Assembly (NCBI GenBank): GCA_003838145.1
Contig: QYZZ01000086.1
Location: 1 to 64,000 of the forward strand
From: Tindallia sp. MSAO_Bac2
GTDB taxonomy: Bacteria > Bacillota > Clostridia > Peptostreptococcales > Tindalliaceae
Direction: 5' to 3'
DNA: 64,000 bases
Shown: positions 1 to 64,000 of the stretch, one piece after another
Numbering within the stretch: position 1 is the stretch's first letter
How the letters are laid out: each line of letters begins with the position of its first letter
Notes under the pieces: generated by a model
Database searches by the model: none
What the model was told of the DNA's origin: nothing
The model's input: the letters and a program-made list of their open reading frames with translations, nothing else
Translations under genes and position numbers: made by a program

Positions 1-485
1 ACCACTACCAGGAAAGCGAAAAAATTTACGGAGTTGACGGACGGGAAGAAATGATCAAAAACCTGGAAGAAATGTGGGAACTGAGTCGTGTGATGTTTAG
101 CCTCTTTGTCGCTATTGGCATCGTCTTTGGATTTTCCATTATCTACATCGCCAGTTTTATTACCCTTTCGGAAAGAAGTCGGGAGCTGGCATCCATGAGA
201 GTCATTGGCATGACTTCTAAGGAAGTCTTTTCGGTAATTGGATTTGAGCAGTGGTTTCTGGCTTTCTTTGGAATCATACTTGGAATTCCCACGGCAACGG
301 CTCTCATGAACGCCTTTGCAGCGGAATACAGTACGGATATGTATACGATGCCTTCGGGCATTTCTCTGGAAATATATGGAATTGGCTTAATGGCAACCAT
401 TGTTTCCATAAGTGTGGCACAGCGGTTTGCTCTGAAAAAGGTCAGGTCTTTAAGCCTGGTAGAAGTGCTGAGAGAACGGGAATAG
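1..485 (+). CDS. FtsX/MacB-type ABC transporter permease, C-terminal part (5' truncated by window edge)
   Basis: The reading frame is open from the first bases, so the gene begins upstream. About 160 residues are visible with three hydrophobic membrane segments. After the first segment comes the cytoplasmic motif ERSRELASMRVIGMT, typical of the FtsX domain of MacB/LolC-type permeases, and the protein ends in the usual basic LVEVLRERE tail. Such permeases couple a cytoplasmic ATPase to export of peptides, lipids or drugs through mechanotransmission. The stop lies 16 bases before the start of a membrane-fusion-type adaptor gene, so the two are one operon and probably one export machine. The ATPase gene would be expected just upstream of the window. 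Substrate cannot be inferred. Confidence 0.85.
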   Translation, partial: HYQESEKIYGVDGREEMIKNLEEMWELSRVMFSLFVAIGIVFGFSIIYIASFITLSERSRELASMRVIGMTSKEVFSVIGFEQWFLAFFGIILGIPTATALMNAFAAEYSTDMYTMPSGISLEIYGIGLMATIVSISVAQRFALKKVRSLSLVEVLRERE

Positions 486-501
486 AGGAGGAATGATGAT
501 C

Positions 502-1749
502 ATGAAAAAAAAGTATAAAGTGATTTTGGGTGTATTGGCAGCAGTTTTGGTTGTGGGACTTGTTGCAAGCCAACTAATGCAGGGAACAAGAGTGGATGTC
601 CGGGAACTGTCCCGCCAGGAAATATACAGGAGCTTTACAGAAGAAGGAAGCATGGAAGCGGTTAAGGAATATAATGTACAGCCTCTTTATGCCGGAAAAC
701 TGGAAGTCGTTCATGTGAACGAAGGAGATCGGGTGCAGGAAGGAGATTTGCTGGCATCCATGGATATGGAAGAGCTTAAGCATCAGATGAATCAGCTGGA
801 GGCAAAACTATACGGACTGGACGGCGAATCTCAGCAATTACGGGAACCCCCAACAGAGGGAGAAATCAAAAGCATGGAGATGGCCATTCAGATGGCTCAG
901 GAGAAAAAGGAACGTGCAAAGACTGACTACGAAAGAAAAGAATCTTTATATATCAATAATGTGATTAGTCAGGCGGAAATGGAGGCAGCGGAAAGCGCCT
1001 TCCAAAACGCAGCTCTCAGCCTGGAAAAACAGCAGCACTCAATGGAAGCTTTACTGCAGTCCCACCAGCCCACTACCGGAAGCCTTCAAATCCTGAAGGC
1101 GCAGCGATTGTCGCTGCAGTCACAAATTGATTTGTTAAAGTATCAGATGGAAAACCATCAACTGAAAGCACCTTTCTCGGGTGTGGTTACTTCAATTGGG
1201 GCAAAAGAGCTGGACTTAGTGGACCCAGGATCAGCAATTATGAATCTTTTTCAAACAGAGACGATGCAGGTAAAAACTCAGGTGCTTACAAGGGATGTCC
1301 ATGACCTGGAACTGGGGATGCCGGTGGAATTAACCATGGAGCAGCGAGATCAGGACGTGACTTTTAACGGGACAATCGTTGAGATTGCGGCTCAGGCTGA
1401 AAAAGGAATCTCGCCCCTGGGCTTGGAGGAAGATCGGGTTTCCGTGGCTATCGAACCGGAAATACCTGAAGGTGTGGTCGTTGGTCCCGGGTTTGGAGTT
1501 GATGTTACTTTTGTAACAGCATCTCGTGATAACCAGCTGGTGGTTCCTCAGTCCTCTCTTTTCACTGTAGATGGCGAAGATGCCGTCTTTGTTGCCGACA
1601 ACGGAAGAGCAACCGTAAGAAAGGTAGCAACCGGTTTTGAAACCAGAAGAGAAGTTGCCATCGAAGAAGGACTGGATGAAGGCGATCTCATCATCATCGA
1701 CCCACAGACCGACGGACTGACAGACGGAAGCAGGATTTCTGTTCAATGA
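502..1749 (+). CDS. HlyD/MacA-family periplasmic-adaptor-like protein
   Basis: A 415-residue protein with one N-terminal membrane anchor (about residues 5-25). It has the first half of a biotinyl-lipoyl-like domain (around 60-95, ending EGDRVQEGDLLASMD), a long Glu/Gln-rich coiled-coil hairpin (about 100-210), then the second lipoyl half (KAPFSGVVTSIG) and beta-barrel regions. This is the architecture of efflux adaptors such as MacA; in Gram-positives they link an FtsX-type permease to the cell surface. ATG codons lie at 493, 496 and 502; AGGAGG at 486-491 gives workable spacing only for 502 (MKKKYK). It follows the permease by 16 bases. Function as adaptor is secure at family level; the exported substrate is unknown. 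Confidence 0.85.
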   Translation: MKKKYKVILGVLAAVLVVGLVASQLMQGTRVDVRELSRQEIYRSFTEEGSMEAVKEYNVQPLYAGKLEVVHVNEGDRVQEGDLLASMDMEELKHQMNQLEAKLYGLDGESQQLREPPTEGEIKSMEMAIQMAQEKKERAKTDYERKESLYINNVISQAEMEAAESAFQNAALSLEKQQHSMEALLQSHQPTTGSLQILKAQRLSLQSQIDLLKYQMENHQLKAPFSGVVTSIGAKELDLVDPGSAIMNLFQTETMQVKTQVLTRDVHDLELGMPVELTMEQRDQDVTFNGTIVEIAAQAEKGISPLGLEEDRVSVAIEPEIPEGVVVGPGFGVDVTFVTASRDNQLVVPQSSLFTVDGEDAVFVADNGRATVRKVATGFETRREVAIEEGLDEGDLIIIDPQTDGLTDGSRISVQ

Positions 1750-1833
1750 TCGGAAACTATTTGCAACGAAAAACGTATAAATGATTGAAGCTTCATCTAT
1801 TCTATACACAAAGCGAAAGGAGTAGTCACTTGC

Positions 1834-2460
1834 ATGAAAGATTTCTTAACAGAATGGACTAAAACAAGACATTTATGCACGCTTCTGATTCTTAGCAGCT
1901 TTATTTTTGTGAGTGCCACTGGATGTCAGCCAAGTAATGAGATTGGTTCTATGGCTGTTCAACCAGCGGTAATAGCCGATGCAGAAAAAGAGCTTCTGTA
2001 TCGGGCTGGTGCTGAGCGCTACTTCATTTTTGATATTGATTTGTTGGAAATAGGAGTGGAAAAGGCAAATCTATCCGTGGATTACTATGAAAATGGCCGC
2101 TTTGTGCGGCATGAAACCAGCGGTACTGGATATAACTTGGAAGAATTGGAACAGGAAAGACTAAGCCTGATTCAGATGAAAATCCCGGGAACTCAGAATG
2201 AAATCTGGCATCTTGGCTTCGGAGGTTCAAGAAGCAGCGCCAATGTCACCATGCCAGAAGACATTGTTGGGTGGACCTGGGGGCATCATGCCGGGATATC
2301 AGAGATTTTAGTAGAGGAAGAAATGGTGCTGGCTGTTTTGGCGGGGAACCGTAGTGGTCAGGTAAGCAGCACGCACATTGTCTTTGGCGAGGATTCTGTC
2401 AACATGGAAGCACTGGAAGAGTATGATGTGGCTTACGTGTTAAAATTAACGTTTTTGTAG
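1834..2460 (+). CDS. Predicted lipoprotein of unknown function
   Basis: A 208-residue protein with a charged N-terminus, a hydrophobic stretch and a lipobox-like SATGC near residue 31, so it is probably lipid-anchored outside the membrane. The mature part is acidic and looks like a compact beta-rich domain; I recognise no family. AAAGGAG lies 11 bases before the ATG. It is 84 bases downstream of the adaptor gene and may be the last gene of that export operon. No terminator hairpin follows its stop, whereas a strong one stands at 4811-4865 on the far side of the minus-strand RloA/RloB pair. That suggests the pair was inserted between this gene and its terminator. Confidence 0.6.
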   Translation: MKDFLTEWTKTRHLCTLLILSSFIFVSATGCQPSNEIGSMAVQPAVIADAEKELLYRAGAERYFIFDIDLLEIGVEKANLSVDYYENGRFVRHETSGTGYNLEELEQERLSLIQMKIPGTQNEIWHLGFGGSRSSANVTMPEDIVGWTWGHHAGISEILVEEEMVLAVLAGNRSGQVSSTHIVFGEDSVNMEALEEYDVAYVLKLTFL

Positions 2461-2581
2461 ATGTAAGGAATAATATACCCCACCCTTTAATTGTAAGAGT
2501 AGAGGTAATTGTTTCAATAAAGTTTATGCTTCAATATATGAGAGGTGAAGAGGAATAGATTATCGGTTGTTGACTTACTAT

Positions 2582-3283
2582 TCATCGCTTATTACTTCGG
2601 TGGTCTTTCTTCATTTCAGTGATAATTCGACCGATGTTTGAACCTAAGGCTGCTTCGATTTCAAGAATATGCTGTGCAATAGTTTTCTCGTTTTCAATGG
2701 CTACGGGGATTTGATCCATAAACTTAAGGAAATTAAGTTTTGATTTATTGTACCCGTTCATTTCATTGGAGAGAAGCTTCTCGCAATGCCTTCTATTTTT
2801 GTTGAACTTTGTATTTTTGAACATTTCTATTTTGTTCAACTGAGAAAAGTTATCCAAATGGCATAAGAGCCATACCTCGAAACAAGGATTAGTAATTCCG
2901 ATTTCAAACGAAACATTGGTTCGATTATTTTTGCAACGGTCAAGAAACTCGGTGAATTGCTTAAAACTATTGCGATCTCGATCTATAATGAGATAGACTT
3001 TATCCCTGTTATCAATTGGAATATTGCCATTTTCAACTTCTATCATTACTTTCTCCAGTACTTTAAGAGGGTGGCTTTCTGTGTCGTCTGGCGTTCTGTC
3101 AATGGGTAAAATTTCAATTAATTCGCAAATACCAATTTCTCTCGAATAATTCTTTAATCCCTCGAAGTATGCAAATTCAGTATTATTCCCTTCAAAAGCA
3201 AAAAAATATTTTATTTTTGGTTCAATTGGTTCATCGAAAACATAAGATCTTTCGCCGTAATGAGTAGGAATGATTAGGGGCAA
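2582..3283 (-). CDS. rloB: RloB-family TOPRIM-like protein (AbiL-type defence partner)
   Basis: A 233-residue protein matching the RloB family. The N-terminal half has FFAFEGNNTEFAYFEGL, an acidic E-x(3)-E type motif, and then VYLIIDRDR, a D-x-D motif. Together they make a TOPRIM-like acidic metal site. Later comes the ITNPCFEVWLL motif characteristic of RloB. RloB proteins are found next to RloA ATPases in restriction-modification cassettes and in AbiL-type abortive infection systems, where they are presumed to be the nuclease-like effector. The start codon overlaps the end of rloA by 10 bases, so translation is coupled. Base composition is visibly AT-richer than flanking genes, consistent with horizontal transfer. 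Biochemical activity is inferred from family only. Confidence 0.8.
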   Translation of the reverse strand: MPLIIPTHYGERSYVFDEPIEPKIKYFFAFEGNNTEFAYFEGLKNYSREIGICELIEILPIDRTPDDTESHPLKVLEKVMIEVENGNIPIDNRDKVYLIIDRDRNSFKQFTEFLDRCKNNRTNVSFEIGITNPCFEVWLLCHLDNFSQLNKIEMFKNTKFNKNRRHCEKLLSNEMNGYNKSKLNFLKFMDQIPVAIENEKTIAQHILEIEAALGSNIGRIITEMKKDHRSNKR

Positions 3284-4728
3284 AGTCGATCACCGTCCTT
3301 CTCGTCGCAAAGAAAGGAGATCTCTCTAAAAACAGGTATTGCTCCATAACGGCCCTCTAAATATGCTTTTTCAATCTTTTTATCATAACGTTCTTTGAAT
3401 GCATCCAAAGAAAGCAACTCTGATTCTGAATGAGCAGTACGCTCTACAAACCAGATAGAGTCTCGTCGTAGCAGGGATTGATCCATTAAGCTACTTTCGT
3501 GTGTTGTTACAATGAGTTGCTTCTTCTTATTTTTAGCAAACATATCAAAAGCTTCGATGAATTTTTTTGTAAGTTTTGGATGAAGACTTCGGTCTAATTC
3601 ATCAATAACATATATTCTTTGGTCATCCTTATTTATAATGATATCGAGTAACTCGATCAGTCGTTTGGTGCCATCGGATTCTTCGTTAAAGTTGAACCTG
3701 GCACTCTTGCTTCCTCGATGAAGGAAGACCAGCTTTTTTATGCTCATTTTCTGATCAATGTCAAAACCCTCACTCTTTGAAAATGCTGAAGGCAAGTCAA
3801 AAGATATTTCGAAAATATCTTTTGGAGTATTTAAACTGATACTCATTGTTTCGGGTCTGTCGGAACGACTATCCTCAGACTCTTTTACTTTTTGTAATAC
3901 TTCCTGTACAGATTTTTGTAGGTCTTTGTGAAAATCTTCAAATATTTTTGGTGGCATAATGCTTTCAATTTCAGCCAAATTTGAGTCAATAAGCTGATAA
4001 TCATTAATTCCGGTGTCGAAGAACTCTAACAGGTTTTTGATGCTTACTGCATAATGGTCCCGAAAGAAAAGACTAAATAAATTTCGTATAGTTGTATCTG
4101 GATAAATAATGGTAAGCTTGCGGAACCATTCGGTTACGTCGCTAAGTGCTGGTAATGCTTCTTTTACCTTGTCGTCTTTTTCTGAAATAACTTGGAGAAA
4201 TAAACTTTTGTTATCGTATAAAATATCATCTGTATAAACATCATACTTTTCTTTTATTTTTTTGTTTTTAATGATGCTCTTCAAGTGGAAAGTCTTATCT
4301 TGATTGTTTCGCTCAAAAATCATGCAAGGTTTTTTGTTAATGACCTCGCACAGCCATTCTTTAGTGATCTCGCCTGTAGAAATAATCATATCAAATCCAT
4401 ATAGATACATTTTTTGACCGCAAATCAGCTCGTATTGAAACATAGATTCTAAACCTTTGTTTTCAGGTAAGATGCGAAAGTATTCATTGTTAAAATCGTA
4501 ATCTTCTGGAATTCCATGCAGTATTATGTCTTTTGAAAAATGCAGTGCTTTGACTAAATTTGACTTTCCTGAAGCATTTGCTCCATAAATAACGCTTTTA
4601 TTCAAAAGACTAAAATCTTCATATTCAATCAGCTGATTTTCATGACGTTTTTCGCGTCCGCTCAACATAGTGAATTCTGTAACCTTGTTGAAAGACCTAA
4701 AGTTACTGACATAAAATCGACTCAACAT
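3274..4728 (-). CDS. rloA: RloA-family AAA15 ATPase (AbiL-type defence)
   Basis: A 484-residue ATPase of the SMC/RecF-like AAA15 group. Near the N-terminus are the FRSF motif and a Walker A site GANASGKS (about residues 49-56). Toward the C-terminus come an ABC-like signature region (EESDGTKRL), a Walker B IYVIDELDRSLHP and the switch region IVTTHES. Partnered with RloB it forms an AbiL-like ATPase plus TOPRIM pair, which typically senses phage infection and arrests growth. I chose the ATG at 4728 (MLSRFYVSNF) because AAGGAGTG lies just before it; longer in-frame starts have no ribosome site. The pair is AT-rich and stands between unrelated plus-strand genes, so it is probably a transferred defence islet. 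Confidence 0.82.
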   Translation of the reverse strand: MLSRFYVSNFRSFNKVTEFTMLSGREKRHENQLIEYEDFSLLNKSVIYGANASGKSNLVKALHFSKDIILHGIPEDYDFNNEYFRILPENKGLESMFQYELICGQKMYLYGFDMIISTGEITKEWLCEVINKKPCMIFERNNQDKTFHLKSIIKNKKIKEKYDVYTDDILYDNKSLFLQVISEKDDKVKEALPALSDVTEWFRKLTIIYPDTTIRNLFSLFFRDHYAVSIKNLLEFFDTGINDYQLIDSNLAEIESIMPPKIFEDFHKDLQKSVQEVLQKVKESEDSRSDRPETMSISLNTPKDIFEISFDLPSAFSKSEGFDIDQKMSIKKLVFLHRGSKSARFNFNEESDGTKRLIELLDIIINKDDQRIYVIDELDRSLHPKLTKKFIEAFDMFAKNKKKQLIVTTHESSLMDQSLLRRDSIWFVERTAHSESELLSLDAFKERYDKKIEKAYLEGRYGAIPVFREISFLCDEKDGDRLCP

Positions 4729-4810
4729 AATATCACTCCTTATCATAGCCATTATACGTGAAAAAATCTCTTGAATCAACTGTAGTGGCTAATGATTTTA
4801 ATTGAAGCAG

Positions 4811-4865
4811 AACAAGGACACCCTATGATTGGTCACATCACTGACGATCATAGGGTGTCCTTGTT
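4811..4865 (+). terminator. Strong hairpin with perfect 19-bp stem, T-rich 3' side
   Basis: Positions 4811-4829 pair perfectly with 4847-4865 around a 17-base loop, followed by a T-rich run (TTTAGTTTTTG). The orientation of the T-rich flank suits plus-strand termination, yet the nearest upstream gene is on the minus strand. It may be the original terminator of the lipoprotein gene at 1834-2460. Confidence 0.7.
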
Positions 4866-4941
4866 TGTTTAGTTTTTGTTTAGCGGCATATGATAATGTA
4901 ATACTTAGTGGAGAATGACAGGTGAAATGGAGGAGGTAATC

Positions 4942-5364
4942 GTGTCAAAAGAAAACAAAGGAAAATGGAAAAAAAGAATGATACTGATTGTTGGAATTCT
5001 TGCATTTACTATGTTTGTAGTTGGTGTGCTCTGGGGAGAGCGGATCATTGAATTAAGAGCTTATAGAAATAAAGTGGATGCTATACAATTATCAGGTATT
5101 CAGCTGGATGCTGTGGAAGACGGAATTTATTATGGAGAGAAAGATGCTTTGATGGTGAAAGCGGAAGTGATGGTGAAGGTGGAAGGACAAAAAATTCGTG
5201 ATATTACACTGGAACATAGTCATGGAAGAGGAGAGGCGGCAGAAGTTCTGCTGGAAACAGTGGTAGAAAAACAAGATACAGCAATTGATACAATTTCTGG
5301 AGCGACAGCAAGTAGTAAGGTTATTCTAAAATCCATCGAAAATGCTTTAATGGTGAAGGAGTAG
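4942..5364 (+). CDS. Membrane-anchored FMN-binding domain protein
   Basis: A 140-residue protein with a Lys-rich N-terminus, one membrane segment (about residues 12-32) and a C-terminal FMN_bind domain. The domain shows the covalent flavinylation motif in DTISGATASS, where the Thr of SGAT normally receives FMN by a phosphoester bond from an ApbE-type transferase. Such small extracytoplasmic flavoproteins act in RnfG/NqrC-like or extracellular electron transfer. No Rnf genes or apbE are in the window, so the partner is unknown. The GTG at 4942 is preferred because GGAGGAGG lies 5 bases before it; ATG codons at 4915 and 4927 lack a suitably spaced ribosome site. Confidence 0.8.
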   Translation: MSKENKGKWKKRMILIVGILAFTMFVVGVLWGERIIELRAYRNKVDAIQLSGIQLDAVEDGIYYGEKDALMVKAEVMVKVEGQKIRDITLEHSHGRGEAAEVLLETVVEKQDTAIDTISGATASSKVILKSIENALMVKE

Positions 5365-5383
5365 CTAAAAAAGAACGATGCGC

Positions 5384-6130
5384 CTACAGGCAGGAACCCA
5401 TCCTTTCCAGCTGCTGGATTACCAGTTTTGCATCATCTTCAGTTTCCTGAAGGGTTTGAATCCAGTGGTCTGTTGCTGTTATAATATCCTCTTCCGCTGA
5501 TGGTTTATTTATATAATCGATAGCCTCTACGCCCATTCCTGAGTCGATCTGCCTCATCATCCGGTGGATGGCCATATAGCTGTAATTAGCTGTGCGGAGT
5601 AACCGTATGAGCTTTAATCTCTTTATTTCCCGACTTCCATAATAACGATAATTGTTTTGGGAATCGCGGGGGATGTCTATTAAAGCGTTTCGCTCCCAAC
5701 CTCGCAGCACATCAATGCTTACTCCGATGAGGTCTGCTGCCTGTTGCCTTTTCAAACAAAGGATTTCTTCTTCCTGCCAGTTACCACGAATCCACTCTTT
5801 TGCTACTTCCAAAACTTCCCGGGCTTGTTGCTGCTCCTGATGCACATGTTGGAGATAGGCTCTGGCAAGGTGTTTTGCCTGATCCAAATCTCCCCTGGCA
5901 GCAGTTCGGACAATAGCGGTAGCTTTCTCTCTGATTTTACCGGCGGCAAATTCGCAACGCAGGGCATAGCGAGCCAGGCGCATCTGCTCCAGGTGCGCCT
6001 GGCTGTATCGTCGGTAGCCATTTTCATCTCGGGGAACTGGCATCATCAAACCCCATTCTTCATAGAGTCGAACTGTATTCGGATGAACATGAACAGCTTT
6101 AGCAATTTCGGACGTCCGGTAGTATTTCAT
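5384..6130 (-). CDS. MerR-family regulator with two HTH domains
   Basis: A 248-residue regulator. Residues 1-70 form a classic MerR winged helix (TSEIAKAVHVHPNTVRLYEEWGL ... GYRRYS split across the domain). A second MerR-like helix-turn-helix follows at about 125-190 (RQQAADLIGVSIDVLRGWERN, then NNYRYYGSREIKRL). Between them is a helical linker rich in Gln and Glu. There is no obvious ligand-binding C-terminal domain and no metal-binding Cys cluster. Tandem HTH MerR proteins may bind two half-sites or act as monomers. It is transcribed 8 bases after the M28 peptidase gene on the same strand, so it may control that gene or itself. Effector unknown. Confidence 0.82.
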   Translation of the reverse strand: MKYYRTSEIAKAVHVHPNTVRLYEEWGLMMPVPRDENGYRRYSQAHLEQMRLARYALRCEFAAGKIREKATAIVRTAARGDLDQAKHLARAYLQHVHQEQQQAREVLEVAKEWIRGNWQEEEILCLKRQQAADLIGVSIDVLRGWERNALIDIPRDSQNNYRYYGSREIKRLKLIRLLRTANYSYMAIHRMMRQIDSGMGVEAIDYINKPSAEEDIITATDHWIQTLQETEDDAKLVIQQLERMGSCL

Positions 6131-6138
6131 TGTAAACC

Positions 6139-7356
6139 CTACTTTCCTGTTTTGCTGACAAAGTCACGAACAGCATCTGCCAAAAAAACAGCTGTTTTGA
6201 TAATTATTTCCGGATCCACGTGGTGGAGAGTGTCTGATTGTGTGTGGGCCAGAGGAATTACTTCGGTCAATAGATTAGAAGAAGTGAGGGCCAGGCAGGA
6301 AATTCCCTGAAAAGAAAACATGGAGTGGTCTCCCTCCACCCAGGAGTCTCCATAGGTCATAATAGGATGATGTTTCATAAGGTCATTTAACCGCATCTCA
6401 GTTTCTGGATCAAGGTTATACGTCGACAAAGCTGTTTTTCCATTTTTATGCCCCAGCCCATCCAGATTAATCATCAGTTTCAGTCGATGCAGATGTGCTT
6501 CCAGGTATTTTATTGCGGCCATCTGTCCGGGCACCTGATAGTGCTCTTCTCCATTAAAAGGAATAAAAAGCAGTTCCAGACCTGGCACGCCATTTCTAAG
6601 GGACTTCATTAATTGCATAAGGGTGGTTACACCGGTGGCGTTATCCAGAGCGCCGGGAGTATCATACTTTGTATCCAGGTGGGCTCCAATCAAAACCAGT
6701 GGAGTATCTTCCCGGTGATTCTCTGACCGGATAAAGGCCATGGGCTGAATGCCCGAGGAGGGCTGTCGCCGGGAAACGATGTTAAGATCCACTCTTTGAT
6801 CAGTGCCGAGCTGAAACAAGGATTCTGCTTTTTCTTTTCTCAGGGAAGCTGAGGGAATATTAAAGGCACCATCATCTGTAAGAGGGAAAGGGTTCTCGCC
6901 AGTCAGAGGATGTTTGCCTGTAACGGAAAGAATGGCGGCGGGGCACAGCTCTTCAAGGGTGTCGTTAAGCCATCGGTGCTCCTCCGGATAGTAGAAGGGG
7001 AAATCCTTAGGCATCAGTGGTTCTATGGTCAGCTCCTCTTCAAGGCACAGGATGCGGCCTGTTACTTCAGCCTGGGATAATTGTTGAAGGTCATTTTTTG
7101 ATTTTGCTCTTAGGATGGTTGAATTCACGTTAATTCCCAATGAAAAAGGTGCCGGTATGATCTCTAATTCCAGACCATCACATTTCAATGTAGAATCACT
7201 CTTTTTCCACTCCATGCACGGAAAAGACAGTTCCTCCACTTCACAACCCAGATTTTTTGCATACTCTACAAACCATTCGGAAATGTTTTGGTTAGCAACT
7301 GATCCCACAGGTCTTTCAACTGCCAGCTGTTGAAGCTGCTTTATAACCTCTCTCAT
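6139..7356 (-). CDS. M28-family zinc peptidase/aminopeptidase
   Basis: A 405-residue cytoplasmic protein (no signal peptide). The C-terminal half carries M28 metallopeptidase motifs. GAHLDTKYDTPGALDNATG supplies the His-x-Asp and bridging Asp ligands, PFNGEEHYQVPG supplies the catalytic Glu pair, and the segment around MINLDGLG and EGDHSMF supplies further ligands. Family members are zinc aminopeptidases. The N-terminal third resembles the PA-like insert region of some clostridial M28 proteins. The start at 7356 (MREVIKQL) is chosen because AAAGGAGTG lies upstream; a longer form lacks a ribosome site. The MerR gene follows immediately downstream, suggesting an operon. Substrate peptides are unknown. 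Confidence 0.82.
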   Translation of the reverse strand: MREVIKQLQQLAVERPVGSVANQNISEWFVEYAKNLGCEVEELSFPCMEWKKSDSTLKCDGLELEIIPAPFSLGINVNSTILRAKSKNDLQQLSQAEVTGRILCLEEELTIEPLMPKDFPFYYPEEHRWLNDTLEELCPAAILSVTGKHPLTGENPFPLTDDGAFNIPSASLRKEKAESLFQLGTDQRVDLNIVSRRQPSSGIQPMAFIRSENHREDTPLVLIGAHLDTKYDTPGALDNATGVTTLMQLMKSLRNGVPGLELLFIPFNGEEHYQVPGQMAAIKYLEAHLHRLKLMINLDGLGHKNGKTALSTYNLDPETEMRLNDLMKHHPIMTYGDSWVEGDHSMFSFQGISCLALTSSNLLTEVIPLAHTQSDTLHHVDPEIIIKTAVFLADAVRDFVSKTGK

Positions 7357-7407
7357 ACAGTTCACTCCTTTACCCTTAATTACTATTATCAATTATAAAG
7401 TATCAAA

Positions 7408-7432
7408 GACAAAGACGTTTTGTGTCTTTGTC
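7408..7432. other. Short inverted repeat in the divergent intergenic region
   Basis: GACAAAGAC at 7408-7416 and GTCTTTGTC at 7424-7432 form a 9-bp stem with a 7-base loop, followed on the plus strand by ATTTTTAT. It lies in the promoter side of the M28 gene and could be an operator or a small terminator; neither can be decided. Confidence 0.35.
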
Positions 7433-7497
7433 ATTTTTATCTTAGCACATCTGAAAAGCCTGGTGCATTACTGGAGGGTTTTAGGAAGATAGAAAAA

Positions 7498-7517
7498 GTG
7501 CCGGAAAGTGCCGGAAA
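7498..7517. repeat. Tandem 10-bp direct repeat AGTGCCGGAA
   Basis: Two exact adjacent copies at 7498-7507 and 7508-7517 end four bases before the -35 box of the iron-sulfur ATPase operon. The placement fits an activator site, but nothing else supports this. Confidence 0.5.
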
Positions 7518-7521
7518 GTTA

Positions 7522-7573
7522 TTGACATATGTCAAATAAGCCGTATAATGAAAGTATAGATGACATATGTCAT
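7522..7573 (+). promoter_or_regulatory. Promoter with two palindromic operators (TGACATATGTCA)
   Basis: A -35 TTGACA (7522-7527) and a -10 TATAAT (7544-7549) are separated by 16 bases. The -35 is embedded in the perfect palindrome TTGACATATGTCAA (7522-7535). A second copy of the 12-bp core TGACATATGTCA lies at 7561-7572, just after the expected start site, 38 bp centre to centre. The arrangement is that of a repressor blocking the promoter at two sites. The DUF134 helix-turn-helix protein encoded second in the operon is a candidate autoregulator. Confidence 0.7.
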
Positions 7574-7625
7574 TTATATAATATTTTATTGGAAATGTGA
7601 GGTATTGTGTAAAGGAGGTTTTAAA

Positions 7626-7925
7626 ATGCCAGGAAGAGATGGAACAGGCCCAATGGGAAGAGGAGAAGCTACTGGTAGAGGAATGGGATATTGTGTGACG
7701 CCGGGAAGAGGCACAGGTCGCAGAAGACCCCGGGGTGGATTTGGGCAAGGCATCAGAGCGGGAGCCGGATTCGGATTTGGACGGGCTATGGGGTTTTGCC
7801 GCCGGATCCCTACAGAAGCAGAAGAAAAAGAATGGCTGAAACAGGAAAGAGAAATGCTGAAAGAAGAACTTGAATCTATCGAGCAGGCCCTTGGGGGTCA
7901 GTCTGACGAAACAGATGGAAAATAA
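7626..7925 (+). CDS. DUF5320-like small Gly/Arg-rich protein
   Basis: A 99-residue protein beginning MPGRDGTGPMGRG, the hallmark opening of small proteins (DUF5320 type) that accompany NifX/MinD iron-sulfur clusters in anaerobes. The first 65 residues are Gly, Arg and Phe rich with a single conserved-looking GMGYC; the C-terminus is an acidic helix likely to form a coiled coil. AAGGAGG lies 6 bases before the ATG at 7626; an in-frame upstream ATG has no ribosome site. Its role is unknown. It is the first gene of the operon read from the palindrome-bearing promoter. Confidence 0.75.
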   Translation: MPGRDGTGPMGRGEATGRGMGYCVTPGRGTGRRRPRGGFGQGIRAGAGFGFGRAMGFCRRIPTEAEEKEWLKQEREMLKEELESIEQALGGQSDETDGK

Positions 7926-7946
7926 TAGATAAGACGAGGTGAGGCT

Positions 7947-8312
7947 ATGCCCAGACCCCACAAGTGGAGAAGAGTTTGCGGGCTGCCGGAAAGCGATTCC
8001 TTCGGTCCGCAAACCGACTCTTTACGGTCAAAGAAAACAATTGTGATGTCAGTAGAAGAGTATGAAACCATACGGCTCATCGATGTGGAAGGGTTAACCC
8101 AGGAAGCATGCGCTAAGCAAATGGATGTTGCCAGGACCACCGTGCAGAAGATCTATAATGATGCCAGAAAAAAAGTGGGAGAAACCCTGGTTTATGGTTA
8201 TAAGCTAAAGATAGAAGGCGGTAAGTATCAGTTGTGCGAAGGGATGGAAGCTTTAGTCGGTTGCGGCCGGTGCCGTCGCCGTCGACACGGGAAAAAGGAA
8301 TCATTATTATAA
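7947..8312 (+). CDS. DUF134 helix-turn-helix protein
   Basis: A 121-residue predicted DNA-binding protein. It opens with MPRPHKWRRVCGLPE, the DUF134 signature, and has a sigma-70 region-4-like HTH at about residues 33-78 (EYETIRLIDVEGLTQEACA then ARTTVQKIYNDARKK). The C-terminus holds a basic Cys-rich segment, CGRCRRRRHG, which may bind metal or an Fe-S centre. DUF134 proteins are almost always next to NifX-like and MinD-like genes in anaerobes, as here. By position it is the natural candidate to bind the palindromes at 7522-7573. It follows the preceding gene by 21 bases. Confidence 0.85.
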   Translation: MPRPHKWRRVCGLPESDSFGPQTDSLRSKKTIVMSVEEYETIRLIDVEGLTQEACAKQMDVARTTVQKIYNDARKKVGETLVYGYKLKIEGGKYQLCEGMEALVGCGRCRRRRHGKKESLL

Positions 8313-8335
8313 CAGGAAAAGGCAGGTGTGTAGAG

Positions 8336-8704
8336 ATGAAAATTGCCGTACCATCAGAACACCAGACATTGAATGAAGAGGTTTGTCCTTCTTTTGGAAG
8401 GGCCCCCTTTTATGTGATTTATGACACCGAGAACAAAACAACGGATTATCTTCAGAATACAGCGGCAGGAAGCCAGGGAGGCGCCGGGGTGCAGGCGGCT
8501 CAGTTAATCGTGGACCAGCAGGTGGAGGCTATTATTACTCCCCGTTGCGGCAAAAATGCGGCAGCCGTGGTGCAGGAAGCCGGGATAAAATTATATCGAT
8601 CCATCAGCGGATCCATTGAAAGTAACTTAAAAGCTTTTGAAGAACAGCGCTTATCCTTACTGGATGAAATACATGCCGGATTCCATCGTCATGGAGGACG
8701 ATAA
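8336..8704 (+). CDS. NifX/NifB C-terminal-like (dinitrogenase iron-molybdenum cofactor family) protein
   Basis: A 122-residue single-domain protein of the Fe-Mo-cofactor-binding family (NifX, VnfX, NafY, MTH1175 type). It starts MKIAVPSEHQTLNEEV and has the GGAGVQAAQLIVDQQVEAIIT helix-strand unit (read in two parts) and IKLYRS typical of the fold. In non-diazotrophs these proteins probably carry a metal or Fe-S intermediate. There are no nif structural genes here. It lies between the DUF134 gene and two Fe-S MinD ATPases, an arrangement suggesting iron-sulfur or metal cofactor assembly. The start at 8336 fits the family length. Confidence 0.83.
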   Translation: MKIAVPSEHQTLNEEVCPSFGRAPFYVIYDTENKTTDYLQNTAAGSQGGAGVQAAQLIVDQQVEAIITPRCGKNAAAVVQEAGIKLYRSISGSIESNLKAFEEQRLSLLDEIHAGFHRHGGR

Positions 8705-8705
8705 A

Positions 8706-9560
8706 ATGAAAATCGCCGTTTTGAGCGGAAAAGGCGGAGCTGGAAAAACCCTGGTGGCCGTAAATTTAGCTGTGGCAGCAGAAAAAGCGGTATATGCCGA
8801 CTGCGATGTGGAAGAACCCAATGGGCACCTGTTTTTTAAGCCAAAAGAACGCGAATCAGAATCTGTAGAAGTAACCATTCCTGTCATCGATACTGAAAAA
8901 TGCACCGGATGTCGTCAGTGCGTTGATTTTTGCCGATTTAATGCGTTGGCCATGATTGGTGGAAAGGTGATGCTTTTTGAAGAGATTTGTCATTCCTGCG
9001 GTGGTTGCCAGCTGGTGTGTCCGGAAAAAACCATTCATGAAAGAAAACGAAGCATCGGGATGGTTCAGTCCGGTCATGATGGGGAGATAAAGGTGCTAAC
9101 AGGGATTTTGAATACCGGGGAAGCAGCAGGTGTTCCCATCATCAAAGAAATTCTGAAAAAAATTCCTGCCAAAGGGAATATCTTTATCGACTGTCCGCCA
9201 GGAAGTGCCTGCAGTGTAATGGAGAGCATCCAGATAGCTGATTTTTGCCTGCTGGTGGCTGAACCTACTATATTTGGACGGGATAATCTGGCTATGATAC
9301 ATGAACTGGTTACACTATTTGACAAGCCAGCCGGATTGCTTCTGAACAAGGTAACCGATGGTGAAAACCCTTCCCAAATTTACGGTTTAGAACATCATTT
9401 GCCGATCCTGGGAAAAATCCCTTACGATCGTGAGCTGTCAGCTATTAATGCAGCTGGAAACATCGTATCCCGGGAAATACCCAAATACGAAATGTTTTTC
9501 CGGGAACTGCTTCAACGGATAGAAAAGGAGGCATCCCATGAAACAAGTACTGGTGCTTAG
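8706..9560 (+). CDS. MinD/Mrp-type P-loop ATPase with inserted 2[4Fe-4S] ferredoxin domain
   Basis: A 284-residue protein. A deviant Walker A KGGAGKT sits at residues 8-14. A ferredoxin domain is inserted at about 60-110, with CTGCRQCVDFC and CHSCGGCQLVC supplying eight cysteines. The ATPase then resumes with the switch IDCPPGSACS. This is the CooC/Mrp/NubA-related 'MinD with ferredoxin insert' family of strict anaerobes, believed to load or carry Fe-S or metal centres using ATP. GGAGG lies 6 bases before the ATG. Its 3' end overlaps the next, paralogous ATPase by 23 bases, so the two are translationally coupled and probably form a heterodimer. Confidence 0.87.
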   Translation: MKIAVLSGKGGAGKTLVAVNLAVAAEKAVYADCDVEEPNGHLFFKPKERESESVEVTIPVIDTEKCTGCRQCVDFCRFNALAMIGGKVMLFEEICHSCGGCQLVCPEKTIHERKRSIGMVQSGHDGEIKVLTGILNTGEAAGVPIIKEILKKIPAKGNIFIDCPPGSACSVMESIQIADFCLLVAEPTIFGRDNLAMIHELVTLFDKPAGLLLNKVTDGENPSQIYGLEHHLPILGKIPYDRELSAINAAGNIVSREIPKYEMFFRELLQRIEKEASHETSTGA

Positions 9561-10431
9561 CGGCAAGGGAGGAACCGGAAAAACCAGCATTGCGGCGGCG
9601 CTTATTCATTTGATGAAGGCGAAGGCTTACGCTGATTGCGACGTGGATGCACCGAATCTTCATTTATTGGTGAAGCCGGAGGATGAAGGAGATCACAAAG
9701 ATTTTTACGGCCTTCAAAAAGCGGTTATCCACCAGGAAAAATGTACTCAGTGTGATCTTTGCAGGCAACACTGTCGGTTTGAAGCAATTCACAAAACATC
9801 GGACTATGAGTTGGATGAATTTGCCTGTGAAGGCTGCGGGGTATGCCAATGGATTTGTCCTTCGGACGCCATCACCATGGAGCCGGCAAAAGCCGGCGAT
9901 CTGAAAAGGCACTGGAAACCAGCTCTCTTTTCAACAGCGCAGCTTCGAATGGGAAGTGGAAATTCCGGTTTGCTGGTAACGGAAGTAAAGAAGCGCATGA
10001 AAGAAGGAACGGAAATGCTTTCGGAGGAGGTTCCTATCGCCCTGATCGATGGGTCTCCGGGGATTGGTTGTCCTGTGATCGCTTCCATTACCGGCGTGGA
10101 TCTGGTTTTGATTGTAGCAGAACCGTCTGTTTCAGGGATCAGTGATATGCAGCGTGTCATCGAAACGGCCACGGGACTGAATGCGCAACTGGCTGTCTGC
10201 ATCAACCAGTGGGATAACAGCCCGGAGCATTCAAAGGAGATAAGGGATTTTTGTGATGAACATCGTTTACCCTTACTGGGAGAAATTCCCTATGACCCGA
10301 TAGTGGTTGATTTGGTTAACAGAGGGCTAAGCATGGCAGAGGAAGACTGTACGGCAGGGGAAGAGGTTAGGAAAATATTTGAAAAACTTTTGGTACTGAT
10401 TGAAGAAAACAGAAAGGAGCCGATCGCATGA
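9538..10431 (+). CDS. Second MinD/Mrp-type ATPase with ferredoxin insert
   Basis: A 297-residue paralogue of the preceding protein. It has the P-loop KGGTGKT (residues 8-14), a ferredoxin insert with CTQCDLCRQHC and CEGCGVCQWIC, and a switch segment LIDGSPGIGCPV. It starts inside the 3' end of the upstream gene and itself overlaps the following NifX-like gene by 4 bases (ATGA), a tightly coupled array. The pair plus two NifX-like proteins and DUF134 is a conserved module in clostridia and archaea, whose precise client is not settled. Iron-sulfur cofactor transfer is the best-supported guess. Confidence 0.87.
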   Translation: MKQVLVLSGKGGTGKTSIAAALIHLMKAKAYADCDVDAPNLHLLVKPEDEGDHKDFYGLQKAVIHQEKCTQCDLCRQHCRFEAIHKTSDYELDEFACEGCGVCQWICPSDAITMEPAKAGDLKRHWKPALFSTAQLRMGSGNSGLLVTEVKKRMKEGTEMLSEEVPIALIDGSPGIGCPVIASITGVDLVLIVAEPSVSGISDMQRVIETATGLNAQLAVCINQWDNSPEHSKEIRDFCDEHRLPLLGEIPYDPIVVDLVNRGLSMAEEDCTAGEEVRKIFEKLLVLIEENRKEPIA

Positions 10432-10787
10432 GAATCGCCGTAGCAAGTGATGGGAAATTGGTATCAGGTCATTTTGGTCATTGTGAAGGGTTTCATGTTT
10501 TTGAAACAGATGGCAAACAAATTCTGGAAGGAAAAATGGTTCCAAATCCCGGGCATCGACCCGGTTTTTTACCAAACTACCTGAATGAAATGGGAATTAA
10601 CGTTATTATTTCTGGTGGCATGGGAGGCGGTGCCATTGATATTTTTCAGGAAAAAGGGATTCAGGTTGTAACAGGAGCAACAGGAGAAGCATTGCTGGCT
10701 GCAGAGAGATTTTTGGAAGGCTCCCTGGCACCGGGCGCTTCTGTTTGTCAACAGCATCAGCATCATAATGAGTGTGGAGGTCACTGA
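10428..10787 (+). CDS. NifX-like (Fe-Mo cofactor family) protein with His-rich tail
   Basis: A 119-residue protein opening MRIAVASDGKLVSGHFGHC, the standard start of the small dinitrogenase iron-molybdenum cofactor family. It has GGMGGGAIDIFQEKGIQVV in the core. The C-terminus CQQHQHHNECGGH is a His/Cys tail that could bind a metal ion. It is the last gene of the operon, overlapping the upstream ATPase by 4 bases. It differs from the family member at 8336 by this tail, suggesting the two carriers have different roles, such as metal acceptance versus cluster delivery. Confidence 0.83.
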   Translation: MRIAVASDGKLVSGHFGHCEGFHVFETDGKQILEGKMVPNPGHRPGFLPNYLNEMGINVIISGGMGGGAIDIFQEKGIQVVTGATGEALLAAERFLEGSLAPGASVCQQHQHHNECGGH

Positions 10788-10831
10788 TTCAGGAAAAGGA
10801 GTAAGATTTTTTGCCAACGCAAATGAGTATG

Positions 10832-10840
10832 TGATATAAT
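10832..10840 (+). promoter_or_regulatory. Extended -10 element TGATATAAT upstream of aroD
   Basis: TGnTATAAT-type extended -10, with a possible TTGCCA -35 at 10811-10816 and 18-base spacing. The same nonamer recurs before several other genes in the window. Confidence 0.55.
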
Positions 10841-10894
10841 AAGCCGATAATTCTGAAAACACCCCCGTTGGATGTTTTGAAAGGGATGAGGCGG

Positions 10895-11665
10895 TTGAAA
10901 AACGTGGTGGAAGCAAAAGGCGTAAAGATTGGTGAAGGCGTTCCCAAACTTTGCGTACCCATGGTGGGAAGGAATGAAGAGCAATTAATTGAAGAGGCGA
11001 AAAGGATTAAGGAGCTGCCCTGTGACCTGGTGGAATGGCGGGCAGATTTTTTTCAGCAGGTTGTCGAGAAAGAAGTGGTTGTTACAACACTGGAAAAAAT
11101 CCGGGAAATTATACCGGAGCTTCCGATCATCTTTACTTTTCGAAACAAGCATGAAGGAGGCCATCAGGAAATCACGCCTCAATACTATAAAGAGCTGAAT
11201 GAAACGATTATGGAGACAGGCCTGGTGGATCTGGTGGATGTGGAGCTGTTCAGCGATGCAGAGCTGGTTGAAAATCTGGTGAAGACAGGTAAAAGAAATA
11301 AAGCAGCCATTATTATTTCCAATCACGACTTCCAGAAAACACCGCCGGTGGCAGAAATGATCCGACGAATGCTTAAAGCGATGGAATTGGGCGCAGACAT
11401 TGCCAAGATTGCGGTAATGCCCAAATGTGCTGCTGACGTGGCGGCTTTACAGGAGGCAACGCGGCGGGTGAAAGAAGATCATGGAGCAGGACCGCTCATA
11501 ACCATATCGATGGGAGGACTTGGTGTGATAACCCGGCTTTCCGGAGAACTATTCGGATCGGATCTGACCTTTGGTGCCGCCAGTAAAACCTCTGCACCGG
11601 GGCAGATTGCTGTTGGAGAACTGCGCCGTATCATTGAGCTGCTACACAAAAATATGCACAGATAA
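10895..11665 (+). CDS. aroD: Type I 3-dehydroquinate dehydratase
   Basis: Catalyses dehydration of 3-dehydroquinate to 3-dehydroshikimate in the shikimate pathway, via a Schiff-base lysine. The 256-residue protein shows the type I signature segments: LVEWRADFF, PIIFTFRNKHEGG, LVDVEL, the catalytic-His region IIISNHDFQKTP, KIAVMPK (Schiff-base Lys in IAVMPK) and SMGGLGVITRL. The TTG at 10895 (MKNVVEAKGVKIGEG) is preferred because AAGGG lies 9 bases before it and the protein then starts where family members do. A TTG at 10868 and an ATG at 10886 have no suitably spaced ribosome site. The gene stands alone, without other aro genes, and is followed by a terminator. Confidence 0.9.
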   Translation: MKNVVEAKGVKIGEGVPKLCVPMVGRNEEQLIEEAKRIKELPCDLVEWRADFFQQVVEKEVVVTTLEKIREIIPELPIIFTFRNKHEGGHQEITPQYYKELNETIMETGLVDLVDVELFSDAELVENLVKTGKRNKAAIIISNHDFQKTPPVAEMIRRMLKAMELGADIAKIAVMPKCAADVAALQEATRRVKEDHGAGPLITISMGGLGVITRLSGELFGSDLTFGAASKTSAPGQIAVGELRRIIELLHKNMHR

Positions 11666-11671
11666 ATTATT

Positions 11672-11704
11672 GGACACCAATCAAAAAAGACTGGTGTCCT
11701 TTTT
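11672..11704 (+). terminator. Rho-independent terminator of aroD
   Basis: GGACACCA (11672-11679) pairs with TGGTGTCC (11692-11699), followed by TTTTT. Confidence 0.85.
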
Positions 11705-11816
11705 GGTAGTGTTTTATTGAATAAAACACCTCAGATTGTTTGTTTTTGAGTACACAAATGTTTTTAGGATATGAATTATATACAAACGATCAGATATACG
11801 GAAGAAAGGGATCTTA

Positions 11817-12479
11817 ATGGGCGACGGAAAAGAGAATCTAACACGTGCTTTTCGATGGTTTTATGGGATTTTGGGCGCATCAGCATTAGTGGCCAGTTAT
11901 ATTTTTATGATGAATGGAATACATCATGACTATGGTCCGCTAAAAGCAGCTGGAAGTGTTTTAAGGTTATTTACCAATCAAAGTAATTTACTGGTGGTGA
12001 CGTGGGCTTTTTATGCTATCTTTAAGAAGGGGAAGCCAGATGAACGCGCTTGGTTTCCGGTTAGTCTGAGAGGGGCTTTAGGACTTTATATTGGAATGAC
12101 CTTTCTCATTTATCATTTTTTTCTTCGTGGCGCCTACTCCGTCAGCGGTCCCAATCTGGCTGTCAATATCATTACTCATTATGCCATTCCCTTTGCCTAT
12201 TTGCTGGACTGGCTGTTAACAGAATCACCCGGTATTTATCGCTGGAAGCATATAGGATACTGGATGATTTATCCGGCGGTTTATGCTTTGACTGGGATCA
12301 CTGTTGGAGTCATCAGCGGGAATTTTCCTTACTCATTCTTAGGCTGGCATCATCAGGGCATGGAATATTTAGTGATATATGGTGCAGCGGCCCTTATTAT
12401 CTTTTTGATGGTTAGCGCTGGGCTGGTTTACTTCAATAAAACAAGGTATATAAAGGCTAATGGTTCTCGTCTGCCTTAG
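11817..12479 (+). CDS. Pr6Pr-family integral membrane protein
   Basis: A 220-residue protein with six predicted membrane helices and very few charges between them. Features such as LFTNQSNLLV near the second helix, ITHYAIPFAYLLDW in the middle and YPAVYALTG later match the Pr6Pr/FAR-17a/AIG1-like membrane family. Eukaryotic FAR-17a relatives are serine hydrolases of lipids, but bacterial members are uncharacterised and no hydrolytic activity can be claimed here. GAAAGGG precedes the ATG. It is flanked by the aroD terminator and a CheY-like gene, and appears monocistronic. Confidence 0.7.
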   Translation: MGDGKENLTRAFRWFYGILGASALVASYIFMMNGIHHDYGPLKAAGSVLRLFTNQSNLLVVTWAFYAIFKKGKPDERAWFPVSLRGALGLYIGMTFLIYHFFLRGAYSVSGPNLAVNIITHYAIPFAYLLDWLLTESPGIYRWKHIGYWMIYPAVYALTGITVGVISGNFPYSFLGWHHQGMEYLVIYGAAALIIFLMVSAGLVYFNKTRYIKANGSRLP

Positions 12480-12554
12480 CTCAGCAGAATCCTGTTTATC
12501 GCCAGCAGGTCACGACAGATAGGTGAAAAAGACATAAACGAAGGAGATGTCGGG

Positions 12555-12905
12555 ATGAGAGTATTAATCGTAGATGATGCAACGGTTGTCAGAAAGTTGA
12601 TCAGCATGACTCTGGAAGAATTAGGATATGAAGCTGTTGGTGAGGCAGTAAATGGTCTTGATGCTGTTGTAAAATGCGGCGAACTGAAACCGGATGTAGT
12701 GTTTCTGGATATTACCATGCCTCAAATGGATGGTCTGACTGCCATTCCAAAGTTAATTGAGAAAAATCCATCCGTGAAAATTATTGTTTGCAGTGCTTTG
12801 GGACAGAAAGAAATGGTGATGAAGGCTATCCAAAAAGGTGCAGTCAACTTTGTTGTAAAGCCTTTTGAAAAAGAAACTATTGAAAAAGTAATGAGAACCA
12901 TCTGA
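12555..12905 (+). CDS. Stand-alone CheY-like response regulator
   Basis: A 116-residue receiver domain without an output domain. Acidic pocket residues are in VDDA (about 7-8), phosphoacceptor Asp in VVFLDITMPQMDG (about residue 52), Thr/Ser switch in VCSAL and the conserved Lys in VKPFEK. It closely resembles clostridial and Thermotoga CheY. No chemotaxis operon is present in the window; an unlinked kinase must phosphorylate it, for example the hybrid kinase at 17397. It converges with the B12-binding gene, with only 12 bases between the stop codons. GGAGATG lies before the ATG. Confidence 0.88.
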   Translation: MRVLIVDDATVVRKLISMTLEELGYEAVGEAVNGLDAVVKCGELKPDVVFLDITMPQMDGLTAIPKLIEKNPSVKIIVCSALGQKEMVMKAIQKGAVNFVVKPFEKETIEKVMRTI

Positions 12906-12917
12906 AAGAAAATAGAA

Positions 12918-13958
12918 TTATCCTTGATCAAATAGCTTTTGGGCATATTCAAAAGCAGACGCAGCATCCGGCAGATAAATGTCAGCGCCCACTTTTTTCC
13001 ATACATCCGGATAACGGTTAAAAGCAAGGCCGCCGACCATGATCTTCGGGGTTCTTTTCAGTGATGCAGATTTTACTTTTTGAATCAGTTCCGATGCTTC
13101 GTGCAAATGATAAGGAATGGACACGGAAATACCCAACAGTATGACGTTTTCATTTCTAATGAGCTCAGGAAGTCCTGTAAAGGGTGCATTTCCGCCCAGA
13201 AAAATGGCAGGATAGCCACCAAGGATGATGGCATCACACACCATCTGAATGCCCATAGAATGAAGCTCGCCCTCCACGCATAACCCAAGGAACTTAGGAC
13301 TTTCCGTAGAGACGGGTTGGAGCGGGTTCATCAGCCCTGAAAGCAGCTTTCGGGTCACCTCAGTGCAGTAATGTTCCTGTGTAACACTAACATGGCCTGC
13401 CTGCCAGAGCCGGCCCACTTCATACTGAACCGGTTGAATTACTTTGCGGTAAACTTCAGACAAACCGCCTAATTGCTCCAGTGCCTGATTAAGAACACTT
13501 CTTGCCTCTAATTCCTGAAACTTCAACAGTGAGTCGAGATAAGACTGGCACAGTTCCTTTTTCACTCCAAAATGGTCAAAAAAACTGTCCTGTTCCATTA
13601 CTTTTGATGGAAGGCTGGTAATGGCGTGATCCATCATAGCAATAGCTTTCTCTGGAACGTTCTGATCTTCTTCCAGGACTTCTTTAAGCGTACTAAGGGC
13701 ATCTAAAAAAAAAGTCTCTGGAACTGCGGAACGACTCTGCGACTGGTAGAACCAAGCTACATTATCATAAAAAATGGCAGGACTGTCAAAGATAATCGAT
13801 TCTTTTAAAAAAAGCAAAGTAAAGCGGAGCCCTTTTTTTATAGAAGTTTCATCCAGGAGATTGTAGGTATCTAAATGACGGGCTGAGAAAAAAGCGCGTA
13901 TTTTGTTCATAGCGTCCTCTACCAGTTTCTCAATATTAATTTGTTGCTGGCTCATCAT
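12918..13958 (-). CDS. Cobalamin-binding sensor-like protein (CarH C-terminal type) without HTH
   Basis: A 346-residue protein. The C-terminal half is a B12-2/B12-binding module. The helical part contains LWQAGHVSVTQEHYC, which matches the W-x9-EH motif of CarH-type photoreceptors. The Rossmann part has EGELHSMGI, with the His expected to be the lower cobalamin ligand in E-x-H-x-x-G. The N-terminal 120 residues are helical and unrecognised; there is no MerR DNA-binding domain. It could be an adenosylcobalamin light or ligand sensor acting by protein contact, or a corrinoid carrier. It converges on a CheY-like gene. The start at 13958 has AAAGGGTG upstream. Confidence 0.75.
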   Translation of the reverse strand: MMSQQQINIEKLVEDAMNKIRAFFSARHLDTYNLLDETSIKKGLRFTLLFLKESIIFDSPAIFYDNVAWFYQSQSRSAVPETFFLDALSTLKEVLEEDQNVPEKAIAMMDHAITSLPSKVMEQDSFFDHFGVKKELCQSYLDSLLKFQELEARSVLNQALEQLGGLSEVYRKVIQPVQYEVGRLWQAGHVSVTQEHYCTEVTRKLLSGLMNPLQPVSTESPKFLGLCVEGELHSMGIQMVCDAIILGGYPAIFLGGNAPFTGLPELIRNENVILLGISVSIPYHLHEASELIQKVKSASLKRTPKIMVGGLAFNRYPDVWKKVGADIYLPDAASAFEYAQKLFDQG

Positions 13959-14033
13959 AAGCACCCTTTCTAAGTTGGATTTGAAATTGACGGCAGATTG
14001 CTCAGTAGAAGTTGGAAGACGGTTTTTCAAACA

Positions 14034-14042
14034 TGTTATAAT
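14034..14042 (+). promoter_or_regulatory. Extended -10 element TGTTATAAT upstream of pgsA
   Basis: TGnTATAAT element 47 bases before the pgsA start, with a weak TTGGAA -35 candidate at 14012-14017. Confidence 0.5.
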
Positions 14043-14088
14043 GACACTGTTAAGTGGAAAAAATCATTTATAAAGAATTGAGGATTTT

Positions 14089-14619
14089 ATGAATCAACTA
14101 TCAAATATTCTGACAGGTATAAGACTATTACTGGTTCCGTTATTTCCTGTTGCTTTCTTTTCCGACCATCCTGAGGGAAGGAAGATAGCATTGGGTATTT
14201 TTTTACTGGCTGGATTCACAGACTTTTTAGATGGATTCATTGCCCGCCGGTTTAACATGGTTACAGAGCTGGGTATTGTTCTGGATCCGCTGGCTGACAA
14301 ACTGATGCTGCTGACGGTTTTGTTCACTCTTTGGATAAATGGAACACTGCCCTGGTGGTTTGCTGCTTTCTTTTTTGCTAAGGAAGTTTTTATGATTGCG
14401 GCAGGCGCGTATCTTTATTTTAAAAAAGGAAAGTTTGCTATCCCCTCCAATTATTATGGAAAAACGGCGACGGCATTGCTCTTTCTGGCTATTCCTCTTC
14501 GGATGTTGCTTCCTCACAGTTATACAGGACTCATTCTTATGGGGATCGCTATTGTCTTAATGGTTACGGCTTTTATTTCCTATGCCCGATTTTACTGGCA
14601 GAGAAGGGAATTTTTGTAA
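14089..14619 (+). CDS. pgsA: CDP-diacylglycerol--glycerol-3-phosphate 3-phosphatidyltransferase
   Basis: Makes phosphatidylglycerol phosphate from CDP-diacylglycerol and glycerol 3-phosphate, the committed step to phosphatidylglycerol and cardiolipin. The 176-residue membrane protein has the CDP-alcohol phosphotransferase signature D-G-x2-A-R-x8-G-x3-D-x3-D, visible from DGFIARR through LDPLADK (about residues 45-67), plus several transmembrane helices. Its N-terminus MNQLSNILTGIRLLLVP is typical of PgsA. It appears monocistronic, in front of the convergent DMT exporter gene. The alternative of another CDP-alcohol transferase (cardiolipin or phosphatidylserine synthase) is less likely on length and N-terminal sequence. 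Confidence 0.85.
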   Translation: MNQLSNILTGIRLLLVPLFPVAFFSDHPEGRKIALGIFLLAGFTDFLDGFIARRFNMVTELGIVLDPLADKLMLLTVLFTLWINGTLPWWFAAFFFAKEVFMIAAGAYLYFKKGKFAIPSNYYGKTATALLFLAIPLRMLLPHSYTGLILMGIAIVLMVTAFISYARFYWQRREFL

Positions 14620-14642
14620 CAGATTATACCTCTTAACTGGCG

Positions 14643-15554
14643 TTAGTCGGCTTCCATTCCAAAAGCCTTCGGTTCAGGCACAGCCTTTTTTAGGTTTACC
14701 TCAACCATGAGAATGGCAGCGAAAATCAGAGCGCAGCCCAGAAGCATGGCGGCGGTCATTTCTTCCTGCAGAAGCCAAACACCCAGAATAGCTGCAAAGA
14801 CGGACTCTAAAGACATAATAATGGAGGCGTGGGAGGAAGTGGTATGTTTTTGCGCAATGGTCTGAACGGTGAAACAGCCAAAGGTAGACACCACAGCCAT
14901 ATAAACGATGGCGATCCAGGCACGGGTGGATAAGGACCCTGGCGTGGGTTCTAAAAGAAGGGCAGCGGCAATGAACCAGGCAGCTGCTACGGAAATCTGA
15001 ATAAAGGCCACTTTGAATACATGAATGGTTTTTGTATAATATTCAATGGATAAAATATGCATGGCAAAAAAGAGGGCACAAAGCAGCGTCAGCCAGTCTC
15101 CTTTATTCAGTGAGAGAGTGGAATCAAGTCCGATAAATCCAATGCCAATCAGAGTTAAAAAGCTTCCGATGAATACCTTCAGCGGAGGTCTTTTTTTATA
15201 CAGCAACCAATAAAGAAAAGGAACCATGATCACATAAGTGGCTGTCAGAAAACCCTGTTTGGAAGCGGTAGTATACTGCAGACCAACTGTCTGGGCGGCA
15301 AAAGCCAGAAAAAGAATGGTTCCCACCACAGAGCTGTTCCGAAACTCTTCTTTCGAAATTTTTCCTATCCAACGGTGCAATGCGGCATAAACCACAATGG
15401 AGGCTAATGTGAAACGGAAAGCCATTAAATACATAGGCGTCAAACTGTTAAGAGCATCTTTAACGGCAACAAAACCACCACCCCAGGCAAAAGCGACGAA
15501 AAGCAGGCTTAAGTCAGCCAGATATTTTTTTTGTTTAGCATTTAATGTACCCAT
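14643..15554 (-). CDS. EamA/DMT-superfamily exporter
   Basis: A 303-residue protein with ten predicted membrane helices arranged as two EamA repeats. Motifs include LLFVAFAWGGGFVAVKD in helix 1 and SLESVFAAILGVWLLQEEM in helix 9, both standard for the drug/metabolite transporter superfamily. These proteins usually export amino acids or other metabolites; the substrate here cannot be predicted. TAAGGAGAA lies 5 bases before the ATG. It converges with pgsA, with 23 bases between stop codons. Confidence 0.83.
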   Translation of the reverse strand: MGTLNAKQKKYLADLSLLFVAFAWGGGFVAVKDALNSLTPMYLMAFRFTLASIVVYAALHRWIGKISKEEFRNSSVVGTILFLAFAAQTVGLQYTTASKQGFLTATYVIMVPFLYWLLYKKRPPLKVFIGSFLTLIGIGFIGLDSTLSLNKGDWLTLLCALFFAMHILSIEYYTKTIHVFKVAFIQISVAAAWFIAAALLLEPTPGSLSTRAWIAIVYMAVVSTFGCFTVQTIAQKHTTSSHASIIMSLESVFAAILGVWLLQEEMTAAMLLGCALIFAAILMVEVNLKKAVPEPKAFGMEAD

Positions 15555-15666
15555 ATTATAGTTCTCCTTAAGTTTAATAAATACCAGTCACTACCAATAC
15601 TATAGCAGAGGATGGGGATTCGTGGAAGAGGTGGATGCTAAGGTAATTTGAAAAAGTCAGAATTTC

Positions 15667-15729
15667 TTGACAGAAGAGCAAAAATAAAGTATGCTAAACA
15701 CAAATACCCATACCCATAGGGGGAGGGGT
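15667..15729 (+). promoter_or_regulatory. Promoter and G/C-tract inverted repeat (CsoR-like operator candidate)
   Basis: -35 TTGACA (15667-15672) and -10 TATGCT (15690-15695) have the ideal 17-base spacing. Just downstream, at 15705-15729, the sequence TACCC-AT-ACCC-AT-A-GGGG-GA-GGGGTA is a nested inverted repeat of C-tracts and G-tracts. CsoR/RcnR/CstR-family repressors bind such sites. No CsoR-family gene is in the window, so the regulator is a guess. Confidence 0.5.
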
Positions 15730-15749
15730 AAAAAAGAGGAGGGGGAATA

Positions 15750-17264
15750 ATGTCTGCAGCGAATTATTACATTAAGACAAACAGAGCCTTTACCGGCTTA
15801 AGACGTTACGCGTGGATTTTTACACTGCTGGTTGCCATTGGTGGTCTTTGGGAACCGAAACTGGGTTTATTGGTTTTATTGGTAATGGGGGGTCTTACGG
15901 TTACCGCATTTTTTTCCGGCAGGTTTTGGTGTGGGAATGTCTGTCCCCATGGTAGTCTTTTTGATGTTATTTTACAGCCCTTAAGCACGAACAGGAAAAT
16001 ACCGGATTTTCTGAAATCCAAACCAATGATGATTGGATTTTTCATCTTCTTTATGTTTAATTTCGGCCGCCGGGTGATGGGTGCTTTTCAGGCTTGGGGA
16101 ACCTACAGCTTTTTGGACAGGCTTGGTTTTGTGTTTGTGTTTACTTACTTGGTGGTGATGATGCTTGGCGGTGCCCTGGCTATATTTGCCAATCCCCGAA
16201 CCTGGTGTCAGTTTTGTCCCATGGGAAGCATTCAAAAAGTTTCCTATTCTTTGGGAAAGACCACCGGCGTTACGAATAAAACAGATCGGCTGGTAACCAT
16301 TTCAAATCCGGATATGTGTCACAAATGTGGCAAATGTGCCCGGGTATGTCCTTTTCAGCTGGAGCCTTATCTGGAATTCAACGAGAATCATCAGTTTGAC
16401 AACGCAAACTGCATACGTTGTGCCACCTGCGTGGAAAATTGTCCTGCAGGTATTCTGAGCATTGAAAACCCGGCGACGGCGATGGAATTGAAAGAAGACC
16501 CATTACCGGCAGGATATTTGAACCGGCAGCATATTACTGCTACTATCACATCCATCAATGATCTTGAAGAGGATTTAAAGGAGTTCACCTTCCGTTTTGA
16601 AGAACCGTCAGAAGTTCATTATGAAGCAGGACAGTTTATGTTGGTGAAAGTTACTGAAAATCCGGAAGCTTATCGGGCTTACTCCATTTCATCCTTTGGC
16701 GAGGACCATCAACACGTTAGTATGATCATCAAAAAAGTGGAGAAGGGCTATGGAACGGAAATTATCTTTGACCAGTTCAAAGAAGGTGATAAGGTTGAAT
16801 TGGAGGGTCCTATGGGAGATGTTCTGGTTCCGGAAGCTGGAACGGAAAAAATGATTTTTGTTGCTAACGGCATCGGAATAACGCCGTTTATTCCATTAGT
16901 AAAAGATGTGCTGGAAAACAGAAAGGATGTCAAATCCGTTAAGCTGATTACCGGCCAGCGTTATGCCAAAGATTTGTTGTATCATGACTACTTCAGGGAA
17001 ATGGATGAAAAAGATGAACGGTTTGAATATCAGGCCATTGTTTCCCGTGAAGATGCAGCGGGCTTGCCTCGGGGTCATGTTACAAAGCTTCTGAAAGAGA
17101 TAAATGCTGCCGGAAGTAAAGCCTACCTGTGCGGCACCAAAGTGATGGTAGTGGATGCTCACCGGATATTAACGGAAAAAGGGTTAAAACCTGAAGACTT
17201 TTTCTTTGAAAGTGAAGAAAAAATTTCTGAACTCCCGGGAACAGAGCAGAAAAAAACAGCATAA
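15750..17264 (+). CDS. Membrane polyferredoxin fused to FAD/NAD(P) reductase
   Basis: A 504-residue fusion. Residues 1-165 are a NapH/CcoG-like membrane domain with four helices and two cysteine pairs (C61/C65 in CGNVCPHG and C153/C156 in CQFCPMG). Two [4Fe-4S] motifs follow (C190-C200 and C221-C231). The C-terminal half is a ferredoxin-NADP reductase-type module with the FAD motif RAYSISS and the nucleotide motif NGIGITPF. Electrons could pass from NAD(P)H through FAD and the Fe-S centres to a membrane-side acceptor, or the reverse. GAGGAGGGGG precedes the ATG. A G/C-tract palindrome downstream of the promoter hints at metal or sulfur-species control. Acceptor unknown; the fusion order is uncommon. 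Confidence 0.82.
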   Translation: MSAANYYIKTNRAFTGLRRYAWIFTLLVAIGGLWEPKLGLLVLLVMGGLTVTAFFSGRFWCGNVCPHGSLFDVILQPLSTNRKIPDFLKSKPMMIGFFIFFMFNFGRRVMGAFQAWGTYSFLDRLGFVFVFTYLVVMMLGGALAIFANPRTWCQFCPMGSIQKVSYSLGKTTGVTNKTDRLVTISNPDMCHKCGKCARVCPFQLEPYLEFNENHQFDNANCIRCATCVENCPAGILSIENPATAMELKEDPLPAGYLNRQHITATITSINDLEEDLKEFTFRFEEPSEVHYEAGQFMLVKVTENPEAYRAYSISSFGEDHQHVSMIIKKVEKGYGTEIIFDQFKEGDKVELEGPMGDVLVPEAGTEKMIFVANGIGITPFIPLVKDVLENRKDVKSVKLITGQRYAKDLLYHDYFREMDEKDERFEYQAIVSREDAAGLPRGHVTKLLKEINAAGSKAYLCGTKVMVVDAHRILTEKGLKPEDFFFESEEKISELPGTEQKKTA

Positions 17265-17281
17265 CAAAACCATGGAGAAGA

Positions 17282-17329
17282 AAACCCTTCGCCCAGTGCA
17301 ACACCACACTGAAGGCAAAGGGTTTTTTT
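17282..17329 (+). terminator. Terminator after the polyferredoxin-reductase gene
   Basis: AAACCCTT (17282-17289) and AAGGGTTT flank an inner CAGTG/CACTG stem; seven T residues follow. Confidence 0.85.
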
Positions 17330-17341
17330 CTTATTGAAGAA

Positions 17342-17350
17342 TGCTATAAT
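17342..17350 (+). promoter_or_regulatory. Extended -10 element TGCTATAAT upstream of the hybrid kinase
   Basis: TGnTATAAT element 46 bases before the kinase start; no convincing -35. Confidence 0.5.
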
Positions 17351-17396
17351 GGTACAAAGCGAATAGCAAAAATTCTGAACATAGGCGGTGGAATCG

Positions 17397-19904
17397 ATGA
17401 TGCAAAGTGGATTGGTAAATCAGCTGCAGGATAAAGTCAAGCAGCTGGAAAAGTGCATCCCGGGATTGGAAAACGGGAAGGATATGAGTCAGTATATTGA
17501 GATCATCCAAAACGTTTTAGAGGAAACAAGGAATACCTGTATTCAATTAGATCAATTCAGAGATATTATTGATGGCTTGGACTATCCCTTTTATCTGATA
17601 GAGGCAGATACCTATCATGTTGTACTTGCAAACCGATGGGCAATGGGGGATAGAGAAACGCTGCCAAAAGAAGGGATTACCTGTCATGAGCTGACCCACG
17701 ATACCTCAGAACCTTGTGATCCCAAACATCATCCCTGCCCGTTGATTGAAGTTCTGAGATCAAAAGAGAGCATTACATTGGAACATAAACACCTTGATCG
17801 AGATGGAAACCTCCAGGATGTAGAGGTGCATGCTCATCCCATTTTTGACAGTAATGGAAAAATTCACCAGGTTCTGGAATATTCTTTCGATATTAGCGAA
17901 AGAAAAAAAACGGAAAAACAGCTGGAAAAGCGGGAGGCACTATTAAATGCTTCTCAAAAGATCACAAAAACCGGTGCCTGGGAGTGGGATGCAGCGGAAC
18001 AAAGCATGTACTGGACAGATGAAACTTACGAGATTCATGGAATGGAACCGGGAGAACTGGTGCCGGGATCGGAAGAACATATTGAAAAAAGCATGAGAGG
18101 ATATAAAGATGATGATATACCCCGAATTGCAGATGCATTTGAAAGATGCTGTAATCAGGGAAAAGCCTATGACCTGGTCTTTCCATATACTACGCTGAAA
18201 GGAGAAGAAATATGGATCAGAACCACGGCGGAACCTGTGATAGAAAATGGAAGAATTGCCAGAGTTATTGGAACCTTCGCTGATATCACGAAACAAAAAG
18301 AGGCAGAACTGGCATTAAAAGAAGCAAAAGAGGAAGCGGATAGAGCCAATGATGCAAAATCCAGATTTCTGGCCAATATGAGTCACGAAATACGAAACCC
18401 GATGAATGCTATCATCGGACTGGCCCACTTGCTGCTGAAAGAAGAAGATGTTTCGCCGCTTCAACGTGAATATCTGCAAAAAATAAATATGGCCTCCAAA
18501 TCATTGATTAATCTGATTAACGATATATTGGATTTTTCAAAAATAGAAGCAGGGGAAATGCATCTGGAGGAAACTGCCATTAATCTGGAAGAAGTAATAG
18601 AGCAGGTTAAAACTGTCAGTCTTGTTGCAGCAGAAGAGAAAAAAGTACCATTAATCGTCGAATTGGAACCTGAGGTTCCTACTGCTCTAATAGGCGATGC
18701 TCTCCGGCTGGAACAGATCCTGACCAACCTGGTAAGTAATGCCATAAAGTTTACGGATAAAGGACGAGTGATCCTTCGGGTGCATACAGAAGGAGCAATG
18801 ATGGAAGGAAAGGAAAAAATTGTGTTCTCAGTGACTGACACTGGTATTGGAATGACAAAAAGGCAGATGGAAAATCTTTTTCAGCCCTATCATCAGGCGG
18901 ACATATCTGTCAGTCGCCGTTATGGCGGTACAGGACTTGGGCTGGCAATTTCCAGATACTTAGTGGAAGAAATGGGCGGGGAATTGACAGCAAAGAGTGA
19001 ATTGGGTTTTGGCAGCACCTTTACCTTTGGTCTTAATCTGAAGCTGGTTAAACCGGAAGGTATGATGAAATCCTTCAAAAAACAAAAATACGAGACGAAT
19101 AGGATGGGAAAATCGCCTTTAAATGGAAAACGTATATTGGTAGTGGATGATGACGAAACAAACCAAATGGTGGCAAAGGGAATTCTCAAAACCTGGGGTA
19201 TTCAATGCGAAGTTGCCTCCGATGGCGATGAAGCCGTTGAAATGGTGGCTGTCGCCGAATATGATGCGGTGCTGATGGACCTGAGGATGAAACGAATCAA
19301 CGGTTTTATTGCAGTCCGGAGAATAAGGAAGGAAAAGTCAGAAAAGCAGCTGCCAATTATTGCCATGACGGCAGATGCCCTGGAAGAAGACCGGGAAAAA
19401 GCGCTTCAGGCGGGTATGAACGATCATATTTCGAAGCCTATCAATCCGGATAAATTATATGCCATGATCGATTACTGGGTCAACTGGGAAAAAGATGGGG
19501 GAAATGAAGAAATTAATTTGCAGGATAAAACACAGTTAAATGAAGTGAAACTTAAGCAGGAACAATTGCCAGGCATTAATCTGAAGGAAGGGTTAGAGCG
19601 ATTTTTGGGAGACGAAGACTTGTATTTTCAAATTCTTGATCATACACATCGGCAGTGGAAAAAACAAATGCAACAAATCAGGCATTCCTATAAAGAAAAA
19701 GACTATAAGAACCTGGCGATGCTTGTTCATAAGACCAAGGGGTCGGCAGGTAATATTGGAGCCAGAGCGGTCTTTGACTCGGCTGGAGAATTTGAAGTCA
19801 AATTAAAAAATAAAGACACACTGAAATTAAGCAACTACTACAAAGAAATGATGAACAATATGCAGGAAGTTATGGAAGGACTGTCTCTTTTATTTCAGGA
19901 TTGA
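17397..19904 (+). CDS. Hybrid sensor histidine kinase (PAS-PAS-HisKA-HATPase-REC-Hpt)
   Basis: An 835-residue soluble kinase without membrane segments. The first PAS domain (about residues 45-165) carries a Cys/His cluster, CHELTH followed by PC and HPCPL, seen in a subset of PAS sensors and possibly a redox or metal site. A second PAS follows (about 180-300), then the phosphoacceptor His in [13 protein letters not shown] (about 330), an ATPase domain with [10 protein letters not shown], a receiver ([20 protein letters not shown]) and a C-terminal Hpt with [11 protein letters not shown]. The complete phosphorelay suggests an unlinked final regulator. Start at 17397 is preferred over GTG 17388 because GGTGG lies 5 bases upstream. 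The 3' end overlaps the convergent MFS gene by 10 bases. Confidence 0.88.
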
Positions 19905-21079
19905 TACCTTCTTCCTGCAAGATGCAGGAAAAGCATAAGCGCAGCAATGAAGAGAACGATAGATCCTGTTACAAAAAAGGCAGTGGAAAGCGATACGAAG
20001 CCTGCAACAAACCCGATTGTCAGTGAAATAAAACCGATAGAAAAATCAATAACACTTTCCTGAATGGACAAAACCGAACCCCGGGTATTCATGGCGGAAA
20101 GATCCACAAGCCAGGCGGAAAGAACGGAAAGACCCGCATTGAAACCAATGCCGGTTAGAATGCTGCTCAAAACCAGCAGTGGAAACTGCCCTGCTTCCAT
20201 CCATAACAAAGAGGCCACCCCGGCTCCCAGCACCATGACTGCCGGCCATGCGACACGGGCCCGGCCAAGCCGGTCGGAAAGAGTGCCGGAAAGCACCGTG
20301 AAAAAAAGGCTGGAAATGGCAAAAAAGGTAAAGTAGATTCCCGGGTTTCCGATGGTTGTTGTTCGTGAAATATGAATGGCAGCAAAGGACACCAGAGCTC
20401 CATAGCACATGGATGTTAAACCGATTCCCAGATAAACCGGCTGGAATTTTTTTGTCCGGAAGATTTCCACCATGGGATGAGTACCTTTCACCTGAATTTC
20501 TTCCACTAGCTTCGGAAATCTAATCATTAAAAGGACCACTATGGATAGAATTCCCATAATGGTACATACTAAAAACCAGCTGTTGTAACCATAGTTTTGG
20601 GCCACATACATAGAAGCGGCAGGACCCGTCAGAAAAGAAAGGGTACTGACGATGCGGTATACCGCCATATAAAAACCCAGCTTATGAAGGGGTGACATGT
20701 CTGCTACAGCGGATATGGCACTGGAAATAAAAGCGGCAAAGCCAATTCCCTGAAGCACACGGACAGCCGTGATCATGGCCAGACTGTTGCTATAATAAAA
20801 AAGCAGAGAAGTGACAGTGAATATGGAAAGGCCAATCAGCAGCGGAATTCTTCGTCCGGAACGATCTGTTAAGGGACCAAAATAAAAACGAAAAAGAATG
20901 GCGATACCATAAAAAAGCGCTGCCTGCAAACCTGCAAAAAATTCAGTGCCGCCCAGGTCCAGTATGTAAAGTGGTAAAAGTGTAAAAGTTGAATTGAAAA
21001 TAGTCATCATTAAAATAGTAACAACAAACATGAGCCACAGGTTCAAAGTGATTCTGCCTCCCTTGGAGTAATTCTTCAT
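19895..21079 (-). CDS. MFS transporter
   Basis: A 394-residue protein with twelve predicted membrane helices. The major facilitator loop 2-3 motif appears as [18 protein letters not shown], with a second related motif [15 protein letters not shown] between helices 8 and 9. It resembles multidrug and sugar efflux members, but substrate is not predictable. I place the start at 21079 ([10 protein letters not shown]), where the helical pattern begins; the ribosome site is weak, so the start is uncertain. The stop codon overlaps the end of the convergent hybrid kinase. Confidence 0.82.
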
Positions 21080-21162
21080 AAAGTATCTACAAGAATGATT
21101 TGTTATGATACAATTATGCCATAAACCGGATGGCTTTGAAACCATCAAAAGGAAGGTAAAAA

Positions 21163-22428
21163 ATGACAGGAGAAACAATAGAAAAAAACAACGTTGAAAA
21201 AGAAACAGACTCGTCCTTTGAAGAAACACTTCAAAGTGCGATGGGAGATAAACCTCTGGATGATGAAAATATTACCCGCCTGAATCTGGAAGACAAAGAA
21301 ATTATTCTTATCGGAACGGCGCATGTTTCGAAGAAGAGTGCAGAGCAGGTGAAGGAAGTTATTGACTATGAAAAGCCGGATGCGGTCTGTGTGGAATTGG
21401 ATCAACAGCGATATCAGTCCATTGCTGCCGGAAATAAATGGAAAGAAACGGATATTTTTAAAATTATTAAAGAGAAGAAAGCGACACTTCTGTTAATGAA
21501 TCTCATGATTTCGTCTTTCCAGAAGCGCATGGCCAAGCAGTTTGGAGTAAAGCCGGGACAAGAAATGATACAGGGCATTGAATCAGCTAAAGAAAATGGA
21601 GCAAGACTGGTGCTGGCAGATCGTAACATACAGGTAACCTTTTCAAGAGTATGGCAAGGCTTAGGCATTAAAGGTAAAGCTCAGTTGATGGTTCAAATCT
21701 TTTTCAGTCTGTTTGAAGGCGCTGAAATTACGGAAGAAGAAATGGAAAAGCTGAAATCAAAAGATATGCTGAACGCCATGCTAAAGGAATTTACGGATGC
21801 ATTCCCCCGGCTTAAGGTGCCTCTCATAGATGAACGGGACCAGTATCTGGCACAAAAAATAAAAGATGCACCTGGTGAGAAAATTGTGGCTGTGCTGGGT
21901 GCTGCCCACGTTCCCGGTATTAAAGAACAGATCCACTACGAGCATGACCTGAAAAAACTGTCACAGGTACCCAAAAAGAAGCGGGGATACCAAATCCTTC
22001 CCTGGTTGATACCGGCACTGATTCTGGGAATAATCGGCTACACCTTCTACCTGAACTTCGACGCAGGAATTCAGCAATCCATCACCTGGATTCTGTGGAA
22101 TGGAAGCTTTTCTGCCCTGGGAGCCGCTGCTGCCTTTGGTCATCCGTTAACCATTGTGTCGGCTTTTCTGGCAGCGCCATTAAGCTCACTTAATCCAATG
22201 CTGGCAGCCGGATGGGTAGCAGGAGTTGTTGAAGCACTGATCCGTAAGCCCAATGTCCAGGACTTCGAAGACCTGACAGAAGACTTACTCAGTTTTAAAG
22301 GCTTCTGGCGCAACAAAGTGACCCGGGTGCTTCTGGTGGTGGCGCTCACCAATGTGGGAAGCAGCATTGGCACCTTTGTCGGAGGCGCCAACGTCATTCG
22401 GCTATTTCTGGAAACCATTGGATTATAG
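21163..22428 (+). CDS. TraB/PrgY/GumN-family membrane protein
   Basis: A 421-residue protein. The N-terminal region (about 40-260) has TraB family motifs: LIGTAHVSKKSAEQV, VCVELDQQRYQS, LVLADRNIQVTFSR and VAVLGAAHVPGI, whose His and Glu residues form a predicted metalloprotease-like (TIKI/GumN) site. The C-terminal 150 residues hold four membrane segments. Enterococcal PrgY uses this architecture to block pheromone signalling, while the function in clostridia is unknown. AAGGAAGG precedes the ATG. It is divergent from the MFS gene with an 83-base gap. Confidence 0.82.
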   Translation: MTGETIEKNNVEKETDSSFEETLQSAMGDKPLDDENITRLNLEDKEIILIGTAHVSKKSAEQVKEVIDYEKPDAVCVELDQQRYQSIAAGNKWKETDIFKIIKEKKATLLLMNLMISSFQKRMAKQFGVKPGQEMIQGIESAKENGARLVLADRNIQVTFSRVWQGLGIKGKAQLMVQIFFSLFEGAEITEEEMEKLKSKDMLNAMLKEFTDAFPRLKVPLIDERDQYLAQKIKDAPGEKIVAVLGAAHVPGIKEQIHYEHDLKKLSQVPKKKRGYQILPWLIPALILGIIGYTFYLNFDAGIQQSITWILWNGSFSALGAAAAFGHPLTIVSAFLAAPLSSLNPMLAAGWVAGVVEALIRKPNVQDFEDLTEDLLSFKGFWRNKVTRVLLVVALTNVGSSIGTFVGGANVIRLFLETIGL

Positions 22429-22434
22429 TTAACC

Positions 22435-23415
22435 TTAAAATTCACCGATCTTATCAAAAATACCAAACAATCCGCCAGTATGAATAAAAAGAATATCATT
22501 TAAATCGTCAAAGGAGCCTTTCCGGATTTCTTCGACTAATCCGCGGAAGGCTTTTCCTGTATAGACCGGATCCAGGATGATTCCTTCCTTTTGAGCGATG
22601 TACTCAATAAAAGCCATCTCCTCTGATGTGTTTAAAGCATAACCACGGCCTACATAGCCATCGATAAGCTGATATGTCTTAGCTTCCGGCACCTGATCCC
22701 AGCCTGCCAAGGTGGTTGCTTCTTTCATAATATCCTGAATAACGCCTCTGAAATAGGTTGCGTTGTCGGCAACGGGAACACCGATAATACGATGCTTACC
22801 TTCATGACGCCAGTTTCCCATTACCAGACCGGCGCAGGTGCCGCCGGAGCCTACAGCTGTAACAATGGCGTCAAACCCCTGGTCGAGGTTTTTTTCCTGC
22901 TGGCAAATTTCTTCATAAGCAGCATAATAGCCAAAGGTTCCGATTCCATTTGAGGCTCCTACGGGTAACAAATATGATTTCATTTGTTTTTTGGCGTATT
23001 CGTGTTTAATCTCTTCCATTACTTCCATGTGTCGGCTGTTAAAGGTTTCTGGTTCCAGAAAAGTAATTTCAGCTCCCAGCAGTTTATCCAGGAACAAATT
23101 ACCTGTCCAGGAATCGCCTGGAGTTCCCCGAAGCACTAAATGACATTTTAATCCCAGACGACGGGCTGCTGCTGCAGTAGCTCTGGCATGGTTGGACTGT
23201 AGTCCTCCGCAGGTTATCAAGACATCCGCCTGTTGCTGTAGGGCTTCTTTAGCTGCAAATTCCAGCTTTCGTATTTTGTTTCCACTAATCTCGACGCCAG
23301 TGTAATCATCGCGTTTTATATAGATGTTTTTCCCCAACTCCCGGCTTAACTGATCCATTTTTTGGATAGGGGTAGGAAGATGGGCCAGCTGTATTCTTTC
23401 CGGAATGCTTTTCAT
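22435..23415 (-). CDS. PLP-dependent D-cysteine desulfhydrase/ACC deaminase family enzyme
   Basis: A 326-residue fold-type II PLP enzyme. The Schiff-base Lys lies in VEISGNKIRKLEF (about residue 50), followed by TCGGLQSNHARATA and a C-terminal IHTGGLFG phosphate-side motif. Family members degrade D-cysteine to pyruvate, sulfide and ammonia, or deaminate 1-aminocyclopropane-1-carboxylate. D-cysteine desulfhydrase activity is more usual in anaerobes, but sequence alone does not decide. AAAGGAGG lies 6 bases before the ATG. It converges with the TraB gene, stops 6 bases apart, and appears monocistronic. Confidence 0.83.
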   Translation of the reverse strand: MKSIPERIQLAHLPTPIQKMDQLSRELGKNIYIKRDDYTGVEISGNKIRKLEFAAKEALQQQADVLITCGGLQSNHARATAAAARRLGLKCHLVLRGTPGDSWTGNLFLDKLLGAEITFLEPETFNSRHMEVMEEIKHEYAKKQMKSYLLPVGASNGIGTFGYYAAYEEICQQEKNLDQGFDAIVTAVGSGGTCAGLVMGNWRHEGKHRIIGVPVADNATYFRGVIQDIMKEATTLAGWDQVPEAKTYQLIDGYVGRGYALNTSEEMAFIEYIAQKEGIILDPVYTGKAFRGLVEEIRKGSFDDLNDILFIHTGGLFGIFDKIGEF

Positions 23416-23480
23416 TGCAATACCTCCTTTTAGTATAGTGTCTGTCTTGTTTCATTTTACACTTAAAAAGAAAAGCATGC

Positions 23481-23521
23481 AAAAAGAACCTGTGCTTCGC
23501 ATTGCGATGCACAGGCTCCTC
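23481..23521 (-). terminator. Terminator of the peptidoglycan-binding protein gene
   Basis: On the minus strand GAGCCTGTGC pairs with GCACAGGTTC, with an inner TCGC/GCGA stem, then TTTTT (23481-23485). Confidence 0.8.
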
Positions 23522-23545
23522 GATAGATAGCAGGTGAAATATTCA

Positions 23546-24391
23546 TTATTGAGAATTAAAGGCTTTCTTTATTGCTGCCTGATGGTCGGAACACACGGAA
23601 TTGCTTCCGTGGGTACGGCTTCCATTAAAATGAATGTCGATATGGCCATCCATTCCATTCCCGTGAATGGCGTTCAGGTTTGTGCCGGTTCCGAAACCGC
23701 CGCTTCGGTTGTTGACGGTCTGATTAGTGGGAAGTCCATCCACACCAGCGTGAGGCATGGGAGACATGGATGCGGCAATGCGCTGTCCGTGTACTTCCAC
23801 AATAACCGGAATGCGTTTCCAGCTCCAGCTGCCACCGGCGATTTCCTTTAAAATGCGGGTATCTTCTTTTGTAAGTGTTTCTACGTCAGCATGATTTCGG
23901 CCATATGTACGTTGCACATTAAAGCTTAATCCGGTTCCAACATCGGTGACCACCGCATTTTCACCGCGGTTCCATAAAGGCTTAACTTCGTCAAACCAGG
24001 ACATCATTTTCACATTGGTTTGTCCTGTTTGACTGGCTACTTCGGTTCGACTGCCGCCTCTGGAGACAGTCTGTTGAGTATGTCCAGCGTTTTTTAGGCT
24101 CCTTATTTTGCTTATGGTCGCCGGACCGGCCAATCCATCCACCGTTAAGCCATGACCTTGCTGGAAGTTCCGAACAGAGGATTCTGTAATGGAACCAAAG
24201 TATCCGGTGGGAGTAACATCGAAATATCCAAGTGCTTTCAGATCCTGTTGTAGCCTCATGACATCGGAATTTTCCATCTCCTGACGCAGAACCACGCCTT
24301 CAGAATAAGCACTGACTGGGATTGTTGCAATTGCTGTGAAGAAAAGTAGTGTGAGAATACCCAGTGAAACAACTGACTTTCGGGTAAGCAT
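23546..24391 (-). CDS. Secreted peptidoglycan-binding domain protein with His-rich C-terminal domain
   Basis: A 281-residue protein with a signal peptide (about residues 1-30). A PG_binding_1 domain follows at about 40-95 (VMRLQQDLKALGYFDVTPTG, FQQGHGLTVDGLAGP), then a linker. The C-terminal domain contains WKRIPVIVEVHGQRIAASM and DGHIDIHFNGSRTHGS, which has several His and Asp residues. That C-terminal domain recurs in clostridial cell-wall or spore-related proteins and may be a metal-dependent hydrolase, but no activity is established. AGGAGG lies 6 bases before the ATG. It is monocistronic with its own terminator. Confidence 0.78.
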   Translation of the reverse strand: MLTRKSVVSLGILTLLFFTAIATIPVSAYSEGVVLRQEMENSDVMRLQQDLKALGYFDVTPTGYFGSITESSVRNFQQGHGLTVDGLAGPATISKIRSLKNAGHTQQTVSRGGSRTEVASQTGQTNVKMMSWFDEVKPLWNRGENAVVTDVGTGLSFNVQRTYGRNHADVETLTKEDTRILKEIAGGSWSWKRIPVIVEVHGQRIAASMSPMPHAGVDGLPTNQTVNNRSGGFGTGTNLNAIHGNGMDGHIDIHFNGSRTHGSNSVCSDHQAAIKKAFNSQ

Positions 24392-24500
24392 AGTAGACCT
24401 CCTGACATTTTTTTTGACATTTGATTATTATCGCACATCGTCGAATAGTCTACCACACTTAAAAGATAATGCCAAACATTACTATTTGATAAATAGAGTT

Positions 24501-25112
24501 TTAAAGGTAAATCTGCATTAGCCAGGGTGTCACAAAAACCTCTACGATGGCTGCTATGGCTAAAAGTAGTATAATTGCAGGAAGGCTCCATAAAGCAGCC
24601 TGATAATTTTTTTTCAGCCGGTGCTTTCTGGTTTGGTTCTGTGGCGGTAAAAGGATTTCCTTGGAAACTTTCAATCCGATGGCACCGCTTAAGATTAGGG
24701 CCGGAATCTCAAAAATTCCATGGGGTAAAATACCAACCACGTAAAACCCAAACAAGCCGATGGTGCCTTCATTAAGAATCAATGCAGAAACAGCTCCCAC
24801 AAGTCCACCGTTGACAATGAGACCAAATAAAGGCAGGATCAGAATAATGCCGCCCAGGAGCATCATGAGAGATGCTCGCAGATTATTGAAAAAAAGTATT
24901 CGAACACCCCGCCACATAGAAGACCCTGAAAAAACCTCAGATGCCAGCTCTTCCAGATCATCGAAAAAAAGGCTGAAAAGCTGAAAAATTTCTTCGTAAT
25001 AAATGAAAGTTAAAGCTTTAAAAAGCAACAGTGATACCAGGAAAATCATCAAGGAAACAACAAACCACTTCCAGTGTTCTGAAAAAGGTTTTTTTAGTAT
25101 CTGAAAAAACAT
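24501..25112 (-). CDS. SpoIIM/stage II sporulation protein M family membrane protein
   Basis: A 203-residue protein with five or six membrane helices. The middle segment, including FFNNLRASLMMLLGG, GLIVNGGLVGAV and GILPHGIFEIPAL, is the conserved core of the SpoIIM/DUF95 family. In Bacillus SpoIIM forms part of the DMP peptidoglycan hydrolase complex for forespore engulfment; more divergent relatives occur in non-sporulating cells. The absence of other spo genes nearby leaves its role open. AAAGGGGAG precedes the ATG. The alpha/beta hydrolase gene ends 20 bases upstream on the same strand, so they may be one operon. Confidence 0.82.
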   Translation of the reverse strand: MFFQILKKPFSEHWKWFVVSLMIFLVSLLLFKALTFIYYEEIFQLFSLFFDDLEELASEVFSGSSMWRGVRILFFNNLRASLMMLLGGIILILPLFGLIVNGGLVGAVSALILNEGTIGLFGFYVVGILPHGIFEIPALILSGAIGLKVSKEILLPPQNQTRKHRLKKNYQAALWSLPAIILLLAIAAIVEVFVTPWLMQIYL

Positions 25113-25132
25113 AGGGACTCCCCTTTCTTTAC

Positions 25133-25936
25133 CTAGGTTTCCCGTTTGTAGGCCAGCTGGTTCAGAAACACTTCCAGTTCCCGGTTGAAAGCTTCCGGAG
25201 CATCCATATTAGCATTATGACCGGATCCGGGCATAATAACCAGCCGACTGTCCGATGACAATTCGTGCCACTGGGCAGCTTCATCCAAAAGTGTTGCCGG
25301 AGAATCATGTTCACCGTGAAGGATCAAAAGTGGATGGGAAACCGGGCTGTCAATGCCCAGCTCAAAACTTTCCATTAATCCTCTCCAGACAAAGAAAAAC
25401 TGTGAACGCCCCATTTTTGTCAGAGACTCTTCGTAAAATTTACGGGCGCCCGGCGTCATGGCTTTGCTGACAGAAATCCGGTAAAAAAACTTTTTTTCCG
25501 GAACCATGCGAAAAAATAGCGGCATGGCCATAAACATAAACCGCTGAAACCCACTGAGTTTTTCTGTTTTCAGCTTGGAACCGCCAACACTGACAATGGC
25601 CTCCACCCGATCCGGATAAAGATCCGCTGTATACTGGCTGATCATACTGCCCATGGACTGGCCTACCAGGATTGCTTTCCCGGCGCCGATGGCATCCAGC
25701 ATACCGATGATATGGTGGGACATTTCAGTAAACTTGAAGTTTTCTTTCAGACGGTAAGAATCGCCGTGTCCTGGAAGATCCCAGGTCAGGCAGCGAAAGT
25801 GATCCTTAAAATATCGGACCTGGGATTCAAACATATGCCGGTTCAGTCCTGCACCGTGGGTAAAAACTAAAACCGGAGCATCCTCCGGGCCAGTCACTTC
25901 ATAATAAATTTCACCATCTCTGGTGGAATGTTTCAT
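25133..25936 (-). CDS. Alpha/beta hydrolase
   Basis: A 267-residue cytoplasmic hydrolase. It has the oxyanion-hole region FTHGAGLN (about 29-36), the nucleophile elbow GQSMGS (Ser about residue 94), an acidic residue in HGEHDSPA and the catalytic His in GSGHNANMD. This places it among esterase, lipase and dienelactone-hydrolase-like enzymes with no recognisable substrate class. AAGGAGGGG precedes the ATG by 8 bases. It lies between the SpoIIM-like gene downstream and the PAS/HD-GYP gene upstream on the same strand, with gaps of 20 and 27 bases, suggesting cotranscription of all three. Confidence 0.85.
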   Translation of the reverse strand: MKHSTRDGEIYYEVTGPEDAPVLVFTHGAGLNRHMFESQVRYFKDHFRCLTWDLPGHGDSYRLKENFKFTEMSHHIIGMLDAIGAGKAILVGQSMGSMISQYTADLYPDRVEAIVSVGGSKLKTEKLSGFQRFMFMAMPLFFRMVPEKKFFYRISVSKAMTPGARKFYEESLTKMGRSQFFFVWRGLMESFELGIDSPVSHPLLILHGEHDSPATLLDEAAQWHELSSDSRLVIMPGSGHNANMDAPEAFNRELEVFLNQLAYKRET

Positions 25937-25963
25937 AGAAAAAGCTCCCCTCCTTGTTTTTCT

Positions 25964-28564
25964 TTAATCAGAAAGTAAGTTAACCAGCGTATCGACTATA
26001 GTGGGATTGAACCGCTTTCCTTTTAAGCTGACCATATGCTTTAAGGCTTCAGCCTGACTATTGGCTTTACAGTGTGGGCGGTCACGGGTAATACCATCGT
26101 AGAAATTGGCAACACTGATGATCTGAGCATTTAAATTGATTTCATTACCCTTAAGACCACTGGGGTATCCTTTTCCGTCGTAATGTTCATGATGCTGAAG
26201 AACATCTTCACTGATACCAAGATATTCAGAGGAAGAATTCAAAATAACATAACCTGTCTCAGAGTGACGTTTTATCTCTTCCCGGTCCTCAGCGGTTAAT
26301 CGGTACCCGTTATTGCTAAGTACTTCCTGATCGATGGCAATTTTACCGATGTCATGGCAATAGCCTGCCAGTTTCAGTCGCTGAAGGTCTTCTCCTTCAA
26401 TACCCATTTTTTTACCCATTTTATAACAAAGATCCGCCACGTTTTCACCATGACATTTTTCGTCTGGCAATGTATCGAATAATCTCTCGAGAACACCCTG
26501 GATCATTTCTTTTCTCAAAGATTTCCTTCTTTCATTTTTTTGATTGTACATTTTTGTTTCTGCCAGCTTCAGGGCATCCTCCATGGTAAGACTTGCGGTT
26601 GCTTTAGTGTAGAATCCATAGGAGAATGAAAGAGGCAAACCTCTGACTGTTACTGAAGCAGCATGGGCCTGAATCCTTTCAACCATGCTTCCTGCTTCCT
26701 CCTCGGTTGTATGGGGAAGCAAAAGGACGTACTCGTCGCCGCCAATCCGGGAAATGATATCATCGGAACGCACGCTGTTTTTAAGAACCTGCGCCATTTT
26801 CACCAGCAGTTCATCTCCGGCATGATGACCAAAGGCATCGTTCGTAAGTTTAAGCCCATTAGCATCTACCATCATTACGGTTAGAGGCCAGTTTCGTGAA
26901 GTGTCCAGTCTTTCTGACTCCGTCTCAAAAAAGTGACGGTTATATAGCCCGGTCAATTGGTCATGGTAGCTTAAGTAGCGTATTTTTTCCTCGGCCTTTT
27001 TCAGATGGGTAATGTCCACATCCATTCCCCGGAAGGCTTTGGTTTTTCCGTGTTCATCCAGCAGGCAAAAGCCATTGGTAGTGACCCAGACTTCCTGTCC
27101 ATTTTTTTTCTGGAGCTGGTGTTCAAAGTCAGAAACCGTCTCCCCCTTCGCCAGAACGGATTCACCGTACTCTTTCAAAGAAGTGCGCTTCTCAGGTGAA
27201 GCAATATCGTAAAAGTAGCATTTTCCAACAAGCTCCTCCTGCGAGTAGCCTAATATGGTTTTGGCAGAGGGGCTCACATAGGTGAAAAGCCCTTTGCTGT
27301 CAAGTTCAAAGGCTATAGCCTTACTTTTTTCTGCCAGCTCTTCGTAGCGCTGTTCACTTTTCCTCAGCTCTTCCTCCAGTTTAAGTGTATCAGTAATATC
27401 TTCAAAGGTTCCCAGCATGCCAAAAACTTTTTCTTCGTGATCATACAGTGGAATTTTGCTGGTTCTTACAAAACGAAGATCTCCATCTTGATTGATTACC
27501 TTTTCAATATAATTAACTTTTTCCTGTTCCGTATCCATTACATCCCGGTCGTCTTTCTGATAACTTTCAGCAAAGTCTTTCCAACTCATGTCATAGTCTG
27601 TTTTTCCGATGAGGTCTTTGGGATGAGACCACCCGGAATCGGAAGCAAAATGCGTATTGCACCCCAGGTATTTCAAATCCCTGTCTTTCCAGAAAATACG
27701 CATAGGGATTGTATCAATCACCTTCAGCAAAAGCATTTCAGAAGCTTTGCGTTTTCTTTCATTAATAACTCTTTCTGTGATATCGGAACCGGATCCAACA
27801 ATAAAAGCCGTCTCTTCATCTTTCATAATAGGGGTCAAAGTGGTGGACCAAATTCGTTTTCCGCCAGGCAAATCAAGTTCTTCCTCATAAGAAACGATGT
27901 CTTTGGCATCCACACATCTTTGATAGTTGCCGGATACCAGATCACCGATTTCCTGACCCAATAGCTCCTGGGGTGTTCGGTGCATTATTTGCTCCAAGCT
28001 GATACCGGTTTTTTTCTGGTGTGCCAGATTGTTTCGTACAAACCGAAATTGCAAGGGGCCCAGCACTTCAATGAGAAAGAGGGCATCCTGAGTACCGTTA
28101 AAGACTTTTTCATATTCTTCTGACAGGCGGGCGTGTTCTTCTTCGGCTTCTTTGGATCTGGTAATTTCGATATGAGAACCCAACAATCTGACTGGCTTAC
28201 CGTTTTCATCGCGGATGGCCATGCCGCGGCATCTCACCCATACAGTGGAGCCGTTCTTATGCAAGTATCGAACAATCTGATCAAAGGGGTAGTCAGGATC
28301 TTCATAGTGCTTTTTCAGATTTTCCTTAACCTTTACCAGGTCTTCCGGAAAAATAATATCCTGCCACTCACTGGATAGATGCTCTTTTTCAACCGGGTCA
28401 TAGCCTAAAGTTCTCCAAAACTTTGGGCTCATCCATTCATTTTCAGGGCTTTCTAAATCCCAGTACCAAATTCCGTCTAAAGATCCAGACTGGATAAAGT
28501 CAAAAATATCCGAGTCTTTTTTGATTTGTTCATAGAGTTCTTTTTTTAAGTAGTTCTCATCCAC
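25964..28564 (-). CDS. Multi-PAS GGDEF and HD-GYP cyclic-di-GMP signalling protein
   Basis: An 866-residue soluble protein. Four PAS domains occupy about residues 25-520, each ending in a typical GxxxDIT-type boundary. A GGDEF domain follows (YHDQLTGLYNRHFF, IGGDEYVLLL) with GGDEY in place of GGDEF, which usually remains active. Last is an HD-GYP phosphodiesterase (CHDIGKIAI, HHEHYDGKGYPSGLKG). It can therefore in principle both make and degrade cyclic di-GMP under PAS control. The start is GTG at 28564, with AAGGGTG upstream. It is the first gene of a minus-strand run with the alpha/beta hydrolase and SpoIIM-like gene. Confidence 0.9.
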   Translation of the reverse strand: MDENYLKKELYEQIKKDSDIFDFIQSGSLDGIWYWDLESPENEWMSPKFWRTLGYDPVEKEHLSSEWQDIIFPEDLVKVKENLKKHYEDPDYPFDQIVRYLHKNGSTVWVRCRGMAIRDENGKPVRLLGSHIEITRSKEAEEEHARLSEEYEKVFNGTQDALFLIEVLGPLQFRFVRNNLAHQKKTGISLEQIMHRTPQELLGQEIGDLVSGNYQRCVDAKDIVSYEEELDLPGGKRIWSTTLTPIMKDEETAFIVGSGSDITERVINERKRKASEMLLLKVIDTIPMRIFWKDRDLKYLGCNTHFASDSGWSHPKDLIGKTDYDMSWKDFAESYQKDDRDVMDTEQEKVNYIEKVINQDGDLRFVRTSKIPLYDHEEKVFGMLGTFEDITDTLKLEEELRKSEQRYEELAEKSKAIAFELDSKGLFTYVSPSAKTILGYSQEELVGKCYFYDIASPEKRTSLKEYGESVLAKGETVSDFEHQLQKKNGQEVWVTTNGFCLLDEHGKTKAFRGMDVDITHLKKAEEKIRYLSYHDQLTGLYNRHFFETESERLDTSRNWPLTVMMVDANGLKLTNDAFGHHAGDELLVKMAQVLKNSVRSDDIISRIGGDEYVLLLPHTTEEEAGSMVERIQAHAASVTVRGLPLSFSYGFYTKATASLTMEDALKLAETKMYNQKNERRKSLRKEMIQGVLERLFDTLPDEKCHGENVADLCYKMGKKMGIEGEDLQRLKLAGYCHDIGKIAIDQEVLSNNGYRLTAEDREEIKRHSETGYVILNSSSEYLGISEDVLQHHEHYDGKGYPSGLKGNEINLNAQIISVANFYDGITRDRPHCKANSQAEALKHMVSLKGKRFNPTIVDTLVNLLSD

Positions 28565-28740
28565 AGAAAATCACCCTTATAACTATAGATTTGTTAGATT
28601 CGTAAAATTTTTAACACAGGTCCATTATACCATATACTATCGCTTATACACATTGAATATAGAAGATTTGCAGAAGGAAAGTGTGGCAAAAAACAGTTTG
28701 CAGGTGCATCTACAAAGCCGACTCCACCGCTGTTGCATTG

Positions 28741-28749
28741 TGATATAAT
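28741..28749 (+). promoter_or_regulatory. Extended -10 element TGATATAAT upstream of uvsE
   Basis: Identical nonamer to those before aroD and the ABC-F genes; 81 bases before the uvsE start. Confidence 0.5.
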
Positions 28750-28829
28750 AAGGATATTAATAATGGCGGTTCATCGACGCTTTAGGAATCAGACTTACAA
28801 ACTGGCGGAATCAAACCGGAGGAATTGAC

Positions 28830-29750
28830 GTGAAAATAGAATTGGGTTATGCTTGCCTGAACACCAGTGTTACCATTAAAATGAAAACCTTACGTTTGAA
28901 AACCTACCTTGAAAAAGGCAATGAGTATTTAAAGGAACTGGTGCTGCACAACCTGAATTATTTGATGGAATGCCTGAAATGGAATAAAGAAAATCAGGTG
29001 TTCTTTTTTAGGGTTTCCAGCGATTTAGTACCTTTAGCGACTCACCATGAAATGAGTTTTGTGTGGCAGGAAGATCCGGACATTCTGGCAAAATGCAGAG
29101 AAATCAAAGCCTTTGCAAAGCTTAATGGTATGCGCCTTTCCATGCATCCGGGGCAATATACGCTGCTGAACTCTCACAGGGAAGAAGTGCTCCTGCGTTC
29201 CGTGGAAGACCTGGAATATCACCGTCAAATGGCAGAGCTGCTGGGTGTCACGGATCTGATTTTGCACGTTGGCGGTGTATATGGAGATAAGTCGCAGGCG
29301 GTCAGACGATGGGTGGAAGCCTGGGAAACACTTTCTCAGGGAGTTAAAGACCGGCTTCGGCTGGAAAATGACGAAAAGAGCTATACGATCCGGGAAGTTC
29401 TGGAAATATCTGATAAGACCGGAATTCCAGCTGTACTGGATTTTCATCATCATCGAATCCTTCCGTCAATGGATACAAGAGAAGCGCTGATAAAAGCGGT
29501 GGAAAGCTGGAGTGGAATTGGCATTCCCAAGGTACACCTGTCTTCCGGAAAAGTTTCTGAGCTGGATCCGAAACATCATGATTTAATTCACCGGACTGAT
29601 TATGAAATGGCATGCGAATATTTTCAGTGGTTACCAAAAGAGCATAAAAAAATCTATTTGATGCTGGAAGCAAAGAAGAAGGAGCAGTCGATCCTGAAGC
29701 TTCGTGACCAGGGGGACCGACCCCGCGGTTTAACGGACCCCGCGGTTTAA
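28830..29750 (+). CDS. uvsE: UV damage endonuclease UvsE/UVDE
   Basis: A 306-residue TIM-barrel endonuclease that nicks DNA 5' of cyclobutane dimers and 6-4 photoproducts, starting an alternative excision repair route. Recognisable segments are the N-terminal LGYACLN, LSMHPGQYTLLNSH, ILHVGGVYGDK, RLRLENDEKSYT and FHHHRILPS, which carry the His, Asp and Glu metal ligands. GTG at 28830 is the start, with GGAGG 7 bases before it. The last 11 codons lie in a tandem 17-bp duplication (GACCCCGCGGTTTAA twice), so the C-terminal tail DRPRGLTDPAV is probably a recent extension. The formamidase-like gene begins 17 bases downstream. Confidence 0.88.
   Translation: MKIELGYACLNTSVTIKMKTLRLKTYLEKGNEYLKELVLHNLNYLMECLKWNKENQVFFFRVSSDLVPLATHHEMSFVWQEDPDILAKCREIKAFAKLNGMRLSMHPGQYTLLNSHREEVLLRSVEDLEYHRQMAELLGVTDLILHVGGVYGDKSQAVRRWVEAWETLSQGVKDRLRLENDEKSYTIREVLEISDKTGIPAVLDFHHHRILPSMDTREALIKAVESWSGIGIPKVHLSSGKVSELDPKHHDLIHRTDYEMACEYFQWLPKEHKKIYLMLEAKKKEQSILKLRDQGDRPRGLTDPAV
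29719..29750. repeat. Tandem GACCCCGCGGTTTAA duplication (17-bp period) at the uvsE 3' end
   Basis: Exact copies at 29719-29733 and 29736-29750. Only the second TAA is in frame with uvsE, so the duplication sets the gene's end. Confidence 0.8.
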
Positions 29751-29766
29751 TGAAAGGAGAATAATT

Positions 29767-30657
29767 ATGCTAAAAATTTCAAAAGATCGGGTTCACTTTG
29801 CCTTTGATGCGGCTGAAACTCCGGTTGCATTCGCAGAAAGTGGAGATGAAGTGACTTTTTGCACTCAGGACTGTTACTGTGAGCAGATAGTGGAAGATGG
29901 CTATGACTTTTCCCGTATTGATATGAATCGCAATAACCCTGCTACAGGACCGCTTTTTATAAAGGACGCAGAGCCTGGAGACCTGCTTCGGGTAGAGATC
30001 AGAAACATCAGGATGAATTCGGAAGGATCAATGACAGTCAGATCCGGAGCGGGTATATATGAAATTGAAGGCTACCATTGCCGAAGGTTTTCCATAGAAG
30101 GGAAGCAGATTATATTTGATCAGGGCATACGCATTCCTGTTAAGCCGATGGTTGGCGTGATGGGAACAGCTCCGGAAGGAGCAGCAATATCAACTCAAAG
30201 TCCCGGAGAGCATGGTGGCAATCTGGATATTAAAGATCTTGGGGAAGGGGCAATTCTTTATCTGCCGGCAAATGTACCGGGGGCGCTGCTTTCTATGGGG
30301 GATATCCATGCCGTACAGGGTGATGGTGAAACCGTAATTTGCGCCATGGAAGTGAGTGGGGAAATTACGGTAAAAGTAGATGTACTTAAAGAAAGAAATG
30401 ATATTCCAACACCCTTTATCCTGACGGAAAGCAACTACTTAACAACAGCGGCAAATGCATCACTGGACCAGAGCTCTGTAGAGGCGGCACATAAAATGCA
30501 CCGCTTTTTACAGCAGCATACAGAGCTTTCTGACGCTCAGTGCGGTATGTTGCTTTCTCTGGCAGGAAACCTGAGGATCAGTCAGGTGGTTAACCCTGAA
30601 AAAGGCTGTATCATGGAGTTTCCCGTTGGATTGGCTAAGGAAACTTTTATCAGATAA
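29767..30657 (+). CDS. Acetamidase/formamidase family protein
   Basis: A 296-residue protein of the FmdA/AmdA family, which hydrolyses formamide or acetamide to ammonia and the acid. Segments such as NPATGPLFIKDAEPGDLLRV, PMVGVMGTAPEGA, GEHGGNLDIKDLGEGA and YLPANVPGALLSMGDIHAVQGDGE (read in shorter parts) are characteristic, including the His and Asp metal ligands. AAAGGAGAA precedes the ATG. Clostridial members are common and mostly uncharacterised. It may be cotranscribed with uvsE and the fxsA-like gene, an association with no evident logic. Confidence 0.85.
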   Translation: MLKISKDRVHFAFDAAETPVAFAESGDEVTFCTQDCYCEQIVEDGYDFSRIDMNRNNPATGPLFIKDAEPGDLLRVEIRNIRMNSEGSMTVRSGAGIYEIEGYHCRRFSIEGKQIIFDQGIRIPVKPMVGVMGTAPEGAAISTQSPGEHGGNLDIKDLGEGAILYLPANVPGALLSMGDIHAVQGDGETVICAMEVSGEITVKVDVLKERNDIPTPFILTESNYLTTAANASLDQSSVEAAHKMHRFLQQHTELSDAQCGMLLSLAGNLRISQVVNPEKGCIMEFPVGLAKETFIR

Positions 30658-30702
30658 TATTGAGAAAAAGCAAGGGTTCAGGTATAGAAATGAGGTTTTA
30701 TA

Positions 30703-31104
30703 GTGTTATTTAAATTGATTATTCTATTTACGACCATCCCCATCATAGAGCTGATGATTCTATTACGGATCAATCAATATATCGGCTTTGGATATACAAT
30801 CCTGCTGGTGTTCCTGACTGGCGTTGCGGGAGCATTTATGGCAAAGCAGCAGGGAAGAGGGATACTGAAACGGATCAAAGGTGATATGAGGCAGGGCCGG
30901 ATGCCGGGAGATGAACTGGTGAATGGTCTCTGCGTTCTTATAGGTGGCGCTCTGTTACTCACACCGGGAATTATCACGGATATAGCCGGATTTTCCCTGG
31001 TTATTCCTGCCACGCGACAGGGATTAAAACAGGGGATCAAGCGAAAAATGAAGCAGATGATCCGGGAAGGGTCCGTTCATGTACACTATGATAAAGAATG
31101 GTGA
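30703..31104 (+). CDS. fxsA: FxsA-family membrane protein
   Basis: A 133-residue protein with an N-terminal FxsA domain. Helix pairs include LFKLIILFTTIPIIELMILL and YTILLVFLTGVAGAFMAKQQG, then GDELVNGLCVLIGGALLLTPG in the conserved loop (quoted in parts). The C-terminal tail is basic and cytoplasmic. E. coli FxsA overproduction relieves F-plasmid exclusion of phage T7, but the native role is unknown. GTG at 30703 is the start. It follows the formamidase gene by 45 bases. Confidence 0.8.
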   Translation: MLFKLIILFTTIPIIELMILLRINQYIGFGYTILLVFLTGVAGAFMAKQQGRGILKRIKGDMRQGRMPGDELVNGLCVLIGGALLLTPGIITDIAGFSLVIPATRQGLKQGIKRKMKQMIREGSVHVHYDKEW

Positions 31105-31161
31105 AAAACCTGCTGCTCATAAGGAATAAACTGCAGTTATATATAAAAGGAGGAAAAACGG

Positions 31162-31602
31162 GTGCTTTTACAGTCCATTAAACAGGGATTCCGAAATGGA
31201 ATTGACACAACAATTATGCTGGGGAAAATAATTGTGCCTGTCTATTTTGTTGTCACATTTTTGCATCATACACCTGTCATCGATTTTGTTGCTCAAAGCT
31301 TTGAGCCGCTGATGAGTGTCTTTAACTTACCCGGGGAATCAGCCATGATTCTGGTGATGGGAAATCTACTGAGTCTTTACTCTGGGGTAGGAGCCATTCA
31401 GGCACTGTCTCTTAACTCTTTTGAGATTACATTGCTGGCCATGATGCTGAATTTTTCACATTCATTATTCATAGAAACGGCTGTTGCCACACGTCTGAAT
31501 GTCAGCGGCACAAAAATAATGGCCTTGCGTGTAGGACTAATGCTGGCTTCCGGGTTGATTTTTGGAACCCTGGCAGGAGGTGTACTGCAAAGATGGATGT
31601 AG
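31162..31602 (+). CDS. Nucleoside-recognition (Gate) domain membrane protein, first half
   Basis: A 146-residue protein with four membrane helices that matches one half of the nucleoside-recognition/Gate domain also found in SpmA, SpmB and FeoB. It starts at GTG 31162 with AAAGGAGG upstream. Its end overlaps the next gene, which encodes a second Gate-domain half, by 10 bases. The two small proteins are likely to assemble into one membrane complex. In Bacillus the related SpmA/SpmB pair helps dehydrate the spore core. Transport function is unproven. Confidence 0.78.
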   Translation: MLLQSIKQGFRNGIDTTIMLGKIIVPVYFVVTFLHHTPVIDFVAQSFEPLMSVFNLPGESAMILVMGNLLSLYSGVGAIQALSLNSFEITLLAMMLNFSHSLFIETAVATRLNVSGTKIMALRVGLMLASGLIFGTLAGGVLQRWM

Positions 31603-32069
31603 TTGCTGTCCTCAGAGAAGGTCTGTTTGGAAGCCTGTCCTCAGTTTTTGATATTGCCAAGGTTGTGATTCCGCTGATGATTGCTATGCAGATTGCAAAA
31701 GATTACCGTGTTTTGGATTACTTAAGCAAATTTATGAAGCCATTTACCAATTTTCTTGGCATGTCAAAAGAATCCGGATTCCCTTTAATGGTAGGGCTGG
31801 TTTTTGGACTGGCTTATGGAGCCGGTGTTATTGTACAAAGCGCCAAAGACGGCAATCTGACGCGTCGGGATATGGTGTTACTCTCGGTATTTTTAGCCAG
31901 CTGCCACGCTGTCTTTGAAGACGTGTTAATTTTTGTTGCCATAGGTGCCAATGGATGGCTGATTTTGAGCGCAAGAATATTGGCTGGTATTTTGGTTACC
32001 TATGCTGTTTCTAGGCGATTGGATGGAAAAGAGCCCTATGAAGAGTTTTTACCCCAGGCGGATCAGTAA
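31593..32069 (+). CDS. Nucleoside-recognition (Gate) domain membrane protein, second half
   Basis: A 158-residue partner of the preceding protein with four or five membrane helices. It has the Gate-domain core PLMVGLVFGLAYGAGVI and a central ASCHAVFEDVLIF stretch, where His and Glu lie within a helix. The 10-base overlap with the upstream gene implies coupled translation at equal levels. A strong terminator follows. The pair resembles uncharacterised clostridial two-gene transport modules rather than classical spmA/spmB, since lengths and motifs are shorter. Confidence 0.78.
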   Translation: MDVVAVLREGLFGSLSSVFDIAKVVIPLMIAMQIAKDYRVLDYLSKFMKPFTNFLGMSKESGFPLMVGLVFGLAYGAGVIVQSAKDGNLTRRDMVLLSVFLASCHAVFEDVLIFVAIGANGWLILSARILAGILVTYAVSRRLDGKEPYEEFLPQADQ

Positions 32070-32093
32070 AAAATCAGTATTAATATACACAGT

Positions 32094-32130
32094 AAAAAGC
32101 CCCCTGAATCATTGAAAAAGGGGCTTTTTT
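32094..32130 (+). terminator. Terminator after the Gate-domain pair
   Basis: AAAAAGCCCC pairs with GGGGCTTTTT around a CTGAATCATTGAAAAA-type loop. Confidence 0.85.
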
Positions 32131-32200
32131 ATGGCTAAAGAAACTGCATATGTTTCATCTTTTGATGGTGTGCTCTTGTGCCCCGCGGGTATTTGAACTT

Positions 32201-32235
32201 AATTATCAATTATCAATCATCAATTCTCAATTACA
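32201..32235. repeat. Degenerate 7-bp tandem repeat (AATTATC)x5
   Basis: Units AATTATC, AATTATC, AATCATC, AATTCTC and AATTACA run in tandem between two convergent genes. It is a low-complexity intergenic element and is followed by a small AGACGC-GAA-GCGTCT hairpin at 32239-32253. Confidence 0.65.
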
Positions 32236-32262
32236 ATAGACGCGAAGCGTCTTTGTTCAGTT

Positions 32263-33933
32263 TTACAGCCGCGTTTTAATGATGGCTCCTTTATCAGCGG
32301 ACTCCGCCAGCTTGCTGTAAAGGAACAGGTATCCTTCCTCCACCCTTGGTTTTGGAGCCTTCCAGGAATTTCTGCGATTTTCCAGAATTTCTTCGCTGAC
32401 GTTAAGTTCCAATACCCGCTCTGGCACATCAATGGTGATGATATCGCCATTTTCCACCAAAGCAATGGTGCCGCCTTCCATGGCTTCCGGAGAAATGTGA
32501 CCCACAAAGCAGCCATTGTTGGTGCCGGAGAATCGACCGTCCGTTACCAGAGCCACCTTATCCGCCAATCCCATTCCGTAAAGCAGTTTCATGGCCTTAA
32601 ACATTTCCGGCATTCCCGGCCCGCCCTTGGGACCCTCATAACGAATAACTACCACATCACCAGCTTTCACCTCTTCGTTCATGATAGCTGTATTGGCTTC
32701 TTCCTCAGAGTTGAAAACGATGGCAGGACCTGTAAAGGTAAGCATTTTTGGATTGATGGCCGCCGGCTTAGTTACCGCTGAATTTGGTGCCAGGTTTCCG
32801 TATAAAACGGCCAGGCCGCCGGTGGAGCTAAAGGGTGATTCATAGGTTTTAATAATTTCGTTATTGGGAGATTCAGCCCCTTGGATATTATCTGCTACCG
32901 GCTTTCCGGTGACGGTCATACAGCCCTGATGCAACAGATTTTTAATTTGATTCATTACCACCGGGACACCGCCGGATTCGTAAAAGTCGATAACATTAGG
33001 GGAGGCTGCCGGATTCATTTTAGCAATTAATGGAGTGGTTCGGCTTAGCTTGTCAAAGTCGTCCATATCGAAATCGACTTTTCCTTCATAAGCAATGGCT
33101 GGAATATGCAGTGCCGTATTGGTGGAACCGCCGATGGCCGAGCTTAGACGAACGGCGTTTTCAATGGACTTCCGGTTGATGATATCCCCCGCCTTGATAT
33201 CGTCATGTACCAGGTGGACAATTCTCCTGCCGGACTCCTGAGCCACTTTCATCCGGTCGTTATATACTGCAGGAATCATCGCACTGCCCGGAAGGGACAT
33301 ACCCATGGCTTCCGCAATGCAACACATAGTGTTGGCAGTTCCCAGAAAGGAACAGGAGCCGCAGGTGGGAGCGCAGGAATCTTCCATTTTAACCAGGTCT
33401 TCTTCGGTCATTTCGCCTTTTCTTAGCTTTCCCACCCCTTCAATAATGGATGTAGTGTCTGCTTTCCGGTCGTGAATCACAGGACCACCCAGCATGGGAC
33501 CGCCGTTGACAAAAATGCTGGGAAGGTTCAGTCTGGCAGCTGCCATCAGCATTCCCGGAACGATTTTATCGCAGGATCCAAGTAAAACTACGCCATCATA
33601 TTGATGCGCCTGCACCATCAATTCCACGCTGTGGGTGATGATATCTCTGGTCGGAAGGATGTAACGCATGCCTTCATGACCTTCTGCAATACCGTCACAG
33701 GCTCCTATAACACCAAATTCCACCGGCATTCCACCGGCTTGTCTTATTCCTTCCTTAACAGCTTCTGAAACCTGCCGCAGGTTGCAATGACCCGGAACCG
33801 TAGTGCTCCATGCATTAGCAATACCAATGACTGGTTTTTCCAGATCCTCATCCGAATACCCCATAGACTTATAGTAAGCTCGATTGATACTCCATTCAGG
33901 ACGGCTTAAAATCCTTTCACTTCTTCTTTTCAT
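32263..33933 (-). CDS. ilvD: Dihydroxy-acid dehydratase
   Basis: Dehydrates 2,3-dihydroxyisovalerate and 2,3-dihydroxy-3-methylvalerate to 2-oxo acids in valine and isoleucine synthesis, using an Fe-S cluster. The 556-residue protein shows [17 protein letters not shown] with its cluster Cys, then [21 protein letters not shown] with a second Cys pair (quoted in parts), and the C-terminal [22 protein letters not shown] region. GGAGGAGG lies before ATG 33933; an upstream in-frame ATG at 33951 overlaps that ribosome site and is rejected. No other ilv genes are nearby. A sugar-acid dehydratase is possible but the motifs fit IlvD better. Confidence 0.9.
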
Positions 33934-34023
33934 GGTTGAGTCCTCCTCCATTCACTTTTTACCATTTTATTACAGATAATTCTTTTTTACCACCTAATTC
34001 ATCATCTATTGACCCGGCTGGTA

Positions 34024-34032
34024 TGATATAAT
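34024..34032 (+). promoter_or_regulatory. Extended -10 element TGATATAAT upstream of the first ABC-F gene
   Basis: Nonamer 42 bases before the start. A TTGACC lies too close (12-base gap) to be a good -35, so the extended -10 probably carries the promoter. Confidence 0.5.
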
Positions 34033-34074
34033 AACGGAGGTTTATTCACATGTGTATTTAAAGGAGCGTAATGA

Positions 34075-35631
34075 ATGAGTTTGTTAACGGTAAAAAATTT
34101 AAGTCATGGCTTTGGAGACAGAGCCATTTTTGATGATGTCTCTTTTCGATTGTTGAAGGGAGAACATATTGGACTGATTGGCGCCAATGGCGAGGGAAAA
34201 TCCAGTTTTATGAATATCATCACCGGGAAAATAGAGCCGGACAGTGGCAGCGTACACTGGGCAAAGCGGGTTCGGGTGGGTTATCTGGATCAGCACACGG
34301 TTCTGGATAAAGAAATGACCATGCGTGATGCCCTGAAAGGTGCTTTTCAGTATCTTTTTGACCTTGAAGCTGAAATAAATCAGCTTTATGAAAAAATGGG
34401 TGATGCAACAGAAGATGAGCTGAATGCAATTCTGGAAGAAGTGGGAACCATTCAGGACTTGTTGGATCAGAATGACTTTTACATTATTGATGCAAAAATA
34501 GAAGAAGTAGCACAGGGATTGGGTCTTACGGAAATTGGACTGGATAAAAAGGTGGATGATCTTAGCGGCGGGCAGCGGACGAAAATACTGCTGGCAAAAC
34601 TGCTTTTGGAAAAGCCGGAAATTCTGCTGCTGGATGAACCCACCAATTATCTGGATGAAGAGCATATCGAATGGCTGCGGCGGTATTTTCAGGAATACGA
34701 AAATGCATTTATCCTTATTTCTCACGACATTCCCTTCCTGGACAGCGTGGTGAACGTGATTTACCATATGGAAAATCAAAAATTGGAGCGTTATCCCGGC
34801 AGCTACGATCAATTCCTTCAAATCCATCAGGCAAAAAAAGACCAGCTTCAGGCAGCTTATAAAAAACAGCAGCAGGAAATAAGCGATTTGAAAGATTTTG
34901 TTGCCCGGAATAAAGCCCGGGTGGCCACCAGAAATATGGCCATGTCCCGGCAGAAAAAACTGGATAAGATGGAAGTGATTGAACTGGCGCAGGAAAAGCC
35001 AAAGCCGGAGTTTCATTTTCTGACAGCCAGAACTCCGGGAAAATTGATTTTTCAGACAGAGGATCTGGTTATAGGTTATGATGAGCCGCTGACCCGGCCG
35101 CTTTCCATCAAAATGGAGCGAAACCAGAAAATAGCTTTGGTAGGTGCCAACGGCCTGGGCAAAACCACCTTGCTGCGCAGTTTGCTGGGAGAAATTAAGC
35201 CCATTGAAGGCGTGGTGGAAGAAGGGGACTTCCTTCATATTGGCTACTTTGAGCAGGAAATCAAAGAAGCTAACACCAACACCTGCATCGAGGAAGTCTG
35301 GCAGGAGTTTCCAAGCCTGAATCAGCGGGAAGTGAGAAGCGCACTGGCGAAATGCGGGTTAACCACGAAACATATTGAAAGCCAGGTTCGGGTTCTCAGT
35401 GGTGGAGAACAGGCCAAGGTCCGGCTTTGCAAACTGATGAACAAAGAAACCAACGTGCTGGTGCTGGATGAGCCTACCAACCACCTGGATGTGGATGCTA
35501 AGGCAGAATTAAAGCGCGCCCTTAATGCCTACAAGGGAACCATACTGCTGATCAGCCATGAGCCGGAATTTTACAGGGATGTGGTTACGGAAGTGTGGAA
35601 CTGCGAAGACTGGACAACAAAAATCGTGTAA
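34075..35631 (+). CDS. ABC-F family ATPase (translation factor or resistance type)
   Basis: A 518-residue soluble protein with two ABC domains and no membrane part. NBD1 has Walker A GANGEGKSS (about 35-43), signature LSGGQRTK and Walker B LLLDEPTNYLD. A charged P-site linker at about 235-310 is rich in Lys and Gln. NBD2 has GANGLGKTT, LSGGEQAKV and VLDEPTNHLD. ABC-F proteins bind the ribosomal E site to relieve stalling; some give antibiotic resistance. The short linker fits housekeeping translation factors better than antibiotic protection, but this is not decisive. A second ABC-F gene lies 105 bases downstream from its own extended -10 promoter. Confidence 0.88.
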   Translation: MSLLTVKNLSHGFGDRAIFDDVSFRLLKGEHIGLIGANGEGKSSFMNIITGKIEPDSGSVHWAKRVRVGYLDQHTVLDKEMTMRDALKGAFQYLFDLEAEINQLYEKMGDATEDELNAILEEVGTIQDLLDQNDFYIIDAKIEEVAQGLGLTEIGLDKKVDDLSGGQRTKILLAKLLLEKPEILLLDEPTNYLDEEHIEWLRRYFQEYENAFILISHDIPFLDSVVNVIYHMENQKLERYPGSYDQFLQIHQAKKDQLQAAYKKQQQEISDLKDFVARNKARVATRNMAMSRQKKLDKMEVIELAQEKPKPEFHFLTARTPGKLIFQTEDLVIGYDEPLTRPLSIKMERNQKIALVGANGLGKTTLLRSLLGEIKPIEGVVEEGDFLHIGYFEQEIKEANTNTCIEEVWQEFPSLNQREVRSALAKCGLTTKHIESQVRVLSGGEQAKVRLCKLMNKETNVLVLDEPTNHLDVDAKAELKRALNAYKGTILLISHEPEFYRDVVTEVWNCEDWTTKIV

Positions 35632-35664
35632 ATTAAGGATTGTGCTTTCACTTTGGTGCATCTG

Positions 35665-35673
35665 TGATATAAT
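35665..35673 (+). promoter_or_regulatory. Extended -10 element TGATATAAT upstream of the second ABC-F gene
   Basis: Nonamer 63 bases before the GTG start. Confidence 0.5.
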
Positions 35674-35736
35674 GCTTATCGATGTATAAAATAAGTATTG
35701 ATGAAAACAAGGATTAATGAAAAGGAAGGTATTATT

Positions 35737-37335
35737 GTGATTAATGTTGTGAACTTAGGATTAAGATACGGCGAACAAAAGCTTTTTGAAGATGTGCAAC
35801 TCAGATTTTCGCCCGGAAACTGTTATGGCGTTATCGGAGCTAATGGTGCCGGTAAAAGTACATTTTTAAGGATTCTTTCCGGTGAAGTAGAGCCAAACAC
35901 CGGAGATGTCCACATATCTCCCGGCTTGAGAATGTCTGTATTAAAGCAGGATCATTTTCAGTTTGACGAGGTGGAAGTGCTTGAAACTGTCATCAGAGGG
36001 AATGAACGCTTGTATCAGATCATGAAAGAAAAAGACGAAATATATGCCAAAGAAGATTTTTCCGACGAAGACGGAATGAAGGCAGCTGACCTGGAGGCTG
36101 AATTCGCTGAACTCAATGGCTGGGAAGCAGAATCAGAAGCTTCATCTTTGCTGCAGGGTCTTGGTATTCCTACAGAGCTGCACAGTAAAAAAATGGAAGT
36201 ATTGCAGGGGGCTGAAAAAGTAAAAGTGCTGCTGGCACAGGCCCTGTTTGGTAACCCGGACATACTGGTGCTGGATGAGCCGACCAACCACCTGGATATT
36301 CATTCTATTCGGTGGCTGGAAGAGTTTCTCATTAACTTTGACGGCATAGTCATTTTTGTTTCCCACGACCGGTATTTTCTTAATAAAACCTGCACGCATA
36401 TGGTAGATGTTGATTTTGGGAAAATCAAGATGTTCACCGGCAACTACGATTTTTGGTACGAGTCCAGCCAGCTGGCACTGCAAATGATGAAGGATCAAAA
36501 CCGCAAAAAAGAAGAAAAAGTGAAGCAGCTGCAGGATTTTATCGCCCGGTTCAGCGCCAACGCCTCAAAATCCCGGCAGGCTACCTCCAGAAAAAAAATT
36601 CTGGATAAAATAACTTTGGACGACATACAACCATCCACCCGACGATACCCGTATGTTGGCTTTAAGCCAGAGCGTGAAGTTGGTAAGGAGATTTTAACGG
36701 TAGAAGGCCTGTCGAAAACCATAGATGGTGAAAAGCTGCTGAATAATGTGAGCTTTACCGTTGGAAAAGAAGACAAGATTGCTTTCGTGGGAGAAAATGA
36801 ACTGGCCAATACAACCCTGATGAAAATATTATCAGGTGAACTGGAACCGGATGAAGGGACTGTTAAGTGGGGAATTACCATAACCACGGCCTACCTGCCC
36901 AAAGACAATGCTGATTACTTTGACAGGGAAAACCTGAACTTGGTGGAATGGCTGCGACAGTATTCGGAAGAAGAGTCGGAAGTGTACCTGAGAGGCTTCC
37001 TTGGTAAAATGCTGTTTTCCGGTGAAGAAGCTCTGAAAAAGGTTAAAGTTCTGTCCGGTGGCGAAAGAGTTCGTTGCATGCTTTCCCGGATGATGCTGAA
37101 AAATGCAAATGTATTGCTGCTGGACCAGCCGACTAATCACCTGGATCTGGAATCTATTACTGCATTGAATAACGGACTGAAAAACTACCCCAGCAATGTA
37201 TTGTTTACTTCTCATGACCATCAATTCATTGAGACCATTGCTAACCGCATTGTCGAGATAACAACTGATGGAAGTAATGATTACCGGAAAACCTATGATG
37301 AATACCTGGAAATGAAAACACAGAAAGTAAGCTGA
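35737..37335 (+). CDS. ABC-F ATPase of the YkpA/YbiT group
   Basis: A 532-residue ABC-F protein. NBD1 is complete (Walker A GANGAGKST, Walker B VLDEPTNHLD). In NBD2 the Walker A is GENELANTT, lacking the usual Lys. This is a hallmark of the YkpA/YbiT subgroup, so the protein is not broken. The NBD2 Walker B reads LLLDQPTNHLD, with Gln instead of the catalytic Glu, so the second site probably cannot hydrolyse ATP. The ARFSANASKSRQATSRKK linker is typical of YbiT-type proteins. GTG 35737 is the start, with AAGGAAGG 6 bases upstream; it gives the family N-terminus MINVVNLGLRYGEQ. YbiT-type factors modulate translation. Confidence 0.88.
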   Translation: MINVVNLGLRYGEQKLFEDVQLRFSPGNCYGVIGANGAGKSTFLRILSGEVEPNTGDVHISPGLRMSVLKQDHFQFDEVEVLETVIRGNERLYQIMKEKDEIYAKEDFSDEDGMKAADLEAEFAELNGWEAESEASSLLQGLGIPTELHSKKMEVLQGAEKVKVLLAQALFGNPDILVLDEPTNHLDIHSIRWLEEFLINFDGIVIFVSHDRYFLNKTCTHMVDVDFGKIKMFTGNYDFWYESSQLALQMMKDQNRKKEEKVKQLQDFIARFSANASKSRQATSRKKILDKITLDDIQPSTRRYPYVGFKPEREVGKEILTVEGLSKTIDGEKLLNNVSFTVGKEDKIAFVGENELANTTLMKILSGELEPDEGTVKWGITITTAYLPKDNADYFDRENLNLVEWLRQYSEEESEVYLRGFLGKMLFSGEEALKKVKVLSGGERVRCMLSRMMLKNANVLLLDQPTNHLDLESITALNNGLKNYPSNVLFTSHDHQFIETIANRIVEITTDGSNDYRKTYDEYLEMKTQKVS

Positions 37336-37367
37336 CAAAAATGTTAATCCTGTCTGTCTGCAGCCTG

Positions 37368-37397
37368 AGATCTTCCCTTGTGGGAAGGTCTTTTTTT
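37368..37397 (+). terminator. Terminator after the YkpA/YbiT-type gene
   Basis: AGATCTTCCC (37368-37377) pairs with GGGAAGGTCT (37382-37391), followed by a T run. Confidence 0.85.
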
Positions 37398-37409
37398 GGT
37401 AAAGAAACA

Positions 37410-37445
37410 AAAGGACAAGGGCATGTTCATCCGCCCTTGTCCTTT
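37410..37445 (-). terminator. Terminator of the acidic lipoprotein gene
   Basis: A perfect 13-bp stem, AAAGGACAAGGGC (37410-37422) with GCCCTTGTCCTTT (37433-37445), 8 bases past the minus-strand stop. Confidence 0.75.
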
Positions 37446-37453
37446 AATGGTTA

Positions 37454-37720
37454 TTAGCTTTCTTCTTCCAGTTCATCCAAGGCTGGGTCTTCTATAGGAG
37501 CATCCGGATCTTCCACATCATCGAAATCCGGGTCTTCATCCAGCTCTGGTTCGGATTCCTCATCCAAGGCAGGATCCTCTAACGGTGGGTCCGGATCGAT
37601 TGCATCGTCAACGGCCGGATCTTCATCCGCACCGCAACCCATTGCCATTGGAATAAAGGCAAGCACAATCACCATAAAAATCAGCCATTTAGAATGGAGA
37701 AGGCTTTTGTGCAGTTTCAT
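37454..37720 (-). CDS. Small acidic Asp/Glu/Pro-repeat lipoprotein
   Basis: An 88-residue protein with a signal peptide and lipobox MAMGC (Cys about residue 29), then a mature part made almost wholly of Asp, Glu, Pro and Ala. Imperfect repeats of the form PxLEDPALDE and EDPDAPIEDPALDE occur. It has no folded domain and is probably a surface-tethered polyanion, perhaps binding cations, a feature compatible with life at high salt or pH. The start at 37720 has GGGAGGTG upstream; longer forms do not. No functional homologue recognised. Similar acidic repeats occur in the linker of the ProX protein at 45351. Confidence 0.65.
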   Translation of the reverse strand: MKLHKSLLHSKWLIFMVIVLAFIPMAMGCGADEDPAVDDAIDPDPPLEDPALDEESEPELDEDPDFDDVEDPDAPIEDPALDELEEES

Positions 37721-37958
37721 ACAAGGATACACCTCCCTTAAAACATCGATCAAAATAATTTGCTTTTCCAATGTTTAACATCCTTGTATTATTCTCCTAC
37801 CCGATATATTTGTCTTAAACAAAGTTCGGAATATTCAATCCAAAGGGCCCGGAAGTAATGTGCAGCGTTTTAAAAGAAACGTTTGCGTCGACGGCTGAAA
37901 AGGTTTATAGTGACTGTGTACGATTTTACTTTTTTAGTTGAAGGGCAGGAGAGCAATA

Positions 37959-39431
37959 ATGAGCATGTTTAACCATCGGAAAGCACCTCTTTTTGAGGCG
38001 CTTTTAACCTACGTTAAAAACGAAACCATTCCATTTCATGTTCCGGGGCATAAGAAAGGGAAAGGAATGGATGGAGAGTTTCGTGACTTTATTGGCAGCA
38101 ATGCCATGGCTATCGATGTAACCGTTTTTGAACAGGTGGACAGCCTGCATCACCCTTCCGGACCAATCGCAGAGGCACAGGAAATGGCAGCGGATGCTTT
38201 TGGAGCGGAGTATACGTTCTTTTGTGTGCACGGCACATCCGGTGCCCTGCATGCTATGATTCTCAGTGTCCTGAGGGAAGGCGAAAAAATAATTCTCCCC
38301 AGAAACGTTCATAAGTCCGTGACAACAGGCCTGGCTTTGATTGGAGCCACTCCTGTTTACATTCAACCTGAAATCGATTCGATGACAGGGACGGCTTTGA
38401 ATGTAACTCCAGAATCCATAGAAGAAGCTCTGAAACAGCATCCGGATGCCAGAGCTGTGCTTGTCATTAATCCGACTTATTTTGGTGTTGCGGCTGATCT
38501 GGAAACCATCGCAAAGACGGTTCATAAACACGATATACCGCTGATGGTGGATGAGGCACATGGTCCTCATCTGTCCTTTCATGAGGATCTGCCCATGTCA
38601 GCCATGGAAGCTGGGGCGGATATTTGTGCACAAAGTACCCATAAAATCATTGGGTCTCTCACACAAAGTTCCATGCTTCATCTTCAGGGGAAAAGAGTGG
38701 ACCATCAACGGGTACAGGCTGCATTAAACTTACTGCATACCACCAGTCCATCCTATATTTTACTTGCTTCCCTGGATGTTGCTCGTCGCCAGATGATGAC
38801 AGAGGGTGTTCAACTGCTGGAAAACATTAACATGCTTGCCCGTGGGGCACGGGAGCGCATTAATGCCATTGAGGGCTTTCGTTGCTTTGATCTGGGTAAG
38901 GGTGTGAAACCGGGCTTTTTTGATTTTGACCCCACCAAGCTGACAATAACCTGCAGAGATCTCGGAATATCAGGACATCAGCTGGAAAAGATTTTAACCA
39001 AAGATTTTTATATCCAGCCAGAGCTTTCGGACCTGTACAACGTACTTTGCACACTTTCTATCGGCAATACACAGGAACAGGTCGATTCTTTGGTGAATGC
39101 ATTAACCTTTGTCAGTAAAACTTACGGAGGATCCTGCCAGGTTCCATCCTGCAAAACAGCCATTGTTCCTATGCCGTCGATTCCGGTGCAAATTTTAACG
39201 CCAAGAGAAGCCATGCACTGCGATACTCATTTGCTGCCATTGAGGAACAGCATTGGAAAGATCAGTGCTGAATTTTTGATGGCTTACCCTCCTGGCATTC
39301 CCCTGCTGTGCCCCGGCGAACTGATTTCAGAAGAAATGGTACTATACATTGAAAGTCAAAAAGATGCCGGATTGTGGATCCAGGGAACAGAAGACCCGGA
39401 GGTTAAAAATATCCGGGTGGTAGAAAAATAA
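37959..39431 (+). CDS. Orn/Lys/Arg decarboxylase family protein
   Basis: A 490-residue fold-type I PLP enzyme. Key segments are FHVPGHKKGKG (about 30-40), VTVFEQVDSLHHPSG, FFCVHGTSGALHAMI, VLVINPTYFGV, the cofactor Asp in MVDEAHGPHLSFH and the Schiff-base Lys in AQSTHKIIGSLTQSS. The C-terminal domain ends with AYPPGIPLLCPGE. Homologues include arginine, lysine and ornithine decarboxylases (SpeA/Cad/YaaO type), used for polyamine synthesis or acid and energy metabolism. Arginine decarboxylase is the commonest assignment in clostridia, but substrate cannot be fixed. ATG 37959 is chosen with an AGGAG 7 bases upstream. Confidence 0.85.
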   Translation: MSMFNHRKAPLFEALLTYVKNETIPFHVPGHKKGKGMDGEFRDFIGSNAMAIDVTVFEQVDSLHHPSGPIAEAQEMAADAFGAEYTFFCVHGTSGALHAMILSVLREGEKIILPRNVHKSVTTGLALIGATPVYIQPEIDSMTGTALNVTPESIEEALKQHPDARAVLVINPTYFGVAADLETIAKTVHKHDIPLMVDEAHGPHLSFHEDLPMSAMEAGADICAQSTHKIIGSLTQSSMLHLQGKRVDHQRVQAALNLLHTTSPSYILLASLDVARRQMMTEGVQLLENINMLARGARERINAIEGFRCFDLGKGVKPGFFDFDPTKLTITCRDLGISGHQLEKILTKDFYIQPELSDLYNVLCTLSIGNTQEQVDSLVNALTFVSKTYGGSCQVPSCKTAIVPMPSIPVQILTPREAMHCDTHLLPLRNSIGKISAEFLMAYPPGIPLLCPGELISEEMVLYIESQKDAGLWIQGTEDPEVKNIRVVEK

Positions 39432-39495
39432 TAAGCAATATGCAGGGTGGCTGCCAGCATCAATATAATTTAATTGGGAGTAGAGGACTATTTAA

Positions 39496-39504
39496 TGATA
39501 TAAT
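39496..39504 (+). promoter_or_regulatory. Extended -10 element TGATATAAT upstream of the diguanylate cyclase
   Basis: Nonamer 55 bases before the start. Confidence 0.5.
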
Positions 39505-39558
39505 GGAAACATGTGAAATCAGCAGAGCACCAAAGTATATTTAGAAGGAAGATAGAGT

Positions 39559-41268
39559 ATGAATTTTGTTGCAAAAAGGTCTTTTACTATGGTGTTTTTA
39601 GTGCTGGCACCAATATTGGTAGCGGCTTTTCTTTTTGTGGATGCAATTCCGCCTGACTTCCAGCGAATTACCATCGGTCATAAGGCTGATTACTTTATTG
39701 ATGAAACTGGAGAGATGACTTTAGATGAAGTGATATCAGCGGACGGCTTTGTTCCTAATCAGAACGATTACTTTCATTTCGGGTTATCCTCAAATGCAAA
39801 TTGGATACGAATACAGACAGCAAAATATTTAACGGATGAAATAATGAATATCGGGCAATTGCAAATATATTTTAACTATGCGGCTGTGGGAGATATTCAA
39901 GTTTTTGTTCCTGAAAAAACTGGAAATTCTTCTTACCGCCTCCTGGAAGGCGGATTTAAAAAAGGGGCAGGTCGCAGCGATGAAGGTTTTGCCCTACCGG
40001 TCTTTAATCTGCCAAGTAACATGGCCCTTCATGAAAATATGTATATTCGTGTCCAAAGCCCTTATACTGCGAATTTTCAGCTTACACTGGCTACACAAGA
40101 TGAATTGGCAGACCTCCGTTCTCAAATCAGCCTGTTTCTAGGTGTGGTCAGTGGTATTATTATTTCCATGATTCTTTACAATTCAATTCTGTTTGTAGTA
40201 CTTAAAGATGGAACCTACCTCTGGTATGTACTTTATATGATCTTTATGCTGCTTTATCAGAGCGGAATAGCTGGTACAGGTCAGATAATAGATTCAGGTA
40301 TCGGTGATGTTGTGGCTGAATACGCTCTGGTCTTTTCATTTATTGCCATCGCAACCCATCTGATGTTTTCCTGGAAATTTCTCAATGTACCAGAAAAAGC
40401 CATCCAGATGAAAAAAATATACTATGGTTATTGGGGTTTGTGCGGGTTAGGTGTGATTTTGAACCTGACAGGATTTGTTATACAGTCTAACATAATTGCT
40501 TTTACGGCCTCTTTTTTTGTGACATTTATCGCCATTGCCACAGTTGTTCTATGTTTTCGCAACGGTCATTGGGTATCCAGATATTATTTGATTGCTGTCG
40601 GTCTGTTACTATTAAGCCTTATATTCTTCACTATGCGAGCTATTGGTGCTGTTGAGCCATCATTAGCTTCTTCATATTTTGTGCTGGTCTCCGCTGCTTT
40701 AGAGGCGATCCTTTTTTCCTTTGCCCTGGCAGACCGAATTAAAATACTTCGTGAACAACATATTCAGCTGGAGCTGAACGAAAAAAAGCTCCATAAAATG
40801 GCTATTACGGATGCCTTGACGGGACTTTTTAATCGCAGGCATTTTGATCAGATAATGGAAAAAGCAACTGAAATTGCACAAAAAAATTGTGAACCGATAT
40901 CATTGATGATTATTGACATCGATCATTTCAAAAATATTAATGATGAATACGGACATCAAAAGGGAGATGAGATGCTGATATTACTGGGTGAAATAATTAA
41001 AAGAAGCATCCGACACAACGACTATGGATTTCGTATTGGAGGAGAAGAATTTGCAGTGGTTTTACCACATACTGGTGTAGAAGATGCTTACGGTGTTGCA
41101 GAAAGAATCAGGCATGATTTTGAGTCTGAAATAGTCAGCGTGAGTATTGGAGTGACGGAATGGCAAAAGAAAGATACACTTGCAGAATTTATTGGAAGAG
41201 CGGATCGATTGCTGTATGCCGCAAAAGAACTAGGAAGAAATCAAACAGCTTCATCTATAACTCCATGA
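39559..41268 (+). CDS. Membrane diguanylate cyclase with 7TMR-DISM sensor
   Basis: A 569-residue protein. A signal or anchor helix is followed by an extracytoplasmic 7TMR-DISMED2-like beta domain (about 30-180), then seven membrane helices (7TMR-DISM, about 195-390). A coiled linker leads to a C-terminal GGDEF domain with the ITDALTGLFNRRHFD start and the GGEEF active site in RIGGEEFAVVLP. No inhibitory RxxD site was noticed. It should synthesise cyclic di-GMP in response to an external small molecule, often a carbohydrate. GAAGGAAG precedes the ATG. It stands alone between the decarboxylase and an HD-domain gene. Confidence 0.88.
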   Translation: MNFVAKRSFTMVFLVLAPILVAAFLFVDAIPPDFQRITIGHKADYFIDETGEMTLDEVISADGFVPNQNDYFHFGLSSNANWIRIQTAKYLTDEIMNIGQLQIYFNYAAVGDIQVFVPEKTGNSSYRLLEGGFKKGAGRSDEGFALPVFNLPSNMALHENMYIRVQSPYTANFQLTLATQDELADLRSQISLFLGVVSGIIISMILYNSILFVVLKDGTYLWYVLYMIFMLLYQSGIAGTGQIIDSGIGDVVAEYALVFSFIAIATHLMFSWKFLNVPEKAIQMKKIYYGYWGLCGLGVILNLTGFVIQSNIIAFTASFFVTFIAIATVVLCFRNGHWVSRYYLIAVGLLLLSLIFFTMRAIGAVEPSLASSYFVLVSAALEAILFSFALADRIKILREQHIQLELNEKKLHKMAITDALTGLFNRRHFDQIMEKATEIAQKNCEPISLMIIDIDHFKNINDEYGHQKGDEMLILLGEIIKRSIRHNDYGFRIGGEEFAVVLPHTGVEDAYGVAERIRHDFESEIVSVSIGVTEWQKKDTLAEFIGRADRLLYAAKELGRNQTASSITP

Positions 41269-41371
41269 AAATTTCTGAAGATAATCTTAAATAATATCCG
41301 GCAGCTTGTTTGACGAAAGTTCAGAGAAGGATTATACTGGAGTAATATAAATATTGACTTGGAGGGATTCT

Positions 41372-41941
41372 ATGTACGACCGTCAAAAAGCACTGGTGCT
41401 GATGGAGGAACATCTGAAAAGTGAGCATCTGGTGAAGCATTCCTATGCGGTGGAAGCTGTCATGGCCGCCCTGGCTAAAAAACTGGACCCGGATAATGTG
41501 GAACGATGGGCATTTGCCGGACTGGTACATGATATGGATGCAGACCTGGTTGATTATAAAAATGATGAAAACCATCTTCATGGTCCCAAAGCGGCAGAGA
41601 TTTTAAAAGAAGAAAATTTAGGAGACGAAGAAATTTATCATGCCATCAAAGCTCATAATAAGGCAACTGGCGTGAAGGTGGAAACAGCCATGGATCAGGC
41701 GCTATATGCAGCGGATCCGATTACAGGTTTTATTACAGCCATCACTTTTGTTTATCCGGATAAAAAAATTAACAGCGTTAAGGCTAAATCCATTACGAAG
41801 CGGATGAAAGAAACCCGCTTTGCTGCCGGAGCAGACCGGGACGCTATGAGAAGCATTGAAAAGCTGGGAATATCATTCCCGGACTTTGCGGCTCTGTCCC
41901 TGGAAGCAATGAAAGAAATCGGTGAAGAACTGGGTTTGTAG
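41372..41941 (+). CDS. HD-domain (HDIG) phosphohydrolase-like protein
   Basis: A 189-residue protein with an HD fold: EHLVKHSYAVEAVM supplies the first His, AGLVHDMDADL the HD pair, and the later AIKAHN and AADPITGF segments complete a typical HDIG domain. Members hydrolyse phosphate esters of nucleotides or similar small molecules; the substrate is unknown. GGAGG lies before ATG 41372. It converges with the YkvI gene; their shared bidirectional hairpin holds the YkvI stop codon. Confidence 0.82.
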   Translation: MYDRQKALVLMEEHLKSEHLVKHSYAVEAVMAALAKKLDPDNVERWAFAGLVHDMDADLVDYKNDENHLHGPKAAEILKEENLGDEEIYHAIKAHNKATGVKVETAMDQALYAADPITGFITAITFVYPDKKINSVKAKSITKRMKETRFAAGADRDAMRSIEKLGISFPDFAALSLEAMKEIGEELGL

Positions 41942-41955
41942 AAAGAATGAAAAAC

Positions 41956-41999
41956 AAAAGAAGTCCTGCCGCTATTCATAATATGGCAGAACTTCTTTT
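41956..41999. terminator. Bidirectional terminator between the HD gene and ykvI
   Basis: AAAAGAAGT-CTGCC (41956-41970) pairs with GGCAG-ACTTCTTTT (41985-41999), with A and T runs on both sides. The ykvI stop codon falls in the loop. Confidence 0.8.
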
Positions 42000-43057
42000 A
42001 TTTTTGTATAAGCCATGCCTCCTGCCAGAATAAGACCCAGATAGCCGATGGTGGGATAAATAAGGCCTACCATGGTAGCAAAAGGCAACTGACCACCAAT
42101 AAAGGCGAATAGAGTAAGGAAAATGGCAACCTTTCGGTAGCGGCTGGACTGATCATTGCCTTCGATGCGGTTAACGGCTGTCCAAAGCATGGAAACGGAA
42201 GCTGTATAAATGCCGGCGATCATTAACAGAGCAAAAAGAGTAGCAGCTAATGGAATACTGGCAGAAGCTATGGCAAGGGAAGGAATTTGTCGGTGATATA
42301 CCTGATCAATGTTTACCAATAATCCGGTGCTAAGAATCATGGCGCCGGATAAAAAGAAAACACCTGCAAAAAGCCCTCCTAAAATGGTGTCTTTCCGGCT
42401 GTGAGCCTGTTTACCGATTTGAGCCGTAAATGGCATAAAGCCCACCATCAGAAAGGCAGCATACATGATGCCGGAAATCAGCCAGTGGCCGTATGCACTG
42501 GGCACTTCGATGGATGCCAGCACCTGGTTGGAATCAGCAATACCCTCGGGGTTTGCAGATATACTGGCGAAGCCGATAAAAATTGTGAGTCCAATAAAAA
42601 GCGGAGCAACGGAGCCAACGATGGCTGCCAGTCGTTTCATGCCCAGAAGAACTGTTAGGAGGGCAAAAATAGCTACCACGACACGTCCGACAGATGGGTG
42701 AAAGCCATAATGTTCATGGAAAGTGGCGCCGGCTGCAGAAATCATCATGGAAAAAACCATCAGCATAAGAATGGGTACAAACCACTCGAAGAAAAAACCG
42801 ATCTTTTTACCACAATAGTGGGCGAAAATAGCGTTGGTATTTGGAAACTGATACTTTCGGCCATCTTCCAGTATGGTCATAAAAATCCAGGACAACATGA
42901 GCATAGATATAAATCCTGCACCAATACTGCGGTGAAATCCCAGATGGGTAAAAAACTGCATTACTTCCTGTCCGGAAGCAAAACCGGCGCCCACCATGGA
43001 TCCCATGATGGCGCCGCCTGATATAAATACTTGTTTCCAACGGATTTTCTCTGACAC
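41972..43057 (-). CDS. YkvI-family membrane protein
   Basis: A 361-residue protein with ten or so membrane helices. The first contains GGAIMGSMVGAGFASGQEV (in parts), the glycine-rich unwound helix 1 of APC/LeuT-fold transporters and a hallmark of YkvI. It is probably a sodium- or proton-coupled transporter of an unknown small molecule. The start is GTG 43057 with GGGAGG 8 bases upstream. It lies 50 bases downstream of the aminotransferase gene on the same strand and may be cotranscribed with trxB and that gene, which hints at an amino acid or related substrate. Confidence 0.8.
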   Translation of the reverse strand: MSEKIRWKQVFISGGAIMGSMVGAGFASGQEVMQFFTHLGFHRSIGAGFISMLMLSWIFMTILEDGRKYQFPNTNAIFAHYCGKKIGFFFEWFVPILMLMVFSMMISAAGATFHEHYGFHPSVGRVVVAIFALLTVLLGMKRLAAIVGSVAPLFIGLTIFIGFASISANPEGIADSNQVLASIEVPSAYGHWLISGIMYAAFLMVGFMPFTAQIGKQAHSRKDTILGGLFAGVFFLSGAMILSTGLLVNIDQVYHRQIPSLAIASASIPLAATLFALLMIAGIYTASVSMLWTAVNRIEGNDQSSRYRKVAIFLTLFAFIGGQLPFATMVGLIYPTIGYLGLILAGGMAYTKIKEVLPYYE

Positions 43058-43107
43058 AAGAACAGCCTCCCTGCAAGCAAACCATCAATCCGAAGAAAAC
43101 GGACTGT

Positions 43108-44253
43108 TTACTTAAGCATTTCTGTCATAAAGATTCCCACGCCTTTACCTAATTCTACGGGCTGACCGGAATGGTAAAGGGCTCTTTCGATAGTGGCCAA
43201 AGTTGCCACCAGATCGTGCATATCAACGTTGCCCATGTGTCCCAGTCGGAACATCTTACCGGCGTAAGCTCCAAGTCCTCCGGCGACAATGATTCCCTCT
43301 TCATAAAGAAGACTCCGGAACTTAGCATCGTCAATACCCTCCGGATAGATAACGTTGGAAAGGGTGGAGGCGCGGTGTTCTTTATCAGCCAGAATGGAGA
43401 ATCCAAGCCCCTCCAGTGCAGCCTGCATGGCTTTTCCTGTTTTTTCGTGGCGTGCATAGCGTTCTTCTGTACCTTCTTCTTTAATGATGTTGACTGATTC
43501 CTTCAGTGCCCACACCATGTTAATGGCAGGAGTGGCAAAATATTTGGATGGATCATGCATAATCGGCAGCCACTTGTCAAAGTCCACATAATACTCTGGT
43601 ATGGTACCTAGGCTTTTTCGTCTCTCCATGGCTTTGGGACCGGCCCAGAGAATTGCAAGACCTGGTGGGACGCCAAAGGCTTTCTGCGTTCCGGTAAGCA
43701 ACACGTCGATATTCATTTCATCAACATATTCCTTTTCTCCGGCTGTTGCGCAAACACCATCTACAATGTAGAGAGTATCTTCAAACTGTGCCATCATCTG
43801 GCCAATTTCTTCAACAGGAGCCCGGACGCCAGTGGATGTATCTACATGACTCACAGTAACAGCCTGATATTTCTTTTCCTTAAGCTTTGCCTCGATGTCA
43901 GCAACTGGAACTATTTTTCCCCATTGGCTGGAAATCACATCAACATTTATCCCTTTACGTTCACACAATTCAATAAAACGGTCGCCAAAGAAGCCGTGAG
44001 ATACTATAAGCAGGTTATCATCTTTTTTTAGGGTGTTGGCGACAGCCATTTCCATAGCCATGGTACCGGTGCCAGCCACTACAAAAACTTCGCCCTCTGT
44101 TTTCCAAAGGTCTTTCAGATCGTTGATGAGCTCTTTATAATCTTTTACAAAAAGTGGGTCACCAAAGGCTGCAACTTCTCTGCCCATTTGATCCTGAATG
44201 GATCGGGTTACCGGTGTCGGACCAGGAATCATAACTAAGCGTTTGTTTTTCAT
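43108..44253 (-). CDS. Class V aminotransferase (alanine/serine-glyoxylate type)
   Basis: A 381-residue PLP aminotransferase starting MKNKRLVMIPGPTPV, the standard opening of the serine-pyruvate/alanine-glyoxylate family. The Schiff-base Lys is in LLTGTQKAFGVPPG (about residue 194), preceded by VDGVCATAGE with the cofactor Asp. Likely reaction: transfer of an amino group between alanine or serine and glyoxylate or another 2-oxo acid. AGGAG precedes ATG 44253. It follows trxB by 24 bases on the same strand. Association with trxB suggests glycine or serine metabolism supporting selenoprotein reductases, but none is encoded here. Confidence 0.87.
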   Translation of the reverse strand: MKNKRLVMIPGPTPVTRSIQDQMGREVAAFGDPLFVKDYKELINDLKDLWKTEGEVFVVAGTGTMAMEMAVANTLKKDDNLLIVSHGFFGDRFIELCERKGINVDVISSQWGKIVPVADIEAKLKEKKYQAVTVSHVDTSTGVRAPVEEIGQMMAQFEDTLYIVDGVCATAGEKEYVDEMNIDVLLTGTQKAFGVPPGLAILWAGPKAMERRKSLGTIPEYYVDFDKWLPIMHDPSKYFATPAINMVWALKESVNIIKEEGTEERYARHEKTGKAMQAALEGLGFSILADKEHRASTLSNVIYPEGIDDAKFRSLLYEEGIIVAGGLGAYAGKMFRLGHMGNVDMHDLVATLATIERALYHSGQPVELGKGVGIFMTEMLK

Positions 44254-44277
44254 GCTTATCACTCCTCGTAAGTTTTG

Positions 44278-45216
44278 TTATTGCTTTTCCAGATACTTTT
44301 CTGCTTCCACGGCAGCGATGGCTCCATCAGCTGTTGCTGTTACCACCTGTCTTAGGGTTTTAACGCGCACGTCGCCAGCGGCAAAAACGCCTTCAACATT
44401 GGTTTGCATCCGTGAATCAGCAATAATATAGCCGGTTTCATCGGTGTCGATACAACCCTGAAACACTTTGGTAACAGGAACGTAACCAGCCAGTACAAAT
44501 ATTCCAAATGTACCGTCTTCTTCGGAAGCTTTTATTTCTGTGGTTTCTCCTGTTTCTTTATTATGGAACACGGCAGACTCCACAAGACCGTCGCCTTTAA
44601 TATCAACTATGACGGAATTCCACATAATATCTATTTTAGGGTTTTCGAAGGCTTTTTCCTGAAGGTATTTGGCTGCACGCAGTTCGTCTCTGCGGTGAAC
44701 AATAGTTACTTTTCGGGCGAATTTTGTCAGATAAAGTGCCTCTTCAACAGCGGTGTCGCCGCCGCCTACCACAAAGACTTCCAGTCCTTCAAAAAAGTCG
44801 GCATCACAGGTGGCGCAATATGAAACGCCCTTGCCTGTCAGTTCTTTCTCGCCGGGGCATCCGATTTGCCTTGGATTTGCTCCTGTGGCAATAATGACGC
44901 TGCGACCTCTATAATCTGCTTTTTCCCCTTTCACAATCTTTACCTTGTCTTTGAAATCTGTACCGATAGCTGAGTCCGGTACCATTTCAGCTCCAAATCG
45001 TTTTGCCTGTTCTACCATTCTTGCAGTAAGTGTGGGTCCGGTAGTATCCGGCATGGATCCGGGATAATTATCCACTTCACTGGTGATGGCAATCTGGCCA
45101 CCTACCTTTGTGCCCTCCAGCACCAATGTGCTTAATTTGGCTCTGCCGGCATAAAGAGCAGCAGAAAGACCGGCGGGACCGGCTCCGATGATAATCACAT
45201 CATAGACTTTTTCCAT
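44278..45216 (-). CDS. trxB: Thioredoxin-disulfide reductase
   Basis: A 312-residue FAD enzyme that reduces thioredoxin with NADPH. The FAD motif GAGPAGLSAALYAGRA is at about 11-26, the redox-active CATC at about 138-141 in SYCATCDADFFEG, the nucleotide motif VGGGDTAVEEALYL follows, and the C-terminal VFAAGDVR closes the FAD site. AACAGGAGG precedes the ATG. In amino-acid-fermenting clostridia trxB often accompanies glycine, sarcosine or betaine reductases; here it is downstream of a betaine importer but no reductase gene is present. An aminotransferase gene follows by 24 bases. Confidence 0.93.
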   Translation of the reverse strand: MEKVYDVIIIGAGPAGLSAALYAGRAKLSTLVLEGTKVGGQIAITSEVDNYPGSMPDTTGPTLTARMVEQAKRFGAEMVPDSAIGTDFKDKVKIVKGEKADYRGRSVIIATGANPRQIGCPGEKELTGKGVSYCATCDADFFEGLEVFVVGGGDTAVEEALYLTKFARKVTIVHRRDELRAAKYLQEKAFENPKIDIMWNSVIVDIKGDGLVESAVFHNKETGETTEIKASEEDGTFGIFVLAGYVPVTKVFQGCIDTDETGYIIADSRMQTNVEGVFAAGDVRVKTLRQVVTATADGAIAAVEAEKYLEKQ

Positions 45217-45294
45217 TAAAACAACCTCCTGTTAATTGGGTTCTGATATTATTATAACAGAAGTTGGAAGGGCTTAACAGAGCAAAAGATGACG

Positions 45295-45327
45295 GAAAAA
45301 AGACCCACCGTAAGGCGGGTCTTTTTT
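45295..45327 (-). terminator. Terminator of the proVWX operon
   Basis: AAAAAAGACCC pairs with GGGTCTTTTTT with an inner CC/GG pair; it lies 24 bases past the proX stop on the minus strand and separates it from trxB. Confidence 0.85.
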
Positions 45328-45350
45328 GAAGCTTGTAACATTATTGAGTT

Positions 45351-46301
45351 TTACTCTACATAGTCGTTAATGTCAGCGATGCTGTCGAAAGGCACATAGG
45401 TTGGAACGACCAAACCGATGCGCGCGCCTTCATAGTTGGTTCTTACTTCAACAACGTCATCACCAAACTGCTCCATATAGGAAGCGTGGGTTCCTGGTAA
45501 CCAGGCAGTTGTCATAAAGTCTGCATCACCTTCAGCAATAGATGACCACATAACACCGGCATCAACAGGTGTCATGGTAACGTCGAAACCAGCTTCTCGG
45601 AGAATGGCAGCAACTACATTGGTGCTAGCCAGTGCGCAATCCCACTCAACCAAGAGGATATCAATTTCTTCGCCATTGCCTTCCAGGCCTTCTGGAATCC
45701 ATTCGTCAACCAGATCGCGGTTTTCTTCGATCCACTGCTCTGCGTTGGCTTCGAAATCGCTGTCCTGAGCGTTCATGTCCATAACGGCACCAATCTCATC
45801 ATCTGTCCAGTTGAAGTTCTCCAGCAGCTCGAATACAGCTGGATGGTCTTCTTCAAGACCCGTTCTTGCAATAGTAGCAATGTACTCTTCGCCACCAAAT
45901 ACTTCTTCTGGATCTTCAAGATACTTAAGATCATAGGCTGCGAATTTCCAGTGAGGAGACCAGCCGGTTACGATGATCCATTCCTCATTCTGAATAGCTG
46001 TATCCAGTTCAGCTGTCATAGCTGCGTCACTGGATTCCAACAGTCCAACATTCAGTCCATATACTTCAATAGCATCCTCGGTAGCTGCCATGATACCAGC
46101 GCCGGGGTCAATACCAGTGATTTCTGAAATGCTGCCTTCCGGCTCATCCACATCAGCTGGTTCTTCTACGTCTGCAGGTTCTTCCACATCGACTGGCTCT
46201 TCCACGTCAGCCGGCTCGTCTGCAGGTCCGCAACCGGTAAACACCAGTGCGAAAGCGGTCAGTAAAATTAATGTTACGATCATCAGTTTGTTCTTAAACA
46301 A
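45351..46301 (-). CDS. proX: Glycine betaine ABC transporter substrate-binding lipoprotein
   Basis: A 316-residue lipoprotein with lipobox LVFTGC (Cys 24). An unusual acidic linker follows, made of repeated EEPADV units (about residues 28-56), before the OpuAC/ProX-type domain. In that domain the Trp-rich sites WSPHWKF and TTAWLPGTH would form the aromatic box for the trimethylammonium group. It binds glycine betaine or related quaternary amines for the ProVW importer. The start is TTG 46301 with AAAGGAGGG upstream. It is the third gene of the operon, 54 bases after proW. The acidic repeats fit a salt-adapted surface. Confidence 0.88.
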   Translation of the reverse strand: MFKNKLMIVTLILLTAFALVFTGCGPADEPADVEEPVDVEEPADVEEPADVDEPEGSISEITGIDPGAGIMAATEDAIEVYGLNVGLLESSDAAMTAELDTAIQNEEWIIVTGWSPHWKFAAYDLKYLEDPEEVFGGEEYIATIARTGLEEDHPAVFELLENFNWTDDEIGAVMDMNAQDSDFEANAEQWIEENRDLVDEWIPEGLEGNGEEIDILLVEWDCALASTNVVAAILREAGFDVTMTPVDAGVMWSSIAEGDADFMTTAWLPGTHASYMEQFGDDVVEVRTNYEGARIGLVVPTYVPFDSIADINDYVE

Positions 46302-46355
46302 ACTAATCCCTCCTTTTCTTTCCTCTTTTATGATTTAAATTTATGATCAATGGCA

Positions 46356-47216
46356 TTATTCTTTCGCATCTTTGGTTCGTTGAGTGATGCGGTCAAGAAT
46401 AATAGCCAGGATCACTACGGATACTCCACCTTCAAATCCCAGACCCAGGTCAACACGCTGAATTCCTCTCAGCACGACGGCGCCTAGTCCGCCGGCTCCG
46501 ATCATTGCTGCGATAACAACCATGGAAAGGGCCAGCATAATACACTGGTTAACCCCGGCCATAATGGTGGGCATTGCAAGTGGTAATTGAACCTTAGTAA
46601 GTTTTTGCCAGTCGGTGGTACCGAAGGCGGTTGCAGCTTCCACCATATCTTCCGGCACCAGTCTGATTCCAAGACCTGTAAGTCGGATAACCGGTGGCAC
46701 GGAAAAGACAACGGTTGCAATCATAGCGGATACAACTCCCAGACGGAAGAAGAATATCGCTGGTATAAGATAAACAAATGCTGGCATAGTCTGCATAAAG
46801 TCAAGGATCGGCCAGACGATCTTGTGTACCATATCATAGCGTGTAGATAGAATTCCTGTCGGTATTCCAATTAAAAGCGATATAAAAACAGCTACCAGAA
46901 TCATCGTAATAGTTATAATGGATTCTTCCCACAATCCAATATTATAAATCAGACTCAAACCAATAAAACTAAAGACGGCAACACGCTGACTTGCCAGCTT
47001 CCAGGCAACAGCGCTGATGATCAGAATTAGTATAAAGGGTGGTATCAGAAGCAGAAGATCCGACAGAACACCCATAAAACCGCTGAGTATGGTTGAAATT
47101 ACCCGTGTCAGTGGGCCAATTGCAGTCCGAAGTGCCTGAATAATGTCGTCCACCCAATTACCGATGGGGATTCGCGGTATGAAATCCAGTGGATTGAGAA
47201 TACTACTCGTCATCAT
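46356..47216 (-). CDS. proW: Glycine betaine/proline ABC transporter permease
   Basis: A 286-residue permease with six or more membrane helices. The EAA loop, around AFGTTDWQKLTKVQLPLAMPT (in parts), contacts the ATPase, and the preceding core has GIPTGILSTRYDM. It matches ProW/OpuAB proteins. Its start overlaps the end of proV by 14 bases; AAGGAGG lies 9 bases before the ATG. Together with the ATPase and ProX it imports compatible solutes for osmoprotection, or as fermentation substrates in betaine-reducing anaerobes. Confidence 0.9.
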   Translation of the reverse strand: MMTSSILNPLDFIPRIPIGNWVDDIIQALRTAIGPLTRVISTILSGFMGVLSDLLLLIPPFILILIISAVAWKLASQRVAVFSFIGLSLIYNIGLWEESIITITMILVAVFISLLIGIPTGILSTRYDMVHKIVWPILDFMQTMPAFVYLIPAIFFFRLGVVSAMIATVVFSVPPVIRLTGLGIRLVPEDMVEAATAFGTTDWQKLTKVQLPLAMPTIMAGVNQCIMLALSMVVIAAMIGAGGLGAVVLRGIQRVDLGLGFEGGVSVVILAIILDRITQRTKDAKE

Positions 47217-48402
47217 GTGGATACGCCTCCTTTACCAGACCGGACAACAGAGAACCTCTGATAATCAGGCCTTTGAACTTTTTGCTTTCATCCACCACGG
47301 CAACAGGGATCGTAGCACTGGCGGTGAGTTCGAAGAGGTCATTCAGAGTTGTATCCGGTAAAGTGGTGACCACATCTCTTTGAAGAATGTCTTCAACACT
47401 GGTTTGATCAGCATCTACCGCTTTTCTGGCATCATCTGAACTAATATACCCAATTAATTCGTCATCCCGGCTCACCATGAAGATGCCGGAAATACCAGCC
47501 TCTCTCATTTTGCGAAGCACCATCCGGGGACCGTCCTTCGGACGGGCAACTGCTTTTGCCTTCACCATAACGCCTTCAGCCGTTAACACTTTGGATAAAT
47601 CCACGTCTTCAACAAAACGCGCAACATATTCAGTTTTTGGATTGCGGAGAATGTCTTCCGGTGCATCGATTTGCTCGATGATACCATCTTTCATAATAGC
47701 CACCCGGTCACCCAGTTTTAGAGCTTCATCCAAATCATGGGTTATAAAAACGATGGTTTTATTCATTTTGCTCTGAAGATTCAGCAACTCATCCTGCATA
47801 TCTCGTCTGATCAGTGGGTCAAGAGCACTGAAGGCTTCATCCATAAAAAGGATCTCCGGGTCTACGGCAAGACATCTGGCCAACCCGACCCGCTGCTGCA
47901 TTCCCCCGCTTAGTTGTCCCGGTTTTTGATTGGCATAGCCTTTTAAACCAACAAGATCCAAGGCTTCATGAGCTTTCTTCATGCGTTCTTCCAGGCTGAT
48001 ATCCTGAATCTCCAAACCAAAAGCTACATTTTCGGCAACGGTACGATGTGGAAACAGAGCAAATTTCTGGAATACCATGGCCTGTTTATAACGACGGAAG
48101 TTTCGAAGCTCATCTTCGTTCATTTTAGTAACATTTTCGTTATCCACCCAAACGTCACCCGATGTTGGTTCGATTAAGCGGTTCATGCAACGAATTAGTG
48201 TTGACTTTCCGCTTCCGGAAAGGCCCATGATAACAAATATTTCCCCTTCTCCAACCTCGAAGGTGGCTTTATTGACACCTACGGTATTGCCGGTTTTTTC
48301 CAGGATCTCATCCTTGGAAATATTCTGATCCAACATTTCCAAAGCTTTTTTCGGGCGATCCCCAAAAATCTTGGTAACATTTTCTACCTTAATAGTTGCC
48401 AC
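47203..48402 (-). CDS. proV: Glycine betaine ABC transporter ATPase with CBS domains
   Basis: A 399-residue ATPase. Walker A GLSGSGKST is at about 59-67, Q-loop in VFQKFALFPH, signature LSGGMQQR, Walker B ILFMDEAFSALDP and the switch His in FITHDLDEAL. Two CBS domains occupy about 280-395; in OpuA-type importers they sense ionic strength and gate transport. The GTG start at 48402 has AAGGGAG 8 bases upstream. First gene of a proVWX operon read toward lower coordinates; its promoter must lie in the long region shared with fhs. Confidence 0.92.
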   Translation of the reverse strand: MATIKVENVTKIFGDRPKKALEMLDQNISKDEILEKTGNTVGVNKATFEVGEGEIFVIMGLSGSGKSTLIRCMNRLIEPTSGDVWVDNENVTKMNEDELRNFRRYKQAMVFQKFALFPHRTVAENVAFGLEIQDISLEERMKKAHEALDLVGLKGYANQKPGQLSGGMQQRVGLARCLAVDPEILFMDEAFSALDPLIRRDMQDELLNLQSKMNKTIVFITHDLDEALKLGDRVAIMKDGIIEQIDAPEDILRNPKTEYVARFVEDVDLSKVLTAEGVMVKAKAVARPKDGPRMVLRKMREAGISGIFMVSRDDELIGYISSDDARKAVDADQTSVEDILQRDVVTTLPDTTLNDLFELTASATIPVAVVDESKKFKGLIIRGSLLSGLVKEAYPHDDE

Positions 48403-48893
48403 ATACTCATCTCCCTTCCTCGGGACAGATTCGAATCCTGATTTCTTATCCCGCTAATATTAGTTTATACCCACAAAAGTACTCATAATAAACATGAATG
48501 GGTCTGTAACACTATGCATTCTAACACGATACATAAAAAAATGCAAATTCACCAGTGACTGCACAGGTTGGAATTAAAGGATTTAATTTAACAGGCAGGG
48601 GCGAATATTCAAATTTTTAAATCATATGGAAGATTTTTTATTGACATTACATTGCTACTATTATAATCTGTAATAGAACAGCGTTCTAAAAATGTCGATG
48701 AATTTTCTGCATTATAAGTCGGCGGTATGATTTTAAGCGTATAATTTTGGAAACTATGCTCTTGTGCATTGACGAAATAACGACGCTGATTTGTTAAACT
48801 GTAAATTATAAGCATGCATCGCATTTTCCGAGCATGTGTATATATGTTAAAGCAGAAAAAATTTGAAGAAAATTTTAAGGAGGCGTAATAACG
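48403..48893. other. 491-bp divergent regulatory region between proV and fhs
   Basis: No gene is supported here. It holds the divergent promoters of proVWX and fhs, the fhs promoter-operator at 48641-48689, and a roughly 200-base fhs leader. A second weak promoter candidate (TTGACG near 48768, TGTTAA 17 bases on) lies inside the leader. The left part is AT-rich without clear structure. No riboswitch consensus was recognised. Confidence 0.5.
48641..48689 (+). promoter_or_regulatory. fhs promoter with IclR-type palindromic operator
   Basis: -35 TTGACA (48641-48646) and -10 TATAAT (48662-48667, 15-base gap) are followed at 48674-48688 by the perfect palindrome TAGAAC-AGC-GTTCTA, which would cover the transcription start. 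An almost identical palindrome stands at the same place in the panB-like promoter (52322-52338). The 6-3-6 GAAC/GTTC form resembles IclR-family operators, and an IclR gene is encoded at 55794. Confidence 0.75.
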
Positions 48894-50570
48894 ATGAAAA
48901 CAGACATTCAAATTGCCCAGGAAGCCACCCCGCAGGACATACGGGACATAGCTGCCCAGCTGAACCTGACAGAAGATGACCTGGACCTTTACGGAAAGTA
49001 CAAAGCCAAAGTATCCACGGAACACGTAAAGAAAGCCAAAGAGGCAAAAAAAGCCAAACTGATCCTGACCACCGCCATCAACCCGACACCTGCCGGTGAA
49101 GGAAAAACCACTACCACTATTGGAGTGGCTGATGCCCTGAGTTACTTAGGCAAGAAAACCATCGTGGCCCTGAGAGAACCATCCCTTGGGCCTGTATTCG
49201 GCGTAAAAGGCGGCGCTGCCGGTGGCGGATACGCTCAAGTCATCCCTATGGAAGACATTAACCTGCACTTTACCGGCGACATCCACGCTGTAGGTACCGC
49301 CAACAACCTGTTGGCCGCCATGATCGACAACCACATACAGCAAGGCAACAAACTGGGCATCGACAACCGGAAAATCACCTGGAGACGCGCCATGGACATG
49401 AACGACCGCCAGCTGAGAAGCATGGTTAACGGTATGGGCGGCAAAGGTAATGGCGTACCCAGAGAAGACGGCTTCGACATTACCGTAGCCTCCGAAGTCA
49501 TGGCAGCTTTCTGCCTGGCCACCGACCTGAAAGATCTGAAAGAACGACTGGGCCGCATGGTAGTTGCCTACACCCGGGATGACCAGCCCATTACTGCTAA
49601 CGACCTGAACGCCCAGGGAGCCCTGGCAGCACTCCTGAAAGACGCCCTGAAACCCAACCTGGTGCAAACCCTGGAAGGAACCCCTGCTTTTATCCACGGA
49701 GGACCCTTTGCCAACATAGCCCATGGCTGCAACTCTCTGGCTGCCACCCAAACCGCCATGCACTTCGCCGACTACGTTGTGACCGAAGCTGGCTTTGGAG
49801 CGGATCTGGGAGCCGAGAAATTCATCGATATCAAATGCCGCCAGGCCGGCATCCAGCCAGACGCTGTCATGATCGTCGCCACGGTACGAGCCCTTAAATC
49901 CCATGGCGGCGTGAAAAAAGCCGATCTCAACGAAGAAAACCTGGAAGCCCTGAAAAAAGGCATCCCTAACCTGATGAAACACGTCGAAAACATGACCGAC
50001 GTCTTCGGTCTGCCCGTTGTCGTCGCCATCAACCGGTTCCCGCTGGACACCGAAGCCGAACTGGCCATGGTACGGGAAGCCTGCGAAGCAAGAGGCGTCA
50101 ACGTAGCCCTGTCCGAAGTCTGGGCCAAAGGCGGCAAAGGCGGCGTAGAAGTAGCCGAAGAAGTCCTGCGTCTGATTGAAAGCAACGACGGCAGTAACTT
50201 CAAATACACCTACGACCTGGAAGAGCCCATTGACAAAAAAATCGAAGCCATCGCCACCCGCATCTACGGAGCCGACGGCATCCAGCTGAGTCCGGCAGCC
50301 GAAAAAGAAATCGCCAAACTGGAGAAACTTGGCTTTGGCAACCTGCCCATCTGCATGGCGAAAAGCCAGTACTCCCTGTCGGATGACCCCACCAAACTGG
50401 GCCGGCCGGAAGGATTCACCGTGGCCGTACGCCAGGTGAAAGTATCCGCCGGAGCCGGATTTATCGTCGCACTGACCGGAGATATTATGACCATGCCGGG
50501 ACTGCCGAAAGTGCCATCTGCAGAACTGATTGATGTGGATGAAGATGGCATGATTCAGGGATTGTTTTAG
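48894..50570 (+). CDS. fhs: Formate--tetrahydrofolate ligase
   Basis: Interconverts formate, ATP and THF with 10-formyl-THF; run backwards it yields ATP in purine- or amino-acid-fermenting clostridia. The 558-residue protein has the P-loop [13 protein letters not shown] (about 65-77), followed by [19 protein letters not shown] and other family segments. Codons are strikingly C-ending (for example AAC, GCC, ATC), unlike the adjacent fchA and folD, which suggests very high expression. It is followed by its own terminator and so is mainly monocistronic. The operator-bearing promoter at 48641 indicates shared control with the panB-like operon. AAGGAGG precedes the ATG. Confidence 0.95.
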
Positions 50571-50611
50571 TAAAGCAGAAAGTGGAGAACGGAAGATAAA
50601 GCCTAATTAAG

Positions 50612-50635
50612 GGGCGGGGACAACCCCGCCCTTTT
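50612..50635 (+). terminator. Terminator after fhs
   Basis: GGGCGGGG (50612-50619) pairs with CCCCGCCC (50624-50631) around ACAA, then TTTT. It separates fhs from fchA-folD, perhaps lowering their expression. Confidence 0.85.
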
Positions 50636-50719
50636 ATAGAAGAGTTTAATCTCAGGGCAATGCGCCATACAATATGTTAAAAAAATAACGAAAAGATCAA
50701 ACTAAGGAGGGAAATCTGA

Positions 50720-51349
50720 ATGAAATGGATTGATCGAAGTGTGAATGAATTTGTTTCCGAACTGGGATCCAAGGCGGCTGTTCCTGGCGGTGGTGGCGCT
50801 GCTGCGCTATTGGGAGGAATAGGAGCGGCGTTAGCTGGCATGGTGGCAAATTTATCCTCTACAAAAAAGAAGACAGAAGAACAAAAAGCCAGAATTGCAG
50901 AGCTTTTAGAGGAAAGCAAAAAGCTTCAGAAAAGACTGTTGGAACTAACGGACCTAGATGCCGAAAATTTCCTGCCGCTTTCCAGGGCGTACGGATTACC
51001 GACAGAAACGGCAGAGCAAAAGGAAGAAAAAGAGCGAATTTTGGAGAGGGCATTGAAAAAAGCCTGCGAGGTACCACTGGAAACTGTTCTGATATGTCAT
51101 GAAGGTATCCAGCTGCATCATGAACTGGTGCACCTGAGCTCAAAGCTTGTTATAAGTGATGTTGGTGTTGGGGTACAGGCTCTGAAAGCTGGACTTCTAA
51201 GTGCTCAGCTCAATGTTCAGATTAACCTGAAGCTCATTAAAGATGAAAGTTTTGTAAGCGAAACCCGTCAGCAAATAGATCCGTTAATTCCTGATGGTGT
51301 GAAGAAAGCGGATGAAGTATTTGGAATTGTCAGTGAAGCTATTAGTTAA
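50720..51349 (+). CDS. fchA: Methenyl-THF cyclohydrolase/formimino-THF cyclodeaminase
   Basis: A 209-residue helical protein of the FTCD_C family, opening MKWIDRSVNEFVSELG with the conserved Gly-rich segment VPGGGGAAALLGGIGAAL (about 23-40). It interconverts 5,10-methenyl-THF and 10-formyl-THF, or deaminates 5-formimino-THF. Placed between fhs and folD, the cyclohydrolase role is the better reading, especially because this FolD seems to lack its cyclohydrolase lysine. AAGGAGG lies before the ATG. folD starts 28 bases downstream. There is no histidine- or purine-degradation gene in the window to support the formimino role. Confidence 0.87.
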   Translation: MKWIDRSVNEFVSELGSKAAVPGGGGAAALLGGIGAALAGMVANLSSTKKKTEEQKARIAELLEESKKLQKRLLELTDLDAENFLPLSRAYGLPTETAEQKEEKERILERALKKACEVPLETVLICHEGIQLHHELVHLSSKLVISDVGVGVQALKAGLLSAQLNVQINLKLIKDESFVSETRQQIDPLIPDGVKKADEVFGIVSEAIS

Positions 51350-51377
51350 AAACTTCTTGAATGAAAGGACGATGAAA

Positions 51378-52232
51378 ATGGCTGAATTACTTAAAGGAAA
51401 GCCAGTTGCGGATGCAATTGTGGATGCACTAAAGAATGACACAACAGTACTGGAGTCAAAGGATATTAAGCCTTGCCTGGCTCTTGTAAGGGTTGGGGAA
51501 AAATCAGATGATGTTGCCTACGAAAGAGCCATTGTTAAACGCTGTGATGCAGTTGGGATTACTACGACAAAAGTCGAGTTACCGGAAGAAATTACACAGG
51601 AGGATTTTCTGACCCAACTTGGTAAGGTTAATGAAGACCAGTTGATCCATGGAATTCTCATCTTTCGGCCCCTGCCAAAGCAACTGGATGAAAAGGTAAT
51701 AGAAACAAATATTGCACCGGAAAAAGACGTTGACTGTCTGCATCCGGAAAACACAGCCAAACTCCTAACGGGAGATGAAAGCGGATTTGTTCCCTGTACC
51801 CCTATGGCAGTGATGGAAATTTTAAAACATTACCAGATTCCGTTGGAAGGCAAAAACGCAGTGGTACTGGGGCGTTCCATGGTGGTTGGAAAGCCGGCGG
51901 CATTACTGCTTTTACAGGAAAATGCAACCGTAACAGTAGCTCATTCCAGGACCCGAGACCTGGAAAAAATAACTTCAGGAGCTGATGTTCTGGTGGCGGC
52001 TATTGGCCGTTCGGAATTTGTTCGGGAAGCACATATAAAGGAAGGTGCCGTTGTAGCAGACGTAGGAATTAACGTAGATGAAAATGGCAATATGACCGGT
52101 GATGTGCATCAGGAAGAAGCAAAAAGAAAAGCAGGATCCTTTACACCGGTTCCCGGCGGAGTTGGCTCTGTGACCACGGCTGTTCTGGCGAAGCAGGTTA
52201 TTAAAGCGTGTAAAATGCAAACGAAGGAATAA
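51378..52232 (+). CDS. folD: Methylene-THF dehydrogenase (FolD family), probably without cyclohydrolase activity
   Basis: A 284-residue NAD(P)-dependent 5,10-methylene-THF dehydrogenase. Family motifs are ILIFRPLPKQLDEK, DVDCLHPEN, the nucleotide site VVLGRSMVVGKPAALLLL and the C-terminal FTPVPGGVGSVTTA. Bifunctional FolD has Tyr-x3-Lys (Y50/K54 in E. coli), the Lys being needed for cyclohydrolysis. Here the segment reads Y48-E-R-A-I52-V-K54, so the Y+4 position is Ile by my alignment. Acetogen-type FolD proteins have a similar YERG/A segment and partner with FchA. ATG 51378 (MAELLKG) is chosen, with AAAGGAC upstream. Confidence 0.9.
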   Translation: MAELLKGKPVADAIVDALKNDTTVLESKDIKPCLALVRVGEKSDDVAYERAIVKRCDAVGITTTKVELPEEITQEDFLTQLGKVNEDQLIHGILIFRPLPKQLDEKVIETNIAPEKDVDCLHPENTAKLLTGDESGFVPCTPMAVMEILKHYQIPLEGKNAVVLGRSMVVGKPAALLLLQENATVTVAHSRTRDLEKITSGADVLVAAIGRSEFVREAHIKEGAVVADVGINVDENGNMTGDVHQEEAKRKAGSFTPVPGGVGSVTTAVLAKQVIKACKMQTKE

Positions 52233-52285
52233 AAAAAGCATTACGATTAATTAGAAAAGCATTAGAAAAAAATTCTGAAAAAGCA

Positions 52286-52338
52286 TTGACATGCAGGGAG
52301 AAGTATCGTATTATTTAATCATTAGAACGGCGTTCCAA
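52286..52338 (+). promoter_or_regulatory. panB-like operon promoter with IclR-type operator
   Basis: -35 TTGACA (52286-52291) and -10 TATTAT (52309-52314) at the ideal 17-base spacing. At 52322-52338 lies TTAGAAC-GGC-GTTCCAA, a 7-3-7 palindrome with one mismatch, matching the fhs operator in 13 of the 15 central positions and in location relative to the -10. A repressor there would block transcription start. Confidence 0.75.
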
Positions 52339-52382
52339 AATATTGGACGAAGCCTAAGGGTCTCATAGAAAACAACGAAGGT

Positions 52383-52454
52383 GTTTGAATGGGGCCGCTG
52401 GACCTTTACAAAAACGAAAACCGGAGCATTCAACCAAATGGAAGGGTGTTCCGG
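52383..52454 (+). promoter_or_regulatory. Structured leader of the panB-like operon (alternative hairpins)
   Basis: The leader is about 180 nt. TTGAATG (52385-52391) can pair with CATTCAA (52427-52433). The same downstream arm overlaps CCGGAGCA (52421-52428), which pairs with TGTTCCGG (52447-52454). The two stems exclude each other, as in attenuators or riboswitches. No T-run terminator follows and no known riboswitch consensus was recognised. Confidence 0.35.
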
Positions 52455-52508
52455 ATTAAAAAGGTGTTCTGAAAGAAAACGTTTACAGAAAAAAGGAGGA
52501 AAACGTCA

Positions 52509-53357
52509 ATGGCAAAGAAAAAAAGTATTCTTGATCTGATGAAGATGAAGAAGGCAGGCGAACAGGTGGCGTGGATCACTGCATATGATTATCCCACCGC
52601 TATGTTTGCAGAAGCTGCCGGCATGGACATGCTGCTGGTAGGCGACTCACTGGGAATGGTAACACTGGGTTACAATGGCACCATCCCTGTAACCATGGAA
52701 GACTGCATCTCCCACTGCCAGGCAGTGAGACGGGGCGCCCCCAACACCTGGATTATCGGAGACATGCCCTTCGGATCCTATCAGTCATCCGACGAGCAGG
52801 CCGTAGACAACGCTGTACGTTTTATGAAAGAAGCCGACGTAGATTGCATTAAGCTGGAAGGCGGCGTACGGGTACAAAGCCGGATCAAAGCCATCAGCGA
52901 CGCAGGCATTCCCGTAATTGGCCACATTGGTCTGACCCCGCAAAGCTCCGGTCAGTTAGGCGGATTTAAAGCCCAGGGAAGAACCGTGGAAAACGCCCGA
53001 GGCGTTATCGAAGACGCCCTGGCGGTACAGGAAGGTGGAGCCTTTGCTATCCTGGTAGAAGCCGTACCACCGGAACTGACAGAATTCATTACCAAAAAAC
53101 TGGATATTCCGGTATATTCCATCGGAGCCGGCGCCTGCGACGGACAGCTGCTGATCAGCAGTGATATGGTAGGCAAGTTCCAGGCCTTCACCCCGAAATT
53201 CGTTAAGAAATATGCGGAAGTGGCAGAAGTGGAAACCAACGCCTACAAAGAATACATCAAAGATGTAAAAGAAGGTGTATTCCCATCTGACGAATATGTG
53301 TATCACATTACGGATCCGATTGAAGAGTTTGAAAAGCTTTTCAAAGAGTTTGAATAA
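52509..53357 (+). CDS. PanB-like (ketopantoate hydroxymethyltransferase family) enzyme, probable catabolic paralogue
   Basis: A 282-residue PEP-mutase/KPHMT-fold barrel. Every catalytic feature of PanB is visible: Mg ligands D46 in LLVGDSLGM and D85 in GDMPF, substrate Lys K115 in IKLEGG, H139 in GHIGLTPQS and the catalytic Glu E184 in VEAVP. It should therefore move a one-carbon unit between methylene-THF and a 2-oxo acid. PanB normally makes ketopantoate, but here there is no panC or panD. The gene sits with THF enzymes and a dehydrogenase, shares an operator with fhs, and has the same C-ending codon bias as fhs. I infer a high-flux catabolic role, perhaps in the cleavage direction. The C-terminal HDxxG stretch is replaced by SSDMVG. 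Confidence 0.85.
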   Translation: MAKKKSILDLMKMKKAGEQVAWITAYDYPTAMFAEAAGMDMLLVGDSLGMVTLGYNGTIPVTMEDCISHCQAVRRGAPNTWIIGDMPFGSYQSSDEQAVDNAVRFMKEADVDCIKLEGGVRVQSRIKAISDAGIPVIGHIGLTPQSSGQLGGFKAQGRTVENARGVIEDALAVQEGGAFAILVEAVPPELTEFITKKLDIPVYSIGAGACDGQLLISSDMVGKFQAFTPKFVKKYAEVAEVETNAYKEYIKDVKEGVFPSDEYVYHITDPIEEFEKLFKEFE

Positions 53358-53389
53358 TAAATTGACCGAAAAATAAGGAGGAAATAATA

Positions 53390-54328
53390 ATGACAATGAA
53401 AGCTATTGAAAAATACATTCAGGAAAAAACGAATTTTCCAGTGAAAGATCTTTACGACATGCCATCTTCAAAAGCAACCTTCGAAGGTGGAGCTCATTAT
53501 AGACATGAAATTCCGGGAATTGAGAACGCAGCTAACTTCGAAACCCTGGTTAAAGAATCTGAAGCAAAGAATGTTAAGGTTCACCGAGTTATTGGTACTG
53601 TCGGAGGCTCTGCACTTTTAGACAAGCAGGAATTGAAATACTACGCACAAATTGGAGCAGATGCTAAAATGGAGACCCTGGTTAACCCGGTTCCAACTCG
53701 TGGGTGGGATACTGGTAAGCAGTATGGAACTCCGGAAGGTTATGTATCCGGCATGCGTGTTCGTGGACAGGACAACCTGTACATGTGGCTTCGGGAACTA
53801 AGCAGATGCATTGATGTTGGAATCCGCGGATTCCTGATTCCTGACGAAGGACTGCTCTACCTGGCAAACAAACTGAGAGAAGACGGCGTCATCCCAGCGG
53901 ATGTTAAATTTAAAATTTCTGTATTCGCTGGTCACGGTAATGCTGTTAACGCTAAAATGCTGGCAGATATGGGTGCGGACAGTTTCAACCCGTTGGCTGA
54001 TCTTTCCCTGCCAATGTTTGCTGCTATTCGAAGTGTAACGGATATTCCTCTGGATATTTACATGAGTCTTGTTGATTCCATGGGCAACAACCAGCGTCAC
54101 CTTGAAGCGGACGAAATTGCACGTATTTGTGCTCCTGTATACTTCAAGTTTGAGCCTGGTAAAAACGAATGTGATCTTTATAATGCATGGCATGATGATT
54201 CAATGACGAATCACCTTGTGAAGGTTAAGGTCAGAATGGCTAAATTATGCCAGGAATGGTGCGATGATAGTGACTATGATCTTAAATTCAACGACTACAC
54301 AGATGACCTTGCCATTCCAAAGCCATAA
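53390..54328 (+). CDS. U32-peptidase-like TIM-barrel protein of unknown function
   Basis: A 312-residue soluble protein. Segments such as GIRGFLIPDEGLLYLANKL, MGADSFNPLADLSLPMFAAI and TDIPLDIYMSLVDSMGN (read separately) look like successive strands of a U32-type TIM barrel, though the catalytic Cys motifs of collagenase-like U32 proteins are not seen. I cannot name a reaction. Its position, 32 bases after the panB-like gene with AAGGAGG before the ATG, and ahead of the dehydrogenase gene, makes it a likely third enzyme of the pathway. Codon use is ordinary, unlike the panB-like gene. Followed by a hairpin without T-run. Confidence 0.6.
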   Translation: MTMKAIEKYIQEKTNFPVKDLYDMPSSKATFEGGAHYRHEIPGIENAANFETLVKESEAKNVKVHRVIGTVGGSALLDKQELKYYAQIGADAKMETLVNPVPTRGWDTGKQYGTPEGYVSGMRVRGQDNLYMWLRELSRCIDVGIRGFLIPDEGLLYLANKLREDGVIPADVKFKISVFAGHGNAVNAKMLADMGADSFNPLADLSLPMFAAIRSVTDIPLDIYMSLVDSMGNNQRHLEADEIARICAPVYFKFEPGKNECDLYNAWHDDSMTNHLVKVKVRMAKLCQEWCDDSDYDLKFNDYTDDLAIPKP

Positions 54329-54351
54329 ATTAAATACGTATAGACATTAAC

Positions 54352-54392
54352 CTCACACCGCTTCACGGCATTTAGCCGGGGAGCGGTGTGAG
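54352..54392 (+). promoter_or_regulatory. Nested hairpin between the U32-like and dehydrogenase genes
   Basis: CTCACACCGCT (54352-54362) pairs perfectly with AGCGGTGTGAG (54382-54392); inside, CGGC pairs with GCCG. No T-run follows, so it is more likely an mRNA-stability or processing element than a full terminator. Confidence 0.6.
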
Positions 54393-54423
54393 ACCCCTAT
54401 AACGAAAAGATTGGAGTGATTTG

Positions 54424-55665
54424 ATGAGCAAGAACCCATTTGAAACTGCCCTGACGACATTGCAGGAAGCTGCCAAAATGGCGGATATAGAACCTAATGT
54501 TGTGAAAATGCTAAGTCAGCCCAAGCGAATTTTTGAGTTTACCATTCCGATGAAAATGGATAACGGTGAACTGGAAATATTCACGGCGTATCGAGTACAT
54601 TACAATGATGCTTTGGGTCAGGTTAAGAACGGTCTTCGTTTTGTGCCGGATTTAGACTTGGACACAGTGAAAGCTCTTGGATTCTGGATGACGATTAAAC
54701 ATGCTGTAGGCGGCATTCCAGCCGGCGGAGGAAAAGGCGGCGTCCGCGTTGACGCAGGCAAACTTTCCGAAGGCGAACTGGAACGACTTTCCCGCGCCTA
54801 TATCCGTAAGCTGCCTATGAAAGGCGCCTGGGTAGACATTCCCGGAGCGGATATTGGTACCAGTGCCAAAACCATGGCATGGATGCTGGACGAGTATGAA
54901 GAAATAAACGGGTTCCACAGCCCGGCTGCCATAAATGACAAACCAGCTGAAACCAGCGGTACTGTCGGAAGCATGGAAGCCACCGGAACCGGAGCTTTTT
55001 TTGTGACTATGGAAGCCGTTAGGGATTTAAATATTCCTAAAGGCTCAACTGTTGCAATTCAGGGCTTTGGAAATGTAGGCCGTATTGCAGCGCGACTGCT
55101 GCATAAAGAAGGCTACAAAGTAATTGGTGTAGCAGATTATTTTGGCGGTGTTTATGACTCCAAAGGACTTGATGTAGATAAGCTAGAAGAGCATGCCACA
55201 AATCATCCGAATCGCTCTGTTGAAGGGTTTGCCGGTGAGAAGGCAATCAGCAAGGAAGAAGTGCTTGAGCTGGATTGCGACATACTAATACCAGCTGCGG
55301 TTCAAAGTGTTATTCACGAAGAAAATGCGAACAATATTAAAGCCAAACTGATTATGGAAGCAGCTAACGGCCCGGTAACACCGGGAGCAGAAAAAATGCT
55401 TCAGGAAAGACAAGTGCATATCGTACCAGACGTACTGACCAACTGCGGAAGTGCAATCGTTTGCTCTTTTGAGCGAACTCAGGGACTTACAGACAGTTAT
55501 TGGGATATAGAAACCATCAATTCCCGTCTGAAAGAGCAGATTACTAAAGCATACAGGGATACTATGGACACGGCTCAGGCGAAGAATACATCCATGCGTA
55601 ATGCAGCCTGGATTAATGCTCTTCAAAAGCTTGCAAAGTCCATGAAAGCCAGAGGCTGGGTTTAG
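54424..55665 (+). CDS. Glu/Leu/Phe/Val dehydrogenase family enzyme with altered substrate pocket
   Basis: A 413-residue NAD(P)-dependent amino acid dehydrogenase. K68, K92, K104 (in AGGGKGG) and D138 (in WVDIPG) match the carboxylate-binding and catalytic residues of glutamate dehydrogenase. The nucleotide site is QGFGNVGRIA (214-219 GFGNVG). However, the pocket loop usually reading NAGGVTVSYFEW reads NCGSAIVCSFER (340-351): the Ser that helps bind the glutamate side-chain carboxylate is Cys347, and KGGIR is KNGLR. A substrate other than glutamate is therefore likely. In context it would deaminate an amino acid to the 2-oxo acid used by the PanB-like enzyme. ATG 54424 is preferred over TTG 54421. 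Confidence 0.85.
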   Translation: MSKNPFETALTTLQEAAKMADIEPNVVKMLSQPKRIFEFTIPMKMDNGELEIFTAYRVHYNDALGQVKNGLRFVPDLDLDTVKALGFWMTIKHAVGGIPAGGGKGGVRVDAGKLSEGELERLSRAYIRKLPMKGAWVDIPGADIGTSAKTMAWMLDEYEEINGFHSPAAINDKPAETSGTVGSMEATGTGAFFVTMEAVRDLNIPKGSTVAIQGFGNVGRIAARLLHKEGYKVIGVADYFGGVYDSKGLDVDKLEEHATNHPNRSVEGFAGEKAISKEEVLELDCDILIPAAVQSVIHEENANNIKAKLIMEAANGPVTPGAEKMLQERQVHIVPDVLTNCGSAIVCSFERTQGLTDSYWDIETINSRLKEQITKAYRDTMDTAQAKNTSMRNAAWINALQKLAKSMKARGWV

Positions 55666-55675
55666 AATATAACTG

Positions 55676-55707
55676 AAAAAAGGTTTTCTGGAAAGAGAAC
55701 CTTTTTT
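55676..55707 (+). terminator. Terminator of the panB-like operon
   Basis: AAAAAAGGTT-TCT (55676-55689) pairs with AGA-AACCTTTTTT (55694-55707) with one wobble; an 11 bases-past-stop position. Confidence 0.9.
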
Positions 55708-55793
55708 CGTCTCTTCACAGTGTCTTGGCAAACAACAGGTCGGTGGTGGTTCTGTACTTGAAATCTAAAACATTCTAAAGGAATGGTGATGAA

Positions 55794-56612
55794 ATGGGAC
55801 AGGAAAAAGCACACCAGGCACCCCGCTATCCAGTGCAGACAATAGATAAGGCATTGGAAGTTCTGGAAATCCTGGCGGAAGAAGGGTTCCAGGAAGGCCT
55901 GGGTGTGAGCGAACTGAGCAGCCGGCTAAACATTGGAAAAAGCACTGTGCACCGCATTCTCGATACGCTGACGGCTCGGAATTACATTGAACAGTGCGAA
56001 GAAACAAAAAAATACAGGCTTGGCTGGCGACTGTTCGAAATAGGAAATATTATACCGCGTCAGCGAAATTTATATAACTTTGATATGGCAATACTGCAGG
56101 AACTGTGCAACCGATACCAGGAAACCGTCAATCTGGGAGTAAGAGTAGACGACAGTGTTGTAACCATATCGAAGGTAAGTCCCAAAGCTTCGTTGATAGC
56201 TAATTTGCAGATTGGCTCCAGGGAGTCCCTTCATGCAACGGCAATGGGGAAAGTGTTGATCTGTGAAATGACGAAGGAAGAAGTACTGCAGATTTTTGGT
56301 GATCGTAAGCTGCAGGCATACACCACGTCAACGATTACTGACCTGGATGAGCTGATGGAGGAATTAAAACGGATCAGAAAGCAGGGTTTCAGCATTGATG
56401 ATGAAGAGTTCTGCCCGGGTCTGACCTGTGTTGCGATGCCTGTTCGGGACTTTAAAAACGAAATCGTTGCCGCCATCAGTGTAAGTGGTGCCAGTATCAG
56501 GCAAACTTACAGTAAAATTGAGTCGGTCAGAGAAGGGTTAAAAGAAGCAACGGATAAACTGTCTGCCTTCCTTGGATGGCAGGGTGAAACCAAAGACTCA
56601 GATGGTGAATAG
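55794..56612 (+). CDS. IclR-family transcriptional regulator
   Basis: A 272-residue regulator. The winged HTH is at about 15-80 (SELSSRLNIGKSTVHRILDTL in parts). The effector-binding IclR domain spans about 90-260, with SLHATAMGKVLIC, GFSIDDEEFCPGLTCVAMPV and AISVSGASIR typical of the small-molecule pocket. It stands first in a run with M20, TRAP transporter, racemase-family and DoeA-like genes. IclR proteins bind GAAC/GTTC-type palindromes, which fits the twin operators at fhs and the panB-like operon. No such site was found just upstream of its own gene. The effector is probably the imported compound or a breakdown product. Confidence 0.88.
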   Translation: MGQEKAHQAPRYPVQTIDKALEVLEILAEEGFQEGLGVSELSSRLNIGKSTVHRILDTLTARNYIEQCEETKKYRLGWRLFEIGNIIPRQRNLYNFDMAILQELCNRYQETVNLGVRVDDSVVTISKVSPKASLIANLQIGSRESLHATAMGKVLICEMTKEEVLQIFGDRKLQAYTTSTITDLDELMEELKRIRKQGFSIDDEEFCPGLTCVAMPVRDFKNEIVAAISVSGASIRQTYSKIESVREGLKEATDKLSAFLGWQGETKDSDGE

Positions 56613-56633
56613 CAATATCCTGTGTAAGGGGGG

Positions 56634-57869
56634 ATGACCACTCCAATGGATCCCATCAGAAAACAAGTGGAAGAATTAAAAGAAGAGTTAATTGCCCTTA
56701 GGAGAGATTTCCATGAATATCCGGAGCTTGGATATCAGGAACATCGGACAGCTCAGATTGTAGAAGAGTATTTACAGGATCTGGGAATAGAAACACAGCG
56801 CATGACACAAACTGGCGTTACCGGGATGATTGAAGGTAATTCTGAAGGTCCTGTATTAATGTTGCGAGCTGACTTGGATGCATTACCGGTCCAGGAGGAA
56901 AACAAAGTTCCCTACGCCTCGAAAAATCCAGGCGTTATGCATGCCTGTGGCCACGACGCACACACGGCTATGCTGATGGTTGCAGCTAAAGTGCTGGTTG
57001 GCATGAAAGACCAGCTGAATGGAAGCATCAAACTGGTTTTTCAGCCTAATGAAGAAAATGCCGGAGCACTGCCCATGATTAATGAGGGCGTACTGGAAAA
57101 CCCGACGGTGGACGCTGTTGTCGGCGTGCATATCTGGACTCCATTACCCTCCGGGACCATAGGCTTGTCAGCTGGTGGCGTTATGTCAGGACTGGATATT
57201 TTTAAGATTCTGGTCAGAGGATACGGCGGTCACTCCGGATATCCGGAAACAGCCATCGATCCCATTATAGCAGCTTCAGACATTGTTTTGTCGGCGCAGC
57301 GGGTGCAAACCCGGGAAATAAGCTGTATGAAGCCGACAACTATGTCCTTTGGAAAAATTGAAGGTGGAACAAAAGCAAATATAATCCCGGACTATGTGAC
57401 ACTGGAAGGCTCTATACGAACCTTGTATGACGATTCTGATGACAAAGCGGTTATGAGGTTGAAACGTGTTGCGGAAAAAGTGGCCGAGACGCATAATTGT
57501 GAATGCCAGATGGAGTGGTTCCGGGAAAATATTGCCCTGATTAATGATGAAAGCATGGTTAAGGTTATGATGTCGGCAGCAAGAGAAGTAGCTGGAGACG
57601 ACGAGAATGTCGTGCCTCACTCCAATATGGCCAGTGAAGATTTTTCTGAGTTTGCAGCCATTGTCCCTGGGGTATTCATATTCCTGGGTACAGGAAATGA
57701 GACCAAGGAGACTCATTACCCTCATCACAACCCCAGATTTAACATTGATGAAGATGTTATGCCTCTGGGTGTGGAGTTATTCGTCAAAGGCACCCTGTCT
57801 TACTTCAAGCAACAGGCAGCCATTAGCAGAAGGGAAGAAGAGGAAGAGAGTGCCCTTGTCGATAACTGA
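56634..57869 (+). CDS. M20 family amidohydrolase (N-acyl amino acid deacylase type)
   Basis: A 411-residue di-metal amidohydrolase of the IAA-amino-acid/hippurate hydrolase group. The metal site is visible: MHACGHDAHT supplies Cys and His ligands, FQPNEENAG the acidic pair, GVHIWTP a His and HSNMASEDFSEF the last ligand. It cleaves an N-acyl group or other amide from an amino acid. In the DoeA-like context it could remove acetyl from N-acetyl-2,4-diaminobutyrate, replacing the unrelated DoeB. The start may be 56634 or ATG 56646 (MDPIRKQVEE); the G-rich ribosome site at 56628-56633 suits neither perfectly. It follows iclR by 21 bases. Confidence 0.87.
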   Translation: MTTPMDPIRKQVEELKEELIALRRDFHEYPELGYQEHRTAQIVEEYLQDLGIETQRMTQTGVTGMIEGNSEGPVLMLRADLDALPVQEENKVPYASKNPGVMHACGHDAHTAMLMVAAKVLVGMKDQLNGSIKLVFQPNEENAGALPMINEGVLENPTVDAVVGVHIWTPLPSGTIGLSAGGVMSGLDIFKILVRGYGGHSGYPETAIDPIIAASDIVLSAQRVQTREISCMKPTTMSFGKIEGGTKANIIPDYVTLEGSIRTLYDDSDDKAVMRLKRVAEKVAETHNCECQMEWFRENIALINDESMVKVMMSAAREVAGDDENVVPHSNMASEDFSEFAAIVPGVFIFLGTGNETKETHYPHHNPRFNIDEDVMPLGVELFVKGTLSYFKQQAAISRREEEEESALVDN

Positions 57870-57935
57870 TAATTTCAAAGAATGGCAAGTGGGGGAAGAT
57901 TTAAAAAACAAAAAAGAGAAAGAGGAGGAAATTGA

Positions 57936-59078
57936 ATGAAGAAAACAGATGGAAACATGAAACTGCTGGCATTGTTACTTAGTCTTATGTTGTTGAGTAC
58001 TTTGGCATTAGCTGGTTGTGGCGGTGGAGACCCTGCGCCTGCAGATGATCCGGAAGAAGCTCCAGCAGAAAGAACCGGTGAAGAGACCCTTGGCGAATTG
58101 ATAGACACGCCTTTACAGCCGCGATTAGCCTCTGAGGAAATTGAAGGCGACTTTATGACCGTATGGGCTGAATATTATGCGGACCATATGAGAGAAGTTA
58201 CGGATGGCATGTACGACTTAACAGTTTATCCTTTCGGTACTCTGGGGGACACTCGTGACATCAATGAACTGGCACAGTTGGGTGTAGTTGAGTACGTGTT
58301 TTCTGATTACGCCTGGATCAGTGCTTTTGTACCGGAAGCTCAGGTTCTGACTCTGCACTATCTGTGGCCACCGGAGCACATGCCGGAAACATTGGACTGG
58401 GTAGTTCGAAACGGTGAGTTTATGGACGTACTGGAAGAAGCCTTCCGTCGAAACGGTTTGGTTCCGCTGGGAGTTCTTTATGAAGGATGGCAAACCATCA
58501 GCTCCAATCATCCTATCCGAAGCCTCGAAGATATGGAAGGATTTAAAGTTCGCGTTATGGGATCCGCAATGTTGGTAGAGAACTATCTGGCCTATGGCGC
58601 AGATCCGACACCATTGGCTTATGGTGAGATATACGGCGGACTGCAGACAAACCTGATTGATGGACAGATTAACCCGATTTTCGCCATCAGAAGCATGAAC
58701 TTCTACGAAGTGCAGGATTACTTAACAGATATCTTTGCAGAACCATTTACCGGTATTCCAACTGTGAACATGCAGTTCTTTGATTCTCTGCCAGAGGAAG
58801 TACAGGAAGAAATGAGAAACTGGTGGACGGACGCAATCCTGCCATCTGCAGAGTGGATTGACGCAAGACATGAAGAAGATCTGAATTACATGCTGGAAGC
58901 AAGACCTGATATGGAATACCATCAGATTACCGGTGGTGAGCTGGATGCCTTTAAAGAAGCTTCCCGACCTGTATACGATAAGTTCCTTGAAATTGGTGGA
59001 CCTCAGGCAGAAGAAATTTTGGAAGTGTTGTTAAATGACATTGAAAATGCTAAAGATGCCTTAGGCATTGAAGACTAA
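57936..59078 (+). CDS. TRAP transporter substrate-binding lipoprotein (DctP type)
   Basis: A 380-residue lipoprotein with lipobox LALAGC (Cys 28) and an acidic linker, then a DctP-fold domain. Characteristic regions are EYYADHMREVTDGMYDLTVYPFGTLG (in parts), LEDMEGFKVRVMGSAM with the substrate-carboxylate Arg, and YGEIYGGLQTNLIDGQINP. It captures an organic anion or zwitterion outside the cell. Its closest partners in compatible-solute systems would be TeaA/UehA, but the ligand residues were not verified. AGGAGG precedes the ATG. A hairpin before dctQ probably keeps this protein in molar excess over the membrane parts. Confidence 0.88.
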   Translation: MKKTDGNMKLLALLLSLMLLSTLALAGCGGGDPAPADDPEEAPAERTGEETLGELIDTPLQPRLASEEIEGDFMTVWAEYYADHMREVTDGMYDLTVYPFGTLGDTRDINELAQLGVVEYVFSDYAWISAFVPEAQVLTLHYLWPPEHMPETLDWVVRNGEFMDVLEEAFRRNGLVPLGVLYEGWQTISSNHPIRSLEDMEGFKVRVMGSAMLVENYLAYGADPTPLAYGEIYGGLQTNLIDGQINPIFAIRSMNFYEVQDYLTDIFAEPFTGIPTVNMQFFDSLPEEVQEEMRNWWTDAILPSAEWIDARHEEDLNYMLEARPDMEYHQITGGELDAFKEASRPVYDKFLEIGGPQAEEILEVLLNDIENAKDALGIED

Positions 59079-59106
59079 TCCAACTGACGGAATAAAATAA
59101 TTATTT

Positions 59107-59141
59107 CCCTGCGGTGCTGCTCAGTGCCGCGGGGATTTTAG
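59107..59141 (+). terminator. Attenuating hairpin between dctP and dctQ
   Basis: CCCTGCGG (59107-59114) pairs with CCGCGGGG (59127-59134) with one wobble, then ATTTTA. It precedes the dctQ ribosome site, so it is probably leaky and sets the binding-protein to permease ratio. Confidence 0.65.
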
Positions 59142-59155
59142 AAAGGAGCGTTGGT

Positions 59156-59815
59156 ATGGAAGCCAATCAAAAGACAGGCTCATCTACTATTCTCCAGAAA
59201 CTGGGAAAAAGTGTGGAGTATTTTGAGGTTATTGTATTGTCAGCTTCAGTATTTGCGCTGGCAACGCTGGTAATCGCAAACGTCTTTGCCCGAACCTTCT
59301 ACAGAAGCATTTACTTTGCAGAAGAAATAGCAGAGCTGCTGACAATCCTTATTACCTTTGCAGGGGTCAGCTATGCTGTTCGTAAAGCCAGACACATTCG
59401 AATGGGTGCTTTCTTTGATGCAGCACCACCCAAACTGCAGAAGGCAATGATATTTGTGATTTGCACCATCAGCGGCTTGGTTATGTTTATGATGGCCTAC
59501 TACTCTTACGGCTACATGGCACAGTCCAGGGCTATGAGTCACGTGACGCCTGCACTGAGGTTGCCTTACTGGACTTTTGTGGCAATTATACCCCTTGGGT
59601 TCTTTTCGGCCGGGGTGCAGTATATCAGAACCATTATTAAGAACATTAAGGAAGAAGCTGTTTGGCTTTCTCCTGAACAGCAGGGCGAGTACGAAGCAGA
59701 AGAACTGCAGCAAATGGCAGAAGAATATCAGGCTGTCGGAGAAGAATTGAAGCAGGAAACCATGGACGTAAATGATGAAAACAATGTCGAATCGGATACA
59801 GAAAAGAAACCCTAA
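59156..59815 (+). CDS. TRAP transporter small permease (DctQ type)
   Basis: A 219-residue membrane protein with four helices. It includes VLVIANVFARTF-like helix 2, AEEIAELLTILITFAGVSYAVRK (in parts) and a typical ALRLPYW segment near the third helix. The C-terminal 60 residues form an acidic cytoplasmic tail longer than in most DctQ proteins. It pairs with the large permease in sodium-driven TRAP uptake. AAAGGAG precedes ATG 59156; longer in-frame starts run into the hairpin. The next gene starts 15 bases downstream. Confidence 0.87.
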   Translation: MEANQKTGSSTILQKLGKSVEYFEVIVLSASVFALATLVIANVFARTFYRSIYFAEEIAELLTILITFAGVSYAVRKARHIRMGAFFDAAPPKLQKAMIFVICTISGLVMFMMAYYSYGYMAQSRAMSHVTPALRLPYWTFVAIIPLGFFSAGVQYIRTIIKNIKEEAVWLSPEQQGEYEAEELQQMAEEYQAVGEELKQETMDVNDENNVESDTEKKP

Positions 59816-59830
59816 AAGAGAGGTGGTTTT

Positions 59831-61108
59831 ATGCCATTACTGGTTGGTAGTATGATCGTTAAGCTTTTATTCGGGTTTCCTTTCATGGTTGTACTGTTAG
59901 GATCCCTGATTCTTTACATCTTAGTTTTTATACCTGGCTTTAACATGAATGTAGTTGTGCAGCAGGTGGTAACGGGAATTATACCACCGTCTTTGGTGGC
60001 AGTACCTATGTTTATTCTGGCGGCCAATATTATTACCGCTGGTCAGGCTGCCCGTCGGCTCATACGAATGGTAAAGGCGTTTTTGGGACATATCCCTGGA
60101 GGTCTGGCTATTACCACTAACGCGGCCTGTACTCTTTTTGGTGCCGTCTCCGGCTCTACCCAGGCAACGGTAGCAGCCATTGGTGGAACAATGAGGCCTA
60201 TGCTGCTGGAAGCTGGATACTCCAGCCCTTTTACCCTTGCACTAATTATTAATTCCAGTGACATTGCATTTTTGATTCCGCCAAGTATAGGATTCATTGT
60301 TTATGGAGTTGTCACCGGAACTTCGGTTGGAAAGCTCTTCCTGGCCGGTGTTGGACCGGGATTACTGATATTCTTCCTTTTCTCCGTATATGCCTTTATT
60401 TACTCAAAGAAAAATGGTATTGCCGGTGCTCCGAAAGCAGACTGGCAGGAACGTAAAGATGCCGTCAGGAGCGGAATTCTGGTAATGGGCTTTCCTCTTA
60501 TTATCATCGGTGGAATTTACGGAGGAGTTTTCAGCCCTACAGAAGCCGCCGCCGCCTCCGTTGCCTACGCACTTTTTTTGGAAGGCTTTATTTACAAAAC
60601 TGTTACCTTTAACGCCATGATCGACCACTTTCTTCAGACAGGCGTAATTACAGGTGTAGTATTTGTGCTCGTGGGTGCCGGAAACGCCTTTTCATGGCTT
60701 CTCAGCTTCCTGAGAATACCACAGACGTATCTGCCGGCGGTATTTGGTGATGATCCCAGTCAGCTTTATGTTGTATTTGTAGTAGTGGCAGCATACTTTA
60801 TTGCGTGTATGTTTGTGGATCCAATTGTTGCCATTTATGTACTGAGTCCGGTATTTGCTCCTTATGTACTGCAAACAGGAATTGACCCTGTATTGCTGGG
60901 TGTTCTGGTAGTACTTCAGGCGGCTATAGGATCAGCGACGCCTCCTTTTGGCTGCGACATTTTTACGGCCCAGCTTATATTTAGGCGGCCCTATCTGGAA
61001 ATTATCAGTCATACACCGCCCTTTGTTTTTATCCTGTTGCTGGTAACAGTCCTGCTGGTTTTCTTCCCGCAAATTGCACTGTTCCTGCCTAATGCAGCAT
61101 TGATTTAA
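59831..61108 (+). CDS. TRAP transporter large permease (DctM type)
   Basis: A 425-residue protein with about twelve helices and the DctM family motifs: GHIPGGLAITTNAACTLFGAVSGS (in parts), SSDIAFLIPPSIGFIVYG, FSPTEAAAASVAYA and a C-terminal SATPPFGCDIF. The SATPPFG type loop takes part in sodium and substrate translocation. It completes the DctPQM import system encoded with the M20, racemase-family and DoeA-like enzymes. A repeat-rich gap of about 206 bases follows. Confidence 0.9.
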   Translation: MPLLVGSMIVKLLFGFPFMVVLLGSLILYILVFIPGFNMNVVVQQVVTGIIPPSLVAVPMFILAANIITAGQAARRLIRMVKAFLGHIPGGLAITTNAACTLFGAVSGSTQATVAAIGGTMRPMLLEAGYSSPFTLALIINSSDIAFLIPPSIGFIVYGVVTGTSVGKLFLAGVGPGLLIFFLFSVYAFIYSKKNGIAGAPKADWQERKDAVRSGILVMGFPLIIIGGIYGGVFSPTEAAAASVAYALFLEGFIYKTVTFNAMIDHFLQTGVITGVVFVLVGAGNAFSWLLSFLRIPQTYLPAVFGDDPSQLYVVFVVVAAYFIACMFVDPIVAIYVLSPVFAPYVLQTGIDPVLLGVLVVLQAAIGSATPPFGCDIFTAQLIFRRPYLEIISHTPPFVFILLLVTVLLVFFPQIALFLPNAALI

Positions 61109-61113
61109 GAAAA

Positions 61114-61143
61114 AGTTGGTCAGTTGGTCAGTTGGTCAGTTGG
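61114..61143. repeat. 8-bp tandem repeat AGTTGGTC (3.75 copies)
   Basis: Three exact copies of AGTTGGTC and a partial fourth start 6 bases after the dctM stop. It could vary in copy number by slippage. Confidence 0.85.
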
Positions 61144-61172
61144 AAAGGAAAAGCAGAGAATTACTGATATGA

Positions 61173-61247
61173 ACCGCAAAGGACGCAAAGGAAAGCTACA
61201 AACAATATATTTAATCTTAGACTGTTTGCCTGTGCGTTCTTTGTGGT
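61173..61247. repeat. Imperfect inverted-repeat element (MITE/REP-like)
   Basis: The arm ACCGCAAAGGACGCAAAGG (from 61173) is matched on the opposite strand by the arm ending at 61247 (ACCACAAAGAACGCACAGG), 16 of 19 identical. Such GCAAAGGACGCAAAG arms recur in intergenic repeats of many bacteria. It sits between dctM and the racemase-family gene. Confidence 0.6.
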
Positions 61248-61314
61248 CTCGTTTCTTTTCAGGCTCCTGTTCTGAAAAAACTATCATCACGAAAGGTGAG
61301 GGGGAGGTAAGGAA

Positions 61315-62046
61315 TTGATCTACCATGTCAAACCGGGGCAGGTCAGTTATGGAGAAGCCATAGGCGTCATACTCCTTGACAGCGAAGCCCCTTTTATCCC
61401 CGGCGATGTTGCTAATGCCACCACTTATGATTTTCCCGTCCGATTCAGACGGGTCCCCGGACTTACTGTTGACCGAATATTAAAGCATGATATGACGGCG
61501 CTTCGGGATGTGATGGCTGCAGGAGAAGAGCTAAAGAAAGAAGGCGTCCGTGCCATTACTTCTGACTGTGGATTTATGATACTGTATCAGGATAAACTGG
61601 CCAGCGAGCTGAAAATTCCCGTATTTCTTTCCAGCCTCCTTCAATTGCCGTTTATCCAGAATATCTTTCCAAAAGATTCAAAAACTGGCATTCTAACAGT
61701 GGATTCCAATTCCCTGACAGATACAATACTGAACAAGGCCGGATCCGAGAGGACGGATGGTCTCGTTATTGCGGGTTTGCAGGAAAAACCCTTTTTTTCT
61801 GATGCCTTTATTAAAGAGGTTGGAACGCTTAACTTTCCAGAAGTGGAAAAAGAGGTGGTGGAATCAGCGAAAGATTTACAACGGTCCCATCCGGACTTAA
61901 GAGCAATTCTTCTGGAGTGCAGTGTGCTACCGCCTTATGGAGCTGCTGTACAGGAAGCCACTGGTCTGCCGGTTTTTGATTTTGTTACCATGATCAGGTA
62001 TATGTACCACGTTGTAGTGAAGGAAAGACGAAATGGATACATGTGA
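61315..62046 (+). CDS. Asp/Glu racemase superfamily protein (EutA/maleate isomerase-like)
   Basis: A 243-residue protein with the two-Cys active site of the superfamily: C85 in TSDCGFM and C202 in LLECSVLPPYG. This group includes aspartate, glutamate and hydantoin racemases, maleate isomerase and arylmalonate decarboxylase. A member (EutA) often accompanies ectoine-degradation genes, which fits the DoeA-like gene 200 bases downstream. The exact reaction is unknown; epimerisation of a ring-opened intermediate is one possibility. The start is TTG 61315 with GGGGGAGGTAAGG upstream; there is no nearby ATG in frame. Repeat elements lie on both sides of the gene. Confidence 0.8.
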   Translation: MIYHVKPGQVSYGEAIGVILLDSEAPFIPGDVANATTYDFPVRFRRVPGLTVDRILKHDMTALRDVMAAGEELKKEGVRAITSDCGFMILYQDKLASELKIPVFLSSLLQLPFIQNIFPKDSKTGILTVDSNSLTDTILNKAGSERTDGLVIAGLQEKPFFSDAFIKEVGTLNFPEVEKEVVESAKDLQRSHPDLRAILLECSVLPPYGAAVQEATGLPVFDFVTMIRYMYHVVVKERRNGYM

Positions 62047-62048
62047 AA

Positions 62049-62096
62049 AGCAGGTAATAAGAATGCAGGTTATAAGTTACAGGGAAGCAGGTAATA
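62049..62096. repeat. Degenerate AGCAGGTAATA repeats
   Basis: Exact 11-mers at 62049-62059 and 62086-62096, with further GCAGGT variants to about 62125. A low-complexity intergenic patch between the racemase-family and DoeA-like genes. Confidence 0.6.
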
Positions 62097-62174
62097 GAAA
62101 AGCAGGTGGAAAAGCAGTTAAAAGTTAAAAGATCAGGTTATAGGTGACAAGGAACCGGGCTACAGATTATTAAT

Positions 62175-62212
62175 CCCCTCTCCCCTGGCGGGAGAGGGTT
62201 AAGGTGAGGGGG
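62175..62212. repeat. REP-like element CCCTCTCCC...GGGAGAGGG
   Basis: CCCTCTCCC (62176-62184) and GGGAGAGGG (62190-62198) form a 9-bp hairpin with loop CTGGC, followed by TTAAGGTGAGGGGGA. This closely resembles a repetitive palindrome found in intergenic regions of many unrelated bacteria. It ends about 37 bases before the DoeA-like start. Confidence 0.7.
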
Positions 62213-62248
62213 AGCCTTGCTCAATACTTTAAAGAGGAGGGAATAAAG

Positions 62249-63424
62249 ATGCAGGTGTTTAGTCGTGAGGAGTATCTGGAAAGGGTTCGAAAAACGCAGG
62301 AAAAAATGAATGAATGGGGCATTGAACTTCTATTTATCTCTCAGCCGGCAAATATGAATTATCTTACCGGTTATGACGGATGGAGTTTTTATGTTCACCA
62401 ATGCTTGCTGGTATCGCTGGATCAGGAGGAACCGGTATGGATCGGACGCGGAATGGATGCCAATGCGGCGCGCATAACCAGCTTTTTATCGGATGGAAAT
62501 ATTTATCAGTATGCTGATGATTATGTACATTCCCTGGTGAAGCATCCTATGCACTTCATGGCCGATATTATTAAGGAAAGAGGCTGGGATAAAAAGGTAA
62601 TCGGTGTGGAAATGGATCAGTTCTATTATCCCCATCGAGCTCATGTAGAGCTGGAAAAATCATTGCCTGATGCTGTGTTTAAAGATGCCAACACGCTGGT
62701 TAACTGGGTGCGTGTTGTTAAATCTGAAAAAGAAATAGAGTTCATGAAAATTGCCGGCCAAATTGCTTCAAAAGTAATGAAGACGGCACAGCGAGAAATT
62801 GCACCGGGGGTCCGGGAATGTGATGTAGCGGCAAAAATTGCTGAAGCACAGTATTCCGGCACAGCTGAACATAGTGGTGATTATCCGGCTATTGTACCGT
62901 TGATGATGGCTGGTGAGGCGACTAAAACACCGCATCTGACCTGGACGGAAAAGAAATATGAAAATAATGAAGCAGTTCTGCTGGAGCTTTGTGGCGTCTA
63001 TAAGCGATACCATGTACCCATTGCCCGAACCATGTATCTGGGTGAAGAACCGCCTAAGATCATGAAAGATACAGGAAAAACGGTGCTGGAAGGCTTGGCG
63101 GCAGCTCTTGATATCATAAAACCCGGTGTAATTGTGGAAGATATTGAAGAAACCTGGAGAAAAACCATTGCTAAAACCGGCCTGGTAAAAGAATCCCGCA
63201 TCGGATATTCCATAGGTGTGAACTATCCGCCGGATTGGGGCGAGCAAACCATCTCAGTGAGACCTGGTGATAAAACGGTGGTGGAGAAAAATATGACACT
63301 GCATCTTATTCCTGGAATATGGCTGGATGATGTTGGTTTTGAGGTGGATGCCTCCTTCTATGTAACGGAGAATGGTATACAGCACTTTTTTGATGACTCG
63401 CTGGAAATCTGTGTAAAAAGATAG
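62249..63424 (+). CDS. doeA: M24-family ectoine hydrolase-like protein (DoeA/EutD)
   Basis: A 391-residue pita-bread protein, close to the length of Halomonas DoeA, which opens the ectoine ring to N-acetyl-2,4-diaminobutyrate. Family-specific stretches include PANMNYLTGYDGWSFYVHQ, GDYPAIVPLM, PHLTW, GVNYPPDWGEQTIS and IPGIWLDDVGFE. The paired metal-binding Asp residues of aminopeptidase P (D-x-G and SDxxRT) are absent; the segment reads ELCGVYKRYHVPIARTM, as in the metal-free creatinase/DoeA branch. ATG 62249 has AGGAGG 8 bases upstream. The TRAP transporter, M20 hydrolase and racemase-family protein upstream support compatible-solute catabolism. Creatine or a related amidine is an alternative substrate. 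Confidence 0.83.
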   Translation: MQVFSREEYLERVRKTQEKMNEWGIELLFISQPANMNYLTGYDGWSFYVHQCLLVSLDQEEPVWIGRGMDANAARITSFLSDGNIYQYADDYVHSLVKHPMHFMADIIKERGWDKKVIGVEMDQFYYPHRAHVELEKSLPDAVFKDANTLVNWVRVVKSEKEIEFMKIAGQIASKVMKTAQREIAPGVRECDVAAKIAEAQYSGTAEHSGDYPAIVPLMMAGEATKTPHLTWTEKKYENNEAVLLELCGVYKRYHVPIARTMYLGEEPPKIMKDTGKTVLEGLAAALDIIKPGVIVEDIEETWRKTIAKTGLVKESRIGYSIGVNYPPDWGEQTISVRPGDKTVVEKNMTLHLIPGIWLDDVGFEVDASFYVTENGIQHFFDDSLEICVKR

Positions 63425-63468
63425 TTGTAGCAAATCTTGAACAAAGAATAAAAGTATTCCAATAGCTC

Positions 63469-63524
63469 CGAAATTCTATCAGTTTATACCCAAAGCGATG
63501 GGTATAAAAAAGATAGGATTCGGA
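63469..63524. terminator. Long hairpin after the DoeA-like gene
   Basis: TTTATACCC and GGGTATAAA flank a 7-base loop; outer arms CCGAA...CTATC and GATAG...TTCGG extend the stem. The 3' flank AGCGTTTTG is only modestly T-rich. Confidence 0.6.
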
Positions 63525-63568
63525 GCGTTTTGTATTGTCATGAGCTCAAATAATAGGAGGGACATAAA

Positions 63569-64000
63569 ATGAGTAATACGGTTATTGAAAACGAGATTAT
63601 TCGTCTTAGAAACACAACTCCACAGGACATTGATCGGGTATTGACCATTGAAAGAGACAAAGAAAACAGACGCTATGTTTATAACTGGTCCTGGGAAAGG
63701 CATCTGGAATCTCTCCGATCAAAAGAGGAAGAGCACTTTGTTGTGGAAGATCAAAAAAGTGGCAAAATTGTCGGCTATATTATACTGTCCTCAATTGGTA
63801 GTCCTCATGATGTTATAGAGTTTGACCGGATTACCATTGATGAAAAAGGCAAAGGTTATGGACGGCAATGCGTACAGTTGATTAAAAAACTCTGTTTTGA
63901 AAACTATGGATGCCATCGACTATGGCTGGATGTATTTGACGACAACCCAAAAGCCAGGGCGCTGTATGAATCCGAAGGTTTTGTCTTTGAAGGTACACTG
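63569..64000 (+). CDS. GNAT-family N-acetyltransferase (3' truncated by window edge)
   Basis: The frame opens at ATG 63569, with AGGAGG 8 bases upstream, and stays open for 144 codons to the window end. It shows a GNAT fold: IIRLRNTTPQDIDRV at the start, the acetyl-CoA loop DEKGKGYGRQCVQLI (Gln/Arg-x-x-Gly-x-Gly/Ala type), then WLDVFDDNPKARALYESEGF, the usual motif B. Substrate is unknown. It is separated from the DoeA-like gene by a hairpin. An acetyltransferase beside N-acetyl-diaminobutyrate chemistry is tempting (EctA is a GNAT protein), but the sequence looks like a general RimJ/RimL-type member. Confidence 0.82.
   Translation, partial: MSNTVIENEIIRLRNTTPQDIDRVLTIERDKENRRYVYNWSWERHLESLRSKEEEHFVVEDQKSGKIVGYIILSSIGSPHDVIEFDRITIDEKGKGYGRQCVQLIKKLCFENYGCHRLWLDVFDDNPKARALYESEGFVFEGTL

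Follow-up and report, generated by a model that had tools for sequence, protein, structure and literature searches.

In published ectoine catabolism, 2,4-diaminobutyrate (DABA) is routed to aspartate (PMC8739950). The gene sets closest to the locus described here, uehABC-eutABCDE-ssd-atf and doeABCD of Ruegeria and Halomonas, combine a TRAP transporter of the UehA/TeaA kind with a DoeA-like hydrolase, a deacylase and an Asp/Glu racemase-like protein, and they include Ssd/Atf or DoeC/DoeD for the steps from DABA to aspartate. The regulator in ectoine catabolism of this type is EnuR (PMC8739950). A 2026 survey also predicted ectoine catabolism in Bacillota, including Clostridia, where the putative Gram-positive clusters consist of pucR-eutBCD-atf with abgB-thrA-adh; PanB, IclR and Tindallia are unnamed in that text (PMC13188858).

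The locus described here adds a protein of the PanB family to this picture. To our knowledge, PanB is annotated everywhere as an enzyme of vitamin synthesis. A PanB-type enzyme is, however, said to have served in a homoserine/4-hydroxy-2-oxobutanoate (HOB) route engineered in E. coli by Bouzon et al. in 2017, in which HOB and tetrahydrofolate (THF) reportedly give pyruvate and methylene-THF. The reversibility of PanB has also been discussed (PMC7073904). In the open-access literature, with subscription journals outside the scope of the search, no publication placing PanB in the breakdown of ectoine came to light. Here, we propose that a PanB paralog, PanB2, is the dedicated catabolic hydroxymethyltransferase of an ectoine-fermentation operon and cleaves HOB with THF, a reading to which we assign a probability of roughly 0.52.

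Results

The 64,000-nucleotide window that we analyzed comes from a 2.48 Mb assembly of a Tindallia-like soda-lake anaerobe (G000), whose closest named relatives are Tindallia and Anoxynatronum. Its forward strand carries an operon in the order panB2-u32l-gdh-iclR-m20-TRAP (dctPQM)-racemase-m24; m24 closes the operon, and the next gene downstream looks, by eye, like one for a histidyl-tRNA synthetase. As in the Ruegeria and Halomonas systems, there are genes for uptake and hydrolysis. The m24 product (62249–63424) is a candidate DoeA-like ectoine hydrolase of the M24 family, whose closest solved relative is DoeA (6TWK, E = 4e-107); its 461 bits against TIGR02993 lie below the cut-off of 613. 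The M20 amidohydrolase (56634–57869; TIGR01891, 355 bits) is a candidate acetyl-diaminobutyrate deacetylase, and its 304 bits against the DoeB2 model NF038260 fall below the cut-off of 550. The TRAP solute-binding protein, trapP (57936–59078), is of the ectoine type: its top PDB matches are 2VPN, 3GYY and 3FXB, the first two of which we take to be TeaA and the third UehA, and the presumed ligand-contact positions of TeaA and UehA are mostly kept in the alignment. The membrane subunits (59156–61108; DctQ, 59156–59815; DctM, 59831–61108) were recognized as open reading frames in a conserved operon order. Judged from sequence, the whole is probably a TRAP transporter of the TeaA/UehA kind and a predicted ectoine importer. 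An Asp/Glu racemase-like gene (61315–62046; PRK07475, 284 bits) occupies a EutA-like position.

Unlike the Ruegeria and Halomonas gene sets, the operon genes that we examined include none of the Ssd/Atf or DoeC/DoeD type for converting DABA to aspartate; genes for a GDH-like dehydrogenase, u32l and PanB2 are present instead. In place of EnuR, the operon has a gene for an IclR-family regulator (55794–56612; PF01614/PF09339).

The gene order is kept in Tindallia, Anoxynatronum, Clostridiaceae MAGs, Gudongella and Soehngenia, and in Alkaliphilus m20 and iclR are exchanged. Syntrophomonadaceae-type loci carry a panB2-u32l-gdh core with neither m24 nor TRAP genes nearby, which means that ectoine need not be the substrate in every case. 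Among congeners, G002 and G003 have operons in which iclR and trapP stand with no gene for an M20 enzyme between them (L168:7121-8281 and L169:16115-17275), and fchA was not detected in that of G002; the missing steps may be served from elsewhere.

The GDH-like amino-acid dehydrogenase (54421–55665; PF00208/PF02812) has altered substrate motifs, and a canonical GDH is encoded elsewhere in the genome, at C36. Its subfamily is marked by KNGxRFVP and NCGSAIVCSFER. The glutamate-pocket motif PxKGGxR has become KNGxR in 10 of the 11 orthologs and KDGxR in the other (L018), with the motif Lys kept, while the Ser of the VSYFEW motif is Cys in all 11.

Between panB2 and gdh lies u32l (53390–54328), the gene for an orphan TIM-barrel enzyme, which adjoins panB2 in ectoine-type operons and is conserved in 18 loci. 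The protein has no match in Pfam or NCBIfam. A peptidase U32 label could not be upheld: there is no PF01136 match, and distant relatives reach 13.8–15.1 bits against a cut-off of 22.4. Its predicted model (pLDDT 83.8) matches TIM barrels, and a fold search gave tied scores to RuBisCO-like proteins, class II aldolases, U32 and 2-methylisocitrate lyase, with no single family emerging. The distant relatives (35–39% identity; L212–L220), which none of the family models covers, are encoded beside genes for citF/citrate lyase, a fumarase-type hydratase subunit or phosphonopyruvate decarboxylase, a setting that points to short oxo-acid chemistry. Separately, we observed that u32l exists in two forms, one in G000 and G002 (97% identical) and one in G001 and G003 (96%), with 87–89% identity between forms (53390–54328, L003, L168 and L169). 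The genes near u32l group G002 with G003, unlike the u32l forms themselves, which cut across species; this suggests allele exchange.

PanB2 (52509–53357; 282 aa) matches the PanB family over its full length, with 350 bits against PF02548 (cut-off 28.7) and 304 bits against TIGR00222 (cut-off 207.6). Like PanB of E. coli (1M3U) and M. tuberculosis (1OY0), it conserves the catalytic-type residues: D46, S47, D85, K115, E117, H139 and E184 are common to canonical PanBs, and we take their catalytic, metal and substrate roles to be those in the E. coli PanB structure. Unlike these enzymes, PanB2 has fixed changes at positions 202–204 (VYS for TIG), 68 and 22, and is encoded in catabolic operons rather than with panC, panD or panE. 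It also falls in a separate clade (support 100/99, branch 0.78) from PanBs encoded beside panC, panD or panE, where the panD and panE neighbors were named by eye.

G000 has two panB genes, those for PanB2 and for a paralog, PanB1, at C6. No canonical panB was detected in G000, G001 or G005, and panC is present in G000; PanB2 or PanB1 might therefore also make pantothenate there. In G002, G003 and G004, PanB2 and a canonical panB are both present. PanB1, too, lies in a cluster of catabolic appearance (G000:C6:50000-60500, L040), with genes for nickel-pincer 2-hydroxyacid racemase/isomerase-type proteins, an IclR protein, a TRAP transporter and, named by eye, a DUF1537-like protein. A palindrome, GAACTGCGTTC, precedes the iclR of this cluster.

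Directly upstream of panB2, likewise on the forward strand, lie genes of one-carbon (C1) metabolism. The first, fhs (48894–50570; PF01268, 908 bits), is the only formate-tetrahydrofolate ligase gene in the genome. It is followed by fchA (50720–51349), of the methenyl-THF cyclohydrolase family (PF04961, 206 bits; FchA equivalog, 180 bits, below the cut-off of 275), and by folD (51378–52232, with its start at 51372 or 51378; PF02882 and PF00763), for methylene-THF dehydrogenase/cyclohydrolase. All three have this position in G000 and G003, as do fhs and folD in G002; outside the genus, the C1 genes are not adjacent in most operons.

Two palindromes connect these genes. The 15-bp sequence TAGAACGGCGTTCCA (52323–52337) is a probable operator upstream of panB2, and TAGAACAGCGTTCTA (48674–48688) is a probable operator upstream of fhs. 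At two mismatches, 0.6 matches would be expected by chance in the window. The panB2 site is conserved in G002, G003, L004–L009, L014 and L016 (11 loci in all), and the fhs site is found in three genomes, with counterparts in G002 and G003. A loose form of the pattern is weak evidence alone, with 12 matches genome-wide against 6 for a reversed control; its weight comes from the conservation of its location ahead of panB2 and of fhs. Thus, the shared palindrome ties the two transcription units together, and the IclR-family protein is a candidate reader of it. As a further feature of this region, divergent genes for an opuA-type glycine betaine transporter flank the fhs promoter region, in a minus-strand stretch (43108–48402) that also holds a thioredoxin reductase-like gene and one for a BhcA-like aminotransferase.

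We found no match to the acetyl-CoA synthase CdhC/AcsB in G000, which is 97% complete. A role for Fhs in Wood-Ljungdahl acetogenesis is therefore unlikely, and the most likely task of the enzyme is to yield formate and ATP. No formate channel was found in this genome.

PanB2 also occurs in other settings. At G001:C114 (L165:246-12816), fhs-fchA-folD-panB2 forms an unbroken run within another kind of cluster, together with TRAP, 3-hydroxyacyl-CoA dehydrogenase-like and IlvD genes and, downstream, genes for an MtaA-like and a corrinoid protein; this is a second PanB2 cluster, whose likely substrate is a different one. PanB2s that are 97–98% identical occur beside IlvD and TRAP genes at loci that lack u32l and gdh, and G005 encodes a 95% identical PanB2 with IlvD, a C6-type PanB and UxaA-like genes (UxaA being named by eye). 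In two further families, a PanB2-clade gene lies beside that for a folate-family ECF component, accompanied in one by a formate/nitrite transporter gene (G057) and in the other by fhs. A PanB2 of 76% identity (L167, G004:C5) is encoded amid branched-chain-type ABC transporter genes, together with an aldehyde ferredoxin oxidoreductase and a PrpR-type activator.

An earlier, sequence-only reading of this DNA had argued from codon usage that the PanB-like protein has a central catabolic or energy role rather than one in pantothenate synthesis. Gene context, shared regulation and phylogeny support the same view without the help of codon usage, and we regard a catabolic role for PanB2, rather than pantothenate synthesis, as well supported.

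The codon pattern itself, namely heavy use of C-ending codons in fhs and the panB-like gene and ordinary usage in fchA, folD and the U32-like gene, was confirmed. As our measure we used C/(C+T) at synonymous third codon positions, computed for 865 ORFs with a length of 150 aa or more from ~1.2 Mb of G000 (about half of the genome), with ORFs taken from greedy calling rather than curated annotation. The value for fhs, 0.77, ranks first (+5.1 SD); that for panB2, 0.65, is among the top six (+3.6 SD) and lies at the 98.9th percentile of a 563-gene sample. The genome median is 0.35, and the neighbors score 0.28 (fchA), 0.33 (folD), 0.36 (u32l) and 0.42 (gdh). Over whole-codon usage, the departures of fhs and panB2 from the genome are aligned (r = 0.55, rank 16 of 744), and those of fchA and folD are opposed to them (r about -0.37). 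The AAC share is 0.96 in fhs and 0.80 in panB2, against 0.41 genome-wide; the corresponding values are 0.69, 0.50 and 0.27 for GCC, 0.59, 0.52 and 0.24 for ATC, and 0.44, 0.36 and 0.20 for TCC. The C-richness is confined to the bodies of the two genes and fades at their ends, to 0.25–0.33 over the last 25–50 codons, and smaller C-rich patches occur within u32l and gdh. In the PanB1 cluster, dctM (0.73) and dctQ (0.62) are as extreme as fhs and panB2.

The sister genome G001 has the same bias (0.81 for fhs, 0.68–0.69 for panB2), although ~42% of fourfold sites in these genes differ between the two genomes; the observed fourfold identity is 0.57–0.58, compared with 0.40–0.49 expected under independent draws. 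The congeners G002 and G003 encode near-identical proteins without C-ending bias. In G004 and G005, the C-share of fhs is again raised relative to its flanks. The bias is gene-specific and, being held in G001 despite this divergence and absent from G002 and G003, it is lineage-specific and maintained where present.

The sequence-only reading had taken C-ending codons as the mark of very high expression. This interpretation fails in G000: C/(C+T) is an ordinary 0.26–0.37 in ribosomal proteins, GroEL, RpoB, enolase and GAPDH, and by a codon adaptation index with ribosomal proteins as the reference panB2 is average (0.675, 51st percentile) and fhs low (0.646, 18th percentile). A separate, weaker signal of expression comes from rare-codon avoidance. 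Codons avoided by ribosomal proteins are scarcer in panB2 than in 99% of genes, and the same is seen for fhs (96%), u32l (98%), trapP (99%) and likewise GroEL; u32l also lies at the 99th percentile for ribosomal-like codon usage. High expression of the PanB2 operon is plausible, as is a link between the C-ending bias and high expression during ectoine growth.

We weighed two origins for the bias. Translational selection for very high Fhs and PanB2 expression under catabolic conditions, of a kind unlike that in ribosomal genes, is an explanation that we hold tentatively, at a little under an even chance. It is in keeping with the rare-codon avoidance that panB2, fhs, u32l and trapP share with GroEL and with the raised C-share of fhs in G004 and G005, but it must contend with the absence of the bias in G002 and G003, whose proteins are near-identical, with the ordinary usage of other abundant proteins, and with a membrane subunit gene at C6 that equals fhs in strength. 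The bias could instead have been left behind when fhs and panB2 were recently acquired from a GC-rich donor, the alternative that the sequence-only reading had itself named and one that would suit their standing as compositional outliers (GC3 0.62 and 0.53). Codon pattern, phylogeny and synonymous divergence lead us to reject it as very improbable. The bias of fhs is not plain G+C enrichment, because its codons for Lys and Glu lean towards A at the third position (AAA 0.93, GAA 0.89); the proteins are 96–97% identical to those of congeners, with which PanB2 groups in the tree; and G001 keeps the bias at a fourfold identity near that of independent draws.

Discussion

Our proposal starts from the content and conservation of the operon, the relationships of its proteins to DoeA and TeaA/UehA, the PanB2 clade, the shared palindrome and the absence of a detected acetyl-CoA synthase. 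The TeaA/UehA-type TRAP transporter would import ectoine, the DoeA-like M24 enzyme would open its ring to give acetyl-DABA, and the M20 enzyme would take off acetate to leave DABA. From DABA onwards we infer each step, as we do the substrate and direction of PanB2 and the part played by the regulator. The GDH-like dehydrogenase would remove the 2-amino group of DABA oxidatively, giving 4-amino-2-oxobutanoate, and u32l would exchange the 4-amino group for a hydroxyl by elimination and hydration, giving HOB. PanB2, running the PanB reaction type in reverse, would then convert HOB and THF to pyruvate and 5,10-methylene-THF. The C1 unit may be oxidized by FolD and FchA, Fhs would yield formate and ATP, and pyruvate would go to acetyl-CoA. 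An IclR-type regulator acting on the shared palindrome may couple fhs to the operon.

The path from ectoine through DABA and HOB to pyruvate and methylene-THF is the simplest that uses every operon part; the exact reaction of PanB2 is a proposal that we put at about even odds. It would be the same PanB-type reaction as in the engineered E. coli route, here as a natural fermentation step. IlvD acting on a tetronate would also yield HOB, and an HOB common to the ectoine and tetronate routes would explain why near-identical PanB2s are found in both settings. A broader reading, which we favor somewhat less than its negation, is that PanB2 is a natural PanB-family, THF-dependent HOB lyase serving several C4 substrates (ectoine via DABA, tetronates via IlvD) and that, with u32l making HOB, ectoine is fermented to acetate, formate, ammonia and ATP. 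Several points stand against the proposed pathway. Were u32l a lyase, the operon would hold two C-C-cleaving barrels, which would be redundant, and the matches to the DoeA, DoeB2 and FchA models miss their equivalog cut-offs. The same side is taken by observations given above: PanB2 or PanB1 might also serve pantothenate synthesis in G000, G001 and G005, C1 genes are not adjacent in most operons outside the genus, Syntrophomonadaceae-type loci have no m24 or TRAP genes close by, and fchA in G002 and m20 in the G002 and G003 operons went undetected.

PanB2 might instead be an ordinary ketopantoate hydroxymethyltransferase for pantothenate and CoA, in an operon that degrades ectoine by other means. 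Its intact set of catalytic-type residues and its passing of TIGR00222 fit such an enzyme, as does the presence of panC in G000, where canonical panB was not detected. We nevertheless consider this unlikely, given the long branch that sets the PanB2 clade apart, the canonical panB retained beside PanB2 in G002, G003 and G004, the further paralog at C6, and the linkage of panB2 to u32l and gdh across several families. Alternatively, PanB2 could act on 4-amino-2-oxobutanoate directly, releasing NH3 and methylene-THF in a retro-Mannich reaction that can be likened to that of T-protein, with u32l racemizing or rearranging an earlier intermediate, for example. The exchange of amine for hydroxyl would then be unnecessary, and a THF-dependent enzyme beside a dehydrogenase, as operon content suggests, would make sense; but the 97–98% identical PanB2s that accompany IlvD and TRAP genes in the absence of u32l and gdh suggest a shared hydroxy-oxo-acid substrate, and we give this version a low probability. 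Lower still, in our estimate, is the chance that PanB2 runs forward, placing a hydroxymethyl group from formate-derived methylene-THF onto a 2-oxo acid. Fhs, FchA and FolD are able to supply methylene-THF and PanB enzymes do run forward in biosynthesis, yet the rest of the operon is for uptake, hydrolysis and deamination, and no later operon gene uses a hydroxymethylated product.

The codon results carry a caution, in that a strong C-ending bias of single genes need not track ribosomal-protein usage. For the PanB family, the consequence of PanB2 running backwards, as we propose, would be that many catabolic 'panB' genes are misannotated. If the proposed pathway is true, ectoine would be degraded anaerobically, with a gain of energy, in saline and soda-lake sediments; the engineered path from a C4 keto acid to one-carbon units would have a natural counterpart; and the uncharacterized, highly conserved TIM-barrel family of u32l would receive a first role.
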